Below, piece after piece: positions 1 to 41,090 of a DNA stretch of 41,090 bases. The position numbers and the translations under genes are program-made. The stretch spans positions 1 through 41,090 of IMG/VR virus record IMGVR_UViG_3300043449_000667; one strand, written 5' to 3'. This DNA is from a virus. Each line of letters begins with the position of its first letter. The first letter of the stretch is position 1. The notes beneath the pieces are model-generated. The model searched no databases. It had not been told where the DNA came from and saw only the letters and a program-made list of their open reading frames with translations.

Positions 1-32
1 GTTAATAGGATGTTGGGCTTGGGTCTACTCAT
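1..32 (-). CDS. Start of a further gene, cut by the window edge
   Basis: Reading leftward, an ATG at 32-30 opens a frame that stays open to the edge and begins MSRPKPNILL. It lies 5 nt downstream of an ATAAATA box, the same arrangement seen at other genes here. Only ten codons are visible, so no function can be assigned. The Pro/Lys-rich start is compatible with a real phage gene, but the call rests on the promoter-like box plus the open frame. Confidence 0.45.
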   Translation of the reverse strand, partial: MSRPKPNILL

Positions 33-37
33 ACTTT

Positions 38-45
38 TATTTATC
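38..45 (-). promoter_or_regulatory. Late-type promoter box (GATAAATA)
   Basis: On the minus strand GATAAATA is followed by AAAGT and then ATG. T4-type late promoters have the consensus TATAAATA, with transcription starting a few bases downstream, so a transcript from here would begin at or next to the start codon. The box also lies in the loop of a 7-bp inverted repeat (32-38 with 46-52), so a hairpin role is an alternative. Confidence 0.45.
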
Positions 46-69
46 AAAAGTAGGTATTTAATGAGCCAA

Positions 70-423
70 CTACACCGTAGTTTTTGGTGCTAAAATGGAT
101 AGTTTGTCGCCGTGTATAATAATACAGCTCATTTCAGGATTTTTAGTTGGGGTTCCAACTGCGGTAAATGTACGAGTTTTAGAGTTGGCCCAAAGTGTGA
201 ATACAACAACACCGTCAATAGAACCAACCATAACAACATCTTCTCCGGCTGCTTTAAGCTCATTGACCATGTCTGAGGTTTTACCACAGGTCCATTGCGA
301 GTCTAACTTAAAGACTTCTGCATTAACTGGCCATGTAAAAAATACAATGCAGAAGGCCAGTAGGGTAATGATCCCTATTTTAGTTATAGCTGGCCGCCAG
401 CCATTCAGTGTGTTGTTGAGCAT
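70..423 (-). CDS. Small exported or membrane-anchored protein
   Basis: A 117-residue protein with an N-terminal signal-like segment: a charged start, then a hydrophobic run (roughly residues 14-33) ending in VNA, a plausible signal peptidase site. The mature part has one Cys near the start and one near the end that could form a disulfide. I chose the ATG at 423 over an in-frame GTG at 456 because it gives a compact signal sequence. The gene overlaps the end of the exonuclease gene by 44 bp, and no strong ribosome site precedes it. The family is not recognised. A periplasmic or inner-membrane role, such as superinfection exclusion, is only a guess. Confidence 0.6.
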   Translation of the reverse strand: MLNNTLNGWRPAITKIGIITLLAFCIVFFTWPVNAEVFKLDSQWTCGKTSDMVNELKAAGEDVVMVGSIDGVVVFTLWANSKTRTFTAVGTPTKNPEMSCIIIHGDKLSILAPKTTV

Positions 424-1363
424 TATCTGAGGACTTTTGTAAATTGTACTTACCACAAAACTTCATAAAGTGTGGGCCTACGCTTGGATTACGCTCTTTT
501 TGTACAGCTTCGGCAATAGTAGCATCAAGCTCAGCTTTGATGTGATCTGGTTGGGCAGTCAAGTCAATAATGGCACGGTTGCGCTCATAGTCATCGCGTA
601 CCAGGTGCTCGACCCCTTCGTGGTCGGTCCAACGCTGAAGCATGAGATTGTTCCACATGAAGCCTTTGTTATTGCGATCAGCAAACGCTTCTTGTAGTCC
701 TACCTTGTTCTTTGTGCCTTTGGTACGAACACCAGGAAACGCACTAAAGACGTTATCACTTGTATCGCCACGCATGCATTTTTCAAATAGCAACCATTCA
801 GGTTCGGGTGCTGGCTTTACTTCTTTTGTTTTCTTGTCTTTAACTGGCTTGCCCTTTTCGTCAAAGTAGCCTTCATGTGTAGTAAGTACGCCAGTGATGC
901 CATTGAACAATTGCACATTAGGAGCAATAAGTTGTTCAAAGTCCGTGTCACTTGAAACGATAATATGGTTATCGTCTTTGTGCAATTGAATCCAACGTGC
1001 AATGAAATCGTCAGCTTCGCATACAGGATTCTTAAGAACAGTTACGTTAGTCTTAGTGCTAATGTATTCGTAGAACTTGTCAAAAGATTCCCAAAACAGC
1101 TTTTCTTCTTCTGCTTCTTTAGGAGTTTGTTTAGCACGACCTTCTGCACGATTGGCCTTGTAGGGCTTGTAAACGTCCTTGCGCCAGCTTCGGCCCTCAA
1201 AGCAGAATACAACATGCTTGCCCTGACGATCGCGCCATTGACGCAGGACCGAAGCAAGGATAATATGGTAGCTCATTGCAACACGCTCTTCAGGATCACC
1301 AGAACGGATCACATGACGGGCACGGAAGAATAAGTTTGCGGCATCAACGATTAAGTAACTCAT
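380..1363 (-). CDS. T4 RNase H-like 5'-3' exonuclease / flap endonuclease
   Basis: This 327-residue FEN/PIN-fold nuclease would remove RNA primers and 5' flaps during lagging-strand synthesis. Metal-binding acidic residues are visible in family order: D7 (MSYLIVDAANLFF), E116/D118 (EADDF), D139/D141 (SSDTDFEQL) and D200/D203 (RGDTSDN). A helix-hairpin-helix-like stretch (AFPGVRTKGTKNK) follows. The length is close to T4 RNase H (305). The frame is open further upstream, but the family N-terminus MSYLIVDA fixes the start at 1363. A near-consensus sigma70 promoter ends 6 nt before this ATG, so the mRNA is probably leaderless. It fits with the polymerase and clamp genes further right. Confidence 0.9.
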   Translation of the reverse strand: MSYLIVDAANLFFRARHVIRSGDPEERVAMSYHIILASVLRQWRDRQGKHVVFCFEGRSWRKDVYKPYKANRAEGRAKQTPKEAEEEKLFWESFDKFYEYISTKTNVTVLKNPVCEADDFIARWIQLHKDDNHIIVSSDTDFEQLIAPNVQLFNGITGVLTTHEGYFDEKGKPVKDKKTKEVKPAPEPEWLLFEKCMRGDTSDNVFSAFPGVRTKGTKNKVGLQEAFADRNNKGFMWNNLMLQRWTDHEGVEHLVRDDYERNRAIIDLTAQPDHIKAELDATIAEAVQKERNPSVGPHFMKFCGKYNLQKSSDNAQQHTEWLAASYN

Positions 1364-1369
1364 GTGTGT

Positions 1370-1398
1370 ATTGTAGCAGGTTAAAGTAGGGTTGTCAA
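1370..1398 (-). promoter_or_regulatory. sigma70 promoter of the exonuclease gene, probably leaderless
   Basis: The minus strand carries TTGACA (1398-1393), a 17-bp spacer and TACAAT (1375-1370). The ATG begins 7 nt after the -10 box, exactly where transcription should start. The TGA stop of the upstream MOSC gene is embedded in the -35 hexamer. There is no room for a Shine-Dalgarno sequence. Confidence 0.8.
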
Positions 1399-2114
1399 GC
1401 AGTAATTGGTGGATCACATGGTGTTAAGCTAGCAATACCGTCTATCAAAGGATCAAAATACCTAAGTCCAACATGCTCGGGTGGTGCATGAACTATACGC
1501 ATGGTATCGCCGGGTTTAACTAATCCAGATTTGATTACTTGTCCAGTTACACCTATTCGATGAATAGGTTTGTAGGAACGATTCTTTCTCCAAAAAAAGT
1601 AATCGTCGGGATTTGAAAATAACACAATTGAAAACTTGTAGCAATACGTTCTCAGATGCATTATTTTAATTTGTGCAGTATCGCCAAACTGTAGTATGGT
1701 GCCCTGTGACAATGATTCAATTGATGTGCATCCTTCTATTTGAATATTTTCACCAAACTGACCAGGTTGTACATTTTTGTTATGCAATTCATTTAGCTCT
1801 GCATACCGCTCGCGGCTTAATATACTAACTTGTCTATACGATGATAAGTTGAAAAATTTTCCATCCACATTTCTGACTACGTCAGATCTAAAATGCCTGT
1901 CTCCTACTACACCACCAGGCTGTAGTGTTATTGACGGTTGGGGTAGTTTTGTAATGCTACTAGATTGTAGTTGATCAAATATGCGATAAAATTCTTTGTT
2001 TGGCAAAGAAAGTTGCAAGCATAATTGTTGCAACTTAACTGACAGACTGTTATCTTGAGTTGTTCGACTAGGACCAAGTTCACTACTGCTTAGGTTTACA
2101 GAGCAAACTTTCAT
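1395..2114 (-). CDS. MOSC-domain protein
   Basis: This 239-residue protein resembles the MOSC domain (molybdenum cofactor sulfurase C-terminal; YiiM-like). Visible signatures are GGVVGDRH (67-74), VSILSRERY (96-104), PGQFGENI (117-124), a conserved Cys at 158 (LRTYC) and a GxxGxV...VKPGD stretch near the end. MOSC proteins bind sulfur-carrying cofactors or reduce N-hydroxylated compounds. The usual MKVxSVN start is present, but about 50 residues separate it from the GGxxGD segment, longer than in typical YiiM proteins. MOSC genes are uncommon in phages, so recent acquisition from a bacterium is possible. The substrate is unknown. Its stop codon lies in the -35 box of the exonuclease promoter. 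Confidence 0.75.
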   Translation of the reverse strand: MKVCSVNLSSSELGPSRTTQDNSLSVKLQQLCLQLSLPNKEFYRIFDQLQSSSITKLPQPSITLQPGGVVGDRHFRSDVVRNVDGKFFNLSSYRQVSILSRERYAELNELHNKNVQPGQFGENIQIEGCTSIESLSQGTILQFGDTAQIKIMHLRTYCYKFSIVLFSNPDDYFFWRKNRSYKPIHRIGVTGQVIKSGLVKPGDTMRIVHAPPEHVGLRYFDPLIDGIASLTPCDPPITA

Positions 2115-2117
2115 TGC

Positions 2118-2438
2118 TTATTGATTGCGAGTACGGTTGTTTGTTTGCATACGACCAGCGTCGGCAACAAAGGATGTTGCGGCATCACTGTCCATACTAA
2201 CATTGCGGCACATGTCAGTGAACCACTGGTCCACAATCTCTTCGGCTGTGGCGCCCGAATAACCACCACGTTGTAAAAACAATACAAACGCAGGATTCCA
2301 TTCTAACTCAAAGTATCCTTGTTTGGGATTGTCTGGCGCAAGGTGAGCCTGTACTACATTGACCCAAGGTTCGGGACTGTTACGCATTGACTTTGCAGTC
2401 TGCTTCTTCTTGAAAATCTTTTTAATAAATTCAAACAT
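2118..2438 (-). CDS. Conserved phage-type hypothetical protein
   Basis: A 106-residue protein with a basic, amphipathic N-terminus (MFEFIKKIFKKKQ), then a W/F-rich central part (PKQGYFELEWN) and an acidic helical part with VDQWF. The start at 2438 is the ATG just after the TGA of the upstream DUF1289 gene; an in-frame upstream start would overlap that gene. The pattern resembles short conserved proteins of T4-like phages, but I cannot name a function. The basic helix could bind nucleic acid or membrane. Confidence 0.65.
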   Translation of the reverse strand: MFEFIKKIFKKKQTAKSMRNSPEPWVNVVQAHLAPDNPKQGYFELEWNPAFVLFLQRGGYSGATAEEIVDQWFTDMCRNVSMDSDAATSFVADAGRMQTNNRTRNQ

Positions 2439-2439
2439 T

Positions 2440-2631
2440 TCAAATATCCCGTCCAAATACATCTTCTTCCCTCTTGGGTAACTCGGCTAGTACCTTTTCC
2501 CGCCACTCTGTCGATTCAATGTACCAGTTAGCTCGCTCATCATCATTACGGAAACAACCGATGCACATTCCTGTTTCGTCTGATACACAGATGCCAACAC
2601 ATGGGTTTGTTAAATTTGCGTGATCACTCAT
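2440..2631 (-). CDS. DUF1289-type small cysteine protein
   Basis: This 63-residue protein carries the DUF1289 signature: NPCVGICVSDETGMCIGCFR followed by DDERANW. The four cysteines (CxxxC...CxxC) probably bind zinc or an Fe-S cluster. DUF1289 proteins are common small proteins of Proteobacteria with no established function, so a bacterial origin is likely. It overlaps the preceding gene by 4 nt and is followed at once by the next start, so it belongs to the same transcript. Confidence 0.8.
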   Translation of the reverse strand: MSDHANLTNPCVGICVSDETGMCIGCFRNDDERANWYIESTEWREKVLAELPKREEDVFGRDI

Positions 2632-2819
2632 TGTTTATTCTTAAATGCCTTAAAAAGCATAGGGATTTGTTTTTCTCTATGTTGTGGTAGTTCTGGTACA
2701 AGTTTAATACGTTTATCAACTTCGTTACTGTATGTAGTCTTGCACAGGCTACAAGTTTCTTCGGATTGCATAGTTATAAGTTTCCCGTTAGATTTACAAG
2801 TATGAGTCCACGTTGCCAT
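2628..2819 (-). CDS. Small Cys-containing hypothetical protein
   Basis: A 63-residue protein with a TCKSNG element at residues 7-12 and an ETCSLCKTTY knuckle near residue 22, suggesting one zinc-ribbon half or a metal site, and a basic C-terminus (KAFKNKQ). It overlaps the DUF1289 gene by 4 nt and starts just after the stop of the gene to its right. The function is not recognised. Confidence 0.6.
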   Translation of the reverse strand: MATWTHTCKSNGKLITMQSEETCSLCKTTYSNEVDKRIKLVPELPQHREKQIPMLFKAFKNKQ

Positions 2820-2824
2820 GATGA

Positions 2825-3169
2825 TTATTTGTCGGCTACTTCAAGTTCGGCTACTGTAGTTTTAATTGCCTCTGCAAAGTTCAATGCACTTTGCTTGTTA
2901 AGCAACATATGATGCTCTTGCTTATGCACACCTTTAAACAAGATATCATAAACTGCATGCAAACGCTTACCCCAATCAGACCACGCAGGAGTCCAGGTTG
3001 TGACATAAAAGCTAACTTCAACATCTGGAATGTCTGCGTCACGTTGAACTTCGATCCACATCTTAGCCGAGTGGTCATCAGATGTGCAATCGCATTCAAC
3101 GTTAAAGACTTTGGCATCGCCAAAGTCTTGTTCCAAACTAATACCCTGTGCAGGTGTTTGTGCTTTCAT
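2825..3169 (-). CDS. Hypothetical protein next to queE
   Basis: A 114-residue protein. I start it at 3169 because a strong ribosome site (AGGAGG) lies 7 nt upstream; the longer in-frame start at 3202 overlaps the queE stop and has no such site. It has two Cys in VECDCTSDD, a W-rich middle and a helical C-terminus (LNFAEAIKTTVAELEV). No family is recognised. The order QueE then this gene suggests co-transcription. Confidence 0.6.
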   Translation of the reverse strand: MKAQTPAQGISLEQDFGDAKVFNVECDCTSDDHSAKMWIEVQRDADIPDVEVSFYVTTWTPAWSDWGKRLHAVYDILFKGVHKQEHHMLLNKQSALNFAEAIKTTVAELEVADK

Positions 3170-3201
3170 TGGATTTCCTCCTGTGTATCCAGTGCCGTAC
3201 A

Positions 3202-4062
3202 TTACTTACCCCAACCGTTTGACCAAATATCAACGTGGAGTCTTGGACTATAGCGATAGCCACGTGATAACGCTTCATCAGCAATATGACGGGTGTTAGA
3301 AAAGTACGCCTTGTCAGTGCCACCAACGGGCATAACATATACCTGGCCGTGGAAGCCAGCGGCTCGATATTCTTTAACAGCACGATCGACTTCATTAAAG
3401 TCAAGGATGTTGTCAATAACAAATTTCAAATACACATGACCACGTTGTTGATATTCAACAACAACTTCTGGCTTGACAGCATCTTCCCACTTCTCTCCGC
3501 TAGCACTTAGCTTAGGACTTACACTAAATGTAATGTTATCTTTTGGCAAGTGATAGTTATCAGACAAAAAGTCTTTGAACTCTTTGTGCAAGTGTTGAGT
3601 ACCGTTTGTTTCAAATGTTAGATTATGTAAATCTCGCATCCGCGGATTGCTTAACAATGTAGGGTAAAGCATTTGCCAGCCCAACAACGGTTCGCCACCC
3701 GTAATAACAAGATGTACATCATTACCGTTGTCTTGCATCCAATGGTTGTTAGGAGTTAGCTCTAACATTGTATCAATGCTTTGTTCAACAGTATAAGAAG
3801 GGCTCAAATGCTTGAAAGCAGGATGCCAGGATGCATAGCTGTCGCATCCAGTTTGTGCTAGTGGCAAGTCTGCAAATGTTTTGTATAAGTGTACCACCTT
3901 ACCGATATCATCCGGCTCGCTCGTTTTCTCGCCTGCAGGCAATCCAAAGCCTGGACATTTAAAGTTGCAGCCAAATGTTCTAAAAAACACACTTGGTACG
4001 CCAACAAAGCGACCTTCGCCTTGTGCAGAATAAAACACTTCGCTTACTTTAAACTCATTCAT
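3202..4062 (-). CDS. queE: QueE-like 7-carboxy-7-deazaguanine synthase (radical SAM) with a split cluster motif
   Basis: QueE turns 6-carboxy-tetrahydropterin into 7-carboxy-7-deazaguanine with a 4Fe-4S/SAM radical. This 286-residue protein starts like the family (SEVFYSAQGEGRFVG, FFRTFGC) and has the SAM-binding ITGGEPLL and the later FETNGT and SVSPK strands. The cluster motif is unusual: C32 and C36 are in place, but residue 39, where CxxxCxxC needs Cys, is Phe. A third Cys, C73, sits in GCDSYASW, which resembles the CDSxxxW after the third Cys of ordinary QueE. This looks like a loop insertion of about 35 residues inside the motif. It overlaps the MazG-like gene by 8 nt. It probably serves DNA 7-deazaguanine synthesis together with FolE and DpdA. 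Confidence 0.85.
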   Translation of the reverse strand: MNEFKVSEVFYSAQGEGRFVGVPSVFFRTFGCNFKCPGFGLPAGEKTSEPDDIGKVVHLYKTFADLPLAQTGCDSYASWHPAFKHLSPSYTVEQSIDTMLELTPNNHWMQDNGNDVHLVITGGEPLLGWQMLYPTLLSNPRMRDLHNLTFETNGTQHLHKEFKDFLSDNYHLPKDNITFSVSPKLSASGEKWEDAVKPEVVVEYQQRGHVYLKFVIDNILDFNEVDRAVKEYRAAGFHGQVYVMPVGGTDKAYFSNTRHIADEALSRGYRYSPRLHVDIWSNGWGK

Positions 4063-4327
4063 AGATGTTGGACCATTTCTTTAATTTTTCGATTTTAGCA
4101 ATCTTAGCAGTATTTAGACCTTCGTCTGTTACAACACCCTTTAATTTTAACAGATCTACCATGGCAAGTAAATCACCAATTTCACCTTCTAAGTGTTGTG
4201 CATTAGTTAGGGGTTTGCCTGGTTTGAAGTTATCCAAACCAAAGCGATTGCACTTGCTGACTGCTTGCACCACTTCAGCACATTCCTCTGAGAGGATGTT
4301 CATAATCTCATAAAGTTTCTTATCCAT
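4055..4327 (-). CDS. MazG-like nucleotide pyrophosphohydrolase
   Basis: A 90-residue, all-helical protein with the paired acidic motifs of the MazG/dUTPase-like superfamily: EECAE near residue 14 and EIGD near residue 48. These bind Mg2+ and hydrolyse nucleoside triphosphates to monophosphates. Phage MazG-like enzymes have been linked to nucleotide pools and alarmone levels, but the substrate here cannot be read. The chosen start, MDKKLYEIM, overlaps the upstream gene's stop by 8 nt; the longer open frame would overlap it by more. The length is short but normal for single-domain MazG-like proteins. Confidence 0.75.
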   Translation of the reverse strand: MDKKLYEIMNILSEECAEVVQAVSKCNRFGLDNFKPGKPLTNAQHLEGEIGDLLAMVDLLKLKGVVTDEGLNTAKIAKIEKLKKWSNIYE

Positions 4328-4520
4328 TTTTAAATTCCATATGTGGTGCAATATCGTTATCAAAGATTTGGGCCATTTGTTTCCACAATGCCATTGCTTC
4401 TTCGTCGGTCATGCCAGCACTAAATTTAGTGCCGTAATCTTCGGCACCGCCTTTGCGAAGCCCGTAGTCATGTCGCCATGTGTAACACATGCTGGTAATA
4501 ATTTGTTCTCTTGTTTTCAT
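4320..4520 (-). CDS. Small phage hypothetical protein
   Basis: A 66-residue protein beginning MKTREQIITSMCYTWRHDYG, rich in charged and aromatic residues, with an acidic helix (DEEAMALWKQMAQIF). It resembles small conserved proteins of T4-like phages, but no function is known to me. It overlaps its neighbours by 4 nt upstream and 8 nt downstream, which fits translational coupling. Confidence 0.6.
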   Translation of the reverse strand: MKTREQIITSMCYTWRHDYGLRKGGAEDYGTKFSAGMTDEEAMALWKQMAQIFDNDIAPHMEFKNG

Positions 4521-4732
4521 GGTCTAGGAAAGTCTAATTGAAATACATGGGCTCTTGTGCCCTTTAGTGCTAAAAGCATTTGTTCTTGTTGTGCATCGTC
4601 GAGGCTAACATAATAGCCCGGGAAGATACCCGACGACGCCGCAGAAGGACTATGTGTCGTCATTGTACCACTTGTACTAATACTAGCTACAATCCAAACA
4701 CATAGAGATTCTGGCGGGTCGATTGGTTTCAT
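4517..4732 (-). CDS. Small hypothetical protein
   Basis: A 71-residue protein with a Ser/Thr-rich middle and a C-terminal stretch LDDAQQEQMLLALKG then HVFQLDFPRP. No motif is recognised. It starts 3 nt after the preceding gene ends and overlaps the next by 4 nt. The tight spacing is the main support that it is real. Confidence 0.5.
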   Translation of the reverse strand: MKPIDPPESLCVWIVASISTSGTMTTHSPSAASSGIFPGYYVSLDDAQQEQMLLALKGTRAHVFQLDFPRP

Positions 4733-4735
4733 ATA

Positions 4736-5263
4736 TTAAATCTCACTATACTCTGTGTCATCTTCTAACTTGTGACGTTCAATTGCTTGTCGCAATGCTT
4801 CTTCAACAAATTGGTTAAACGTCATGTCACGCTCATGTGCCATCTTCATGTACTTTAACAACTCATCATCAGAGAAGTCAATTGGCACTTGTATTCGTGT
4901 ATCGTACTCGGCATCATTTGAGATACCACGAATCTTTTCCAGGATATCTTCTTCTACTTCGATGTCTGTAAAGTCAACGTTATCGTATGCATTTTCAAAT
5001 ACAACATTTCGATCAACGCACTCAGCCTTGTATGCTTCTACATAGTCGGGATGGATCCAACGATACACACGATCGTTAGAGTTGTCCCATGCTTCCAACT
5101 CGTAAATCATTTGATTAGTGGTGTCAAACACGCAAGACACAGAGTTACCTGATTCAGTTTGCTGTTCTAATCGATGTGTATGATAACCATAAATGTTCCA
5201 GCAGTATTCACTGCCTTCGGTAATCTTATAGTTAATTGCTTCTAAAAAAGTTTTCAGTTCCAT
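4736..5263 (-). CDS. Protein with a C-terminal ribbon-helix-helix-like segment
   Basis: A 175-residue protein. Residues 1-120 are acidic and aromatic with no family I recognise. Residues about 125-165 (VPIDFSDDELLKYMKMAHER, then DMTFNQFVEEALRQAI) look like an Arc/MetJ ribbon-helix-helix: a beta strand, helix, turn and second helix. Such domains bind DNA as dimers or mediate dimerisation. It could be a small regulator; the long acidic N-terminus argues for a partner-binding role as well. The ribosome site GAGGTATAAC comes from the last codons of the metallophosphoesterase gene. Confidence 0.6.
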   Translation of the reverse strand: MELKTFLEAINYKITEGSEYCWNIYGYHTHRLEQQTESGNSVSCVFDTTNQMIYELEAWDNSNDRVYRWIHPDYVEAYKAECVDRNVVFENAYDNVDFTDIEVEEDILEKIRGISNDAEYDTRIQVPIDFSDDELLKYMKMAHERDMTFNQFVEEALRQAIERHKLEDDTEYSEI

Positions 5264-5264
5264 G

Positions 5265-6119
5265 TTATACCTCTAATACAATGTTAGGATTCCAGCCACT
5301 GTTTTCACTGTAGCCATCGCTTTCGTAACCACGTGGGTTGCATACTACTCGAGTCTCACCAATCATGTAATCAAACGGGTGATGTGTGTGACCATGAGTC
5401 CACAGTTTAATCTGCGGATGATCCATAATGAACTCACTCAAATCACTGTGGTAGCCACCGTTCATCAAGTATTCATTTTTGTAGCTTTCATGCACACTTT
5501 GAAAGCTCGGGCTGTGATGACCAACTACAACAAACTTCTTGTCGTGCTGTTCAGCAAGTACGCTTCTAAAGTATTGCAACGTACGAGCATGACGATCAAC
5601 AACATCACGAGCACTCATACGAGCGTATTCTCGCTTGTCATTTCTAACAATACGGAAGTCATTCATTAAGCCTTCAATGGCGTGCATAGTAAGTGGATCA
5701 CCTTTATTCATGTCAGTCCATAATGTAGCACCAATGAATGTTACATCGTCGATTACCTTAGTGTCACGTTCCAGGAAGTAAATGTTGGGATACTTTGCAC
5801 ATTCTTCACGCAAGTAATCAATGCCAGCAAAGAACTTGCCATGATAAAACTCATGGTTGCCAGCAACATAAACTGTATGCGGGAATTGGAAACTGCAACG
5901 CTTTAAGAAGTCACGGAAGCGAGCAACTCGTTGCATCTTGCGACCAAGGTCAGCCAATGCACCATTGCTGTACGGACTAAAGTCTGCGGCAATATGGTCG
6001 TGCAGGTCTTGAGCGATCATAATGTCGCCGGATAAGATAAGCACGTCACATTTGTCATCGTTAGTGATGTTGATATCACTAAACTCCAAGTGTAAGTCAC
6101 TAACTAGTTTGATCTTCAT
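5265..6119 (-). CDS. Calcineurin-like metallophosphoesterase
   Basis: This 284-residue protein contains the full metallophosphoesterase motif set: SDLHLE (7-12), SGDI (30-33), GNHEFYHG, VGHHSP and THGHTHH. These residues hold two metal ions that hydrolyse phosphomono- or diesters. The substrate (nucleotide, cyclic nucleotide or protein phosphate) cannot be told from sequence. Such genes are frequent in large phages. It overlaps the end of the upstream gene by 20 nt, where AAGG lies 5 nt before the ATG. Confidence 0.85.
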   Translation of the reverse strand: MKIKLVSDLHLEFSDINITNDDKCDVLILSGDIMIAQDLHDHIAADFSPYSNGALADLGRKMQRVARFRDFLKRCSFQFPHTVYVAGNHEFYHGKFFAGIDYLREECAKYPNIYFLERDTKVIDDVTFIGATLWTDMNKGDPLTMHAIEGLMNDFRIVRNDKREYARMSARDVVDRHARTLQYFRSVLAEQHDKKFVVVGHHSPSFQSVHESYKNEYLMNGGYHSDLSEFIMDHPQIKLWTHGHTHHPFDYMIGETRVVCNPRGYESDGYSENSGWNPNIVLEV

Positions 6120-6396
6120 CTCCGCCTTCTAATTTAGCTATCGAGTTAAGTCCATGAATGGGAATGCCATCCTCATCTACTATTGCAAAGTGATCAAACA
6201 CAAAGCCACAGCCTTTACAGAAATCTTCAAATGCTTGAAGCACATCATCCAAATTGGCATGGCCATGGTCCATAGCAATATTTCTTATACCATCAGTATA
6301 ACACAAAACCCAGCGGGGGTCAATGGGGTCTGCGTCCAAACCTCTAATATTTTGTAATGCTTTTACAACATGTTGCCATGGATCAGTCTTAGCCAT
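6100..6396 (-). CDS. Hypothetical protein
   Basis: A 98-residue acidic protein with two Cys in DFCKGCGFVFDHF and an N-terminal helix. No recognised domain. It overlaps the sugar dehydrogenase gene by 8 nt on one side and the phosphoesterase gene by 20 nt on the other, so it is likely co-translated with them. Confidence 0.55.
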   Translation of the reverse strand: MAKTDPWQHVVKALQNIRGLDADPIDPRWVLCYTDGIRNIAMDHGHANLDDVLQAFEDFCKGCGFVFDHFAIVDEDGIPIHGLNSIAKLEGGDEDQTS

Positions 6397-7180
6397 TGTT
6401 TCTCATTTCGTTATTTAGATCTGTGATAGCACGAATCAGGTCCACATGCAATCCAGACTTGACCAATGCAGTTTCAAACGTTTGTACATCCTTAGGAAAG
6501 CATTTGCCCGAGAATCCGGGAACACCATCAAAGCCAGGAACGGACCAATGACTTGATCCTAATCGTCCTTCGTTTTCTAGCATAACGCGGACAATGCTAT
6601 AGTCTGCCCCAACAGCCTTGCATAACTGCTCGACTTGATTGGCAAAAATAACTTTCATTGCCAAGAAGGTATTGGTAGAAAGTTTAGCAACCATCGCTTC
6701 CATTGGATCAGTAATAAATGCTGGTCCTTTGTATTCTGTTAGCAAGTCTGCAAAGGCTTCTGCAGGTTCACCGCCAAGTACAATAAACTTTGGATTTACT
6801 GAATCTTCCCTCCAAGTGGCTTCACGGATGTATTCGGGCCATACTAACAAATGCTGGCCCAGTTGTTCGGTGTAATCTTTAATTGCACTCATGCCTAATG
6901 TACTGCGAACAACCACAGTACCTTTGAATCCGTTTGCTAGTGCTTCGTTGATAGCATCATTGACATTTTTTGTATTGTTTTCTGGTAATGGCAATGACTC
7001 GTCCAAGTCTGTGTTTACACAAACAATAACATAGTCAGCAGTTGACCAAGCGTCTGTTGGTAGGATTACTTGCTTATATGGATCATTGAATTGAACGTTT
7101 GCATTTGGTAAGAACTCTCGTAAAAATAATGCTGTTGATTGTCCAACAATGCCCTTGCCTTGAATAATAATGTTTGTCAT
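6389..7180 (-). CDS. Short UDP-glucose/GDP-mannose dehydrogenase-like protein
   Basis: A 263-residue member of the UDP-glucose/GDP-mannose dehydrogenase family, which oxidises a sugar nucleotide to the uronate with NAD+. It has a Rossmann start with an atypical GKGIVG loop, the VRSTLG segment, LSTNTFLAMKV and the catalytic-Cys motif SGKCFPKD near residue 229. It ends soon after this and lacks the usual C-terminal UDP-binding domain (family length about 400-450). It could be a functional mini-enzyme, a partner for another chain, or a relic. A second, longer dehydrogenase of this family lies at 32-34 kb. Confidence 0.8.
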   Translation of the reverse strand: MTNIIIQGKGIVGQSTALFLREFLPNANVQFNDPYKQVILPTDAWSTADYVIVCVNTDLDESLPLPENNTKNVNDAINEALANGFKGTVVVRSTLGMSAIKDYTEQLGQHLLVWPEYIREATWREDSVNPKFIVLGGEPAEAFADLLTEYKGPAFITDPMEAMVAKLSTNTFLAMKVIFANQVEQLCKAVGADYSIVRVMLENEGRLGSSHWSVPGFDGVPGFSGKCFPKDVQTFETALVKSGLHVDLIRAITDLNNEMRNNG

Positions 7181-7181
7181 G

Positions 7182-7925
7182 TTAACCTTTGATAATGTAC
7201 TCTGGGTACTTGTTTATGCTTTGATCGAGTAGCGACTCAAGTCTATCTACATCAACCCAACCTTTAATGACCACAAGTATTTTTCTATACCGTGGATCAA
7301 AATCTGCTCCGTGCAAGAAATCTTCATTGTTCCATGCAAATGTATTAGTATCTATCGGAAGTTTGACATAGTGTTTATCCACTTGTGGAACTTCCGTTTG
7401 AGGATTGTGTTTGGCAACTGGAGTTAACCAAAACGTTTCAGTTGGATTTTGATCATCCAACATAATTCTTATTTCAGTAGGGAATCGTAGCAGACCATCT
7501 AAACTAGGCGGCATGTTCCCATCATAGTGTGCTCTTACTTCACGGTTAGCACTCCATAGTCTAACCGAACGTATTCTACAAAATGGTAGCTGTTCAAATA
7601 TAGATTTTAGAAACTTTGGTTGTGTAGAGGCCAATGCACCTGATATTTTAGTATTCCAAGCGGCTTTAGATAGTAGCGTAGTATCCTCATACAATGCTAA
7701 TCCTTCCCATTGGGTAAAGGACATAACAGGAGCATCTTTACCCAACGCACCACGATCAATGTGCTGACGATCAACAGGGACTACCTCATCGTTCCATATA
7801 CGCCAGAACGCTTCTGTGTCATCTAACTCAAACTTAGGCAGTGCTAATGGCAACGCACCAACTCCAGCATATTTTTCTACTAGTTTTGGTACGCTGTCTA
7901 GTTTGATTAGATTGATCAAACTCAT
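7182..7925 (-). CDS. Putative 2-oxoglutarate/Fe(II) oxygenase
   Basis: This 247-residue protein has the outline of an Asp/Asn beta-hydroxylase-like 2OG oxygenase. An HxD pair (RAHYDGNM, near residue 133) lies before a jelly-roll stretch (RIMLDDQ, ETFWLTP). A distal His and Arg follow in [10 protein letters not shown]...RYRKILVV. These would hold Fe(II) and 2-oxoglutarate. The substrate is unknown; sugars, proteins and modified bases are all possible. It ends with an ATGA-style overlap onto the ferredoxin stop region, so electron-transfer pairing is tempting but unproven. Confidence 0.6.
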
Positions 7926-8239
7926 TCTTCTAAAAGATGACGTTTATCTTTAATTGCTTTGAACTCTTCGGCCTCGGGCAACGGACTTTTCTTTTTGTTG
8001 ATAACTGGCCAGCCAACAGCAAGTCGAGCATTGATATTAGTCCAAAACTCATCCTTAACTTCGTGTCCGGGCACAATAGCATCAACTGGACATTCTGGAA
8101 CGCACACTGCACAGTCGATGCAATTGTCAGGGTCGATAACTAAAAAGTTAGGACCTTCTTTGAAGCAATCAACAGGGCACACATCTACACAATCAGTGTA
8201 CTTGCATTTAATACAGCTTTCAGTGACTACAAATGTCAT
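7922..8239 (-). CDS. fdxA: 7Fe-type ferredoxin (3Fe-4S + 4Fe-4S)
   Basis: A 105-residue ferredoxin of the FdxA (Azotobacter FdI) type. It begins [20 protein letters not shown] followed by CPVDCF, then [16 protein letters not shown], giving the two cluster-binding Cys sets. The C-terminal tail ([14 protein letters not shown]) also matches bacterial FdxA in length and character. It is a soluble low-potential electron carrier. The strong match in style to proteobacterial FdxA points to acquisition from a host. Possible clients in this genome are QueE, the other radical SAM proteins or the flavin enzyme. It overlaps the oxygenase gene by 4 nt. Confidence 0.92.
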
Positions 8240-8240
8240 T

Positions 8241-8654
8241 TTAGATTTTCCAATTCGATTCGATATATTCTTTATTCTCTGGCTTATTGCCAGTGAGACC
8301 TAACATGCTACGATAGGCTTGCCATGCTTCTTGTACCATAGGATCTTGGTGTCCTCCTGTGGGCAACAAGTCAGCCCATACACAATCCTCTGGCATTTGG
8401 CTACGGTATGTGCCAAAGTTACGAGGTTGGTGAATTTTGCCTTCGCGAAACAAGATACTTGCTACGCCATGACACGCGGCTTCGTCTAGTCCCAACAAGT
8501 AGTTATCCCGCCACATATACTCGGCAACAATACCATCCAATTGTTCTTGAGTAGTAAAGCGAGTACCTGAGACAATTACAACAACATCATCCTGTTCCAC
8601 TGTTCCATTAACAATGTCACGGATACAACGACCTAAACTAAATCCTATTTTCAT
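8241..8654 (-). CDS. Hypothetical protein
   Basis: A 137-residue protein beginning [17 protein letters not shown] with a strand-helix start and [10 protein letters not shown], suggesting an alpha/beta fold. Later it has [19 protein letters not shown] and [11 protein letters not shown]. The family is unrecognised, though the style fits a conserved phage protein. It overlaps the phosphoribosyltransferase gene by 4 nt, so both are probably co-expressed; a nucleotide-related role is only suggested by that neighbour. Confidence 0.6.
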
Positions 8655-9151
8655 GTGTCCCTACTCCAAAAAGATTCCCAAGGAAAGTCAATCCAAATAT
8701 CACGTTCAAGTTTGTTGATAGCAGTGCCATAATAATCACTGCACTCTTTGCTACTTTCGTTTTCAACAAGACTTGCCCAACGAACACTATTATGCCAGAA
8801 TTTGTCAATAAAGTCAACCTCTATTCCTGCCACACTGGAGGCCCAGTCTGCTTTGAGCCATTCTTGCGTTGAGCCTTGATCATTAATGTCATCTACTAAC
8901 AGTATTTTCTTGCCTGCAATAACGTCATCTGGTGCCCATAGCAGAGATTCGGTATCCGGTGTATCACGCAAGGACACCTTAACAGTTGTATGTGGTACAG
9001 CAAGGTAATGACTAAGCATAATACTGGCAGCAAGACCGCCGCGGTCTACTCCGATGATCAAGTCTGGGCGCCAACCATCTAGTTGCATATTACGAGCAAT
9101 AGTCTGCACATGCCATTCAATATCATGCCAAGAAAGTGATAGTTTATTCAT
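8651..9151 (-). CDS. Type I phosphoribosyltransferase-like protein
   Basis: A 166-residue protein with the PRPP-binding loop of type I phosphoribosyltransferases: KILLVDDINDQGST, in which two acidic residues and DQGST contact the pyrophosphate and ribose-phosphate. An earlier IIGVDRGGL strand-loop is also typical. These enzymes attach or remove a base at PRPP (salvage). The base specificity cannot be read. It overlaps the next genes on both sides by a few nucleotides, typical of this operon. Confidence 0.8.
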   Translation of the reverse strand: MNKLSLSWHDIEWHVQTIARNMQLDGWRPDLIIGVDRGGLAASIMLSHYLAVPHTTVKVSLRDTPDTESLLWAPDDVIAGKKILLVDDINDQGSTQEWLKADWASSVAGIEVDFIDKFWHNSVRWASLVENESSKECSDYYGTAINKLERDIWIDFPWESFWSRDT

Positions 9152-9602
9152 CAGTATCGGGTCCGCTTAACAGTCGTTCCATTGCTTTGTACTCATCGTA
9201 CAGTTCTTTAAGCATAGGATACTTTTCATGCATTTCAAAGTTGGGTGCCAAGATAAGCAAACGCTTTTTAAGTGTTTCCATCATGTCAGCTAGCTCGTCA
9301 ATGTCTATTGTGCTCTTAGCAGTGGTGATAGTTGTTTTACCATACTGAGTAGTACCTGCATTAAGTGTGTCGCCACTGCTGAACGATATGCTACTACCAT
9401 TGGCCCAACTGCTTGGTCCGATAGTTATGTTACCAAGATCGATAGCACTGGTATCGTTCATAATGTACGTATCGCTAGCACTAATGGCACCAATCTCTTG
9501 TGCAATAACACCAACAGACATGTTAGACTCGTCCCACTTAAACTCAACAGGATCTATACTTGATAGCACATCTTTTAATTTGTCTTTATCGCTATTATCC
9601 AT
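9144..9602 (-). CDS. Small protein with a tail-fibre chaperone (S74)-like motif
   Basis: A 152-residue protein. Residues about 12-38 (VLSSIDPVEFKWDES...GVIAQEIG) resemble the DPVxFxWK...GVIAQE motif of intramolecular chaperone domains (Peptidase_S74) at the ends of tail fibres and endosialidases. A Ser/Thr/Gly-rich middle follows, then a helical C-terminus (DELADMMETLKKRLLILAPN) typical of phage structural proteins. It is much shorter than a fibre. It may be a virion accessory protein or a remnant that kept the chaperone-like piece. Confidence 0.55.
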   Translation of the reverse strand: MDNSDKDKLKDVLSSIDPVEFKWDESNMSVGVIAQEIGAISASDTYIMNDTSAIDLGNITIGPSSWANGSSISFSSGDTLNAGTTQYGKTTITTAKSTIDIDELADMMETLKKRLLILAPNFEMHEKYPMLKELYDEYKAMERLLSGPDTDE

Positions 9603-10282
9603 TATTTGATTCCTTTGTATATAGGAAAGCTGTACTTGGGATTAGAAAAAACTGCTTTTTTAAATTTAATTTCCATCCTTGTTTTGCCTCGATATAATTT
9701 TATCTGAACAAGTTTGGGATCAGCTAACGAGGTTACTGTAACTGACGCTTCCTTCTTGCTAAGAGTACATTTGTCAATGTCAAAGACTGGGTTTACATCT
9801 AGCTTTCGAAAACCAATCAATGAGCACTGTAAAGTTTTTTTGTCTCTAATAATAGCCAACAAGTAATACTGTTCAACTGAATTAACTTTTTCCAACCAGC
9901 CGCCAACCAAGAGATTCCAAAGGTATTCTATATCAAATGTTGCGTAGTATTCGGCACTGTCTTTCTTGAGTAACTTTTGATGTAAACTAGCTTCTGTGGT
10001 AGTAGTATTACCACGCTGTAGACTCTTTACATCAGCAATACTTTCACCTATACGTACATCAGCAATGCCTTTGCCAGCGCCGCACCATACTGCATCTAAG
10101 ATACTATCTGTTACTAGATACTCCCACAGCTCTTTACCCATACTAAGAGGCCGACCTTGATCAATGTACTTCCGCAATGGTTCAATAACTTTTTCAAATT
10201 CGGCGTGAAATGTATCAGCAAATGTTGGCCCAACAAGTTGCTGAATTTCCTCAACAGTCATTGGGACTAGGCAGTAGGTCAT
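9602..10282 (-). CDS. Hypothetical protein, possible PD-(D/E)XK-like nuclease
   Basis: This 226-residue protein is coupled to folE by an ATGA overlap. Residues about 68-90 (AGKGIADVRIGESIADVKSL) contain an Asp followed eight residues on by DVK, which could be the D...(D/E)xK pair of a restriction-like nuclease. The flanking SSxxx helices and a later basic strand would be compatible. This is weak by-eye evidence and I give no name. Its place beside folE is the only hint of a DNA-modification link. Confidence 0.5.
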   Translation of the reverse strand: MTYCLVPMTVEEIQQLVGPTFADTFHAEFEKVIEPLRKYIDQGRPLSMGKELWEYLVTDSILDAVWCGAGKGIADVRIGESIADVKSLQRGNTTTTEASLHQKLLKKDSAEYYATFDIEYLWNLLVGGWLEKVNSVEQYYLLAIIRDKKTLQCSLIGFRKLDVNPVFDIDKCTLSKKEASVTVTSLADPKLVQIKLYRGKTRMEIKFKKAVFSNPKYSFPIYKGIK

Positions 10283-10998
10283 CGTGGAGCAAAGTCTTGT
10301 TGGAGTTTGATGTTGTCAAAAAACTCTTTCTTTGTGCTTTGATCACTTTGGAAAGCACCTTTGAGCACTGTAGTCTGTGTCAATGATGAGTGTGCCATAA
10401 TGCCACGGTTCTCACAGCATCCATGTACAGCCTGCACGTATACGCCTACGTCTTTTGCGTCTGTGGCTTTTTGGATTTCCCTAGCAATGTCATTAGCAAG
10501 TTCCTCCTGGAGAGTACCTCGTCTTGCACACCACTGGGCAATGCGTGTGTACTTGGATAGTCCGATAAGTTTCTCAGCGGCAATAATGCCAATATAAGCA
10601 ACGCCACTAACGGGTTGGTGATGATGGCTACACATACTGCGAAGCTCACTGCGAACAACCAACATACCTTCGTAACGGTCCGCCGAGTCGTTTGGAAATG
10701 CTGTTGCGTCTGGTGCTGGGTCATATCTACCTGCCATGATTTCATTGTAGTACATCTTGGCAAGTCGTCTTGCAGTACCTTTAGAGTTTGGATCTGTTTC
10801 GCGATCGATAAGCAACGTGTCTAGCACTTGTTCAAACGCGACTGTAGCTTCATTGATTAGTTGATCCTTTTCAACATCGCTAATGTATTCGCTAATGTTG
10901 TCACCTGCCCAGAAACGTTTGTTATCCTGTTTAAGGCGACTGCGGATAACCTGGCTAAGTGGCTTGCCGTCTTCTTCTTTATAATGTAGTTCTGTCAA
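10279..10998 (-). CDS. folE: GTP cyclohydrolase I
   Basis: FolE converts GTP to 7,8-dihydroneopterin triphosphate, the first step towards folate and 7-deazaguanines. The 239-residue protein has the family signature: SMCSHHHQPVSG with zinc ligands C123 and H126, the GLSKY(T)R segment, and HGCCENRGI with the third ligand C194. The start is a TTG at 10998, preceded by GGAGA at good distance; the next in-frame ATG would remove conserved sequence. A sigma70-like promoter lies 40-70 nt upstream. Together with the QueD-like, QueE and DpdA-like genes it points to DNA 7-deazaguanine synthesis. Confidence 0.93.
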   Translation of the reverse strand: MTELHYKEEDGKPLSQVIRSRLKQDNKRFWAGDNISEYISDVEKDQLINEATVAFEQVLDTLLIDRETDPNSKGTARRLAKMYYNEIMAGRYDPAPDATAFPNDSADRYEGMLVVRSELRSMCSHHHQPVSGVAYIGIIAAEKLIGLSKYTRIAQWCARRGTLQEELANDIAREIQKATDAKDVGVYVQAVHGCCENRGIMAHSSLTQTTVLKGAFQSDQSTKKEFFDNIKLQQDFAPR

Positions 10999-11040
10999 TT
11001 TTGTTTTCTCCGAGTTAATGACGTGGATGTCATATTGTTT

Positions 11041-11069
11041 ATTGTAACATCTATTTAGGGATTAAGCAA
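11041..11069 (-). promoter_or_regulatory. Probable sigma70 promoter for folE
   Basis: The minus strand has TTGCTT (11069-11064), a 17-bp spacer and TACAAT (11046-11041), about 43 nt before the TTG start of folE. The leader contains GGAGA and an imperfect inverted repeat (ATGAC...GTCAT). The -35 box lies inside the 3' end of the upstream gene. Confidence 0.55.
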
Positions 11070-11336
11070 GACTTCACTTGGCCAAGTTAGCAAATAAAGC
11101 ATTAAATCTTCTGGCTTTTTAAAGTGAACCATAATGGTAATATCAAACATCTCATGTGAGTGTTTAGCTGATTCTACCTTTGACAATTTGCGCCAGTTAA
11201 ACGGGTCACCTTTGTAGTCAGTTGCTGTCCAACGATTCTTGCAGTTATCAATTAACCACCGCCTAATGTCCTTTAATGTATACACCATGGCGGCAGTCTT
11301 TGCTGAATAGAACTTATCCCTTGTTAGCGTTGGCAT
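11055..11336 (-). CDS. Isolated member of the W/F-motif small-protein family
   Basis: A 93-residue protein related to the 21.8-28.2 kb array. It has the mid-protein motif W27-L-I-D-N31 followed by W36, and a C-terminal F72-KKPED-LMLY81-L-L83-T-W85. Unlike the array copies it carries eight further residues after the Trp, and the next gene does not start there, so the motif is not serving as a ribosome site in this copy. I start it at 11336, overlapping the glutaredoxin stop by 23 nt; an ATG at 11288 is the alternative. The function is unknown. Confidence 0.6.
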   Translation of the reverse strand: MPTLTRDKFYSAKTAAMVYTLKDIRRWLIDNCKNRWTATDYKGDPFNWRKLSKVESAKHSHEMFDITIMVHFKKPEDLMLYLLTWPSEVLLNP

Positions 11337-11559
11337 AGAACTCACTCTTACGTAAGTCGTCCCAGCCGCCAACAAGATTTCCATCAATAATAATTTGGGG
11401 AACAGTTCGGGCAGTTGGTACTGCTTCTAATAAGTTTTCACGAGTAAAGCCATTATAGCCTACTTTGTGTTCTGTAAAGGCAAACCCTTTACTACCTAAC
11501 CATGCTTTTGCTTGGTCGCAATAAGGACAGTGATCCTTGCTATAAACTACGATTTCCAT
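11314..11559 (-). CDS. Glutaredoxin
   Basis: An 81-residue thioredoxin-fold protein with the dithiol active site CPYC (HCPYCDQAK, near residue 11), the cis-Pro segment TVPQIIIDG and the GGWDDL glutathione-site motif. It reduces disulfides, typically for ribonucleotide reductase in phages such as T4; no reductase is in this window. AAGGAAT lies a few bases before the ATG. Its last codons overlap the next small gene. Confidence 0.92.
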   Translation of the reverse strand: MEIVVYSKDHCPYCDQAKAWLGSKGFAFTEHKVGYNGFTRENLLEAVPTARTVPQIIIDGNLVGGWDDLRKSEFYANANKG

Positions 11560-11568
11560 TTTTATTCC

Positions 11569-11649
11569 TTATTGTGGTAGGGACCATTGTCCCATTGCTT
11601 GTTCATCGGGTATAAAAGGTACCCAGTCCTCTGGTACATCAATAATCAT
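11569..11649 (-). CDS. 26-residue small protein
   Basis: An ATG at 11649 overlaps the upstream stop (ATGA) and is preceded by GGAGCAGGA, a good ribosome site. The frame encodes MIIDVPEDWVPFIPDEQAMG and then QWSLPQ before TAA, just upstream of the glutaredoxin ribosome site. It fills what would otherwise be a gap of about 75 bases, and its junctions look like those of the surrounding genes. No homology can be judged at this length. Confidence 0.5.
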   Translation of the reverse strand: MIIDVPEDWVPFIPDEQAMGQWSLPQ

Positions 11650-11810
11650 ATTCCTGCTCCGTTATCAAATAATTGTTCTTCGTATTTCTTTAATGCTTCT
11701 TGATACTGTTCTTCAGTCAAGCCGTGCCAGCCAATACACTTGCCGTTGGGACTGCGGCCGCAACCGCACTTACCAAACTCTTCTGGATTTTCTTTTACTC
11801 TTACTTGCAT
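11646..11810 (-). CDS. CDGSH-like iron-sulfur mini-protein
   Basis: A 54-residue protein with CGCGRSPNGKCIGWHG (residues 15-30), which follows the CDGSH pattern C-x-C-x2-S-x4-C-x-G-x-H that binds a 2Fe-2S cluster through three Cys and one His. The usual D-G-S is I-G-W here. An acidic helix (TEEQYQEALKKYEEQL) completes it. It begins at the MQVRV start, preceded by AAAGG. It sits next to glutaredoxin, which fits a small redox pair. Confidence 0.6.
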   Translation of the reverse strand: MQVRVKENPEEFGKCGCGRSPNGKCIGWHGLTEEQYQEALKKYEEQLFDNGAGI

Positions 11811-11811
11811 A

Positions 11812-12240
11812 TTATGCCTTTGATGTGTCGTATGTTTGTGCAAAGATATCTTTCTTTACAGCACCATAGTCGCCTGCGCCATGACGTACAATATAGTCAT
11901 TACCAGCAGTGTAGTTTAAGTCGCCCCACGATGTATGTATAACACCGTCATGGTCAGCAAGTTTAGCAATCTTCATAATCTTCTTAGGAGTAGCAATGCC
12001 ATTACCCAAGTCATCTTTGAGACTGCGAAACTTTTCTGGTGTAATAGGATACTGCTCGCCTTTGGGACCAGTCATAATATAATGACCAGCTTCGTACTGT
12101 ACAGGACCTTCTAAAGTCTGTACAGTTCCTGCTTGTTGAGCAACTTTATATTTTTCTTGTGCTGGCTTCTTAAATGTTTCAAAGCTACCAGACTTGAACC
12201 AAGCATCGTTGATGCTGTTTTCTAGTTCATTTATTTTCAT
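11812..12240 (-). CDS. PGDYG-like protein with two repeats
   Basis: A 142-residue protein built of a helical N-terminus and two similar units. The first, around 38-73, has YEAGHYIMTGPKGEQYPI; the second, around 98-137, has YTAGNDYIVRHGAGDYGAV. Both contain the YxAGxxYI element, and the second ends with a (A)GDYG motif as in PGDYG proteins. No activity is known. The start MKINEL is preceded by AAGGAT and overlaps the cytidylyltransferase stop by 14 nt. Confidence 0.55.
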   Translation of the reverse strand: MKINELENSINDAWFKSGSFETFKKPAQEKYKVAQQAGTVQTLEGPVQYEAGHYIMTGPKGEQYPITPEKFRSLKDDLGNGIATPKKIMKIAKLADHDGVIHTSWGDLNYTAGNDYIVRHGAGDYGAVKKDIFAQTYDTSKA

Positions 12241-12664
12241 TGTTATCCTTGTTTGCTTCTGCTTCGTATACTCGTCGACGTAAGTTGCTAGAGCTAAAAC
12301 TATGATCCCTACCGTTAAAGTATAAATCAATGCCGCGCTTGTGGCAAATTTCTCGACCAGTAAACTCTTTACCTTCGTACTCTACTCCAAGTATACGTAC
12401 ATCGATTGGTAAAGTCAATAGCAAGTCCTCAAGATCCTTTTCAGTATTGTAAACCCAAACCTCATCAACATAACGACTACCTTTGAGTTGCATTTGACGT
12501 TCAACAATACTTTGAACAGGTCTGTTCTTGGTGGGACGATCTAATGTGGGATCGTTTTGTAATCCGCAGATCAAGTAATCGCATTGTGTCTTGGCTTCTT
12601 GTAGCATAGACACATGGCCCGCATGTAGCAAGTCAAATGTAGAACATGTAAATCCAATCTTCAT
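12227..12664 (-). CDS. Glycerol-3-phosphate cytidylyltransferase-like nucleotidyltransferase
   Basis: A 145-residue TagD/RfaE2-type nucleotidyltransferase. It has the family start MKIGFTCSTFDLLHAGH with the nucleotide-binding HxGH, CGLQNDPT, and FSSSNLRRR in the position of the usual RTxGISTT loop. It would join CTP (or another NTP) to a phosphorylated alcohol or sugar. It overlaps galE by 4 nt and forms a sugar-nucleotide block with galE and a glycosyltransferase. A second, larger member of the superfamily is at 28.8 kb. Confidence 0.82.
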   Translation of the reverse strand: MKIGFTCSTFDLLHAGHVSMLQEAKTQCDYLICGLQNDPTLDRPTKNRPVQSIVERQMQLKGSRYVDEVWVYNTEKDLEDLLLTLPIDVRILGVEYEGKEFTGREICHKRGIDLYFNGRDHSFSSSNLRRRVYEAEANKDNNENK

Positions 12665-13656
12665 GCTCTGCCCCTATACTCGGCCGAGTTATACCAAGAC
12701 CATGCAGTCTTTACAATGTTGTCAATTGAACTGTTCGCAGGAGTCCATCCCATGGTCTTCTTTGCTTTGTCAGCATAGGCAACTAATGTGGCTGGATCAC
12801 CAGGACGTACAGGACCCTTGTGAACTAGTACAGTGCGGCCAGTGATACGTTCAACTGAATTGATAACTTCTGTAATGCTTACACCTTTACCAGAGCCAAG
12901 GTTTAGTTCAATTGAAGTGCCTTTGTCGGCAGCTTCGCCCCACTTGGTAGCTAGATAATGTGCTTCGGCAATATCCTCGACGTGCAAGTAGTCGCGAACA
13001 CAAGTACCATCAGCTGTAGGATAATCGGTGCCGTTTAAAGTGAACACGCCTTTATTGACAATAGTCTCCATGATGCGAGCAATCACATGTGTTGCGGCTT
13101 TCAACTGTCCATGACGAACCTTTGAGTCGGCACCGCATGCGTTGAAGTAACGTAAGGCTACAGTTTTAAACCCATAGCCTTTTGCACAATCACGAAGCAC
13201 TTGTTCGGCCATCAACTTGCTTTGCCCATAAGGACTAATTGGAAGTGTTGGACTATATTCAGTAAGTGTATTAACAGTAGGCTCGCCATACACTGCGGCA
13301 CTTGACGAAAACACCACAGTCTTGCGCCAGCCACGTTCAGCCAAAGATGCTAATAGCTTGGCAGTGTTGCCTACATTGTTAGCATAGTAAGGACCCGGGT
13401 CTGTCATACTAGGTCCCACTAAACTTGTGCCAGCAATATGAATAAGTGCAACTGGTTTTTTGTCAATAAAAGAATTGATGAACATTGCGTTATTAAAGTC
13501 TCCTTTAATAACCTGATCTAGTTGCTCGGTAATCCAAGGAGCAGTGGCATTACGATCTACGCCAAGGACTTTGTATCCAAGGTCTTTAAATCGTAATGCA
13601 GTCTGACCGCCAATGTATCCATTGCAACCTGTAATGGCAACCCATTTATCTGTCAT
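12661..13656 (-). CDS. galE: UDP-glucose 4-epimerase-like
   Basis: A 331-residue extended short-chain dehydrogenase. It shows the NAD-binding GCNGYIGG near the N-terminus, the FSSSAAVYG active-site Ser region, the catalytic Y-x3-K in SPYGQSKLMAEQ, and the ALRYFNACGAD and RDYLHVEDIAEAH segments typical of GalE. It interconverts UDP-glucose and UDP-galactose (or N-acetyl forms). The length matches E. coli GalE (338). ATGA overlaps link it to the glycosyltransferase upstream and the cytidylyltransferase downstream, so the three likely act on one glycan. Confidence 0.92.
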   Translation of the reverse strand: MTDKWVAITGCNGYIGGQTALRFKDLGYKVLGVDRNATAPWITEQLDQVIKGDFNNAMFINSFIDKKPVALIHIAGTSLVGPSMTDPGPYYANNVGNTAKLLASLAERGWRKTVVFSSSAAVYGEPTVNTLTEYSPTLPISPYGQSKLMAEQVLRDCAKGYGFKTVALRYFNACGADSKVRHGQLKAATHVIARIMETIVNKGVFTLNGTDYPTADGTCVRDYLHVEDIAEAHYLATKWGEAADKGTSIELNLGSGKGVSITEVINSVERITGRTVLVHKGPVRPGDPATLVAYADKAKKTMGWTPANSSIDNIVKTAWSWYNSAEYRGRA

Positions 13657-14864
13657 AGTTTATACTTTGCTCCTGCAACATGATCGCGATAACGATTGCC
13701 TGCACGATTCCACTGAGCGGCTTTACATTCCATGCCACCTTCTGCAACTGTACCAGCAGTTTCCATAATGTCGCAAATGCGATCAATGGTACCATTGTTC
13801 CAATCACTAATCTTGCCCATAGCAGGATGTGGAGCTTTTAACAATGTTGTCAATTTGTCAAACGCATCTTGTTGGCTCCATGGCACGTACATTCTTGTGT
13901 GATCGTTTGCAAACGTTTCCGGAAAGCTACGATACGCAGGGTACAATACATTACAGCCTAATGTGTCTGCTTCACTTACTGTGTTGCTTACCCAGTCTTG
14001 CAATGCACAATTGAACAGCACCTTACTGTCATTGACAATATTGTAGTACTCATTCTTTTGTAGATCCTTATAGATCTTTAGCATGCCACGTTCTTCTAAC
14101 TGCGCCGCACGTCCAAGATATTTAGGATTGTTACTACGCAACGGACCACCACTCAGTACCGCAAACTCAACCTTAGGCATGTTATTACGATGCCATGCTT
14201 CGATTAAGTCCATAAAGAAGTCAGGTTGCTTCTCTTGGTCAAACCTTGCGGCAAATACAACTCTGTTGGCACGTTCAGCCCAAGGCTTAACCTGATTGTT
14301 TACACGGGCAAGTACTTCTTCTTTACCAAATGCTAAACCACTGATGTTATAGATAGGTGCTTCGTATCCTGCGATACGCATGTGAGCAACCATTTCTTCA
14401 TTGGTGGCTAATACAGTAGCAAACTCATTTACCATCTTTTCATACAAGCTCATCCACTTGCCCATGCCCCATACATGAACAAAGTCATCGGGGTCAATTG
14501 CTTGTGCAAGGCAACGTACAAAAACACGGGGACGTTGATGATGCGGAATCTGATCCATAATGTATGGCAACGATTCAATACCAGGTTGGAACATATCTTC
14601 AAAGTAGACAACGTCTTCACCTGTGACTTCGCCGCTACGCATCATTTGAACCAAGTTCATCATTTGACTCATTCCAAAGAAGCTTCGGCCATGTGCGTCT
14701 AACACTTGTCCCACACTAATTGCTTTGGTGTTGTCAATAGTCTGTCCGGGCACTACAACATAGTCAATGCCACGGCGGCGAAATACACTCTCGTTCCACT
14801 GCTGGAGTTGGAGAGTGTATCGCCCTTCATAGGGCTCGAGGCCCATATAGAAGAGCTTACGCAT
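13653..14864 (-). CDS. GT-B type glycosyltransferase
   Basis: This 403-residue protein looks like a GT4-style glycosyltransferase. A first Rossmann half is followed by the second-half start VVFAARFDQEKQPDFFMDLI, and then by a donor-site region SNTVSEADTLGCNVLYP where GT-B enzymes carry the acidic sugar-nucleotide contact. It would transfer a sugar to DNA, protein or surface glycan; the acceptor is unknown. The genomic order places it with galE and the cytidylyltransferase. Because the genome may carry modified bases, DNA glycosylation is one option. Confidence 0.75.
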   Translation of the reverse strand: MRKLFYMGLEPYEGRYTLQLQQWNESVFRRRGIDYVVVPGQTIDNTKAISVGQVLDAHGRSFFGMSQMMNLVQMMRSGEVTGEDVVYFEDMFQPGIESLPYIMDQIPHHQRPRVFVRCLAQAIDPDDFVHVWGMGKWMSLYEKMVNEFATVLATNEEMVAHMRIAGYEAPIYNISGLAFGKEEVLARVNNQVKPWAERANRVVFAARFDQEKQPDFFMDLIEAWHRNNMPKVEFAVLSGGPLRSNNPKYLGRAAQLEERGMLKIYKDLQKNEYYNIVNDSKVLFNCALQDWVSNTVSEADTLGCNVLYPAYRSFPETFANDHTRMYVPWSQQDAFDKLTTLLKAPHPAMGKISDWNNGTIDRICDIMETAGTVAEGGMECKAAQWNRAGNRYRDHVAGAKYKL

Positions 14865-15355
14865 TATTCTGCCTCTGTGAAGCGGTCTAAGCGTTTAGGC
14901 ATGCAACACATGCCATCAGCACTATGCACAGTTTCCTGGCACCATGCACTCTTGTACAATCCAACGTGGATTTTAAGAGCCTTGCTTGCGCGATCGCGCC
15001 CGCTTTGGATATTAACCGTATATGTAAAGCTACGGTCACCGCTTGCTTCGTGTGTACGAAGTTCTGGTGTATCAATAGAGTATGAGAAGATCATACCGCT
15101 CTTGCACAAATCAGTTAGGTACTGATTGTAGAAATCTAGTGGCAAGTGCCCTAGGTCTGCGTTCAACACGCCATCATACAACTCACTAATTTTCAGCAAG
15201 TCAAACTTGATGTGGTTGATGTTTAAGCCAGCACGTCGAGGTTGGTACTGGTTGTTGTTATTGTAACCACGCTGTTCACGTGGGCCACGGTTGTCACGAT
15301 AACCGCGATCGTTAAACTTAACGTGATTGTTAAGCGTATTGCTTGAGGCATCCAT
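14864..15355 (-). CDS. Hypothetical protein with a basic, disordered N-terminus
   Basis: A 163-residue protein. The start at 15355 (MDASSN) has GGAGG nine bases upstream, inside the end of the QueD-like gene. The first 45 residues are low-complexity, rich in Arg, Asn and Gly (RGYRDNRGPREQRGYNNNN), which suggests a nucleic-acid-binding tail. The rest is a compact domain with three Cys near the end. The family is not recognised. It lies between glycosyltransferase and deazaguanine genes. Confidence 0.6.
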   Translation of the reverse strand: MDASSNTLNNHVKFNDRGYRDNRGPREQRGYNNNNQYQPRRAGLNINHIKFDLLKISELYDGVLNADLGHLPLDFYNQYLTDLCKSGMIFSYSIDTPELRTHEASGDRSFTYTVNIQSGRDRASKALKIHVGLYKSAWCQETVHSADGMCCMPKRLDRFTEAE

Positions 15356-15701
15356 TTTCGCCATCCTCCGAAACTTCAATCCAAATTTTACGATCTGTGT
15401 ACTTTGCGGAGATTTCCTTGTACAGGTCATCTGCCATCATTTCACAGGACTTATAATCCAATTCTAACGTGCCCTTGTTGTAAAGGTTTTCGAGCCAACG
15501 CTTGAACTGGATAAACTCAACATCTCGATCATCATGGAACACTTCGAGATACACTTTAAAGTGGAACATGTGACGATGTGGGTATTGTAAAAAACTCACA
15601 TCGTACTCATCACCACTTGCCAGCTTAGGATCATGCCCTGCGGCAGGATACCTATGCACTCCTTCCTTGCGGAAGGTAACCCAAATCATGTCTTGTGACA
15701 T
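15330..15701 (-). CDS. QueD-like (6-carboxy-tetrahydropterin synthase family) protein
   Basis: This 123-residue protein aligns by eye with QueD/PTPS. H16 (GVHRYP), H42 and H44 (YPHRHMFHF) match the zinc ligands, DVEFIQFKRWLE matches the xxxDFxxLK segment, CEMMADDLY matches the xPTxExLA helix, and E112 in VSEDGENG matches the late Glu. The catalytic Cys expected about four residues before the HxH is missing (Leu/Phe there). It may be a QueD variant, a PTPS-like enzyme or an inactive relative. It lies near the DpdA-like gene, and FolE is in the same window. AAGGAG lies just before the ATG. Confidence 0.6.
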   Translation of the reverse strand: MSQDMIWVTFRKEGVHRYPAAGHDPKLASGDEYDVSFLQYPHRHMFHFKVYLEVFHDDRDVEFIQFKRWLENLYNKGTLELDYKSCEMMADDLYKEISAKYTDRKIWIEVSEDGENGCLKQYA

Positions 15702-15709
15702 GCTACTCC

Positions 15710-15907
15710 TTAGTCAATGTAGTTGTTGGCTTTTAAGTAGACCCACATCTTCCAGTCAATAGCTTGGAGATGCTTCAATACGGTGTCCAACTTTTCATTT
15801 AGTTCTTCTACGGTTGGAGCCGTTGCACCTTCTGCTACTGCTTTGCCTGGGACTGGCTTCTTTGTTGGCTTATTAAAGCTACCAACTTTAACTTCATCAT
15901 CGCTCAT
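15710..15907 (-). CDS. Small protein with a C-terminal coiled coil
   Basis: A 65-residue protein with a Lys/Pro-rich start (NKPTKKPVPGK) and a helical, heptad-like second half (VEELNEKLDTVLKHLQAID) ending in aromatic residues. It probably oligomerises. It is preceded by AAGGAAAAT and lies between two deazaguanine-pathway genes, but there is no direct evidence for a role there. Confidence 0.55.
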   Translation of the reverse strand: MSDDEVKVGSFNKPTKKPVPGKAVAEGATAPTVEELNEKLDTVLKHLQAIDWKMWVYLKANNYID

Positions 15908-15917
15908 TTTATTTTCC

Positions 15918-16436
15918 TTAGTTTACAGGGTTATCGCCTACATAGGCATGCCAAGGTGTAAATGTCTCTCTGTCCATAAGGTCATGTAAAGAATGACACC
16001 ACACACCAGGGTTCGTCGCATTAAAATCTTTATCGTCAATTTTAATCGTTGTATTGTAGTTAAGCAATTTCGTATAGGGTAGTTTGACCGAAATCATTGG
16101 GATTACACGATTATCTTCGGATGCAAGACTTTCTAAAAAGCCTTCAACTTGAGCCGAAGTAAAGTCAACAGTAACATAGTCAACCTTACCAGACTCTAAT
16201 ACGCCTTCAATCATTCTATCCCACTCTCGCCACGAATCGTGATCATCATTTGCTAAATTGTGTAAACTCATATTAGCACCAATATAAACGTGCTGTGCAT
16301 TAGAGTGTAACACATTACCAATGATCGTGTCAACCGGTTGAAGTCCAACTACAAACAAGGTCCGCATACCTTTAGCAGGAGAGTTTTCAACTTCCACTCC
16401 TGTAAAGAAATCCGGTGCAACACGTTCAATCGTCAT
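15918..16436 (-). CDS. Hypothetical protein coupled to the DpdA-like gene
   Basis: A 172-residue protein that starts inside the last codons of the DpdA-like gene (11-nt overlap) with AAGGAGA well placed upstream, so the two are probably translated together. It looks like an alpha/beta protein: RTLFVVGLQP, HVYIGANMSLH, DYVTVDFTSAQ and IPMISVKLPY suggest parallel strands, followed by ATNPGVWCHSLHDL. The family is unknown to me. The coupling suggests a function in the DNA modification step or as a partner of the transglycosylase. Confidence 0.65.
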   Translation of the reverse strand: MTIERVAPDFFTGVEVENSPAKGMRTLFVVGLQPVDTIIGNVLHSNAQHVYIGANMSLHNLANDDHDSWREWDRMIEGVLESGKVDYVTVDFTSAQVEGFLESLASEDNRVIPMISVKLPYTKLLNYNTTIKIDDKDFNATNPGVWCHSLHDLMDRETFTPWHAYVGDNPVN

Positions 16437-17994
16437 TGTCAAGGTCTCCTTCAAGGTCCATTAACTTTTCATTGTCTAAACTTGCCATATCGTCATCATC
16501 TGGTACTTCTTCTGCTGTATCAAAGATGTCATTGCTCTTGGCCTTACGTGCGGCTTCGACACCACCAAAGCTGATCGAGTTCAAGAACGTTGTATTGTCT
16601 GAAATCATTTGACGCTTGTCGGCCATTGGCGTAGCTGGATCAAATAGCACTTCTACAAAGTTGTTAAAGTACAGGATGTCATTTGGAATAAACTCACTCA
16701 GGTTAGGAGCCTTCTTACCGTATCCTGTTGCATCACGATAGTCTACGTTAGGATTACGTGCATATTCAATGTCAGCAAGACGTAATGTCTCTTGCACTGC
16801 TTGAATATGGTTGTAAACGTTATGGGCCATGATAAACAAGTAAGACAAAGTGTCCCAACTTGTTTTACCAACCTTACCATTCTTATTTGGATCGTTAGGA
16901 CCAAGATAACAAATATCACCTGCTACCAAGCGTTCCATAATAGGACCTTGGTGCGGCATTTCCAACTTAGAGTTCTTTAACGCCTTGTTATCAACACTCT
17001 TACTCATAGAGTAAGTTAGCTTGTTAGGAGTAAAGTAGTTGTAATTGTAAGACAATGCATAACCACCTGCCGCAACAAACGGACTTGCCGCGTCAAAGCT
17101 AATGTTGATGTTTGGATTGTAATGCTTTTGCAGTTGACGTTTGATCGAAGTCAAGTAGCAAGCCCACTTTAGTCGTCCAATGCCCAAGAAGTGAATCCAA
17201 TCTTTATCGGCAATAAGATCATCTTCAATTAAGTCGAGCAAGCGGTTCAATACACTAGGCATGTGCTTCATGTTAATACCAGCAAACGCCCAACCTTCAA
17301 GTGTACGGTCTTCAGTATAGCCCATTTCCTTAACAGACTCTGGCCTGCTAAAGTGCTTGATAGTGTCGTACCACAGTTTAGAGTTATCTGGTGTGCTACC
17401 AGAGATAACGTTTAGAAACTTTGTTGCACCCGGTACACGATGCTTCATAAAGTAATGAAGGTTGTGTACTGAAATGTCAAGGGTGTCTTCGAACTTGGTC
17501 AAACCAGTCTTAGCACTTAGCGGAGGTACTGCGGCAAACGCAGGAACGTCAAGTGTCATTGACCAATCAGAAGTATGTTCCAGATAGCGTAGAATTTCCT
17601 CACGGAACTTATCGCCTTCTGCACCTTTAATGTTCTTCCAATCCATCTTGATAACGCCAGTTGCCAATTGGAAACCAGAGCTGTCACCTACAATAATAGT
17701 CTTATTGCGATTACGTTTGTGAACCATTGGCTCTTTATCGTCACAACGAGTCAAGTTGCGATCGGCATGTCCCGCCGAGTACAATGCTACACCGTAATGA
17801 TAGTAGGAGTTTTCAGGATCAAGAAAGTTTACACCTTCAATGCCCTTTTCAAACTTAGCTGGCGCACGACCTGGCGGCACAAAGCTAGGGTCGCTAGCAA
17901 TCTTACCAAGCGTCTTAGTGTAGAATCCACTAATAGCTGGCAAGTAGAAGGCATAGTTGCCTTCCATTGCTTTTTTAGTTAAGTCGATGCTCAT
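16426..17994 (-). CDS. dpdA: DpdA-like DNA deazaguanine transglycosylase (TGT superfamily)
   Basis: A 522-residue protein related to queuine tRNA-ribosyltransferase. GDSSGFQ (103-109) matches the (S)DSGGFQ motif with catalytic Asp104. TLDVPAF follows at 148. WAFAGINMKH and LGIGR (270-274) match substrate-loop segments, and SFDAASPF (299-306) matches the nucleophile region, with Asp301. In phages such proteins (DpdA) exchange guanine in DNA for a 7-deazaguanine, usually protecting against restriction. The length exceeds bacterial TGT (about 375), with an acidic C-terminal tail. It overlaps the clamp gene by 4 nt, placing modification beside replication. A tRNA-acting enzyme is the alternative, less likely in this setting. 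Confidence 0.8.
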   Translation of the reverse strand: MSIDLTKKAMEGNYAFYLPAISGFYTKTLGKIASDPSFVPPGRAPAKFEKGIEGVNFLDPENSYYHYGVALYSAGHADRNLTRCDDKEPMVHKRNRNKTIIVGDSSGFQLATGVIKMDWKNIKGAEGDKFREEILRYLEHTSDWSMTLDVPAFAAVPPLSAKTGLTKFEDTLDISVHNLHYFMKHRVPGATKFLNVISGSTPDNSKLWYDTIKHFSRPESVKEMGYTEDRTLEGWAFAGINMKHMPSVLNRLLDLIEDDLIADKDWIHFLGIGRLKWACYLTSIKRQLQKHYNPNINISFDAASPFVAAGGYALSYNYNYFTPNKLTYSMSKSVDNKALKNSKLEMPHQGPIMERLVAGDICYLGPNDPNKNGKVGKTSWDTLSYLFIMAHNVYNHIQAVQETLRLADIEYARNPNVDYRDATGYGKKAPNLSEFIPNDILYFNNFVEVLFDPATPMADKRQMISDNTTFLNSISFGGVEAARKAKSNDIFDTAEEVPDDDDMASLDNEKLMDLEGDLDNDD

Positions 17995-18710
17995 TGCTGT
18001 GCAATTACTAGGTATTCGTATGCAATAACGCCAGAGTCAAATTCGATCTTGGCAACCTTTTCTGAGATACTAATGACAGGAGTACCTTGGCTTGCTGTCT
18101 TGAGTGCAAGCAACAAACTTTGGATTGGTAATGTCACCGGACGCTTTAGTGTCTGTGTAGTATCTGCAAACACAAACTTACCGCTGTGGCCGCCGCCAGC
18201 TGAACCACCGAATGTAAAGATCAACTTACCATTGTCTGTACTTGCTACCAAGTTAGGATCAATGCTGGCATACAAGCCTGCACGTTGGCTAAGTTCGCTA
18301 ATCTTATTAGCGGCTGGCTTAACAACCACATCCCATGTAGTACCCTTGAATGAACGGCTCTTAGTCTTCATCAAGTTAGTAGGAGTCAAACGATACTCGT
18401 CTTTGTTTCCATCGACACCGCTGAACGCCAAGCGATCAATTTCACTCTTGTTGTTTGTACCAGTTGCTACTTTGCTATCTTCTGAACGATACAAGCCGCT
18501 CAGACCTACCAAGAAGCCCAAGTTAAGCATACCAAACGCATCTGGCAGTTCATCTACTTTAGCCTTGCTGTTAGCAAGAACAGTAATAGTAGAGTCCTCA
18601 GGATACGCTGTAAACTTAGTAGTATCGGCGTCTTGTTCAACCAGGATCTCGTCAAAGGTTCCTAGACTTGCGATGTTTTTTGCTACATCAAGCACAATAT
18701 CTTTTAGCAT
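17991..18710 (-). CDS. Sliding clamp (T4 gp45-like)
   Basis: A 239-residue protein close in length to T4 gp45 (228). It shows the alternating strand pattern of clamp domains. It starts with MLKDIVLDVAKNIASLGTFD, has the GLSGLYRSED loop, and a late strand-rich part (KIEFDSGVIAYEYLVIAQ). There is no short unique motif for clamps, so the call rests on overall look, length, and the position directly downstream of the family B polymerase. It would tether the polymerase to DNA and may also activate late transcription, as gp45 does in T4. It has its own consensus sigma70 promoter and a GGAG ribosome site. Confidence 0.75.
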   Translation of the reverse strand: MLKDIVLDVAKNIASLGTFDEILVEQDADTTKFTAYPEDSTITVLANSKAKVDELPDAFGMLNLGFLVGLSGLYRSEDSKVATGTNNKSEIDRLAFSGVDGNKDEYRLTPTNLMKTKSRSFKGTTWDVVVKPAANKISELSQRAGLYASIDPNLVASTDNGKLIFTFGGSAGGGHSGKFVFADTTQTLKRPVTLPIQSLLLALKTASQGTPVISISEKVAKIEFDSGVIAYEYLVIAQQ

Positions 18711-18736
18711 TGTTGTGGTTCTCCAGTTATGTTACA

Positions 18737-18765
18737 ATTATAGTTTAAAAAGTTTTTAAAGTCAA
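18737..18765 (-). promoter_or_regulatory. sigma70 promoter of the clamp/DpdA operon
   Basis: The minus strand has TTGACT (18765-18760), a 17-bp A/T-rich spacer and a perfect TATAAT (18742-18737). The leader to the clamp ATG is about 20 nt and contains CTGGAG. Clamp, DpdA-like and downstream deazaguanine genes follow without large gaps, so this promoter probably serves them. Confidence 0.85.
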
Positions 18766-18770
18766 GGGAT

Positions 18771-21419
18771 TTAGGAAAACAAGTCATCCAGAAATCCTCT
18801 ATCCTTACTTAGATTTAGGTCCCATTTAAGTACACCCAAAAGGTTATCAATCTTAGAGTCAATGATCTTTTCTTCCATTGCTCCATGATCAAATGGTAGC
18901 TCCTTGAACCAGTCTGGCAGGTTCATCTCATCAATTGGATAAGCAATTGAATTGATTTGAAGCGGATTGTTCTTTAGCTTACACACAATAGCTTTCTGTC
19001 CATCAGTGATGTCCATACTACGTCTATCGCCATACGCTTCTTTGATACGGTTCCAGTTAATGGCCGCCATTGCATGTCCAACTCCACACTTACCTGTTTT
19101 CTTATAAACATCTGTATGCTTAGTTAGATTATTAACACGCTTGGGTGTGCCCTTTTCCCAGCCTGGGCGACTCTTAAACTCCTCACGGAACTGCTTGACA
19201 CGAGCCATGACCGTTTCCATGCTTGCACCTTCTAGCGTCATAGTAAGTGCTTCTTCCAAGAAACGTTGCATGAACTCTGGAGTATCAGCTCGCTTCATAT
19301 CAAGACCCATGGCTTTCAATTCGCCTTTAGATCCATCTTTATCTTTACGCTTGCCTTCCTTATCTGTAATAAGAACAGCATAACGCTTCTTGGTCATGTA
19401 GATGCCTTTACTAGCAACTACTTCTCGACCGGCTTTGATGATCTCACCTTGGCTCGCTGGCGCATTGAACGCACGATTCATAAACGCCGGGAACGTGCCG
19501 TTTACTTGATCAGAAATAGCATCATACAATTCGATAATCTTATCTACTGTCCAATCAATCTCACCACGTTCAATTTGTTCTTTGAACACTGGTACAGCCG
19601 AGAAGTAAACAGAGTCAGTATCACCGTAGATAATACTCTTACCCATGTGATCATACTCGCCAGTTAAGCAGTCATTTACTTGGCTTGCCATGTGGCGTGC
19701 AACAAGACGTCCGCATAATGTAGTACTCTGCCCCAGCCGTTGATCAAAGAATCGACTACCTGCGTTCAACAACGCACCATAAGCTGAGTTTAAGTTAATC
19801 TTCTTAACCAGCTGGCGCTTGTCCCAAAAGTCGTACATGTCTGTACCGTATGCTTCCTTAGCTTTTGCTTGCAATTCCTTACGTTCAGCATACCAACGTT
19901 CCAGCAGGCCTGGAATAACACCTTTAGTATCATACTTGAAAATGGTACCGTTGCCGCTAATCATAAGTGGTTGGCCACCGTGGAATACATAGTCATACAC
20001 TTGTGCAGAACTCATTTGTGTACTTGTCCCATCGGCCCAGTCAATAATCTCAGTTTGGCCGATGTCACGAGCCATAACAGATTCGTATTCAAAACAAGCA
20101 AACTTACCTTCCCAGAATTCTGCAATGCCTTTGCCGTCTGCAATAAACTCGTCAATGCCAGCTAACGTGCGTGTCTGGCGTACTTGTCCAATAATAGTCT
20201 CAGGACTCATATTCAACGCACGGATCAACGAAGGATACAGTGAGTTAATGTCCATGGAACCAATCCAGTCATGCATACCTGCTTTAGGAACAGCAACATA
20301 CGCACCTGCTGCCGCATTGTCCTTGGAGTCTTCACTGCGGCGAGGACGATCTGGTACCACCATGTTAAGGCGGTGGGCTTCGTTGATAACAGCTTGGTCG
20401 GTCACAGCAACTGCACCTAACGTGCCACGAAGCGTGACAGTGTTTGCATGACTAATCAGATTGGTAAGTTCAATAAACTTTAACTTGTCGTCTAGTTTCT
20501 TAAGCAATACAACGTCTTGTCTGTTGTAAGCAATAAACTTTTCAAAGTCGTTATTGTATAGTTGATCCAACGTACCTTCGTAGTGGATCTTGTTCTCTCC
20601 AAGTTCAATTTCACCAACATAGTCCAGTCGATAGCTTGGCAGTTCGTGATAGTTGTACTTGCGATACAGTTCAAGATAGTCAAGATGAACACGCCCGATA
20701 GGGTCATATGTTTCTAATGTCTTGCCATACTTTTCATATTCGCGGCGCTTGGGATATTGATCCCACAAGCAAATGCGACGAGTTTGGTCTTTGCCTAACA
20801 CACGAGTAATGCGGTTAGTAGTGTACGGAATATCAAAGCCTTCTGAGTTCCAACCACTTAGTACGTCAGCGTCTTCAATAAGCTCGAGCCACATGTCGAG
20901 CATTTCCTTTTCGCTGTTGCACAAGATAGTGTTGTCAAACTTGGCACAAATTTCTTTAGCAACTTCAATACTCATGCCATCGGGCTTTAGGCACAAAGTA
21001 ATGTTGACATCCATCCATGTCAAGTATGTAGTGATGGCTGTAATGTAGTTGAATGGATCTTCAGGTGGAGCGAAGCCCTTTACCTTGTCGTAAGATACCT
21101 CAATGTCAAAAAAGGCAACGTGAAGGTTAGGCGCATCTTGTCCGCCATACACTTCTTCCAAGCAACGGTTAAGCGGCTTGTAATCGCTTTCGCATAGTTT
21201 TCTGTTGCTATAGATTCTACGCTCTTTGTCAAATGCCGCGGCATTGCCAAGGATAACTCTGCTAACACGATCGCCGGCAATGTTAGTAAACTTGCCCTTA
21301 GAGTCGGGGTAGTAAAATACGTACTTGGCAGGATACTGTTTAAGTTCTCTCTTGCCATTCACACGTTCTACAACGTGGATGATTTCTTTTTTCTTATCGT
21401 GATATGCGTCAATAAACAT
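18771..21419 (-). CDS. Family B replicative DNA polymerase (T4 gp43-like)
   Basis: An 882-residue polymerase close in size to T4 gp43 (898). The exonuclease motifs are complete: FFDIE (D105, E107), NSEGFD (D196) and YNRQD (D302). The polymerase motifs are also complete: MDINSLYPS (D390), K540-x3-NSAYG and YGDTDS (598-603), plus TKKRYA. The C-terminal tail, GFLDDLFS, looks like a clamp-binding peptide. It copies the genome with the clamp encoded just downstream. It begins at an ATG preceded by AAAGAGAAAT, 17 bp after the previous gene. No inserted intein or intron is visible. Confidence 0.97.
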   Translation of the reverse strand: MFIDAYHDKKKEIIHVVERVNGKRELKQYPAKYVFYYPDSKGKFTNIAGDRVSRVILGNAAAFDKERRIYSNRKLCESDYKPLNRCLEEVYGGQDAPNLHVAFFDIEVSYDKVKGFAPPEDPFNYITAITTYLTWMDVNITLCLKPDGMSIEVAKEICAKFDNTILCNSEKEMLDMWLELIEDADVLSGWNSEGFDIPYTTNRITRVLGKDQTRRICLWDQYPKRREYEKYGKTLETYDPIGRVHLDYLELYRKYNYHELPSYRLDYVGEIELGENKIHYEGTLDQLYNNDFEKFIAYNRQDVVLLKKLDDKLKFIELTNLISHANTVTLRGTLGAVAVTDQAVINEAHRLNMVVPDRPRRSEDSKDNAAAGAYVAVPKAGMHDWIGSMDINSLYPSLIRALNMSPETIIGQVRQTRTLAGIDEFIADGKGIAEFWEGKFACFEYESVMARDIGQTEIIDWADGTSTQMSSAQVYDYVFHGGQPLMISGNGTIFKYDTKGVIPGLLERWYAERKELQAKAKEAYGTDMYDFWDKRQLVKKINLNSAYGALLNAGSRFFDQRLGQSTTLCGRLVARHMASQVNDCLTGEYDHMGKSIIYGDTDSVYFSAVPVFKEQIERGEIDWTVDKIIELYDAISDQVNGTFPAFMNRAFNAPASQGEIIKAGREVVASKGIYMTKKRYAVLITDKEGKRKDKDGSKGELKAMGLDMKRADTPEFMQRFLEEALTMTLEGASMETVMARVKQFREEFKSRPGWEKGTPKRVNNLTKHTDVYKKTGKCGVGHAMAAINWNRIKEAYGDRRSMDITDGQKAIVCKLKNNPLQINSIAYPIDEMNLPDWFKELPFDHGAMEEKIIDSKIDNLLGVLKWDLNLSKDRGFLDDLFS

Positions 21420-21436
21420 GTATTATGTATTTCTCT

Positions 21437-21832
21437 TTAGTAGAAGTGTCTAGCCAGTGCATCACGTAGCCGTTCATCATCTACTTCAATTTCTAGTTCT
21501 TTGAGTGTATTTTTAAACACATGCTCTAGGTCTTCAAAACGGTAAATGGCATTGTGCAAGCCAAGAAAGCCTGCATGTTGCGCGGCTGCATAAGCCTCCG
21601 GACCCCAGCCAAATGTATCGTATAAGATGCCACGATAGCTACGACCCTCATCAAGTTCGCCCCGGGCTAACTTTTCAACTACTGCACAAAACGCCCATAG
21701 TTGTTCTTCTGGTTCAAGACTGGAGTAATATGAATTGGCCATTTGTTGCCAGTCATCTGCGGCTTTGGCAAATTCTCTGCCAGACTCGTGTAATGCATCC
21801 ATTACTTCTTGCTTTTTGATTTCTTCAGTCAT
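21437..21832 (-). CDS. Hypothetical acidic helical protein upstream of the polymerase
   Basis: A 131-residue acidic protein, mostly helical, with FGWGPEAYAAAQHAGFLGLH in the middle and a charged C-terminus. I do not recognise the family. A consensus sigma70 promoter ends 5 nt before its ATG, so this gene probably heads the polymerase transcript with a leaderless mRNA. Its placement suggests an early function linked to replication. Confidence 0.7.
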   Translation of the reverse strand: MTEEIKKQEVMDALHESGREFAKAADDWQQMANSYYSSLEPEEQLWAFCAVVEKLARGELDEGRSYRGILYDTFGWGPEAYAAAQHAGFLGLHNAIYRFEDLEHVFKNTLKELEIEVDDERLRDALARHFY

Positions 21833-21837
21833 ATATC

Positions 21838-21866
21838 AGTATAGCACTATTGTTTGAGATTGTCAA
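21838..21866 (-). promoter_or_regulatory. sigma70 promoter, probably leaderless, ahead of the polymerase operon
   Basis: The minus strand has TTGACA (21866-21861), a 17-bp spacer and TATACT (21843-21838), followed by GATAT and ATG. The start codon lies where transcription should begin, leaving no room for a ribosome site. The -35 box overlaps the last codons of the upstream gene. Confidence 0.85.
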
Positions 21867-22068
21867 GCATTTCGTCTTGAGCATGTTGATGCCATTCTTT
21901 AAGCCATGGTGAGTGATCACATTCACGCACGTGAGCCATTACACGGTTACGGCCTGCGCCTTCCATTGCTTCGCCGATAGAGAATCTCATTACAGTACGT
22001 CCATGATGTTTAATCTCAACGCACATTGGATCATCCTTTGCGTTTGTCCAAGTAAATTCTTCGTACAT
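21847..22068 (-). CDS. Small hypothetical protein at the end of the array
   Basis: A 73-residue protein, His- and Met-rich, with GEAMEGAGRNRVMAHVREC in the middle. It lacks the W/F motif. Its ATG follows the upstream stop by two bases and uses TTGGAG, contributed by the upstream gene's terminal LTWS codons. Its own last codons contain the -35 box of the next promoter. Confidence 0.6.
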   Translation of the reverse strand: MYEEFTWTNAKDDPMCVEIKHHGRTVMRFSIGEAMEGAGRNRVMAHVRECDHSPWLKEWHQHAQDEMLDNLKQ

Positions 22069-22069
22069 A

Positions 22070-22378
22070 TCAACTCCAAGTTAGTTTAAAAAGCGCCGCT
22101 TCATTTTTGTTTTCAAAGACCCATGTGTTAGCACGATGCTTCCAATGATGCTTGCACTCGTTGTGTAGCCAGTTGTTCATATCAAGTGTAATACCAGAAG
22201 CAAAGAACTTTGGTAGTTCGACCTTTGTCCAACCTACTGCAACCATCATATCAGTAATAAGTTCCCAGTCGATTTCTTCTTGTAGGATCTTTGCAGCCTC
22301 TTCGGCATACTTTTCTTCTAATTGCTTTATCTTTGCATCGTGAGCATCTTGCATTACTTGCATTGCAGTTTTGTTCAT
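22070..22378 (-). CDS. W/F-motif family protein with an N-terminal helix
   Basis: A 102-residue protein. Residues 5-35 form a charged coiled-coil-like helix (KIKQLEEKYAEEAAKILQEE). Motif 1 is W70-LHN-E with W79 after it; motif 2 is F88-ENKNEA94-ALF-K-L99-T-W101-S. The start at 22378 overlaps the previous stop (ATGA) with GGGGTGGA upstream; a longer frame exists but would overlap the neighbour. The function is unknown; the helical arm suggests oligomerisation in addition to the shared domain. Confidence 0.7.
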   Translation of the reverse strand: MNKTAMQVMQDAHDAKIKQLEEKYAEEAAKILQEEIDWELITDMMVAVGWTKVELPKFFASGITLDMNNWLHNECKHHWKHRANTWVFENKNEAALFKLTWS

Positions 22379-22620
22379 TTGTATTGTCCACCCCAGGTTA
22401 GCAAAAACATATTGGCGGCTTCGCGCCATTCGAATTGAACAATTTCATATTCTCTGTCGTTATGAACAGTCATCCACTCCACGTGAAATCTGCGAAAGTA
22501 AGCGCCTTCATCGTCAAATGCACTGCACCACTCATACATTTCAGTGGTACACTTGGGTACTCGAATCCTATGACTAAAGTAAGGCTTATTGTTGCCGCCG
22601 TCTGAATAAAAGTATTCCAT
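22375..22620 (-). CDS. W/F-motif family protein
   Basis: An 81-residue protein with motif 1 at YEW31-CSAF (the usual N/H position is changed) and motif 2 at F63-EWREA68-ANMF-L-L74-T-W76-G. Four extra residues follow the motif. The segment between motifs is rich in acidic and aromatic residues. The start is a TAATG junction with the preceding gene. No function is assigned. Confidence 0.7.
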   Translation of the reverse strand: MEYFYSDGGNNKPYFSHRIRVPKCTTEMYEWCSAFDDEGAYFRRFHVEWMTVHNDREYEIVQFEWREAANMFLLTWGGQYK

Positions 22621-22832
22621 TACTCATTACCTAACACATCAAACATATCTGCGTATTCATAATGCCGCCAATCATCGTAATCAACATAAGTGTTGATGCA
22701 ACGTCGATATATTTTTCTACCCCACACACGTTCGCCTGTTGTGGTTTTAACAGGGTGCCAGGCAAACCAAAGCCTCCAAGGACTTATTTCTATCTTCCTG
22801 GCGATAAATGTATCATGTGGTCCTATATTCAT
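22620..22832 (-). CDS. Second-family small protein (GERVWG type), copy 1
   Basis: A 70-residue protein sharing the block PWRLWFAWHPVKTTTGERVW and then G-KI-x-RR with the product at 26720-26995. Both end with a tyrosine-rich AD/AF-F-D segment. It lacks the W/F motif 2. It uses AGGTGG from the upstream LRWS codons as ribosome site, 8 nt before the ATG. Similar FAWxPVR...GxxVW blocks occur in small phage and bacterial proteins of unknown role. Confidence 0.65.
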   Translation of the reverse strand: MNIGPHDTFIARKIEISPWRLWFAWHPVKTTTGERVWGRKIYRRCINTYVDYDDWRHYEYADMFDVLGNE

Positions 22833-22834
22833 CT

Positions 22835-23071
22835 TTATGACCACCTTAATGCAAACAATGCACGATCATTAATGTTGTCGATACGCCATAGCAGAGACTT
22901 AAAAATCATTTGACTCCATGCTTCGGTGTTTACGGTCCTGGCCTTAATGTTGTTCTCATGACACCATGCGACAATATCGTCGTACAGCTCTTGATCGGTC
23001 ATAACATAGCGGCTATCACCAACCAGCCGTTGTCCTTTGTTGTTTTCAGCAAATACTTTAACTTCAGCCAT
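22835..23071 (-). CDS. W/F-motif family protein
   Basis: A 78-residue protein. N-terminal residues 1-25 form a strand-rich segment (MAEVKVFAENNKGQRLVGDS). Motif 1 is VAW36-CHEN40; motif 2 is W62-RIDNINDRA71-LF-A-L75-R-W77-S. The aromatic position before motif 2 is Trp/Ile rather than Phe. It starts at TAATG with AAGGTGG ahead, coded by the terminal KLRWA of the upstream gene. Confidence 0.7.
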   Translation of the reverse strand: MAEVKVFAENNKGQRLVGDSRYVMTDQELYDDIVAWCHENNIKARTVNTEAWSQMIFKSLLWRIDNINDRALFALRWS

Positions 23072-23280
23072 TACGCCCACCTTAGTTTACACATTATAGC
23101 ATGCTCTTGTTCTTCAAACCAAATGATTAGTTTATTGCCAGATGAATGAAAGTGCATTTTGTATTTGCGTTCATCCCACTCGACTAACTCATCAAGCCAT
23201 TCTTTCATCTCTTGGGCTTGTTCGATCCGAGCCTCAATATTGAATATGTCTTTGGTATCAAATTTGACGCAGACTTGCAT
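23071..23280 (-). CDS. W/F-motif family protein
   Basis: A 69-residue compact member. Motif 1 is KEW28-LDEL with W35; motif 2 is W54-F-EEQEHA61-IMC-K-L66-R-W68-A, with Cys replacing the usual Phe. It starts with MQVCVKF just after the stop of the Cys-rich small gene; a GTG two codons upstream is the alternative. Its terminal codons supply AAGGTGG for the next gene. Confidence 0.7.
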   Translation of the reverse strand: MQVCVKFDTKDIFNIEARIEQAQEMKEWLDELVEWDERKYKMHFHSSGNKLIIWFEEQEHAIMCKLRWA

Positions 23281-23287
23281 AACCAAC

Positions 23288-23437
23288 TTAAATGTCTAAG
23301 GGTGTGGCAGGGCGGTGGGGACAGAATTCGCAAGTGGGATCGTCGCAAGCATCTTCTAACCATGTGTTGCAAGTTTCGCAGTAATAGGCATCGTACTCTT
23401 CCGAATAGTTTTTCTTACAGTCTTCTTTACAGTCCAT
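23288..23437 (-). CDS. Cys-rich zinc-ribbon-like mini-protein (49 residues)
   Basis: The only support for a gene in this 150-base stretch is a frame starting at the TAATG junction at 23437. It encodes MDCKEDCKKNYSEEYDAYYC, then ETCNTW, EDACDDPTCEFCPHRP and an end at LDI. CxxC and CxxxxCxxCP pairs suggest a zinc ribbon. GGGGTGA from the upstream SWGE codons lies before the ATG, exactly as at other array junctions. It was probably missed by length cutoffs. Confidence 0.65.
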   Translation of the reverse strand: MDCKEDCKKNYSEEYDAYYCETCNTWLEDACDDPTCEFCPHRPATPLDI

Positions 23438-23769
23438 TATTCACCCCATGATAGTTTAAGATATGCGTACAGTTCTTCGTGCATGTCAAACACGTTTTTA
23501 TGCACCATCCACTTACCGTCGATATGCTCGTACCACTCTTTGTGCTCGATCCCGTGTTCACGTACCCATACGGATACATCCTTGCGGCAACTGACAGTGT
23601 ACCATGTTGCTCCATCAACAGTGGCTTGGTCAATGACTTCTGCTACAGGTTTTGCTGAATCAGCCATGGTGTAATACTTGCTCTTGCCTACACCAAAGCC
23701 GCCTGCATGAACAACAACTTCGCCGGGACGGAAGCCACCAATTTTAAAGTAATCGGGTACGGGGATCAT
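23437..23769 (-). CDS. W/F-motif protein with a Walker A-like N-terminus
   Basis: A 110-residue protein that looks like a chimera. Residues 9-31 (KIGGFRPGEVVVHAGGFGVG then KS) resemble the entry strand and P-loop of DnaB/RecA-type ATPases (GxxGxGKS), but no Walker B or further ATPase domain follows. Residues 66-110 carry the array motifs: W68-VREH72 and F94-DMHEELYAYLK-L106-S-W108-GE. The start at 23769 forms an ATGA overlap with the membrane-protein gene. ATPase activity is unlikely at this length; it may bind a nucleotide or mimic a helicase segment. Confidence 0.65.
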   Translation of the reverse strand: MIPVPDYFKIGGFRPGEVVVHAGGFGVGKSKYYTMADSAKPVAEVIDQATVDGATWYTVSCRKDVSVWVREHGIEHKEWYEHIDGKWMVHKNVFDMHEELYAYLKLSWGE

Positions 23770-24131
23770 ACAGTCACAAGTGCAACAAGTCCAACATAAG
23801 TCAAGGCGTGCAGGAATTGATCCAGGCCCAGCAACCACCAAAATTCTTCGTGTGTGTTTGCACCCCAACCATACTTTTTGTTAATGTTCATCTTGGCCCA
23901 GTCAATGTGGTAATGAACAAACATGTCAATTACACCTAATGCTAAACATGCCATAGGTGCCCACCACCAAAAGCAAAGTGCAGTAAAAATACCATGCAGG
24001 CCCGAATGTAGGATGCCGCCAGGATGTCCGTACGTGCCTTTGTTTAGATACTGGTAGGGTTTTTGTAGGGGAAAATCTACTACAAAATGCTTGGTAAAAA
24101 GCAGGGTAATCAGGATCAAGGTTTCATTCAT
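23766..24131 (-). CDS. DUF3307-like multi-pass membrane protein
   Basis: A 121-residue hydrophobic protein with the DUF3307 pattern: KHFVVDFPLQ near the start, HSGLH (42-46), HYHIDWAK (73-80) and LDQFLHAL (103-110). The conserved His/Asp residues sit at membrane edges of three or four predicted helices, hinting at metal binding. DUF3307 proteins occur in bacteria and phages without known role. In this array it may act at the inner membrane. It uses GGAG from the upstream LMWS codons as ribosome site. Confidence 0.75.
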   Translation of the reverse strand: MNETLILITLLFTKHFVVDFPLQKPYQYLNKGTYGHPGGILHSGLHGIFTALCFWWWAPMACLALGVIDMFVHYHIDWAKMNINKKYGWGANTHEEFWWLLGLDQFLHALTYVGLVALVTV

Positions 24132-24133
24132 AG

Positions 24134-24490
24134 TCAGCTCCACATCAGTTTAGCAAGTATAGCACACTCTGAGTGTTTTTGCCTAATCTTTATTGTGAGC
24201 CTATTGTCCGAAACGTCGTTATTGGCCATGCCCCAGTCCCAGTCCCATTTTTGTCGGCCCACATTTGCTTCCATCCAGGGCCTGTAATGATCGTTTGGGT
24301 CTGCTGATTCAGTTGACACACATGATCCGTCAGGATCTTCATATAGAGTCACCCAACCCTTGGGCCACCGCACATTGATAACAACACCGGGCATGAATCG
24401 CCACCAAAGTTTTTCTCTTAGGTTCAATCCGCATGGAAAATGAACGCCATTAGGTAGTGTAAACAGCTTTCTTATTTCTAACTTGCTCAT
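24134..24490 (-). CDS. W/F-motif family protein
   Basis: A 118-residue member with a basic N-terminus (MSKLEIRKLF) and a Trp-rich central part. Motif 1 is PW72-MEAN76 with W82, W84 and W86; motif 2 lacks the aromatic start but keeps HSECA110-ILA-K-L115-M-W117-S. The start at 24490 overlaps the previous stop, with GGTGGGG just upstream. Confidence 0.65.
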   Translation of the reverse strand: MSKLEIRKLFTLPNGVHFPCGLNLREKLWWRFMPGVVINVRWPKGWVTLYEDPDGSCVSTESADPNDHYRPWMEANVGRQKWDWDWGMANNDVSDNRLTIKIRQKHSECAILAKLMWS

Positions 24491-24867
24491 TCGCCCCACC
24501 GTAGCTTGAACATCATGTAATCTTCTGGATCACGTAAGAATATCTTGCCTTCGTACCTGTCCCACCAACGACTCCATGCATCAGGTCGAGCAGGATGTGG
24601 TCCAAACTGTTCCTTACACCATGCCATGACTTCTCCGTAATGGACCCAATCATACTCTGCTACATACCATTTGGCACGGCTGAATTTATGTTTGTTCACA
24701 GGTAGCCTACCAAGAGCCGCAAGAGTTTTTGGAAAGCGAGGGGCGTAGAATACGCCTGCATCTATTGGACGGTGTCCGTGCATGTTAGGCGCGGACACTA
24801 AAGGCTGGTGCTTTGCCAATCCAGCTTTCATCTCTTCAATCATTCTAATAACATCGTCTGTCTTCAT
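24487..24867 (-). CDS. W/F-motif family protein
   Basis: A 126-residue member, one of the longest. The N-terminal 35 residues are helical (VIRMIEEMKAGLAKHQ), followed by GHRPIDAGVFYAPRF. Motif 1 is AW83-CKEQ87, then WSRWW; motif 2 is F110-LRDPEDYMMF120-K-L122-R-W124-GE. It begins MKTDDV at an ATGA overlap. The additional N-terminal part differs from all other members, which suggests that the shared C-terminal domain is combined with varied partners. Confidence 0.7.
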   Translation of the reverse strand: MKTDDVIRMIEEMKAGLAKHQPLVSAPNMHGHRPIDAGVFYAPRFPKTLAALGRLPVNKHKFSRAKWYVAEYDWVHYGEVMAWCKEQFGPHPARPDAWSRWWDRYEGKIFLRDPEDYMMFKLRWGE

Positions 24868-25118
24868 GCCCATGTCAGCGCAAACAACGCTGCCTCTTCA
24901 TCGCATTCAAATTGAATAAACTTTTCATACATGTATCCGGGACTATGATAATAAGGGTGCTGGCAGTTTGCTACCAGCCATTCGTTGACCAAATGGTCTT
25001 TGTAGCTCATTTGGTACCGTGCTTGCACATTATCTGCAGTTTGAGCATACGTGACTTTGTGTAGCCGGGGAAATTTAATTCCCGGCCATGCATCATTTGT
25101 AGTATAAGTTATTGTCAT
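24864..25118 (-). CDS. W/F-motif family protein
   Basis: An 84-residue member. Motif 1 is NEW47-LVAN51; motif 2 is F70-ECDEEA76-ALF-A-L81-T-W83-A. The N-terminal half is strand-like with several Tyr. It overlaps both neighbours through ATGA junctions. The terminal codons (TGGGCATGA) give only a weak ribosome site for the next gene. Confidence 0.72.
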   Translation of the reverse strand: MTITYTTNDAWPGIKFPRLHKVTYAQTADNVQARYQMSYKDHLVNEWLVANCQHPYYHSPGYMYEKFIQFECDEEAALFALTWA

Positions 25119-25378
25119 GACCAGGTCAGTGCAAACAAGGCTGCATCGTCTTTGGTCTCAAACCAAAATGTTGATCCTGTCCAAGCATACCGTTGTTTAC
25201 CAATGTGCTCCTCGCACCATTTGTGTGTATGAGTCCATCTGTGCATTATGCCGTCTCGGCCAGGTTTAGCAGAATAGTAGCCACCACATCGAAAACGACT
25301 GTTCCAATCAACATCACTGTTGTGTTGATTATCGTACACTTTCCAACTATCGATAAAGTCGTGTATATTGTCTTTCAT
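25115..25378 (-). CDS. W/F-motif family protein
   Basis: An 87-residue member. Motif 1 is KW54-CEEH58 with W66; motif 2 is W72-F73-ETKDDA79-ALF-A-L84-T-W86-S. The N-terminal part has RFRCGGYYSAKPGRDG, a Gly/Tyr-rich loop. GAGG coded by the upstream LRWS lies 5 nt before its ATG. Confidence 0.72.
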   Translation of the reverse strand: MKDNIHDFIDSWKVYDNQHNSDVDWNSRFRCGGYYSAKPGRDGIMHRWTHTHKWCEEHIGKQRYAWTGSTFWFETKDDAALFALTWS

Positions 25379-25617
25379 GACCACCTCAATATAAACATTA
25401 CAAACTTTTCTTTGTCAACAACCTGGTAATCTGTAATCATTGTAGAATCTGCCGACAAGGTCAACTGTAGCCCGCTGTCTTGTTCAAAGTAGTGAAGCTT
25501 GCCATCAGTTGATTGATCACCTGTAATGAATCTGGCTTCAGGCGGACAAGATGTTATAGTAGGTGCCACTTCGACGCCCCAACGCCATGCCATTGATCTT
25601 AAATTTTCCACGTTCAT
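25375..25617 (-). CDS. W/F-motif family protein lacking motif 1
   Basis: An 80-residue member that keeps only the C-terminal motif in altered form: Y64-QVVDKEKFVMF75-I-L77-R-W79-S. No W-x3-(N/H) segment is visible; instead MAWRWG lies near the N-terminus. It may be a decaying or rearranged copy. It starts at a TAATG junction with GAGGTGG upstream. Confidence 0.65.
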   Translation of the reverse strand: MNVENLRSMAWRWGVEVAPTITSCPPEARFITGDQSTDGKLHYFEQDSGLQLTLSADSTMITDYQVVDKEKFVMFILRWS

Positions 25618-25874
25618 TATGACCACCTCAATATAAACATTATAGCATCTTCTTCATCGCGAAACCAAAACTTTGCGTTATTCACGTACCAACGATGGCA
25701 AACACCTTGTTCGCCCCATACATCACCAGCAATCCCATACTGCTCTACTGACCACTCTACCATTTCAAGCCAGGTTTGATTTTCCCAGTTGGGGGTATAC
25801 CCTTCTGGCTTTAGTGTGTAGTAGCGAGCACCGTGGTGCCGTCCTGGCTCTTGTACGATATGTCGCTGTGTCAT
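25617..25874 (-). CDS. W/F-motif family protein
   Basis: An 85-residue member. Motif 1 is EW41-SVEQ45; motif 2 is F69-W-F71-RDEEDA77-IMF-I-L82-R-W84-S. The last 8 codons are nearly the same as in the neighbouring gene at 25375-25617 (MFILRWS in both), a sign of recent duplication or conversion. An ATGA overlap links it to the coiled-coil gene upstream. Confidence 0.72.
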   Translation of the reverse strand: MTQRHIVQEPGRHHGARYYTLKPEGYTPNWENQTWLEMVEWSVEQYGIAGDVWGEQGVCHRWYVNNAKFWFRDEEDAIMFILRWS

Positions 25875-26314
25875 CACTTGCCGTGTGTTAGTACGTCCCA
25901 CATTTCCAGTTCACGTTCGGCCTTGCGACGAGCCGCATGTTCTTGGTCTCGTGCCGCCTCTGCTTGTTTAACAAGATACTTGGCAGTTGTAAGCTCTTGG
26001 TTTACTTCCTGGATAAAGTCCATAATGGTACGTGCCCGTAGCTCTTTAACTTCATCACGTAGTTGGCGAAGCTCGTCATCGCGAATATCAATTTCTTCAC
26101 GTAGGTGGCTAATGTAGCGACCAACATGCATTTCAGAACCCCATTCGGATGTAAACGTGCAGTAGGTTTCATCAATGCCAACATCAACTAAGTCATCCCA
26201 AATAGCGCCACGGATACGTTCCATTGCAGTTGCCAGTCGAATCTTCTCGGGATCATTGCTGAACTTGATGGTGTAGTTGATCAGTTCTTCATCTGTAAAG
26301 TAAGCTGTGTTCAT
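25874..26314 (-). CDS. Coiled-coil protein inside the array
   Basis: A 146-residue protein with no W/F motif. Residues about 70-140 form a long charged coiled coil (REEIDIRDDELRQLRDEVKE and an AARRKAERELE stretch). It probably dimerises or is a filament-like linker. TGGGGACAA from the upstream LQWGQ codons is its ribosome site. Its own 3' end does not carry the L-x-W codons. Confidence 0.65.
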   Translation of the reverse strand: MNTAYFTDEELINYTIKFSNDPEKIRLATAMERIRGAIWDDLVDVGIDETYCTFTSEWGSEMHVGRYISHLREEIDIRDDELRQLRDEVKELRARTIMDFIQEVNQELTTAKYLVKQAEAARDQEHAARRKAERELEMWDVLTHGK

Positions 26315-26748
26315 TATTGTCCCCATTGTAGTTTAAACATAAAATAGTCTTCGTCGTTTTGGAAAGCAAAGAACCAATGGTCTCCTCCACCCAGTTCGTT
26401 TATTTCCCATTGATTACCAGTGCTTGGCCACTTCATGACACGAAGCATGTCATATCGCCATTTGCCTGACAAGTTTTCTTCGCACCATTCGTAAATTTCA
26501 TCAAAGCCGTCTCTGTAGCCACCGGGGCCATAATCGTAAATGATTTTGTAAACAAAGTTTTCTCGGTTCTCGAAACAATGTACATGCTGATAGCCTTGGT
26601 AGTAGTTTCTTATTTGTGTAGCACGGGGCACACGGTCTGGATCATAGCGATAATCATATTGCTCACGAGTCTCACATCCATGCTTCTTTAAGAACCGATT
26701 TTCTTGCCAAGTGCGATACTTAGATGTTATAGCATTTATTAGGGTCAT
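26314..26748 (-). CDS. W/F-motif family protein, longest array copy
   Basis: A 144-residue member. The first 50 residues are basic and Tyr-rich (KYRTWQENRFLKKHG, YDYRYDPDRVPRATQ). Motif 1 is YEW88-CEEN92 with W97; motif 2 is F129-QNDEDYFMF138-K-L140-Q-W142-GQ. It overlaps the gene to its right by 29 nt, which is unusual here and suggests the start may be slightly internal. Confidence 0.7.
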   Translation of the reverse strand: MTLINAITSKYRTWQENRFLKKHGCETREQYDYRYDPDRVPRATQIRNYYQGYQHVHCFENRENFVYKIIYDYGPGGYRDGFDEIYEWCEENLSGKWRYDMLRVMKWPSTGNQWEINELGGGDHWFFAFQNDEDYFMFKLQWGQ

Positions 26749-26995
26749 ATGTGATCAAATCAAAAGCAGTTGCATACTGTACATGTGGTTCCATATGAAA
26801 CATAGATCCCCAAGCTATCCAGACCTTGCGTTTTAAAATCTTTTCGCCCCATACACGTTCACCGTAGATAGTTCGAACTGGCCACCAAGCAAATACTTCG
26901 TGCCAGGGATAGCAGTCGCATCCGTCAGTGATGATGGTGTATTCCACAGGTGACCAATTGTCTGGTAAAAACTTTGCGGCGCCGTTATAACTCAT
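26720..26995 (-). CDS. Second-family small protein (GERVWG type), copy 2
   Basis: A 91-residue relative of the product at 22620-22832. Both contain FAW-x-PV-(K/R)-T followed by GERVWG-x-KI and a basic RK/RR pair. This copy has a longer N-terminus with two Cys (DGCDCYPW). Neither has the W/F motif 2. The two copies are 4 kb apart with W/F genes between them, so duplication involved more than single genes. The function is unknown. Confidence 0.65.
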   Translation of the reverse strand: MSYNGAAKFLPDNWSPVEYTIITDGCDCYPWHEVFAWWPVRTIYGERVWGEKILKRKVWIAWGSMFHMEPHVQYATAFDLITYDPNKCYNI

Positions 26996-27180
26996 AACCA
27001 AGCGAGCTTAAACAACATAGCATCTTCTTCGTTGCCAAAGAAGTAGTCAATTCGAGTATTGTCGTAGCTGTTATATCCGTCTATGTGTACATCATTGCTG
27101 ATATAACTGGGGCAATTTTCTTTAGCCCAGTCAAGTGGTTCTCGATACGGCCTAAATGGCAGTGTCACATAAGTTGTCAT
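26992..27180 (-). CDS. W/F-motif family protein, minimal copy
   Basis: A 62-residue member, the shortest. Motif 1 is W18-AKEN22 and motif 2 is F47-F48-GNEEDA54-MLF-K-L59-A-W61-L. It shows how little sequence the shared domain needs (about 50 residues). ATGA overlaps join it to both neighbours. Confidence 0.72.
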   Translation of the reverse strand: MTTYVTLPFRPYREPLDWAKENCPSYISNDVHIDGYNSYDNTRIDYFFGNEEDAMLFKLAWL

Positions 27181-27371
27181 GAGCAGGCCAGCTTAAACAT
27201 TACAGCATCATCTTTGTTGGCAAAACAAAACGTAGAATTATGTTCGTTAAAACGCCACACATCATTGGAAAAGTTTTCCCTTAGCCAAATGATACGATCA
27301 TCAGTTGTGTGCATGTCCTTGACGGGCAAATCAAACTGGATGGGCCAATGGCGTTTGTTTAGAACTCTCAT
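27177..27371 (-). CDS. W/F-motif family protein with terminal Trp changed to Cys
   Basis: A 64-residue minimal member. Motif 1 is IW29-LREN33 with W39; motif 2 is F50-ANKDDA56-VMF-K-L61-A-C63-S. The terminal Trp is Cys, a one-base change from TGG to TGC, so the ribosome-site-like GG before the next ATG is also lost. It starts after GGAAAG from the upstream gene. Confidence 0.72.
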   Translation of the reverse strand: MRVLNKRHWPIQFDLPVKDMHTTDDRIIWLRENFSNDVWRFNEHNSTFCFANKDDAVMFKLACS

Positions 27372-27372
27372 A

Positions 27373-27618
27373 CTACTTTCCGTATCTTAACGTAAACACC
27401 ATTATAAACTCTTTTGCTTCTTCATGCGACCTAAATTGCCAAGAATCGTATCCGATCCTGTTTCCGCCAGAGTTGGTAACGGCCCATTCCAAAATAGCAT
27501 CAACAGCCGCATAGTCAACAGCAGAGCCAAGTTCAGCATCACCATCATAAGGATCAACCAAGCGGACTGTGTGTCCCCATCCTTTTTTTAATGTGTACTT
27601 GGGTACTAACCAGCTCAT
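27373..27618 (-). CDS. W/F-motif family protein, diverged
   Basis: An 81-residue member with motif 1 at EW45-AVTN49 and W60, and a degenerate motif 2: F62-RSHEEAKEFIMVF75-T-L77-R-Y79-GK, where extra residues precede the terminal part. The Trp is Tyr. Its ribosome site is GGAGG from the upstream codons. The N-terminus is basic and hydrophobic. Confidence 0.65.
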   Translation of the reverse strand: MSWLVPKYTLKKGWGHTVRLVDPYDGDAELGSAVDYAAVDAILEWAVTNSGGNRIGYDSWQFRSHEEAKEFIMVFTLRYGK

Positions 27619-27896
27619 GTCATTGAGCCTCCAAAGCGTAGCTTGGCCAGGATAGCATCTTCTTTATTCTTAAAGCTGATTTGTGTCACAGTATCCCAGA
27701 CACTACTGCTTACATCACTAACGTCCGCTGAGTGCATGATCCACAAGTCATGATCACCGTGATACATTTTAAAATAGTCGTACTCGGCCTGTGTGGTCAT
27801 CAGCACGGGCGCAATGTTTTCAGATAGCCACTGGTACACATCTTCTTCAACTGCATCGCCAATAAACAAATTGTAATTTAACCACTTGTCAGACAT
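27615..27896 (-). CDS. W/F-motif family protein
   Basis: A 93-residue member. Motif 1 lies early at QW23-LSEN27; motif 2 is F75-KNKEDA81-ILA-K-L86-R-F88-GGSMT. The terminal Trp is Phe and five residues follow. These GGA GGC codons form a GGAGG ribosome site for the next gene, an alternative way to keep the same junction. Confidence 0.68.
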   Translation of the reverse strand: MSDKWLNYNLFIGDAVEEDVYQWLSENIAPVLMTTQAEYDYFKMYHGDHDLWIMHSADVSDVSSSVWDTVTQISFKNKEDAILAKLRFGGSMT

Positions 27897-28176
27897 CAAA
27901 GTTCAGCATAAAGTATGCTGCCTCGTCTTTGTCTTTGATGTGTACAGTGATCATTGGATCACCAGAGTTGAATCGCGGAGTACAATCGGTCCCGGGGCAG
28001 TGCTCCTTCATCCAATTTAAAAACTCGTGGTGGTTGTTGCAATACACCCAGCAATGCCAGCCCACAACTTCCTCACGGAATTCAGATTCTGGCTCACCTG
28101 GTTTAAGCAAGATTGCAGGCACCAGGTGCCAACCATCTTCATGGCGCCAATGATGTACACTGATTTTTTGTTTCAT
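27889..28176 (-). CDS. W/F-motif family protein, first W/F copy after the promoter
   Basis: A 95-residue member. It has a Trp/His-rich N-terminus (VHHWRHEDGWHLVP) and GWHCWVYC. Motif 1 is NW55-MKEH59; motif 2 is I80-KDKDEA86-AYF-M-L91-N-F93-DV. It is the first motif-bearing gene transcribed. It overlaps the membrane-protein gene's stop (ATGA-type junction). Confidence 0.68.
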   Translation of the reverse strand: MKQKISVHHWRHEDGWHLVPAILLKPGEPESEFREEVVGWHCWVYCNNHHEFLNWMKEHCPGTDCTPRFNSGDPMITVHIKDKDEAAYFMLNFDV

Positions 28177-28466
28177 TACTGCATCCACATTTTTACCAGA
28201 GCAACGGAATCAATGGTGACTAGTAGTAAGTAGTTGGCTAGCATACCAACGCTACCACGAGTACGTGCCGCCCAAGCAAAGATACCACATTGTAAAATAA
28301 ACAGCGGATACAATATTAGGAACGGTGGTGTAGGAACTGTTAGCATCATAGTGAAGCTACAGCCAATGCTTAAGAACCAAGCAAGAATTTCCAGCACACA
28401 GCGCACTGGATTTTCTTGCCAGTCATTTCGAATATAATTGCCTACACTTGAAAGTAGGCTAAGCAT
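28176..28466 (-). CDS. Small multi-pass membrane protein
   Basis: A 96-residue protein with three likely membrane helices (about residues 23-43, 47-68 and 74-92) and short loops. It begins at a TAATG junction with the DsbA-like gene. No family is recognised. The promoter-proximal place in an early-looking operon is compatible with a host-membrane function, such as superinfection exclusion, but nothing in the sequence proves that. Confidence 0.6.
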   Translation of the reverse strand: MLSLLSSVGNYIRNDWQENPVRCVLEILAWFLSIGCSFTMMLTVPTPPFLILYPLFILQCGIFAWAARTRGSVGMLANYLLLVTIDSVALVKMWMQ

Positions 28467-28717
28467 TATACTTTGTTACCAGTTACGTCAAGGATTTCCT
28501 CAACAGCTTCCAGGTCGGATTGGTCCTTATCAAAGTCGCCCTTGAATGCTTTGGTAATAGCTTTGTTTAGTACTGCGGCTTTGATTTCCATTTCTTCAGC
28601 AATAGCCGCTACAGTTTCCTTAAGGCCCACATTAAGGTCGTCAATCTCACGTTTGACTTGGACTCCCTCTTGGATCACTCGTTTCAGTTTTGCGATTTGT
28701 TCAGGTGAAAAGCTCAT
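28466..28717 (-). CDS. Small helical protein, possibly DsbA-like dsDNA-binding
   Basis: An 83-residue acidic, fully helical protein. Its layout (N-terminal helix, IRxxAxEELG-like middle as AAIAEEMEIKAAVLNK, then a DFDKDQSDLEAVEEILD tail) resembles T4 DsbA, an 89-residue dsDNA-binding protein active near late promoters. The match is by pattern only. It is the first gene after the array promoter and has CCGGAGAT as ribosome site. If correct, the array operon begins with a transcription-linked protein. Confidence 0.55.
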   Translation of the reverse strand: MSFSPEQIAKLKRVIQEGVQVKREIDDLNVGLKETVAAIAEEMEIKAAVLNKAITKAFKGDFDKDQSDLEAVEEILDVTGNKV

Positions 28718-28751
28718 GTATATCTCCGGTTAGTTAAAGGCTTACCTAGTA

Positions 28752-28780
28752 AGTATACACGAGCTGTAGCAGGAAGTCAA
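28752..28780 (-). promoter_or_regulatory. sigma70 promoter of the small-gene array
   Basis: The minus strand has TTGACT (28780-28775), a 17-bp spacer and TATACT (28757-28752). The TGA stop of the gene to the right lies inside the -35 hexamer. The leader of about 30 nt contains a short inverted repeat (CTTAC-TAG-GTAAG, 28741-28753) and CCGGAGAT before the first ATG. All 25 array genes follow with no visible terminator. Confidence 0.85.
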
Positions 28781-29535
28781 GTGTCTTTACGCTCAATATC
28801 TTCTTCTACGCAACTTGATCCGTACTGGATCTCAATGATTCGGACAGGTTCATTAAATGGATTAGTTAGCTGATGCCATTCCCCGACTGGAACGTGATAT
28901 TCTTCGTGGCGGGCCAATTCTCTACTTGGTAAGGCATATCCCCCAGACATCATACTATTGACGTTGGCTCGCCCTTCGCTTACAATCCAATATTCAGCAC
29001 GATGTAGGTGACGTTGCATACTTAAACTCTTGCCGGGATTGATTGTAAGTTCTTTTACCTTCATACCCAACACTTCGTGTAGCACACGATAGTAACCCCA
29101 GGCTCGTTCTGTCTTGGGAGCCTTCCATTCTTCTAAAATCCAGGAACTGGAATTGGCCTTGTTGTCCCCACCTACACCAAATTTAAACAACACGTTCTTG
29201 ACTGACATTTCGGGGATGTTTGCCGCAGTACGATCTCCACCATTGACAAAGATGATTTCAGCGTATGAGTAGCTTGATTGGAAACTTTCTAATAGCTTGA
29301 CTGCACTGCCATCGCTGTCATCAAAAGCAACAACTTCATCAACACAGCGCAATCCTTCTAGCACAGCTTGACGTTCGGCAAAGGGCATAAACGGACGTCC
29401 TTTTTTGCGTTCAAGCCAAGCATCAGAGTTTAGGCCAACAACTAACTTGTCGCCGAATTCACGAGCCTCTTGTAAGTATTTTATGTGTCCTGAATGAACA
29501 GGATCAAAGCCACCGGTTGCAATTACTATTTTCAT
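28777..29535 (-). CDS. Nucleotidyltransferase-cupin fusion
   Basis: A 252-residue two-domain protein. Residues 1-about 135 are an RfaE2/TagD-like nucleotidyltransferase (IATGGFDPVHSGHIKYL with HxGH, GLNSDAWL, PFAERQAVL). Residues about 150-250 match the cupin of type II phosphomannose isomerase/ManC C-termini: WGYYRVLHE, LTINPGKSLSMQRHLHRAEY, GEWHQLTNP and an EEDIERKDT end. It may make and isomerise a sugar nucleotide in one chain. I start it at 29535, 5 nt after an ATAAATA box; the longer frame runs through this box. An unusual pairing of domains. Confidence 0.8.
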   Translation of the reverse strand: MKIVIATGGFDPVHSGHIKYLQEAREFGDKLVVGLNSDAWLERKKGRPFMPFAERQAVLEGLRCVDEVVAFDDSDGSAVKLLESFQSSYSYAEIIFVNGGDRTAANIPEMSVKNVLFKFGVGGDNKANSSSWILEEWKAPKTERAWGYYRVLHEVLGMKVKELTINPGKSLSMQRHLHRAEYWIVSEGRANVNSMMSGGYALPSRELARHEEYHVPVGEWHQLTNPFNEPVRIIEIQYGSSCVEEDIERKDT

Positions 29536-29540
29536 GTAGA

Positions 29541-29547
29541 TATTTAT
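29541..29547 (-). promoter_or_regulatory. Late-type promoter box (ATAAATA)
   Basis: On the minus strand AATAAATA is followed by TCTAC and the ATG of the nucleotidyltransferase-cupin gene. Spacing to the start codon is 5 nt, as at 38-45 and 40553-40560. It lies in a 50-bp divergent region shared with the plus-strand gene. Confidence 0.5.
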
Positions 29548-29581
29548 TGGCACATACCCCTGTGAGTTTTTATAATAAGTA
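29547..29581 (+). promoter_or_regulatory. Promoter of the plus-strand gene (sigma70 or late type)
   Basis: Two readings overlap. A sigma70 form has TTGGCA (29547-29552), an 18-bp spacer and TATAAT (29571-29576). A late form has ATAAGTA at 29575-29581, 4 nt before the ATG. Either would give little or no leader. Which is used, and when, cannot be told by eye. Confidence 0.55.
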
Positions 29582-29585
29582 CTGT

Positions 29586-30509
29586 ATGCAAACATTTACC
29601 GAATTTTTCAATACCAAGTATCCTATTGCTTGTATGGCAATGAACAAAGTATCAGATGTAAAACTGGCAATAGCAGTACGCAAAGCTGGATGCTTACCGA
29701 GCCTAAGCATCTTTAATTACTTTGTACGATTAGGAGTAATTGATCCAGCATTGCTTGAACAGGACCTTAAACAATACAAAGAAGCAGTTGGCGATGCTTC
29801 TATCTTGATCAGTACTGACATTGGTTCGTTATTAGATTTACCAGGTATGGTAGATATGCTATTAGCGTATCAAGTAAAGGCTGTAGAGATTATTCTTGAA
29901 GATCAGGCAGCAGATGCAGAGCACAGACGTAATGTATTGCTGCCACAGGTAGTGTCACGTTTAACAGACAACGGAACATTGGTTTTTACCAAGTCACTAA
30001 TTCCAAACGACTCAATGCCCGAGGCCAACGGCATCATCCTTAAAGGTCCCGACGGCGCAGGCCGCGGCAACTTAACTGGTGAAACACTAGAGCAATTGTT
30101 TGACAAATTTACAAAATTATTCCCTTCAAAGCATGTAATTACATCTGGTGGAGTTGGCACAAGTGAGCAATTAAAATATTACATTGACAAGGGTGCATTT
30201 GGTGTAGGTATTGGTACTATGTTTGCTGTAAGTGCTGAAAGTAAAATTTCAACAGAAACAAAACTTAAATTGGTAGCATCAAGTGGTAGCGATGTTAAAC
30301 GTTTAGACAACGGTAAAACAGATGGTGACAGTCAAAATGCCATCGTATTCGCAGAGATGCCCGGTGACAATCATAACAATACTCGAGGCTTAATGGCTGG
30401 CATAAAAAGCCCAGCCATGGGACACGTATTCATTGGCAAGGGAATCGAACATGCAACTGAAATTCTTACTTGCGAAGAAATTGTTGCACGTTTAGTTAAA
30501 GACCTTTAA
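29586..30509 (+). CDS. Nitronate monooxygenase-like flavoprotein
   Basis: A 307-residue TIM-barrel protein of the nitronate monooxygenase/2-nitropropane dioxygenase type. It begins like the family (TKYPIACMAMNKVSDVKLAI, AGCLPSLS), and has a late FMN phosphate-binding stretch (ITSGGVGTSEQL, GAFGVGIGTMF). IMP dehydrogenase/GMP reductase-like barrels are the alternative, but the start fits NMO better. It is the only plus-strand gene. It converges on the methyltransferase gene, and both stops lie in one palindrome. The role in a phage is unclear: detoxification or modification chemistry. Confidence 0.7.
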   Translation: MQTFTEFFNTKYPIACMAMNKVSDVKLAIAVRKAGCLPSLSIFNYFVRLGVIDPALLEQDLKQYKEAVGDASILISTDIGSLLDLPGMVDMLLAYQVKAVEIILEDQAADAEHRRNVLLPQVVSRLTDNGTLVFTKSLIPNDSMPEANGIILKGPDGAGRGNLTGETLEQLFDKFTKLFPSKHVITSGGVGTSEQLKYYIDKGAFGVGIGTMFAVSAESKISTETKLKLVASSGSDVKRLDNGKTDGDSQNAIVFAEMPGDNHNNTRGLMAGIKSPAMGHVFIGKGIEHATEILTCEEIVARLVKDL

Positions 30510-30514
30510 AGGTC
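30501..30514. repeat. Palindrome holding both convergent stop codons
   Basis: GACCTTTAAAGGTC is a perfect 14-bp palindrome. Read on either strand it gives GAC CTT TAA, so both the plus-strand flavoprotein and the minus-strand methyltransferase end in Asp-Leu-stop here. It has no T run or loop, so it is not a typical terminator, although it could pair in RNA. Confidence 0.7.
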
Positions 30515-31132
30515 AATGCCGCGATACAAAAATAATTTGTACTTGTCAGCTGTTTCATCAACTTTAACCTTGTAACCAGCCGCAATAAAAACTGGTATTG
30601 CGGTACCGCATTTGCCATTGAACCCAGTTGGAGTTCCGCTATCAACCCACGAGTCGTCAATTAGTACAATGCTCTCATGATCCATGTACGGCAAACAATA
30701 CAGGGCCTGCAATCTGTGTTCTTCTTGACAGTTTTCGTTATTCATAACAACACCACGTTCCGCATAAGCCGCAATTTGATCGTGTAGCCATTGGTATTGT
30801 AAGTTGTTTGGATCAATCCAGTCAAAGTTATCTAAGTACAGTACCTTGATTCGCTTTTGCAATAACGGCAGCTGATCTTTGCACCAGTCTGATCCTGCTG
30901 ATGTTAAACAAAAATTAAAGTCAGCTGGCATGTCTGAAAAGTGTTGCTGTGCGTCTGGTACTACATCAACTGAATAAAACTGCAAGCCTCGTTCATGCGC
31001 CCAGTTGTATAAAAATGCAGTGCTACCCTCGCCTCGCTCGCTACCAATTTCAACTACGCATTGATCTGGGCCAACTGATAAGTTAGACAACACTGGATTG
31101 TCTTTTAATATTGTGTACGGAATCATTCCCAT
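30506..31132 (-). CDS. Class I SAM-dependent methyltransferase
   Basis: A 208-residue Rossmann methyltransferase. The SAM-binding motif is VVEIGSERGEGSTAFL (residues 26-41), followed by FYSVDVVPD with the acidic ribose contact, and IVLIDDSWVDSG later. The arrangement resembles sugar- or small-molecule O-methyltransferases. It sits next to glycosyltransferase-like genes, so methylation of a surface or virion glycan is plausible. It is preceded by AAGGAAAT. Confidence 0.72.
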   Translation of the reverse strand: MGMIPYTILKDNPVLSNLSVGPDQCVVEIGSERGEGSTAFLYNWAHERGLQFYSVDVVPDAQQHFSDMPADFNFCLTSAGSDWCKDQLPLLQKRIKVLYLDNFDWIDPNNLQYQWLHDQIAAYAERGVVMNNENCQEEHRLQALYCLPYMDHESIVLIDDSWVDSGTPTGFNGKCGTAIPVFIAAGYKVKVDETADKYKLFLYRGIDL

Positions 31133-31134
31133 GT

Positions 31135-32214
31135 TTATTTCCTTAAAAAGTTATCAATGCGGTCTATGCATTTTTCATAAAAGTAGTCGTGCATGGTAAC
31201 AAGATGATTCTTGTTGAATTCGAATCTTTGTTCTATGTTGCAGGTAGCAGCCAAGTCACTCAATGAGATTTTACACAACCTCTCAACTTCACTTGCAACT
31301 TTGTAAATCCTTAACCAGGAATCAGGCTCTGTATCGTATGAGTGATCAACTACATCATCAAACACATCAAAGCCCCACCCTCTTAACATGTTAACATAGC
31401 CTGGCACTGTTAGAAACACTGGAATCTGATGAAATGCAAATGCTTTGTTTGTTTTTTCAGTAAAAAATAGCTTATCCCAAAATTGTGCGCCTTGAACTAC
31501 CTGTTTAAAGTCTGACTCATAATATCGCATTGAATCGTAGCTAGACTCTATAACAACATTTATCAGTGGTGTCATAAATTGGTCATCAGTTGCTTGTCGC
31601 CAAGCACCTTCTCGGCTTAGTACGCCTTGATCGATTAAAATTGGAAATTTATGGCGTAAGTTGGGATCAATGTAATGTCTACTGTTATATGTGTCCGGGT
31701 CGTCGTCGCAGCCACAGCTGATGATACCCTGGTGATCAATTTTACGTCTAAAGTATTCTTGCGTTAAAATTACTCGTTGAAGTCGTGGGATTCGTGCAAG
31801 CGATAAAAAGTGTTTGGTTCTTTCTGTTGCAAGCAATGGTTTGGTTTTGTCTTCTTCTTTATAAAACCAGTTGCCCAAGAATGTTGGATAATAAGCATGT
31901 TCAAACCCAGGTATATCTTCTTGGCCGGAATCTATAATCATTACTCGATTTTGATCCACAGCAACTTGCCATTCTGGATCACGTTGAATCATCAATGACC
32001 AAAAGCTATAAGGCGGCGCTTCTGAAACAACGTCAATGATAATCTTATCATATTGGTCTAAAATCTTAGCCGCTGCCGCACTTATATCTTCCCATCGATG
32101 ATGTCGAAGAACTAAGATTAATATTTTTAAATCTTTAAACTCTTCTTCAAACTTGTCAGTGCGGATATGTAGTTCATATCCTAAGTCCTGAGTTGGATCA
32201 GTTTTTGTAATCAT
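31135..32214 (-). CDS. Putative glycosyltransferase, paralog 1 of 3
   Basis: A 359-residue protein. The N-terminal half has Rossmann-like strands (LKILILVLRHH, KIIIDVVSE) and FLSLARIPRLQR. The C-terminal block TEKTNKAFAFHQIPVFLTVP and then GWGFDVFDDVVDHSYD recurs in the next gene's second half and at 36012-37286. An E-K pair followed by a small residue-rich helix and PxF resembles the donor site of GT10-type fucosyltransferases. The acceptor is unknown. An ATGA overlap with the fusion gene suggests joint action. Confidence 0.6.
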   Translation of the reverse strand: MITKTDPTQDLGYELHIRTDKFEEEFKDLKILILVLRHHRWEDISAAAAKILDQYDKIIIDVVSEAPPYSFWSLMIQRDPEWQVAVDQNRVMIIDSGQEDIPGFEHAYYPTFLGNWFYKEEDKTKPLLATERTKHFLSLARIPRLQRVILTQEYFRRKIDHQGIISCGCDDDPDTYNSRHYIDPNLRHKFPILIDQGVLSREGAWRQATDDQFMTPLINVVIESSYDSMRYYESDFKQVVQGAQFWDKLFFTEKTNKAFAFHQIPVFLTVPGYVNMLRGWGFDVFDDVVDHSYDTEPDSWLRIYKVASEVERLCKISLSDLAATCNIEQRFEFNKNHLVTMHDYFYEKCIDRIDNFLRK

Positions 32215-34565
32215 TTGGCAAGACCTTGAACAAAAAGCCAGAATGTACTTTGATTTTTGTCTTGTGTCATACTGTCAAACTTTTGCTTATTGCGATTTGC
32301 AATAGTCATTAACTTGTGATAAAGATCAAATCTGTCAGATTCACTTAGTGAATTGATTCGCTTTAATTCATTGATAATCTTTTGCATACGCACATTAGGA
32401 TTATACGCTTGATCATATGATTCGTCGATGATGCCAGCAAATGTTTCAAATCCAAGCCCTCTTAGCATTTGCAATGATTGAGAAGGTCCTACAATAATAA
32501 ATGGGTGCCCGTGTGCAATGGCGCGGAACGTTTTTTCGCTTATAAACACATCGCCATGTTCGTAGGTTGTCTCAGTAATAACACTAAGCAATGATTGCTC
32601 ATAGTGGTTACTAACTTGCGGGCCATTTTGTGTTACATCATACTCGTCAATGATTAACTGATTGTCAAGGTGCGGTAAGATGCGTTCGACTATTTCTGGA
32701 CGTAGATATGAGTTGCTTTGTACAACTTCGGTTGCTGTTTTACTAACACCCGGGTAAAGTTCTCCGCTTGGCACAAAGCTAATCATATTACCTTCAACTA
32801 AGTTATTGTGCAACATTTCTCCTACCAAGTGACAACGATGTGACTTGATAACACGATTGTAGCTTAGGAAGTTTGCCTTTTTGTTACTGTAGTCATGAGT
32901 CACTGGTATATTCTTTTCTACCCATTGGTTAATGAGTACAAAATGCAATAGGTTAATGTCTTCCTCAGTCTTATTGGCCATTGCTAGTGCTTGCCCAGGA
33001 CTTTGCAGTTCATTAGCATAGTGCCATTGGCTTTTTGTTAACTCGGGCCAAAATTTGCCTAGTCTATCTTGCCACATAAATGCATGTGCAATCATGCCTT
33101 CATTTGGTGTAATAAACACAATGCGGTCAGTGTCTTTGAATGTGCCAATGCGAGATCGAGTAAGGTTGATATATTCTTCTGCAATGTCATCGCTATTAAC
33201 TGCATTAATTGGAGCCAAAGTAAAGTATGTCATTGGCTTTGTATTGTCAGTTTTAAACTTAAAATTGGCATGTAATTCAACAAACAAATTATTACTGTTC
33301 ACTGGATTTAAAATACGGCCGTTGATGGTTGGCAAGCTAAACTTTGGATTGCCATAATGTACTACCTTGCAACCTGGGAATGATTTAATTGTACGCCATG
33401 GATCGACTAAGATACTGCCTGGGGCAATGTCATAATAAAACTCATCTGCTTTTACTTCAACTCCAGTGCCTGCATACGTAATAGCAGGATTGTGTGCCAT
33501 TAGCACTACAGCTGGACCCATTGGTGCCGTATCATCTCCTGTAAGTGGATCAACGTAAAATAACTCTACGCCAGCATGTTCGACAAAGTGTCCAACCAAT
33601 AAGCTATAGCTGCCAATTGTATAAGGAACATATGGCTTGTATGCTTTACCGTGAATAACAACAGGAAGATTGTTTTCCTGTGCAAGTTTTACTAACTTAC
33701 TTGCCATTGCTTGCGCTTGACTATCACGAGCACTCATGATAGCGTGGAACATATCGTAACCTAAATCTAACTTGCCACTTAACCAACGTAGTGCAATGTT
33801 ATCACGTGGATGGCAAGCACCTGCATCGCCTAAGCCTGCTGTCAAATAACGGGGGCCAGTGATACGCTGTGTGGCAGCTTTGAGTGCGTCTGTTACTACA
33901 TCGACGTTGATGTTGCCGTTCTTTTCAGCAACGTCTTGGATCATATTAACAAGACCAATTTTAGCACTAATGAATGTATTGTAAAAGATCTTAATAGCTT
34001 CTGCTTCGTCCCATGTCCCCACGTTAACACGGGGCTCGTTCTTCATCAATGGCTTGTAAAATTCAATTAGTTCTTGTGCGTCACCAGTGGTGGAACCATC
34101 TTCTGTACCAATAATCAAGCACTCTGGATTAACCATGTCCCACTTAACAGAGCCCATGGCAATAAGATAAGGATTGTAAATGAAACGTGCGTTGGTCAAA
34201 TAGTGAATTAGCACATCACGTACAGTACCCGGTAGTACTGTAGAAATTAACACTACCAACTGGTCTTGTGTAACATGTGGGTTGATTTGTTCAAAGACTT
34301 TAATAACAGGAGTGTAATCAAAGTCACACGGTGTCATGTTAGAGATAGGAGTCTCGCCACCGTATTGTGGATTGTGTGGTGTAGGTACTGCAACAAAGAT
34401 AATGTCGGCACCTTTAACGGCTTCTTCAATGGAGCTCTTAATAGCTACGGTCATTGTGGGATCAACAGTGTTGATATCATATCCGCACACATCGTAATGT
34501 TCGGCCATTACTTCTGCACATGGTAAGCCTAACTTACCTAATCCAATCATTGCTACACGTTTCAT
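32211..34565 (-). CDS. UDP-sugar dehydrogenase fused to a glycosyltransferase-like domain (paralog 2 of 3)
   Basis: A 784-residue fusion. Residues 1-about 425 form a UDP-glucose/GDP-mannose dehydrogenase: MIGLGKLGLP start, VAVPTP, STVLPGTV, FYNTFISAKI and the catalytic C251 in GACHPRD. A C-terminal domain with GKAYKPYVPY follows. Residues about 430-784 are a full-length relative of the 359-residue neighbour, including RGLGFETF...DESYD. Dehydrogenases and glycosyltransferases normally sit in separate chains; the fusion would channel a uronate donor to transfer. No stop or frame change is seen at the join. Confidence 0.75.
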   Translation of the reverse strand: MKRVAMIGLGKLGLPCAEVMAEHYDVCGYDINTVDPTMTVAIKSSIEEAVKGADIIFVAVPTPHNPQYGGETPISNMTPCDFDYTPVIKVFEQINPHVTQDQLVVLISTVLPGTVRDVLIHYLTNARFIYNPYLIAMGSVKWDMVNPECLIIGTEDGSTTGDAQELIEFYKPLMKNEPRVNVGTWDEAEAIKIFYNTFISAKIGLVNMIQDVAEKNGNINVDVVTDALKAATQRITGPRYLTAGLGDAGACHPRDNIALRWLSGKLDLGYDMFHAIMSARDSQAQAMASKLVKLAQENNLPVVIHGKAYKPYVPYTIGSYSLLVGHFVEHAGVELFYVDPLTGDDTAPMGPAVVLMAHNPAITYAGTGVEVKADEFYYDIAPGSILVDPWRTIKSFPGCKVVHYGNPKFSLPTINGRILNPVNSNNLFVELHANFKFKTDNTKPMTYFTLAPINAVNSDDIAEEYINLTRSRIGTFKDTDRIVFITPNEGMIAHAFMWQDRLGKFWPELTKSQWHYANELQSPGQALAMANKTEEDINLLHFVLINQWVEKNIPVTHDYSNKKANFLSYNRVIKSHRCHLVGEMLHNNLVEGNMISFVPSGELYPGVSKTATEVVQSNSYLRPEIVERILPHLDNQLIIDEYDVTQNGPQVSNHYEQSLLSVITETTYEHGDVFISEKTFRAIAHGHPFIIVGPSQSLQMLRGLGFETFAGIIDESYDQAYNPNVRMQKIINELKRINSLSESDRFDLYHKLMTIANRNKQKFDSMTQDKNQSTFWLFVQGLAK

Positions 34566-34567
34566 AA

Positions 34568-36025
34568 TTATTCTTCTTTATTTTCAACTGCCTCTCGTGC
34601 AGCCTGTGATTCTTCGTATTCTTTTTTACATTGATCGTAGAAATAACCAATCTCGGGAAACACTGTTTTAAAGTCAGTGTTGTTACGGCGATCATGTTCG
34701 CTAATATACAAGTAAAAATCCCTTCTACTTATCTGATTGTCTAAACTGCCTTGCCATTCTGCAGAAGCAATGTTATACACACGTTGCAAGTTTTCTACTT
34801 CATGGGGATAAAAGCCATCATGGTAATCAACGCATTGATATGTTGCAGTATTGTGACGCATAAACTGAATAGAACGATCAAGCAATACAAGCATGTAAGG
34901 ATCTGCCAATAGGGAACTTAGGTAACGTGGATGGCGTAGGTAAGGAAAGTCTAATCCAACACCACGCATACCCGAATTGTTAATGCTAACACTTGGCGCT
35001 TGACGTAATGCCAACATATCACGTAAGAATGATTCAAAGCGTGGAATGCTTAACAAGTTAAACGTGACCATTACTGTAATACTTAACGCAGGATAGCGTA
35101 GTGTAATGTCCCACAATGTACGATACCACTGTTTATAGTTTAAGCCTGTACGAATATACTCAGCTTGTTTGCCCCATGTGTCACAGCTTGTAAAGATTTT
35201 CAAGCTCTTTACCAAATTGTTTTCTTGAATGTAGTTGGCTTTTTCTAAGAACTCTTTTAATAGCTTTTCATCTACGCCTAAGTTACTGTTAATAGCAAGA
35301 TCAAGTTCTGGATTTGGATGCTCAATGATCCAGTCGAGTACTTTAAATGTGTCCTTAGCTAATAATGGTTCGCCGCCGGTGATGCGGAATACTTTTAGCT
35401 TTGGATAAAGCGTAGGCCACCATTTCCAAAATGCTTCAATGTAAGGATTGTGTTCCCTATTAGGGATAGGCATGCGTCCTTGACGTTCTAGTTTAATAAT
35501 GTCACGATCAACACGGCCGCCGTCGAGTAGTACAGGACCAAAACGTTTGGCCTCTTGCATGATCGTAGAACTAATGTCTGGACTGCAATATGCACAACCA
35601 AAGTTACATACGTTAGAAAACGATACTTCTACATAAGCAGGTGTAACATCTGCGTCCCAAGGCATTTGTGCCGAGGGCTTTAAAAATGGTTGTCCCCACA
35701 CAGGGTCAGCACTTTTATGCACGCGATCCGAGAAGTGGTGCCCAGGACTATCTTCAGCCTTCCAGCAGTAATCACATTCTGGAGGACGTTCACCTTCCAA
35801 CATCTTTTTACGTTGTTCTTTTTTAAACTTGGTATTGTGTAGGGCAGAGGGGTTAGCAATAATTTCTTCTACAGGAATATGATGCGTTGCAGGGTGGTGA
35901 CACGAGTGTGTTTGCCCAGTTGCAAGATGGATAGTTACTTGCTGCCACTTAGCCACGCAATATGAACTGCTAACAGCGTCCAATTGTTGCTTGACCTTGT
36001 TTAAATGAATTTTAATTGGTTCCAC
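34568..36025 (-). CDS. Radical SAM protein (twitch-domain type)
   Basis: A 485-residue radical SAM enzyme. The 4Fe-4S motif is in NVCNFGCAYCS (CxxxCxxC) and the SAM site in RITGGEPLLAKDTF. Upstream there is a Cys/His-rich N-terminus (HSCHHPATHH; PPECDYCWKAED) that might hold another metal site. The sequence style fits phage radical SAM proteins with a twitch domain. The substrate is not known; neighbours suggest sugar or peptide modification. It is preceded by an overlap with the glycosyltransferase-like gene on its right. Confidence 0.85.
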   Translation of the reverse strand: MEPIKIHLNKVKQQLDAVSSSYCVAKWQQVTIHLATGQTHSCHHPATHHIPVEEIIANPSALHNTKFKKEQRKKMLEGERPPECDYCWKAEDSPGHHFSDRVHKSADPVWGQPFLKPSAQMPWDADVTPAYVEVSFSNVCNFGCAYCSPDISSTIMQEAKRFGPVLLDGGRVDRDIIKLERQGRMPIPNREHNPYIEAFWKWWPTLYPKLKVFRITGGEPLLAKDTFKVLDWIIEHPNPELDLAINSNLGVDEKLLKEFLEKANYIQENNLVKSLKIFTSCDTWGKQAEYIRTGLNYKQWYRTLWDITLRYPALSITVMVTFNLLSIPRFESFLRDMLALRQAPSVSINNSGMRGVGLDFPYLRHPRYLSSLLADPYMLVLLDRSIQFMRHNTATYQCVDYHDGFYPHEVENLQRVYNIASAEWQGSLDNQISRRDFYLYISEHDRRNNTDFKTVFPEIGYFYDQCKKEYEESQAAREAVENKEE

Positions 36026-37286
36026 ATTTACCTTCTAATGTACGTACTATGTCACGAGCAACAGTTGCTTTCATTTGGTTCTGATCTGTAACCAATTGTT
36101 GATTATGTTTGAGTACTGCCTGACATTGAGCCAGTATTGCATCAAATTCCTCGTCAGAAATACTTATCAGACGTTTTAACTCGCGAGCTACCAGATTGGC
36201 ACGGGCTATAGGTTCGGGCTCTTCATCGTATTCTTCGTTAATGTATGGGGCAAACGTACGAAACCCAATACGCTTTAAACCGCGTAGATAGTAAGGACCA
36301 CTTAGTACTAAAAAGATTTGTCCTGCTGCCATTGGCTTCCATATCTTTTCCGACGCAAATGCACTGGTAGTAAAGCATAGTGTTTCTGTGACAAGATTAA
36401 CAGGATGCTCGCGGTACAAGTCTGCGTTAAAGTCTAACGCATGATTAGTTTCAAAGTCTGTTCTATCAGCAATCAGCGGCAGCTTATTGTGTAATGTTTG
36501 AAATGCACTTTCATAACGATCGAGAAAGCCCATTTGTAAATCTTTTAGCTCGTCCCATAATCGCCGTAAGTCCCATTGGTCTTTGGCCCATCCAATATCA
36601 GGCTCCACAAAGTCTCGTGGCATGCTGATAGTACCGTGTTCGATTAAGCCCCTGCGTTCTAATATAGTCATCATCATAATGCGATGATAGTGCGGGCGTC
36701 GATTTAAACTCATATAGCGGCGTCGTCTTGCGGTTTGTTGTGTAGCTTGTAGTTGCCTGCTAGCCCATACTGCAAAGTATCCATAATATGAAACTGTCAT
36801 TGCAGGGCGAACACGATGTTGAGCGCACCACATTCTATAGTTGTCTTGTATGTTTAAGTCCCCGCTTACATAAACAAGCCTATCTTCGAGACCATGTTCC
36901 CTGCTCCAATTATACAAGTCTCCAAACGCTTCTTCGCCGAAGCCTTCCATACTGTAATCAAGTACAATGCGACAAGAGTCATCACGCCAGGCACGAAGTC
37001 TATTGTGGTCTGAGAGAAACCACTCTGTAATTAATTCAAGTTTAATTTTATCCCAGCCACCGTGGAGTCCAATTACTACAACACCGTTTGAATTGAGTTT
37101 GTAATCGGGAAATGTTTTTACAGTAATTTTAGATTTAAATTCGGGTAGTATGGTTAAATCAATTGCAGGTTGTACTGTAAAATGATCTATGTTGTCAGTG
37201 TTATTAGTAATGAACTGCTGTAGGTAGCTGTGCAATTCAAAAGGATTGTCATTCTTGTGATCACAGTACCATATCATTTCTCGCAT
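36012..37286 (-). CDS. Putative glycosyltransferase, paralog 3 of 3
   Basis: A 424-residue protein. The end block ASEKIWKPMAAGQIFLVLSG then LKRIGFRTF...NEEYD is shared with the two previous paralogs. MSLNRRPHYHR in the middle corresponds to their FLSLARIPRLQR. The open frame begins earlier with TTG, but a late-type box (TATAAGTA) ends 4 nt before the ATG at 37286; a further ATG at 37277 with GAGA before it is the alternative. It is the first gene after a terminator, so this promoter probably drives the whole sugar block. Confidence 0.6.
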   Translation of the reverse strand: MREMIWYCDHKNDNPFELHSYLQQFITNNTDNIDHFTVQPAIDLTILPEFKSKITVKTFPDYKLNSNGVVVIGLHGGWDKIKLELITEWFLSDHNRLRAWRDDSCRIVLDYSMEGFGEEAFGDLYNWSREHGLEDRLVYVSGDLNIQDNYRMWCAQHRVRPAMTVSYYGYFAVWASRQLQATQQTARRRRYMSLNRRPHYHRIMMMTILERRGLIEHGTISMPRDFVEPDIGWAKDQWDLRRLWDELKDLQMGFLDRYESAFQTLHNKLPLIADRTDFETNHALDFNADLYREHPVNLVTETLCFTTSAFASEKIWKPMAAGQIFLVLSGPYYLRGLKRIGFRTFAPYINEEYDEEPEPIARANLVARELKRLISISDEEFDAILAQCQAVLKHNQQLVTDQNQMKATVARDIVRTLEGKCGTN

Positions 37287-37290
37287 GTGA

Positions 37291-37298
37291 TACTTATA
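37291..37298 (-). promoter_or_regulatory. Late-type promoter box (TATAAGTA)
   Basis: On the minus strand TATAAGTA is followed by TCAC and ATG. It lies directly downstream of a terminator hairpin and is the likely promoter for the leftward sugar block. Confidence 0.55.
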
Positions 37299-37313
37299 AA
37301 GCAAGCGGTCAAG

Positions 37314-37355
37314 AAAAACCCCAATGCACTTCTCATAATAAGCAAGCGATTGGGG
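37314..37355 (-). terminator. Rho-independent terminator after the endolysin
   Basis: On the minus strand CCCCAAT (37355-37349) pairs with ATTGGGG (37325-37319); a partly paired loop of 23 nt lies between, followed by TTTTT (37318-37314). It separates the lysis/structural transcripts from the sugar block. Confidence 0.75.
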
Positions 37356-37370
37356 CCGTGTTAAGTTTAT

Positions 37371-38006
37371 TTATTCGTGATCAAGTTCTTCGAGTACTTC
37401 TAAAATGTGCTCATAGTGCTTTTTACGATCGGCTAAACCAATTGTACCACCGTTGATCTTTTTAGTAACTGTAGTGATATCGCCTTTGTCAGCCCAATCA
37501 TTTAATCGGCGTGTGTTCCAAAACCAACCCGCACTTAATACTGCAACTGGGTTTTCGGCTACGCAATCTGGATTAGTCAATAAATCTAACTCTAGTGCTT
37601 TACCGCATGCAGTATAGTTGTCTTTGCCAGTCAATTGAATAACGCCACGACCACGATACTTGTATCCGTCTCCTGAACTTTCGGGACCATTGCCCATACG
37701 TCCGCCATATACCTTGTTGGCAATCTTTTCTGGCTTACGCGAATATGGAGTAGCAGACTCTTCTGTGGGGAAATACTTTTTAAATGTACCAGTTAAACCC
37801 TTGGCACTGTAGTTCAAGTTTTCTTGTGTAGCGGCAAAGTTGCCTGACTCATGAGCAGTTTGTGCAATAAACATGGCCATACGCTTTGGCGTGTCAATTT
37901 CAAAGTGTTCAAACGTTTCGTTTAAACCTTCTACAAACTTTTCCAAGTTGCTTCGCTTGGCTTCGGGCAAGCATGCTTCTAAGATATCAATTGTTAATTC
38001 AATCAT
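37371..38006 (-). CDS. GH19 endolysin (chitinase-like muramidase)
   Basis: A 211-residue glycoside hydrolase family 19 protein. TAHESGNF (around residues 50-57) contains the catalytic Glu. YKYRGRGVIQLTGKDNY is the family hallmark, and GWFWNTRRLNDWAD and KKINGG are also conserved. It cleaves peptidoglycan for lysis of a Gram-negative host. There is no signal peptide or membrane anchor, so a holin is needed; none is obvious nearby. GAGAT precedes the ATG. A terminator follows. Confidence 0.92.
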   Translation of the reverse strand: MIELTIDILEACLPEAKRSNLEKFVEGLNETFEHFEIDTPKRMAMFIAQTAHESGNFAATQENLNYSAKGLTGTFKKYFPTEESATPYSRKPEKIANKVYGGRMGNGPESSGDGYKYRGRGVIQLTGKDNYTACGKALELDLLTNPDCVAENPVAVLSAGWFWNTRRLNDWADKGDITTVTKKINGGTIGLADRKKHYEHILEVLEELDHE

Positions 38007-38018
38007 ATCAATCTCCTG

Positions 38019-39029
38019 TTATTGATCTTTTTTAATAGCACGGGCGATTTCGTGCGCCTTGTTAATAGTGCTTTTCTTTAATGGCGGTTTGTCGCCTGTA
38101 GATTTCATTGCTTGCGCCATGCCAATTGCATATGGGTTTTTATCAGCTTCGCGAATACCTACGTTGATTTTAGTCTGCTGTTGGAACTTTCTAAGAACTT
38201 CAAACTCTTGTGGGCTGATTTTACCAGCGTGGTACATTTTATTTACTAAGGCTTGAATCTCTGGCGGAATGCCTACGGGATTTTGTTTCCGGCTTGGCGC
38301 ATCATAATTGCGATCTACTTGCACTGAATCAGTGTCAGCTTGGTTGAAGTAGTCACGCATTTGTGCTAAACTGGCTTCGTCGGCAATATGCTTTACTTGT
38401 GTTGTATCAAGAACAAATGTGTCACGTTCTTTGCCGTCTTCGCCTGCACGAGCGGGATCGTCTAATTTGACTTTGATTTTGCCATCTACATTGATGTTTG
38501 GCGATACCGCAACAATAGTACCAGTACCAAGAGGACCATCTACACGATCACCTACGTTGTATGTGTTCTTAAAGCCTTCCGCCACACCTTGCTCTTGCAC
38601 ATCTTCAATTGCACCATTGGCAAGTTTAACCATCATAACACCTTGTGGGCTAAACATTGGCTTAAATCGTGTAGTACTCATACGACCTGCGACTGTGCCA
38701 TCTTCAACCTTGCCGATACGATCAGCTGTAATGCGAACAGCACTACCACGTGGTAGAATCTTCTTACCGTTTTGGCCCTTCATTGATAGCAAGTCTTGCA
38801 GGATAGCATCAGCGTTGTCTAATACAACTTGCTTTGCTTCTTCTGGGCTACTTGCTAAAACATAATAGTATCTACCACTGTAGTCACTGTACTTGCCGCG
38901 ATAGTAGTTGTTCATGATAACAACTTGCCACGACTTTAAGCCGCCCAATTTGCTCATGAATGCATCTTCTTCAGCTTCTGCTATTGTTAAAAACTGTGGG
39001 CCCTTATCGCCTAAATCTGAAAATTTCAT
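38019..39029 (-). CDS. Probable virion or internal protein with prohead-protease-like sites
   Basis: A 336-residue protein. An N-terminal part contains WQVVIMNNYYRGKYSDYSGR and an AEEAKQVVL helix. A middle SH3-like beta segment (YNVGDRVDGPLGTGTIVAVS) and a charged helical C-terminus follow. FLTIAEA (residues 13-19) and QGVAEG (about 147-152) fit the (L/I/V)-x-E|(A/G/S) pattern cut by T4 gp21-type proteases, which suggests a head-internal protein. AAGGAT lies before the ATG, and an ATAAATA box lies 21 nt upstream. The function is inferred only from these. Confidence 0.55.
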   Translation of the reverse strand: MKFSDLGDKGPQFLTIAEAEEDAFMSKLGGLKSWQVVIMNNYYRGKYSDYSGRYYYVLASSPEEAKQVVLDNADAILQDLLSMKGQNGKKILPRGSAVRITADRIGKVEDGTVAGRMSTTRFKPMFSPQGVMMVKLANGAIEDVQEQGVAEGFKNTYNVGDRVDGPLGTGTIVAVSPNINVDGKIKVKLDDPARAGEDGKERDTFVLDTTQVKHIADEASLAQMRDYFNQADTDSVQVDRNYDAPSRKQNPVGIPPEIQALVNKMYHAGKISPQEFEVLRKFQQQTKINVGIREADKNPYAIGMAQAMKSTGDKPPLKKSTINKAHEIARAIKKDQ

Positions 39030-39050
39030 AATATGAATCCTTATTAAATG

Positions 39051-39057
39051 TATTTAT
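39051..39057 (-). promoter_or_regulatory. Late-type promoter box (ATAAATA) with normal leader
   Basis: On the minus strand TAATAAATA lies over the stop of the radical SAM gene. Unlike the other boxes it is 21 nt from the next ATG, with AAGGAT between, so it would give a conventional leader. Confidence 0.4.
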
Positions 39058-40547
39058 TAAAGGTCCAACAATCTGGCTACGTAATTGTTAATGAACGCCT
39101 GACCTCTTACATATTGGTCTTGAATGTTCCAAAATATGTTATTTTGCTTCTGAAAGTGTTGGTGAGTGTATCCAAACTGTTTTAACTGCATAATTTTCCA
39201 ACTGCCGTGTTTGGCATTCAATGGACCGTTTAACGGACCTAATTTTTTCTTAACAAATTCTGACGCAGTTTCAGTTGTCCAGTGCTCGTTTTTCCAACCA
39301 TTGGTTTCAGTAAATGTATAGCCGTAACTTTCAGCGTTGCGTTCAAATTCACTTGCATTTCTAGCACTGTTTTGTTGGATACCTAATGTATGCCAAGCAA
39401 TGTTATACATTTTATTGCTGTTAAACCATTTGCCAGTGTCAAGAATACTTTCAGCTGTATCGCCAGGCAAGCCTACAATGAAACTTAGTGTTTGAAATAT
39501 TTCCTCTTTCCAAATGTCGTGATACAGTTTTGGTAAGAATTCACGGGCACTTTTACCACTCCAACCCTTGCCAATTACTTGTGATGCATGTTCGCCAAAT
39601 GTTTCAATTCCGTGGAAGCATGAAAACAAGCCAGTCTCGGCTAACATGTATGGCACGTCAGGAAATCTATGCAACAAGTCTGCTCGCAAATACGAAGTCC
39701 AATTAATTTTAAAAGGCAAAGACGTTACCATCTTATGCCATTCTTTCATTTTATATTCGGTGTCATTGAAAGTGTCGCATATTACATAATAATTGGTTGT
39801 GCCCCACTGTTCGTAATTGTGCATCAATTCATTTCGAACTAATTCAAAATCTCTTAGGTAATCAAGTTTGCCGCGACCCAGCATTAAGTGGTTACAAAAT
39901 TTACACTTAAAAATACAACCTCTACTGATTTCAATTGGCAGCGTTTCATTGGGCATGATAGCATCATTCTTGGTAAATTGAAATGCATCAGTTTCGATGT
40001 TGAATCTTGTTGTAATAGGACCATTATATTGCTTGATCATCTTTTTATAAGGGCCGCCGGGTGTTACTTTAGAGATAGTCCAGGCTGGCTCGGAACCAGT
40101 GCCGCTCAAATGATTTAGTACATCAACAAATGTATCCTCACCATATTGCTGTATTGTTGCATATGGGTTTTTAACAAAGTCTGCACTTCTGGTGGATGTA
40201 ACCAAATAAGTGCCGTAACCGCCAAAAATCAATTTGACATTAGGAAATTGATCACTAATTTCATTCAACACGTTAATAACATGTGTTGGTAGTGATGGTT
40301 CGCTAAATGGTCGAGATGGATCTCGCATAAAAGTTGTACTAACACCAATTGCTAATGTTTCGTTAGTTACAAACTTTAACATACAAGCCCGCAATTGTTC
40401 CTCAGATAAAAACATTAAATGGTCAATGACCTGAGTTTCATAACCGGCTGCTCTTGTATAGTGTGCAATTTTATATGCACCTAATGTTCGATAAGGCGAA
40501 ATCCGTCCAAGATCTTCGGGGCCGCTGTTTAAAAGTATAACATCCAT
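39057..40547 (-). CDS. B12-binding-type radical SAM protein
   Basis: A 496-residue protein. The first 140 residues look like a cobalamin-binding Rossmann domain (VILLNSGP, HYTRAAGYETQVIDH, KLIFGGYGTY) as in class B radical SAM enzymes. The cluster motif is GCIFKCKFCNH (CxxxCxxC). A further barrel follows with GIETFGE and IVGLPGDTAES. Class B enzymes do methyl transfers or rearrangements. No substrate can be named. The start at 40547 lies 5 nt after TATAAGTA; starts at 40553 and 40574 are also in frame but fall in or before the promoter. Confidence 0.8.
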   Translation of the reverse strand: MDVILLNSGPEDLGRISPYRTLGAYKIAHYTRAAGYETQVIDHLMFLSEEQLRACMLKFVTNETLAIGVSTTFMRDPSRPFSEPSLPTHVINVLNEISDQFPNVKLIFGGYGTYLVTSTRSADFVKNPYATIQQYGEDTFVDVLNHLSGTGSEPAWTISKVTPGGPYKKMIKQYNGPITTRFNIETDAFQFTKNDAIMPNETLPIEISRGCIFKCKFCNHLMLGRGKLDYLRDFELVRNELMHNYEQWGTTNYYVICDTFNDTEYKMKEWHKMVTSLPFKINWTSYLRADLLHRFPDVPYMLAETGLFSCFHGIETFGEHASQVIGKGWSGKSAREFLPKLYHDIWKEEIFQTLSFIVGLPGDTAESILDTGKWFNSNKMYNIAWHTLGIQQNSARNASEFERNAESYGYTFTETNGWKNEHWTTETASEFVKKKLGPLNGPLNAKHGSWKIMQLKQFGYTHQHFQKQNNIFWNIQDQYVRGQAFINNYVARLLDL

Positions 40548-40552
40548 AGTCA

Positions 40553-40560
40553 TACTTATA
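40553..40560 (-). promoter_or_regulatory. Late-type promoter box (TATAAGTA)
   Basis: On the minus strand TATAAGTA is followed by TGACT and ATG. It lies just downstream of a terminator hairpin, the same order as at 37.3 kb: terminator, box, gene. Confidence 0.55.
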
Positions 40561-40572
40561 CAGGCTGTAATC

Positions 40573-40603
40573 AAAAGAATTGCCGCAATAATTGCGGCAA
40601 TTC
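40573..40603 (-). terminator. Rho-independent terminator
   Basis: GAATTGCCGCAA (40577-40588) and its perfect complement (40592-40603) form a 12-bp stem with a 3-nt loop. On the minus strand the stem is followed by TTTTGATT. It ends transcription of the gene at the window's right edge. Confidence 0.85.
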
Positions 40604-40620
40604 GTTCTGCATATTATTTG

Positions 40621-41090
40621 TTATGCTGTTGGCTTGTCTTCGCTATCAACAGTTAACAAGATATTACCCGACAATGCTGGATTATTTTTCATCATTGCAA
40701 GTGCATACGCATTGGCTGCTTTTTTATTTGGGAAGCTCTTTGGAACACCTTTTTGCTTGTATACTTTACCCGAATCTTTGAAACGAATATAGTATGTGTA
40801 TTCTGGTGCCTGATAAGAACGTTCTGGTTGATCCCAGCCTTCGTCATTGGCGCCACCGTCCTGTTGGTAAGCATAAGATTGGCGCTTGCCCATACCTGCT
40901 ACACTTGAATCATAATCACGTTGGTAAGCATCGCGACGATCATAACGTCCGTAGCCTGCTTCGGCCATTGCAGACTGCATGATATTGCCAACACGAGCAA
41001 CTGCTTGTTCGCGGACACCGCCACCAAAATAAGCTAAAATTTCTTTGAAACCTTCTTCAGTGTTTAGTGTATTTTGCAATAGCTCTTTGC
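40621..41090 (-). CDS. Partial gene, probable structural or internal protein (C-terminal part)
   Basis: The frame is open to the window edge, so the start is missing; at least 155 residues are seen. A helical part (EEGFKEILAYFGGGVREQAV) precedes a Tyr/Gln/Gly-rich low-complexity region (GYGRYDRRDAYQRDYDSS) and a C-terminal strand-helix unit (YTYYIRFKDSGK...FPNKKAANAYALAMM). MAEAG could be a prohead-protease-like cut. It resembles assembly-related proteins only in composition. A strong terminator follows. Confidence 0.6.
   Translation of the reverse strand, partial: KELLQNTLNTEEGFKEILAYFGGGVREQAVARVGNIMQSAMAEAGYGRYDRRDAYQRDYDSSVAGMGKRQSYAYQQDGGANDEGWDQPERSYQAPEYTYYIRFKDSGKVYKQKGVPKSFPNKKAANAYALAMMKNNPALSGNILLTVDSEDKPTA

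Follow-up and report, generated by a model that had tools for sequence, protein, structure and literature searches.

The window analysed here is the whole 41,090 nt stretch of viral DNA. Its minus strand carries a run of small genes, from position 28188 to 21847, that adjoins the gene for DNA polymerase B (Table 1). The closest phage by this polymerase is Phosso, at 48%. Seventeen motif-bearing genes had been claimed between 22.0 and 28.2 kb (the original prediction), and an ORF check together with the module profile confirms all 17 among the open reading frames of the window. The ORFs listed with that prediction exist, but several starts are later than in the longest ORF because they overlap the upstream stop (ATGA or TAATG), and some of the proteins are therefore slightly shorter than listed. 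For all array genes that have orthologs in related contigs, dN/dS is well below 1 where computable, and this includes the interspersed genes that lack the motif. These ORFs thus represent real genes.

Table 1. Positions of array genes and associated features in the window
Feature	Position	Strand	Evidence
m01, module protein, divergent end ...AAYFMLNFDV	27889..28176	-	profile and leave-one-out; orthologs 70-86%
m02, module protein	27615..27896	-	profile and leave-one-out; orthologs 57-89%
m03, module protein	27373..27618	-	profile and leave-one-out; ortholog comparison
m04, minimal module protein, 64 aa	27177..27371	-	profile and leave-one-out; ortholog comparison
m05, minimal module protein, 62 aa	26992..27180	-	profile and leave-one-out; ortholog comparison
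interspersed gene without module; by eye a paralog of 22620-22832 (WPVRT..GERVWGEKI)	26720..26995	-	conserved in relatives
m07, module protein, long N-terminus	26314..26748	-	profile and leave-one-out; ortholog comparison
interspersed coiled-coil-like gene without module	25874..26326	-	ORF list; ortholog comparison
m09, module protein, top leave-one-out score	25617..25874	-	profile; one of the queries for the relatives search
m10, module protein; start overlaps upstream stop (AGGTGGTCATAATG)	25375..25617	-	ORF check; profile and leave-one-out
m11, module protein with predicted structure	25115..25378	-	profile and leave-one-out; mean pLDDT 81, module core about 89-95
m12, module protein	24864..25118	-	profile and leave-one-out; ortholog comparison
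m13, module of KYKFSRAKW type; IDAGVFYAPRFP in N-terminus resembles a capsid C-terminal segment	24487..24867	-	profile and leave-one-out; capsid likeness E 0.73, not significant alone
m14, module protein	24134..24490	-	profile and leave-one-out; ortholog comparison
interspersed membrane protein without module	23766..24131	-	PHROG 2470
m16, module protein, P-loop N-terminus GGFRPGEVVVHAGGFGVGKS; ATG at 23769 overlaps upstream stop	23437..23769	-	module weak; P-loop lineage E 0.0021; DnaB-like profile E 0.023
interspersed Cys-rich 49-aa ORF without module	23288..23437	-	ORF list
m18, module protein	23071..23280	-	profile and leave-one-out
m19, module protein	22835..23071	-	profile and leave-one-out; ortholog comparison
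interspersed gene without module (GERVWGRKI family)	22620..22832	-	ORF list; ortholog comparison
m21, module protein	22375..22620	-	profile and leave-one-out
m22, module protein; N-terminal helix EEAAKILQEEIDWELI in a lineage carrying a mid major capsid protein segment	22070..22429	-	E 8.6e-4 vs mid-capsid fragment profile
final gene of array block ahead of polymerase genes, without module	21847..22068	-	ORF list; ortholog comparison
weak outlying 18th module protein	11055..11387	-	profile E 6e-4
DNA polymerase B adjoining array	18771..21419	-	PHROG 262; used to place phage
promoter-like site upstream of operon, TTGACT-17-TATACT	28752..28780	-	promoter scan; site number not above chance
promoter-like site between array and DNA polymerase genes, TTGACA-17-TATACT	21838..21866	-	promoter scan; site number not above chance

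The 17 genes have in common a C-terminal module of approximately 55 residues, where about 50 had been predicted. A profile of 16 of the last-60-residue segments was compared with the left-out 17th and with 500 shuffles of that same segment. All members except m16 (16 of 17) score above all 500 shuffles, which rules out a chance motif. Among 444 stop-to-stop segments of the window, the module profile finds exactly the 17 genes plus the weaker outlying one, which is probably the 18th segment meant in the original prediction. The module is predicted to be a compact beta-alpha-beta-beta-alpha domain, modeled with confidence by AlphaFold2, and the structure models rule out low complexity as the cause of the shared motif. 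Its pattern consists of W/F/L positions that look structural, and no active-site-like pattern is present besides.

Scans of 70 and 126 members against Pfam, PHROGs and NCBIfam show no module family, only the families of N-terminal donors and isolated weak matches. The PADLOC anti-phage defence families give no family match, with five isolated weak matches among 126 members. A Foldseek comparison shows no PDB fold match for the module (best E 2.2, and query TM ≤0.40 among the matches listed); in the Foldseek viral library the best matches are unannotated phage proteins with a probability near 1. The predicted reusable module behind varied N-termini, without a described family, is therefore upheld by the leave-one-out comparison, the relatives and the structure models. 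The profile search suggested earlier gives matches beyond chance both in the window and in related phages, and structure prediction returns a confident domain and not unrelated folds.

The search gave about 600 members of the module family from large T4-related phages, most of them in multi-copy arrays. In most related contigs the module genes form tandem multi-copy arrays, and the cultivated Sinorhizobium phage Phosso has ~40–47 module copies. No relatives of the module were found in the bacterial genomes searched, and five control jumbo phages show no match. The arrays are made of cassettes, each with a variable N-terminal part followed by the compact module.

The 3' end of the cassette appears to have two roles. 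The Arg of the terminal LRW is encoded by AGG in 178 of 244 cases (73%), compared with 9% elsewhere, and 235 of 437 members have an ATGA stop/start overlap. This makes the terminal LRW(S) apparently dual-coding: the sequence AGG TGG NNA|TGA looks like a ribosome-binding site and often includes the ATG with which the following cassette begins. Because of the AGG and the overlap of stop and start, each cassette probably supplies the ribosome site for the gene behind it. In sequence, the module genes therefore fit a translationally coupled operon cassette, with a putative ribosome site inside the upstream gene. The C-terminal motif had been taken as a protein motif; the module is real, but part of the motif is a likely nucleic-acid signal. 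Expression from one sigma70 promoter had also been proposed. The two promoter-like sites are compatible with one transcription unit, but the number of sites in the scan is not above chance (21 vs 18 ± 4.5 in shuffles).

The N-terminal parts are varied, but they are not completely different as had been stated. In related phages a subset consists of short pieces of the phage's own core proteins, and these come from a fixed menu: three segments of the T4 gp23-type major capsid protein, a DnaB/terminase-like P-loop, the NrdA NLCxEI motif, and DNA polymerase B motifs A and B. The pieces occur in combinations and have been exchanged between module lineages, of which at least four are involved. The donor found most often is capsid. 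Capsid pieces are present in 14 of 568 N-terminal parts at E<0.01 and in none of 20 shuffled sets; the capsid profile was built from capsid genes collected in the search for further chimeras. In whole-contig searches some array genes exceed Pfam's Gp23 cut-off, and homology of the shared segment to PF07068 reaches E 7e-14. The full-length capsid fold is absent from array genes, as the matches cover roughly 26–70 of 376 profile positions, and full-length capsid genes (L039-L042) are separate from them. The capsid segment copied most often is presumably at or beside the T4 Gol region.

Profiles of DnaB-like helicase and NrdA also match N-terminal parts in relatives. The NLCxEI pattern is found 11 times (0.005 in shuffles), GVQPM seven times (0.015) and the polymerase motif A pattern three times (0.0). 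Most members have no recognisable donor, and the two main donor profiles have 11 and 7 members among 492. A 10-residue position-weight scan of 43,382 windows is clearly above chance for capsid only. Exact 6-residue words in common with phage proteins are found in 132 members vs 115 for the reversed sequence, and short words alone were therefore set aside as evidence. Within the window only two fragments are supported, both weakly: the P-loop of m16 and the capsid helix of m22, which belongs to a wider capsid-helix lineage (with the mid-capsid fragment profile, the best E among 20 shuffled sets is 0.14). The likeness of m13 to capsid is not significant.

Comparison of capsid pieces with full capsid genes shows 63, 87 and 35% identity at codon positions 1, 2 and 3, where unrelated sequences show 26%. 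One own-genome capsid pair shows 79, 96 and 21%, and the P-loop pieces 59, 68 and 31%. The amino acids of the capsid pieces are kept while third codon positions are nearly randomised, which implies that the peptide itself is selected. Capsid and P-loop pieces are maintained at the amino acid level in the relatives, with a weak signal in the window. The copies also have consistent changes. An Arg at position 8 that is invariant in capsids is missing in 9 of 9 copies, by comparison with 77 related capsid sequences collected with a partial pattern, and NLC(T/C)EI is changed to NLCKEI in 11 of 11 NrdA copies. The closest capsid match is not always the phage's own: in relative G005 the own capsid ties for best match, while in G008 it is far down the list of 77. 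In a model of a capsid-peptide protein the peptide is disordered (pLDDT ~51–56) and the module well ordered (91–97), which suggests an unstructured peptide displayed on a folded module.

The favoured interpretation, though less likely than not, is that the array proteins are early decoys for host sensors of conserved phage motifs. They would be made early, ahead of the core proteins themselves, and would keep the immune sensors of the host occupied, or the host factors that serve these sensors, without triggering them. The sensors concerned would recognise conserved phage motifs, and a large, fast-turning set would be an answer to varied hosts. In its wider form, which is equally tentative, the arrays would be an epitope-display system of large phages, where tandem coupled cassettes present altered copies of core motifs on a common new module and blind host sensors or rivals, i.e., a recombining decoy library at the protein level. 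To our knowledge, the sensors other than Lit recognise folded proteins and not catalytic-loop peptides, and we know of no sensor of helicase P-loop, NrdA or polymerase motifs as linear peptides; both points count against decoys. A Gol-like peptide could also activate Lit instead of blocking it. Besides the shared module, the captured pieces with their swapping, selection and consistent changes, and the displayed peptide, the decoy interpretation has a precedent in the sensing of such parts by bacteria. The Gol peptide of gp23, which is the most conserved part of that protein, activates Lit via EF-Tu (PMC3014915), and capsid protein activates CapRel (PMC9712102). Since most members have no recognisable donor, decoying by core motifs cannot be the whole function; the weakness of the two window fragments, in m22 and m16, also counts against it.

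Other explanations account for parts of these data. The single conserved module with varied N-termini, and the maintenance of peptide but not DNA, would also be expected if the module were the active part, binding or blocking a single host machine, and the N-terminal peptides were docking tags from phage proteins that already bind the partner, e.g., the capsid Gol region for EF-Tu, with other tags in members where none is recognisable. The most copied peptide presumably lies at a region known to bind EF-Tu (PMC3014915). However, polymerase and NrdA motifs are not known as protein-docking sites, and the module offers only its structural-looking W/F/L positions. This explanation is rather unlikely. 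Weapons against competing phages are unlikely. Early chimeras would act on a co-infecting relative by inserting into its capsid, helicase, reductase or polymerase or by titrating the partners of these proteins, similar to capsid-derived restriction factors, and the producer's late proteins would escape by dosage or small differences. The donors are core proteins common to related phages, capsid is the commonest, the own capsid is not always the closest match (G008) and the copies differ consistently from the originals. Against this, short catalytic-loop peptides of polymerase or NrdA would hardly act as dominant negatives, the own capsid ties for best match in G005, and self-poisoning is left without explanation. 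It is quite unlikely that the arrays are an ordinary fast-evolving accessory gene family with unrelated functions and a handful of incidental N-terminal captures. The small share of N-termini with a donor would agree with this, small accessory families are common in large phages, and a single zinc ribbon domain occurs ~35 times in Bacillus phage G (PMC7824862), but the restricted donor menu, the recurrent joining of the same motifs to different modules and the peptide-level selection would not be expected.

Two further explanations have little probability. The module as a handle for a phage-encoded ClpP-type protease, in a substrate or adaptor system, is very unlikely. ClpP is beside module genes in G007 (188766–189341), Phosso (115158–115679) and PA5oct (180349–181020); however, other contigs have it at distances of several to tens of kilobases from the arrays, and all five control jumbo phages have it despite lacking a module match, so its presence is no guide to whether a phage carries the module. 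A by-product of homing elements is likewise very unlikely. Breaks at intein or homing-endonuclease sites in conserved motifs would have seeded array fragments that have no present function. Inteins classically insert at polymerase motifs A and B and at P-loops, and in relative G015 a split intein interrupts NrdA precisely at SNLC|CEI. Nevertheless, an intein N-terminal match is found in only 2 of 19 genomes and in neither case in an array, and capsid is the main donor. The window has no intein match, and intein splicing blocks were not found around the motif. The loss of DNA identity with retention of peptide identity is unlike a scar, and this codon-position result largely refutes the explanation.

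If the decoy interpretation is correct, the peptides name phage motifs that are sensed by bacterial immunity and would point to unknown sensors for helicase, NrdA and polymerase. Decoy or not, the arrays form a large family of proteins without annotation and bring a small domain that is new. They also offer a rare case in which selection has preserved short motif peptides of core proteins within other proteins, and a C-terminal protein motif whose coding sequence probably also serves the following gene as ribosome site. What is new is a run of small genes with one new domain whose front ends, in related giant phages, carry selected pieces of capsid, helicase, polymerase and nucleotide reductase. 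This design was found nowhere in the literature searched, which also gave no description of a phage capsid-segment decoy of this kind.

The position of the most frequently copied capsid segment, presumably at or next to the Gol region, is one similarity to Gol/Lit. Another is that a short N-terminal region of a gp23-type capsid protein acts there as a peptide on the host factor EF-Tu (PMC3014915); in the arrays, however, the segment is in separate small proteins and fronts another fold. CapRel and other capsid-triggered defences show why a capsid-segment decoy could benefit a phage (PMC9712102), but CapRel is on the host side, a sensor to which newly made capsid protein binds. The gp23-type major capsid protein itself (PF07068, PHROG 138) has the sequence of the three short segments, and the array proteins are without the rest of its fold. 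The zinc ribbons of Bacillus phage G are likewise a lineage-specific expansion of one small domain in a jumbo phage, but the domain is a different one and neither captured core-protein motifs nor coupled cassettes are reported for them. Polymorphic toxin cassettes (PMC3482391) also reuse a common part and swap another through recombination; in the arrays the constant part is instead the C-terminal ~55-residue module, and some of the swapped N-termini come from the phage's own core proteins.

The 41,090-base viral record encodes a DNA polymerase B, and about 23 short genes are found upstream of it on the same strand. This polymerase is closest to those of Sinorhizobium phage Phosso (48%) and Agrobacterium phage Atu_ph07 (46%), and the next-nearest polymerases are from other T4-related jumbo phages. 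The original prediction was that 17 of the short genes share a two-part motif belonging to a reusable C-terminal module. The motif is present in the window's open reading frames in 17 genes of the array (21847–28188), and when a profile built on the final 60 residues is used, 16 of the 17 left-out members score above all 500 of their own shuffles. The weak member is the P-loop gene m16. Run against every one of the window's 444 open segments, the profile gives these 17 and one outlier. The dN/dS values are well below 1 in orthologs from related contigs, for module genes and interspersed genes alike, and array members are gained or lost between related contigs at 88–99% polymerase identity. Two interspersed paralogs, with the motif PV(K/R)T..GERVWG(E/R)KI, do not have the module and are kept in relatives. 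A short part of a membrane protein gene shares 77% identity with Aeromonas phage APT65, the sole DNA-level match of the region within the phage collection. The large block past the array has PHROG matches to cytidylyltransferase/heptose-type, UDP-glucose dehydrogenase-like (784 aa) and radical SAM proteins.

AlphaFold2 models of m11, a module gene of the window, and of one relative agree in the order strand-helix-strand-strand-helix, with core confidence of about 89–97. No PDB fold matches the m11 model; against a viral model library its top hits are phage proteins that are uncharacterised, and an Atu_ph07 protein is among the weaker hits. No Pfam, PHROGs or NCBIfam model covers the module, and no relative was found in the bacterial genomes searched. 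The module common to the array proteins is new. The core pattern, W-C-x-E-x-x-G ... W ... F-x-F-x-x-E-x-D-A-x-x-F-x-L-R-W, is at the extreme C-terminus. A search of viral contigs shows 35 loci, nearly all of them multi-copy arrays with up to 25 members; two have just 2–4 members within the stretch examined. A first search, whole contigs and a second search together give 608 distinct members. Three long contigs have 32, 41 and 14, the cultivated phage Phosso 40–47 (by two profiles), Atu_ph07 6 and Pseudomonas phage PA5oct 3; a profile search of five other jumbo phages found none. Wherever checked, module genes are annotated as hypothetical. In three genomes they directly adjoin phage ClpP genes, and ClpP is also present in jumbo phages without the module. 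A segment, F-x-M/L-GDV-D/E-DP..Y.AQP..EWQQT..GKWVM, is carried by array proteins and also by small stand-alone genes.

Coordinates of features in the window and in related viral loci (L), whole contigs (G) and cultivated phages
Feature	Sequence	Positions	Remark
DNA polymerase B	window	18771-21419	same strand as array
Profile outlier	window	11055-11387	
Interspersed paralogs	window	26720-26995; 22620-22832	
APT65 match	window	23838-23920	83 bases
Block past array	window	28777-36025	
3' end ahead of m11	window		ttgaggtggtcATGAAA
3' end ahead of m10 (module gene)	window		ttgaggtggtcataATGAAC
Module genes adjoining ClpP	G007	188446-189341	
Module genes adjoining ClpP	Phosso	113159-117261	
Module genes adjoining ClpP	PA5oct	180349-182187	
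GDV..EWQQT..GKWVM segment	L023	10695-11081	
GDV..EWQQT..GKWVM segment	G008	167098-167394	
GDV..EWQQT..GKWVM segment	L024	1938-2210	
GDV..EWQQT..GKWVM segment	L033	10969-11388	
D-(I/L)-ET P-loop chimera	L014	5643-6092	relatives also
D-(I/L)-ET P-loop chimera	L017	1864-2289	relatives also
D-(I/L)-ET P-loop chimera	L030	4350-4820	relatives also
NrdA split intein	G015 (IMGVR_UViG_3300044295_000252), L134/L135	37837-41538	
Intein N-terminal match	PA5oct MK797984.1	218656-218925	

The N-terminal parts include pieces of core phage proteins. The T4 gp23-type major capsid protein is matched by 7 members in PHROGs and 8 in Pfam; these scans also show DnaB-like helicase, UvsX and NrdA, the remainder being isolated weak matches. 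In whole-contig searches a series of array genes exceeds the Pfam cut-off for Gp23. Comparison of 257 conserved-phage-protein profiles with 492 N-terminal parts gives 14 matches at E<1e-3 (shuffled, 0), mainly capsid protein and a DnaB-like helicase, and the helicase, NrdA and capsid identities were upheld in a further check. In counts that include related members, and are therefore not independent events, 14 fragments match a 77-capsid profile at E<0.01 (20 shuffled sets gave 0), NLCxEI occurs 11 times (0.005 in shuffles), GVQPM 7 (0.015), polymerase motif A 3 (0) and motif B 2 (0.03). The capsid fragments come from three separate capsid segments, and the middle-segment profile reaches further array genes, including m22 of the window (E 8.6e-4). 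Captured pieces within the window itself are weak (m22, m16), and module gene m13 was not significant as one. The majority of members have no recognised donor. The P-loop donor is ambiguous, with DnaB-like flanks, yet RQTGKS is also in a presumed terminase (cluster b51). The P-loop chimeras of L014, L017, L030 and relatives start with D-(I/L)-ET, like exonuclease motif I (9 real, 0.3 in shuffles), possibly an additional captured motif. In one contig, NrdA has a split intein exactly between SNLC and CEI, with an HNH-like ORF between the halves in a fractured-gene arrangement. The PA5oct intein match is within an 825-residue open frame.

One peptide is found with several modules and one module with several peptides. 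The KYWPYQ module is found with NLCKEI or with the capsid peptide and polymerase motif A, each of these two by itself or both together. KYKFSRAKW is found with the capsid peptide, with polymerase motif B and GVQPM together, or with a P-loop and NLCKEI. VDGxxWYTV is found with the P-loop by itself, with the P-loop in combination with D-x-ET and NLCKEI, or with the capsid peptide. These combinations point to repeated recombination out of a small menu. Identities at codon positions 1, 2 and 3 are 63, 87 and 35% between array capsid peptides and full capsid genes (unrelated sequence, 26%), 79, 96 and 21% in a single within-genome capsid pair, and 59, 68 and 31% for P-loop pieces. Therefore the amino acids are preserved and the DNA is not, which makes it unlikely that the pieces are scars of recombination or act as decoys at the DNA level. 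Position 8 of the capsid segment is Arg in 77/77 capsids, a set biased by its mode of collection, and this Arg is lost in 9/9 array copies. NLC(T/C)EI is changed to NLCKEI in 11/11 copies. In one capsid-peptide protein that was modelled, the peptide is predicted to be disordered (confidence about 51–56) and precedes a rigid module (91–97).

The 3' end of the genes is dual-coding. The Arg of the final L-R-W is AGG in 178/244 cases; elsewhere in the same proteins AGG is 9% of Arg codons. When the next ATG is within 12 bases, AGG is used in 157/197 Arg cases, otherwise in 21/47. Phosso, whose members are scattered, seldom uses AGG here (2/16). The stop and next start overlap as NNA-TGA in 235/437 members. 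Because AGGTGG resembles a ribosome-binding site and the overlap forces the last codon to end in A, LRWS is partly dictated by DNA, and each cassette thus carries the likely start signal of the following one. Window examples of such ends lie ahead of m11 and m10. Comparison of the sequences establishes cassettes coupled at the sequence level with a common module, recombining N-terminal peptides and selection at the peptide level.

The function of such cassettes may be read in several ways. The N-terminal peptides could be docking tags for an active module, which is unlikely. That the array proteins are weapons against other phages is slightly more doubtful. An accessory family with incidental N-terminal captures is the least probable of these. 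The favoured reading, tentative and held at less than even confidence, is that the array proteins act as early decoys. A sensor gains if the motif it reads is one the phage is unable to alter, and the phage could respond with altered motif copies produced early. The exact position within gp23 of Gol, a peptide acting on Lit, is presumed here. Bacterial sensing of such parts is known: Gol, a 29-residue region that is the most conserved of gp23, binds EF-Tu and activates Lit (PMC3014915), and CapRel, and possibly other systems too, is activated by capsid protein (PMC9712102).
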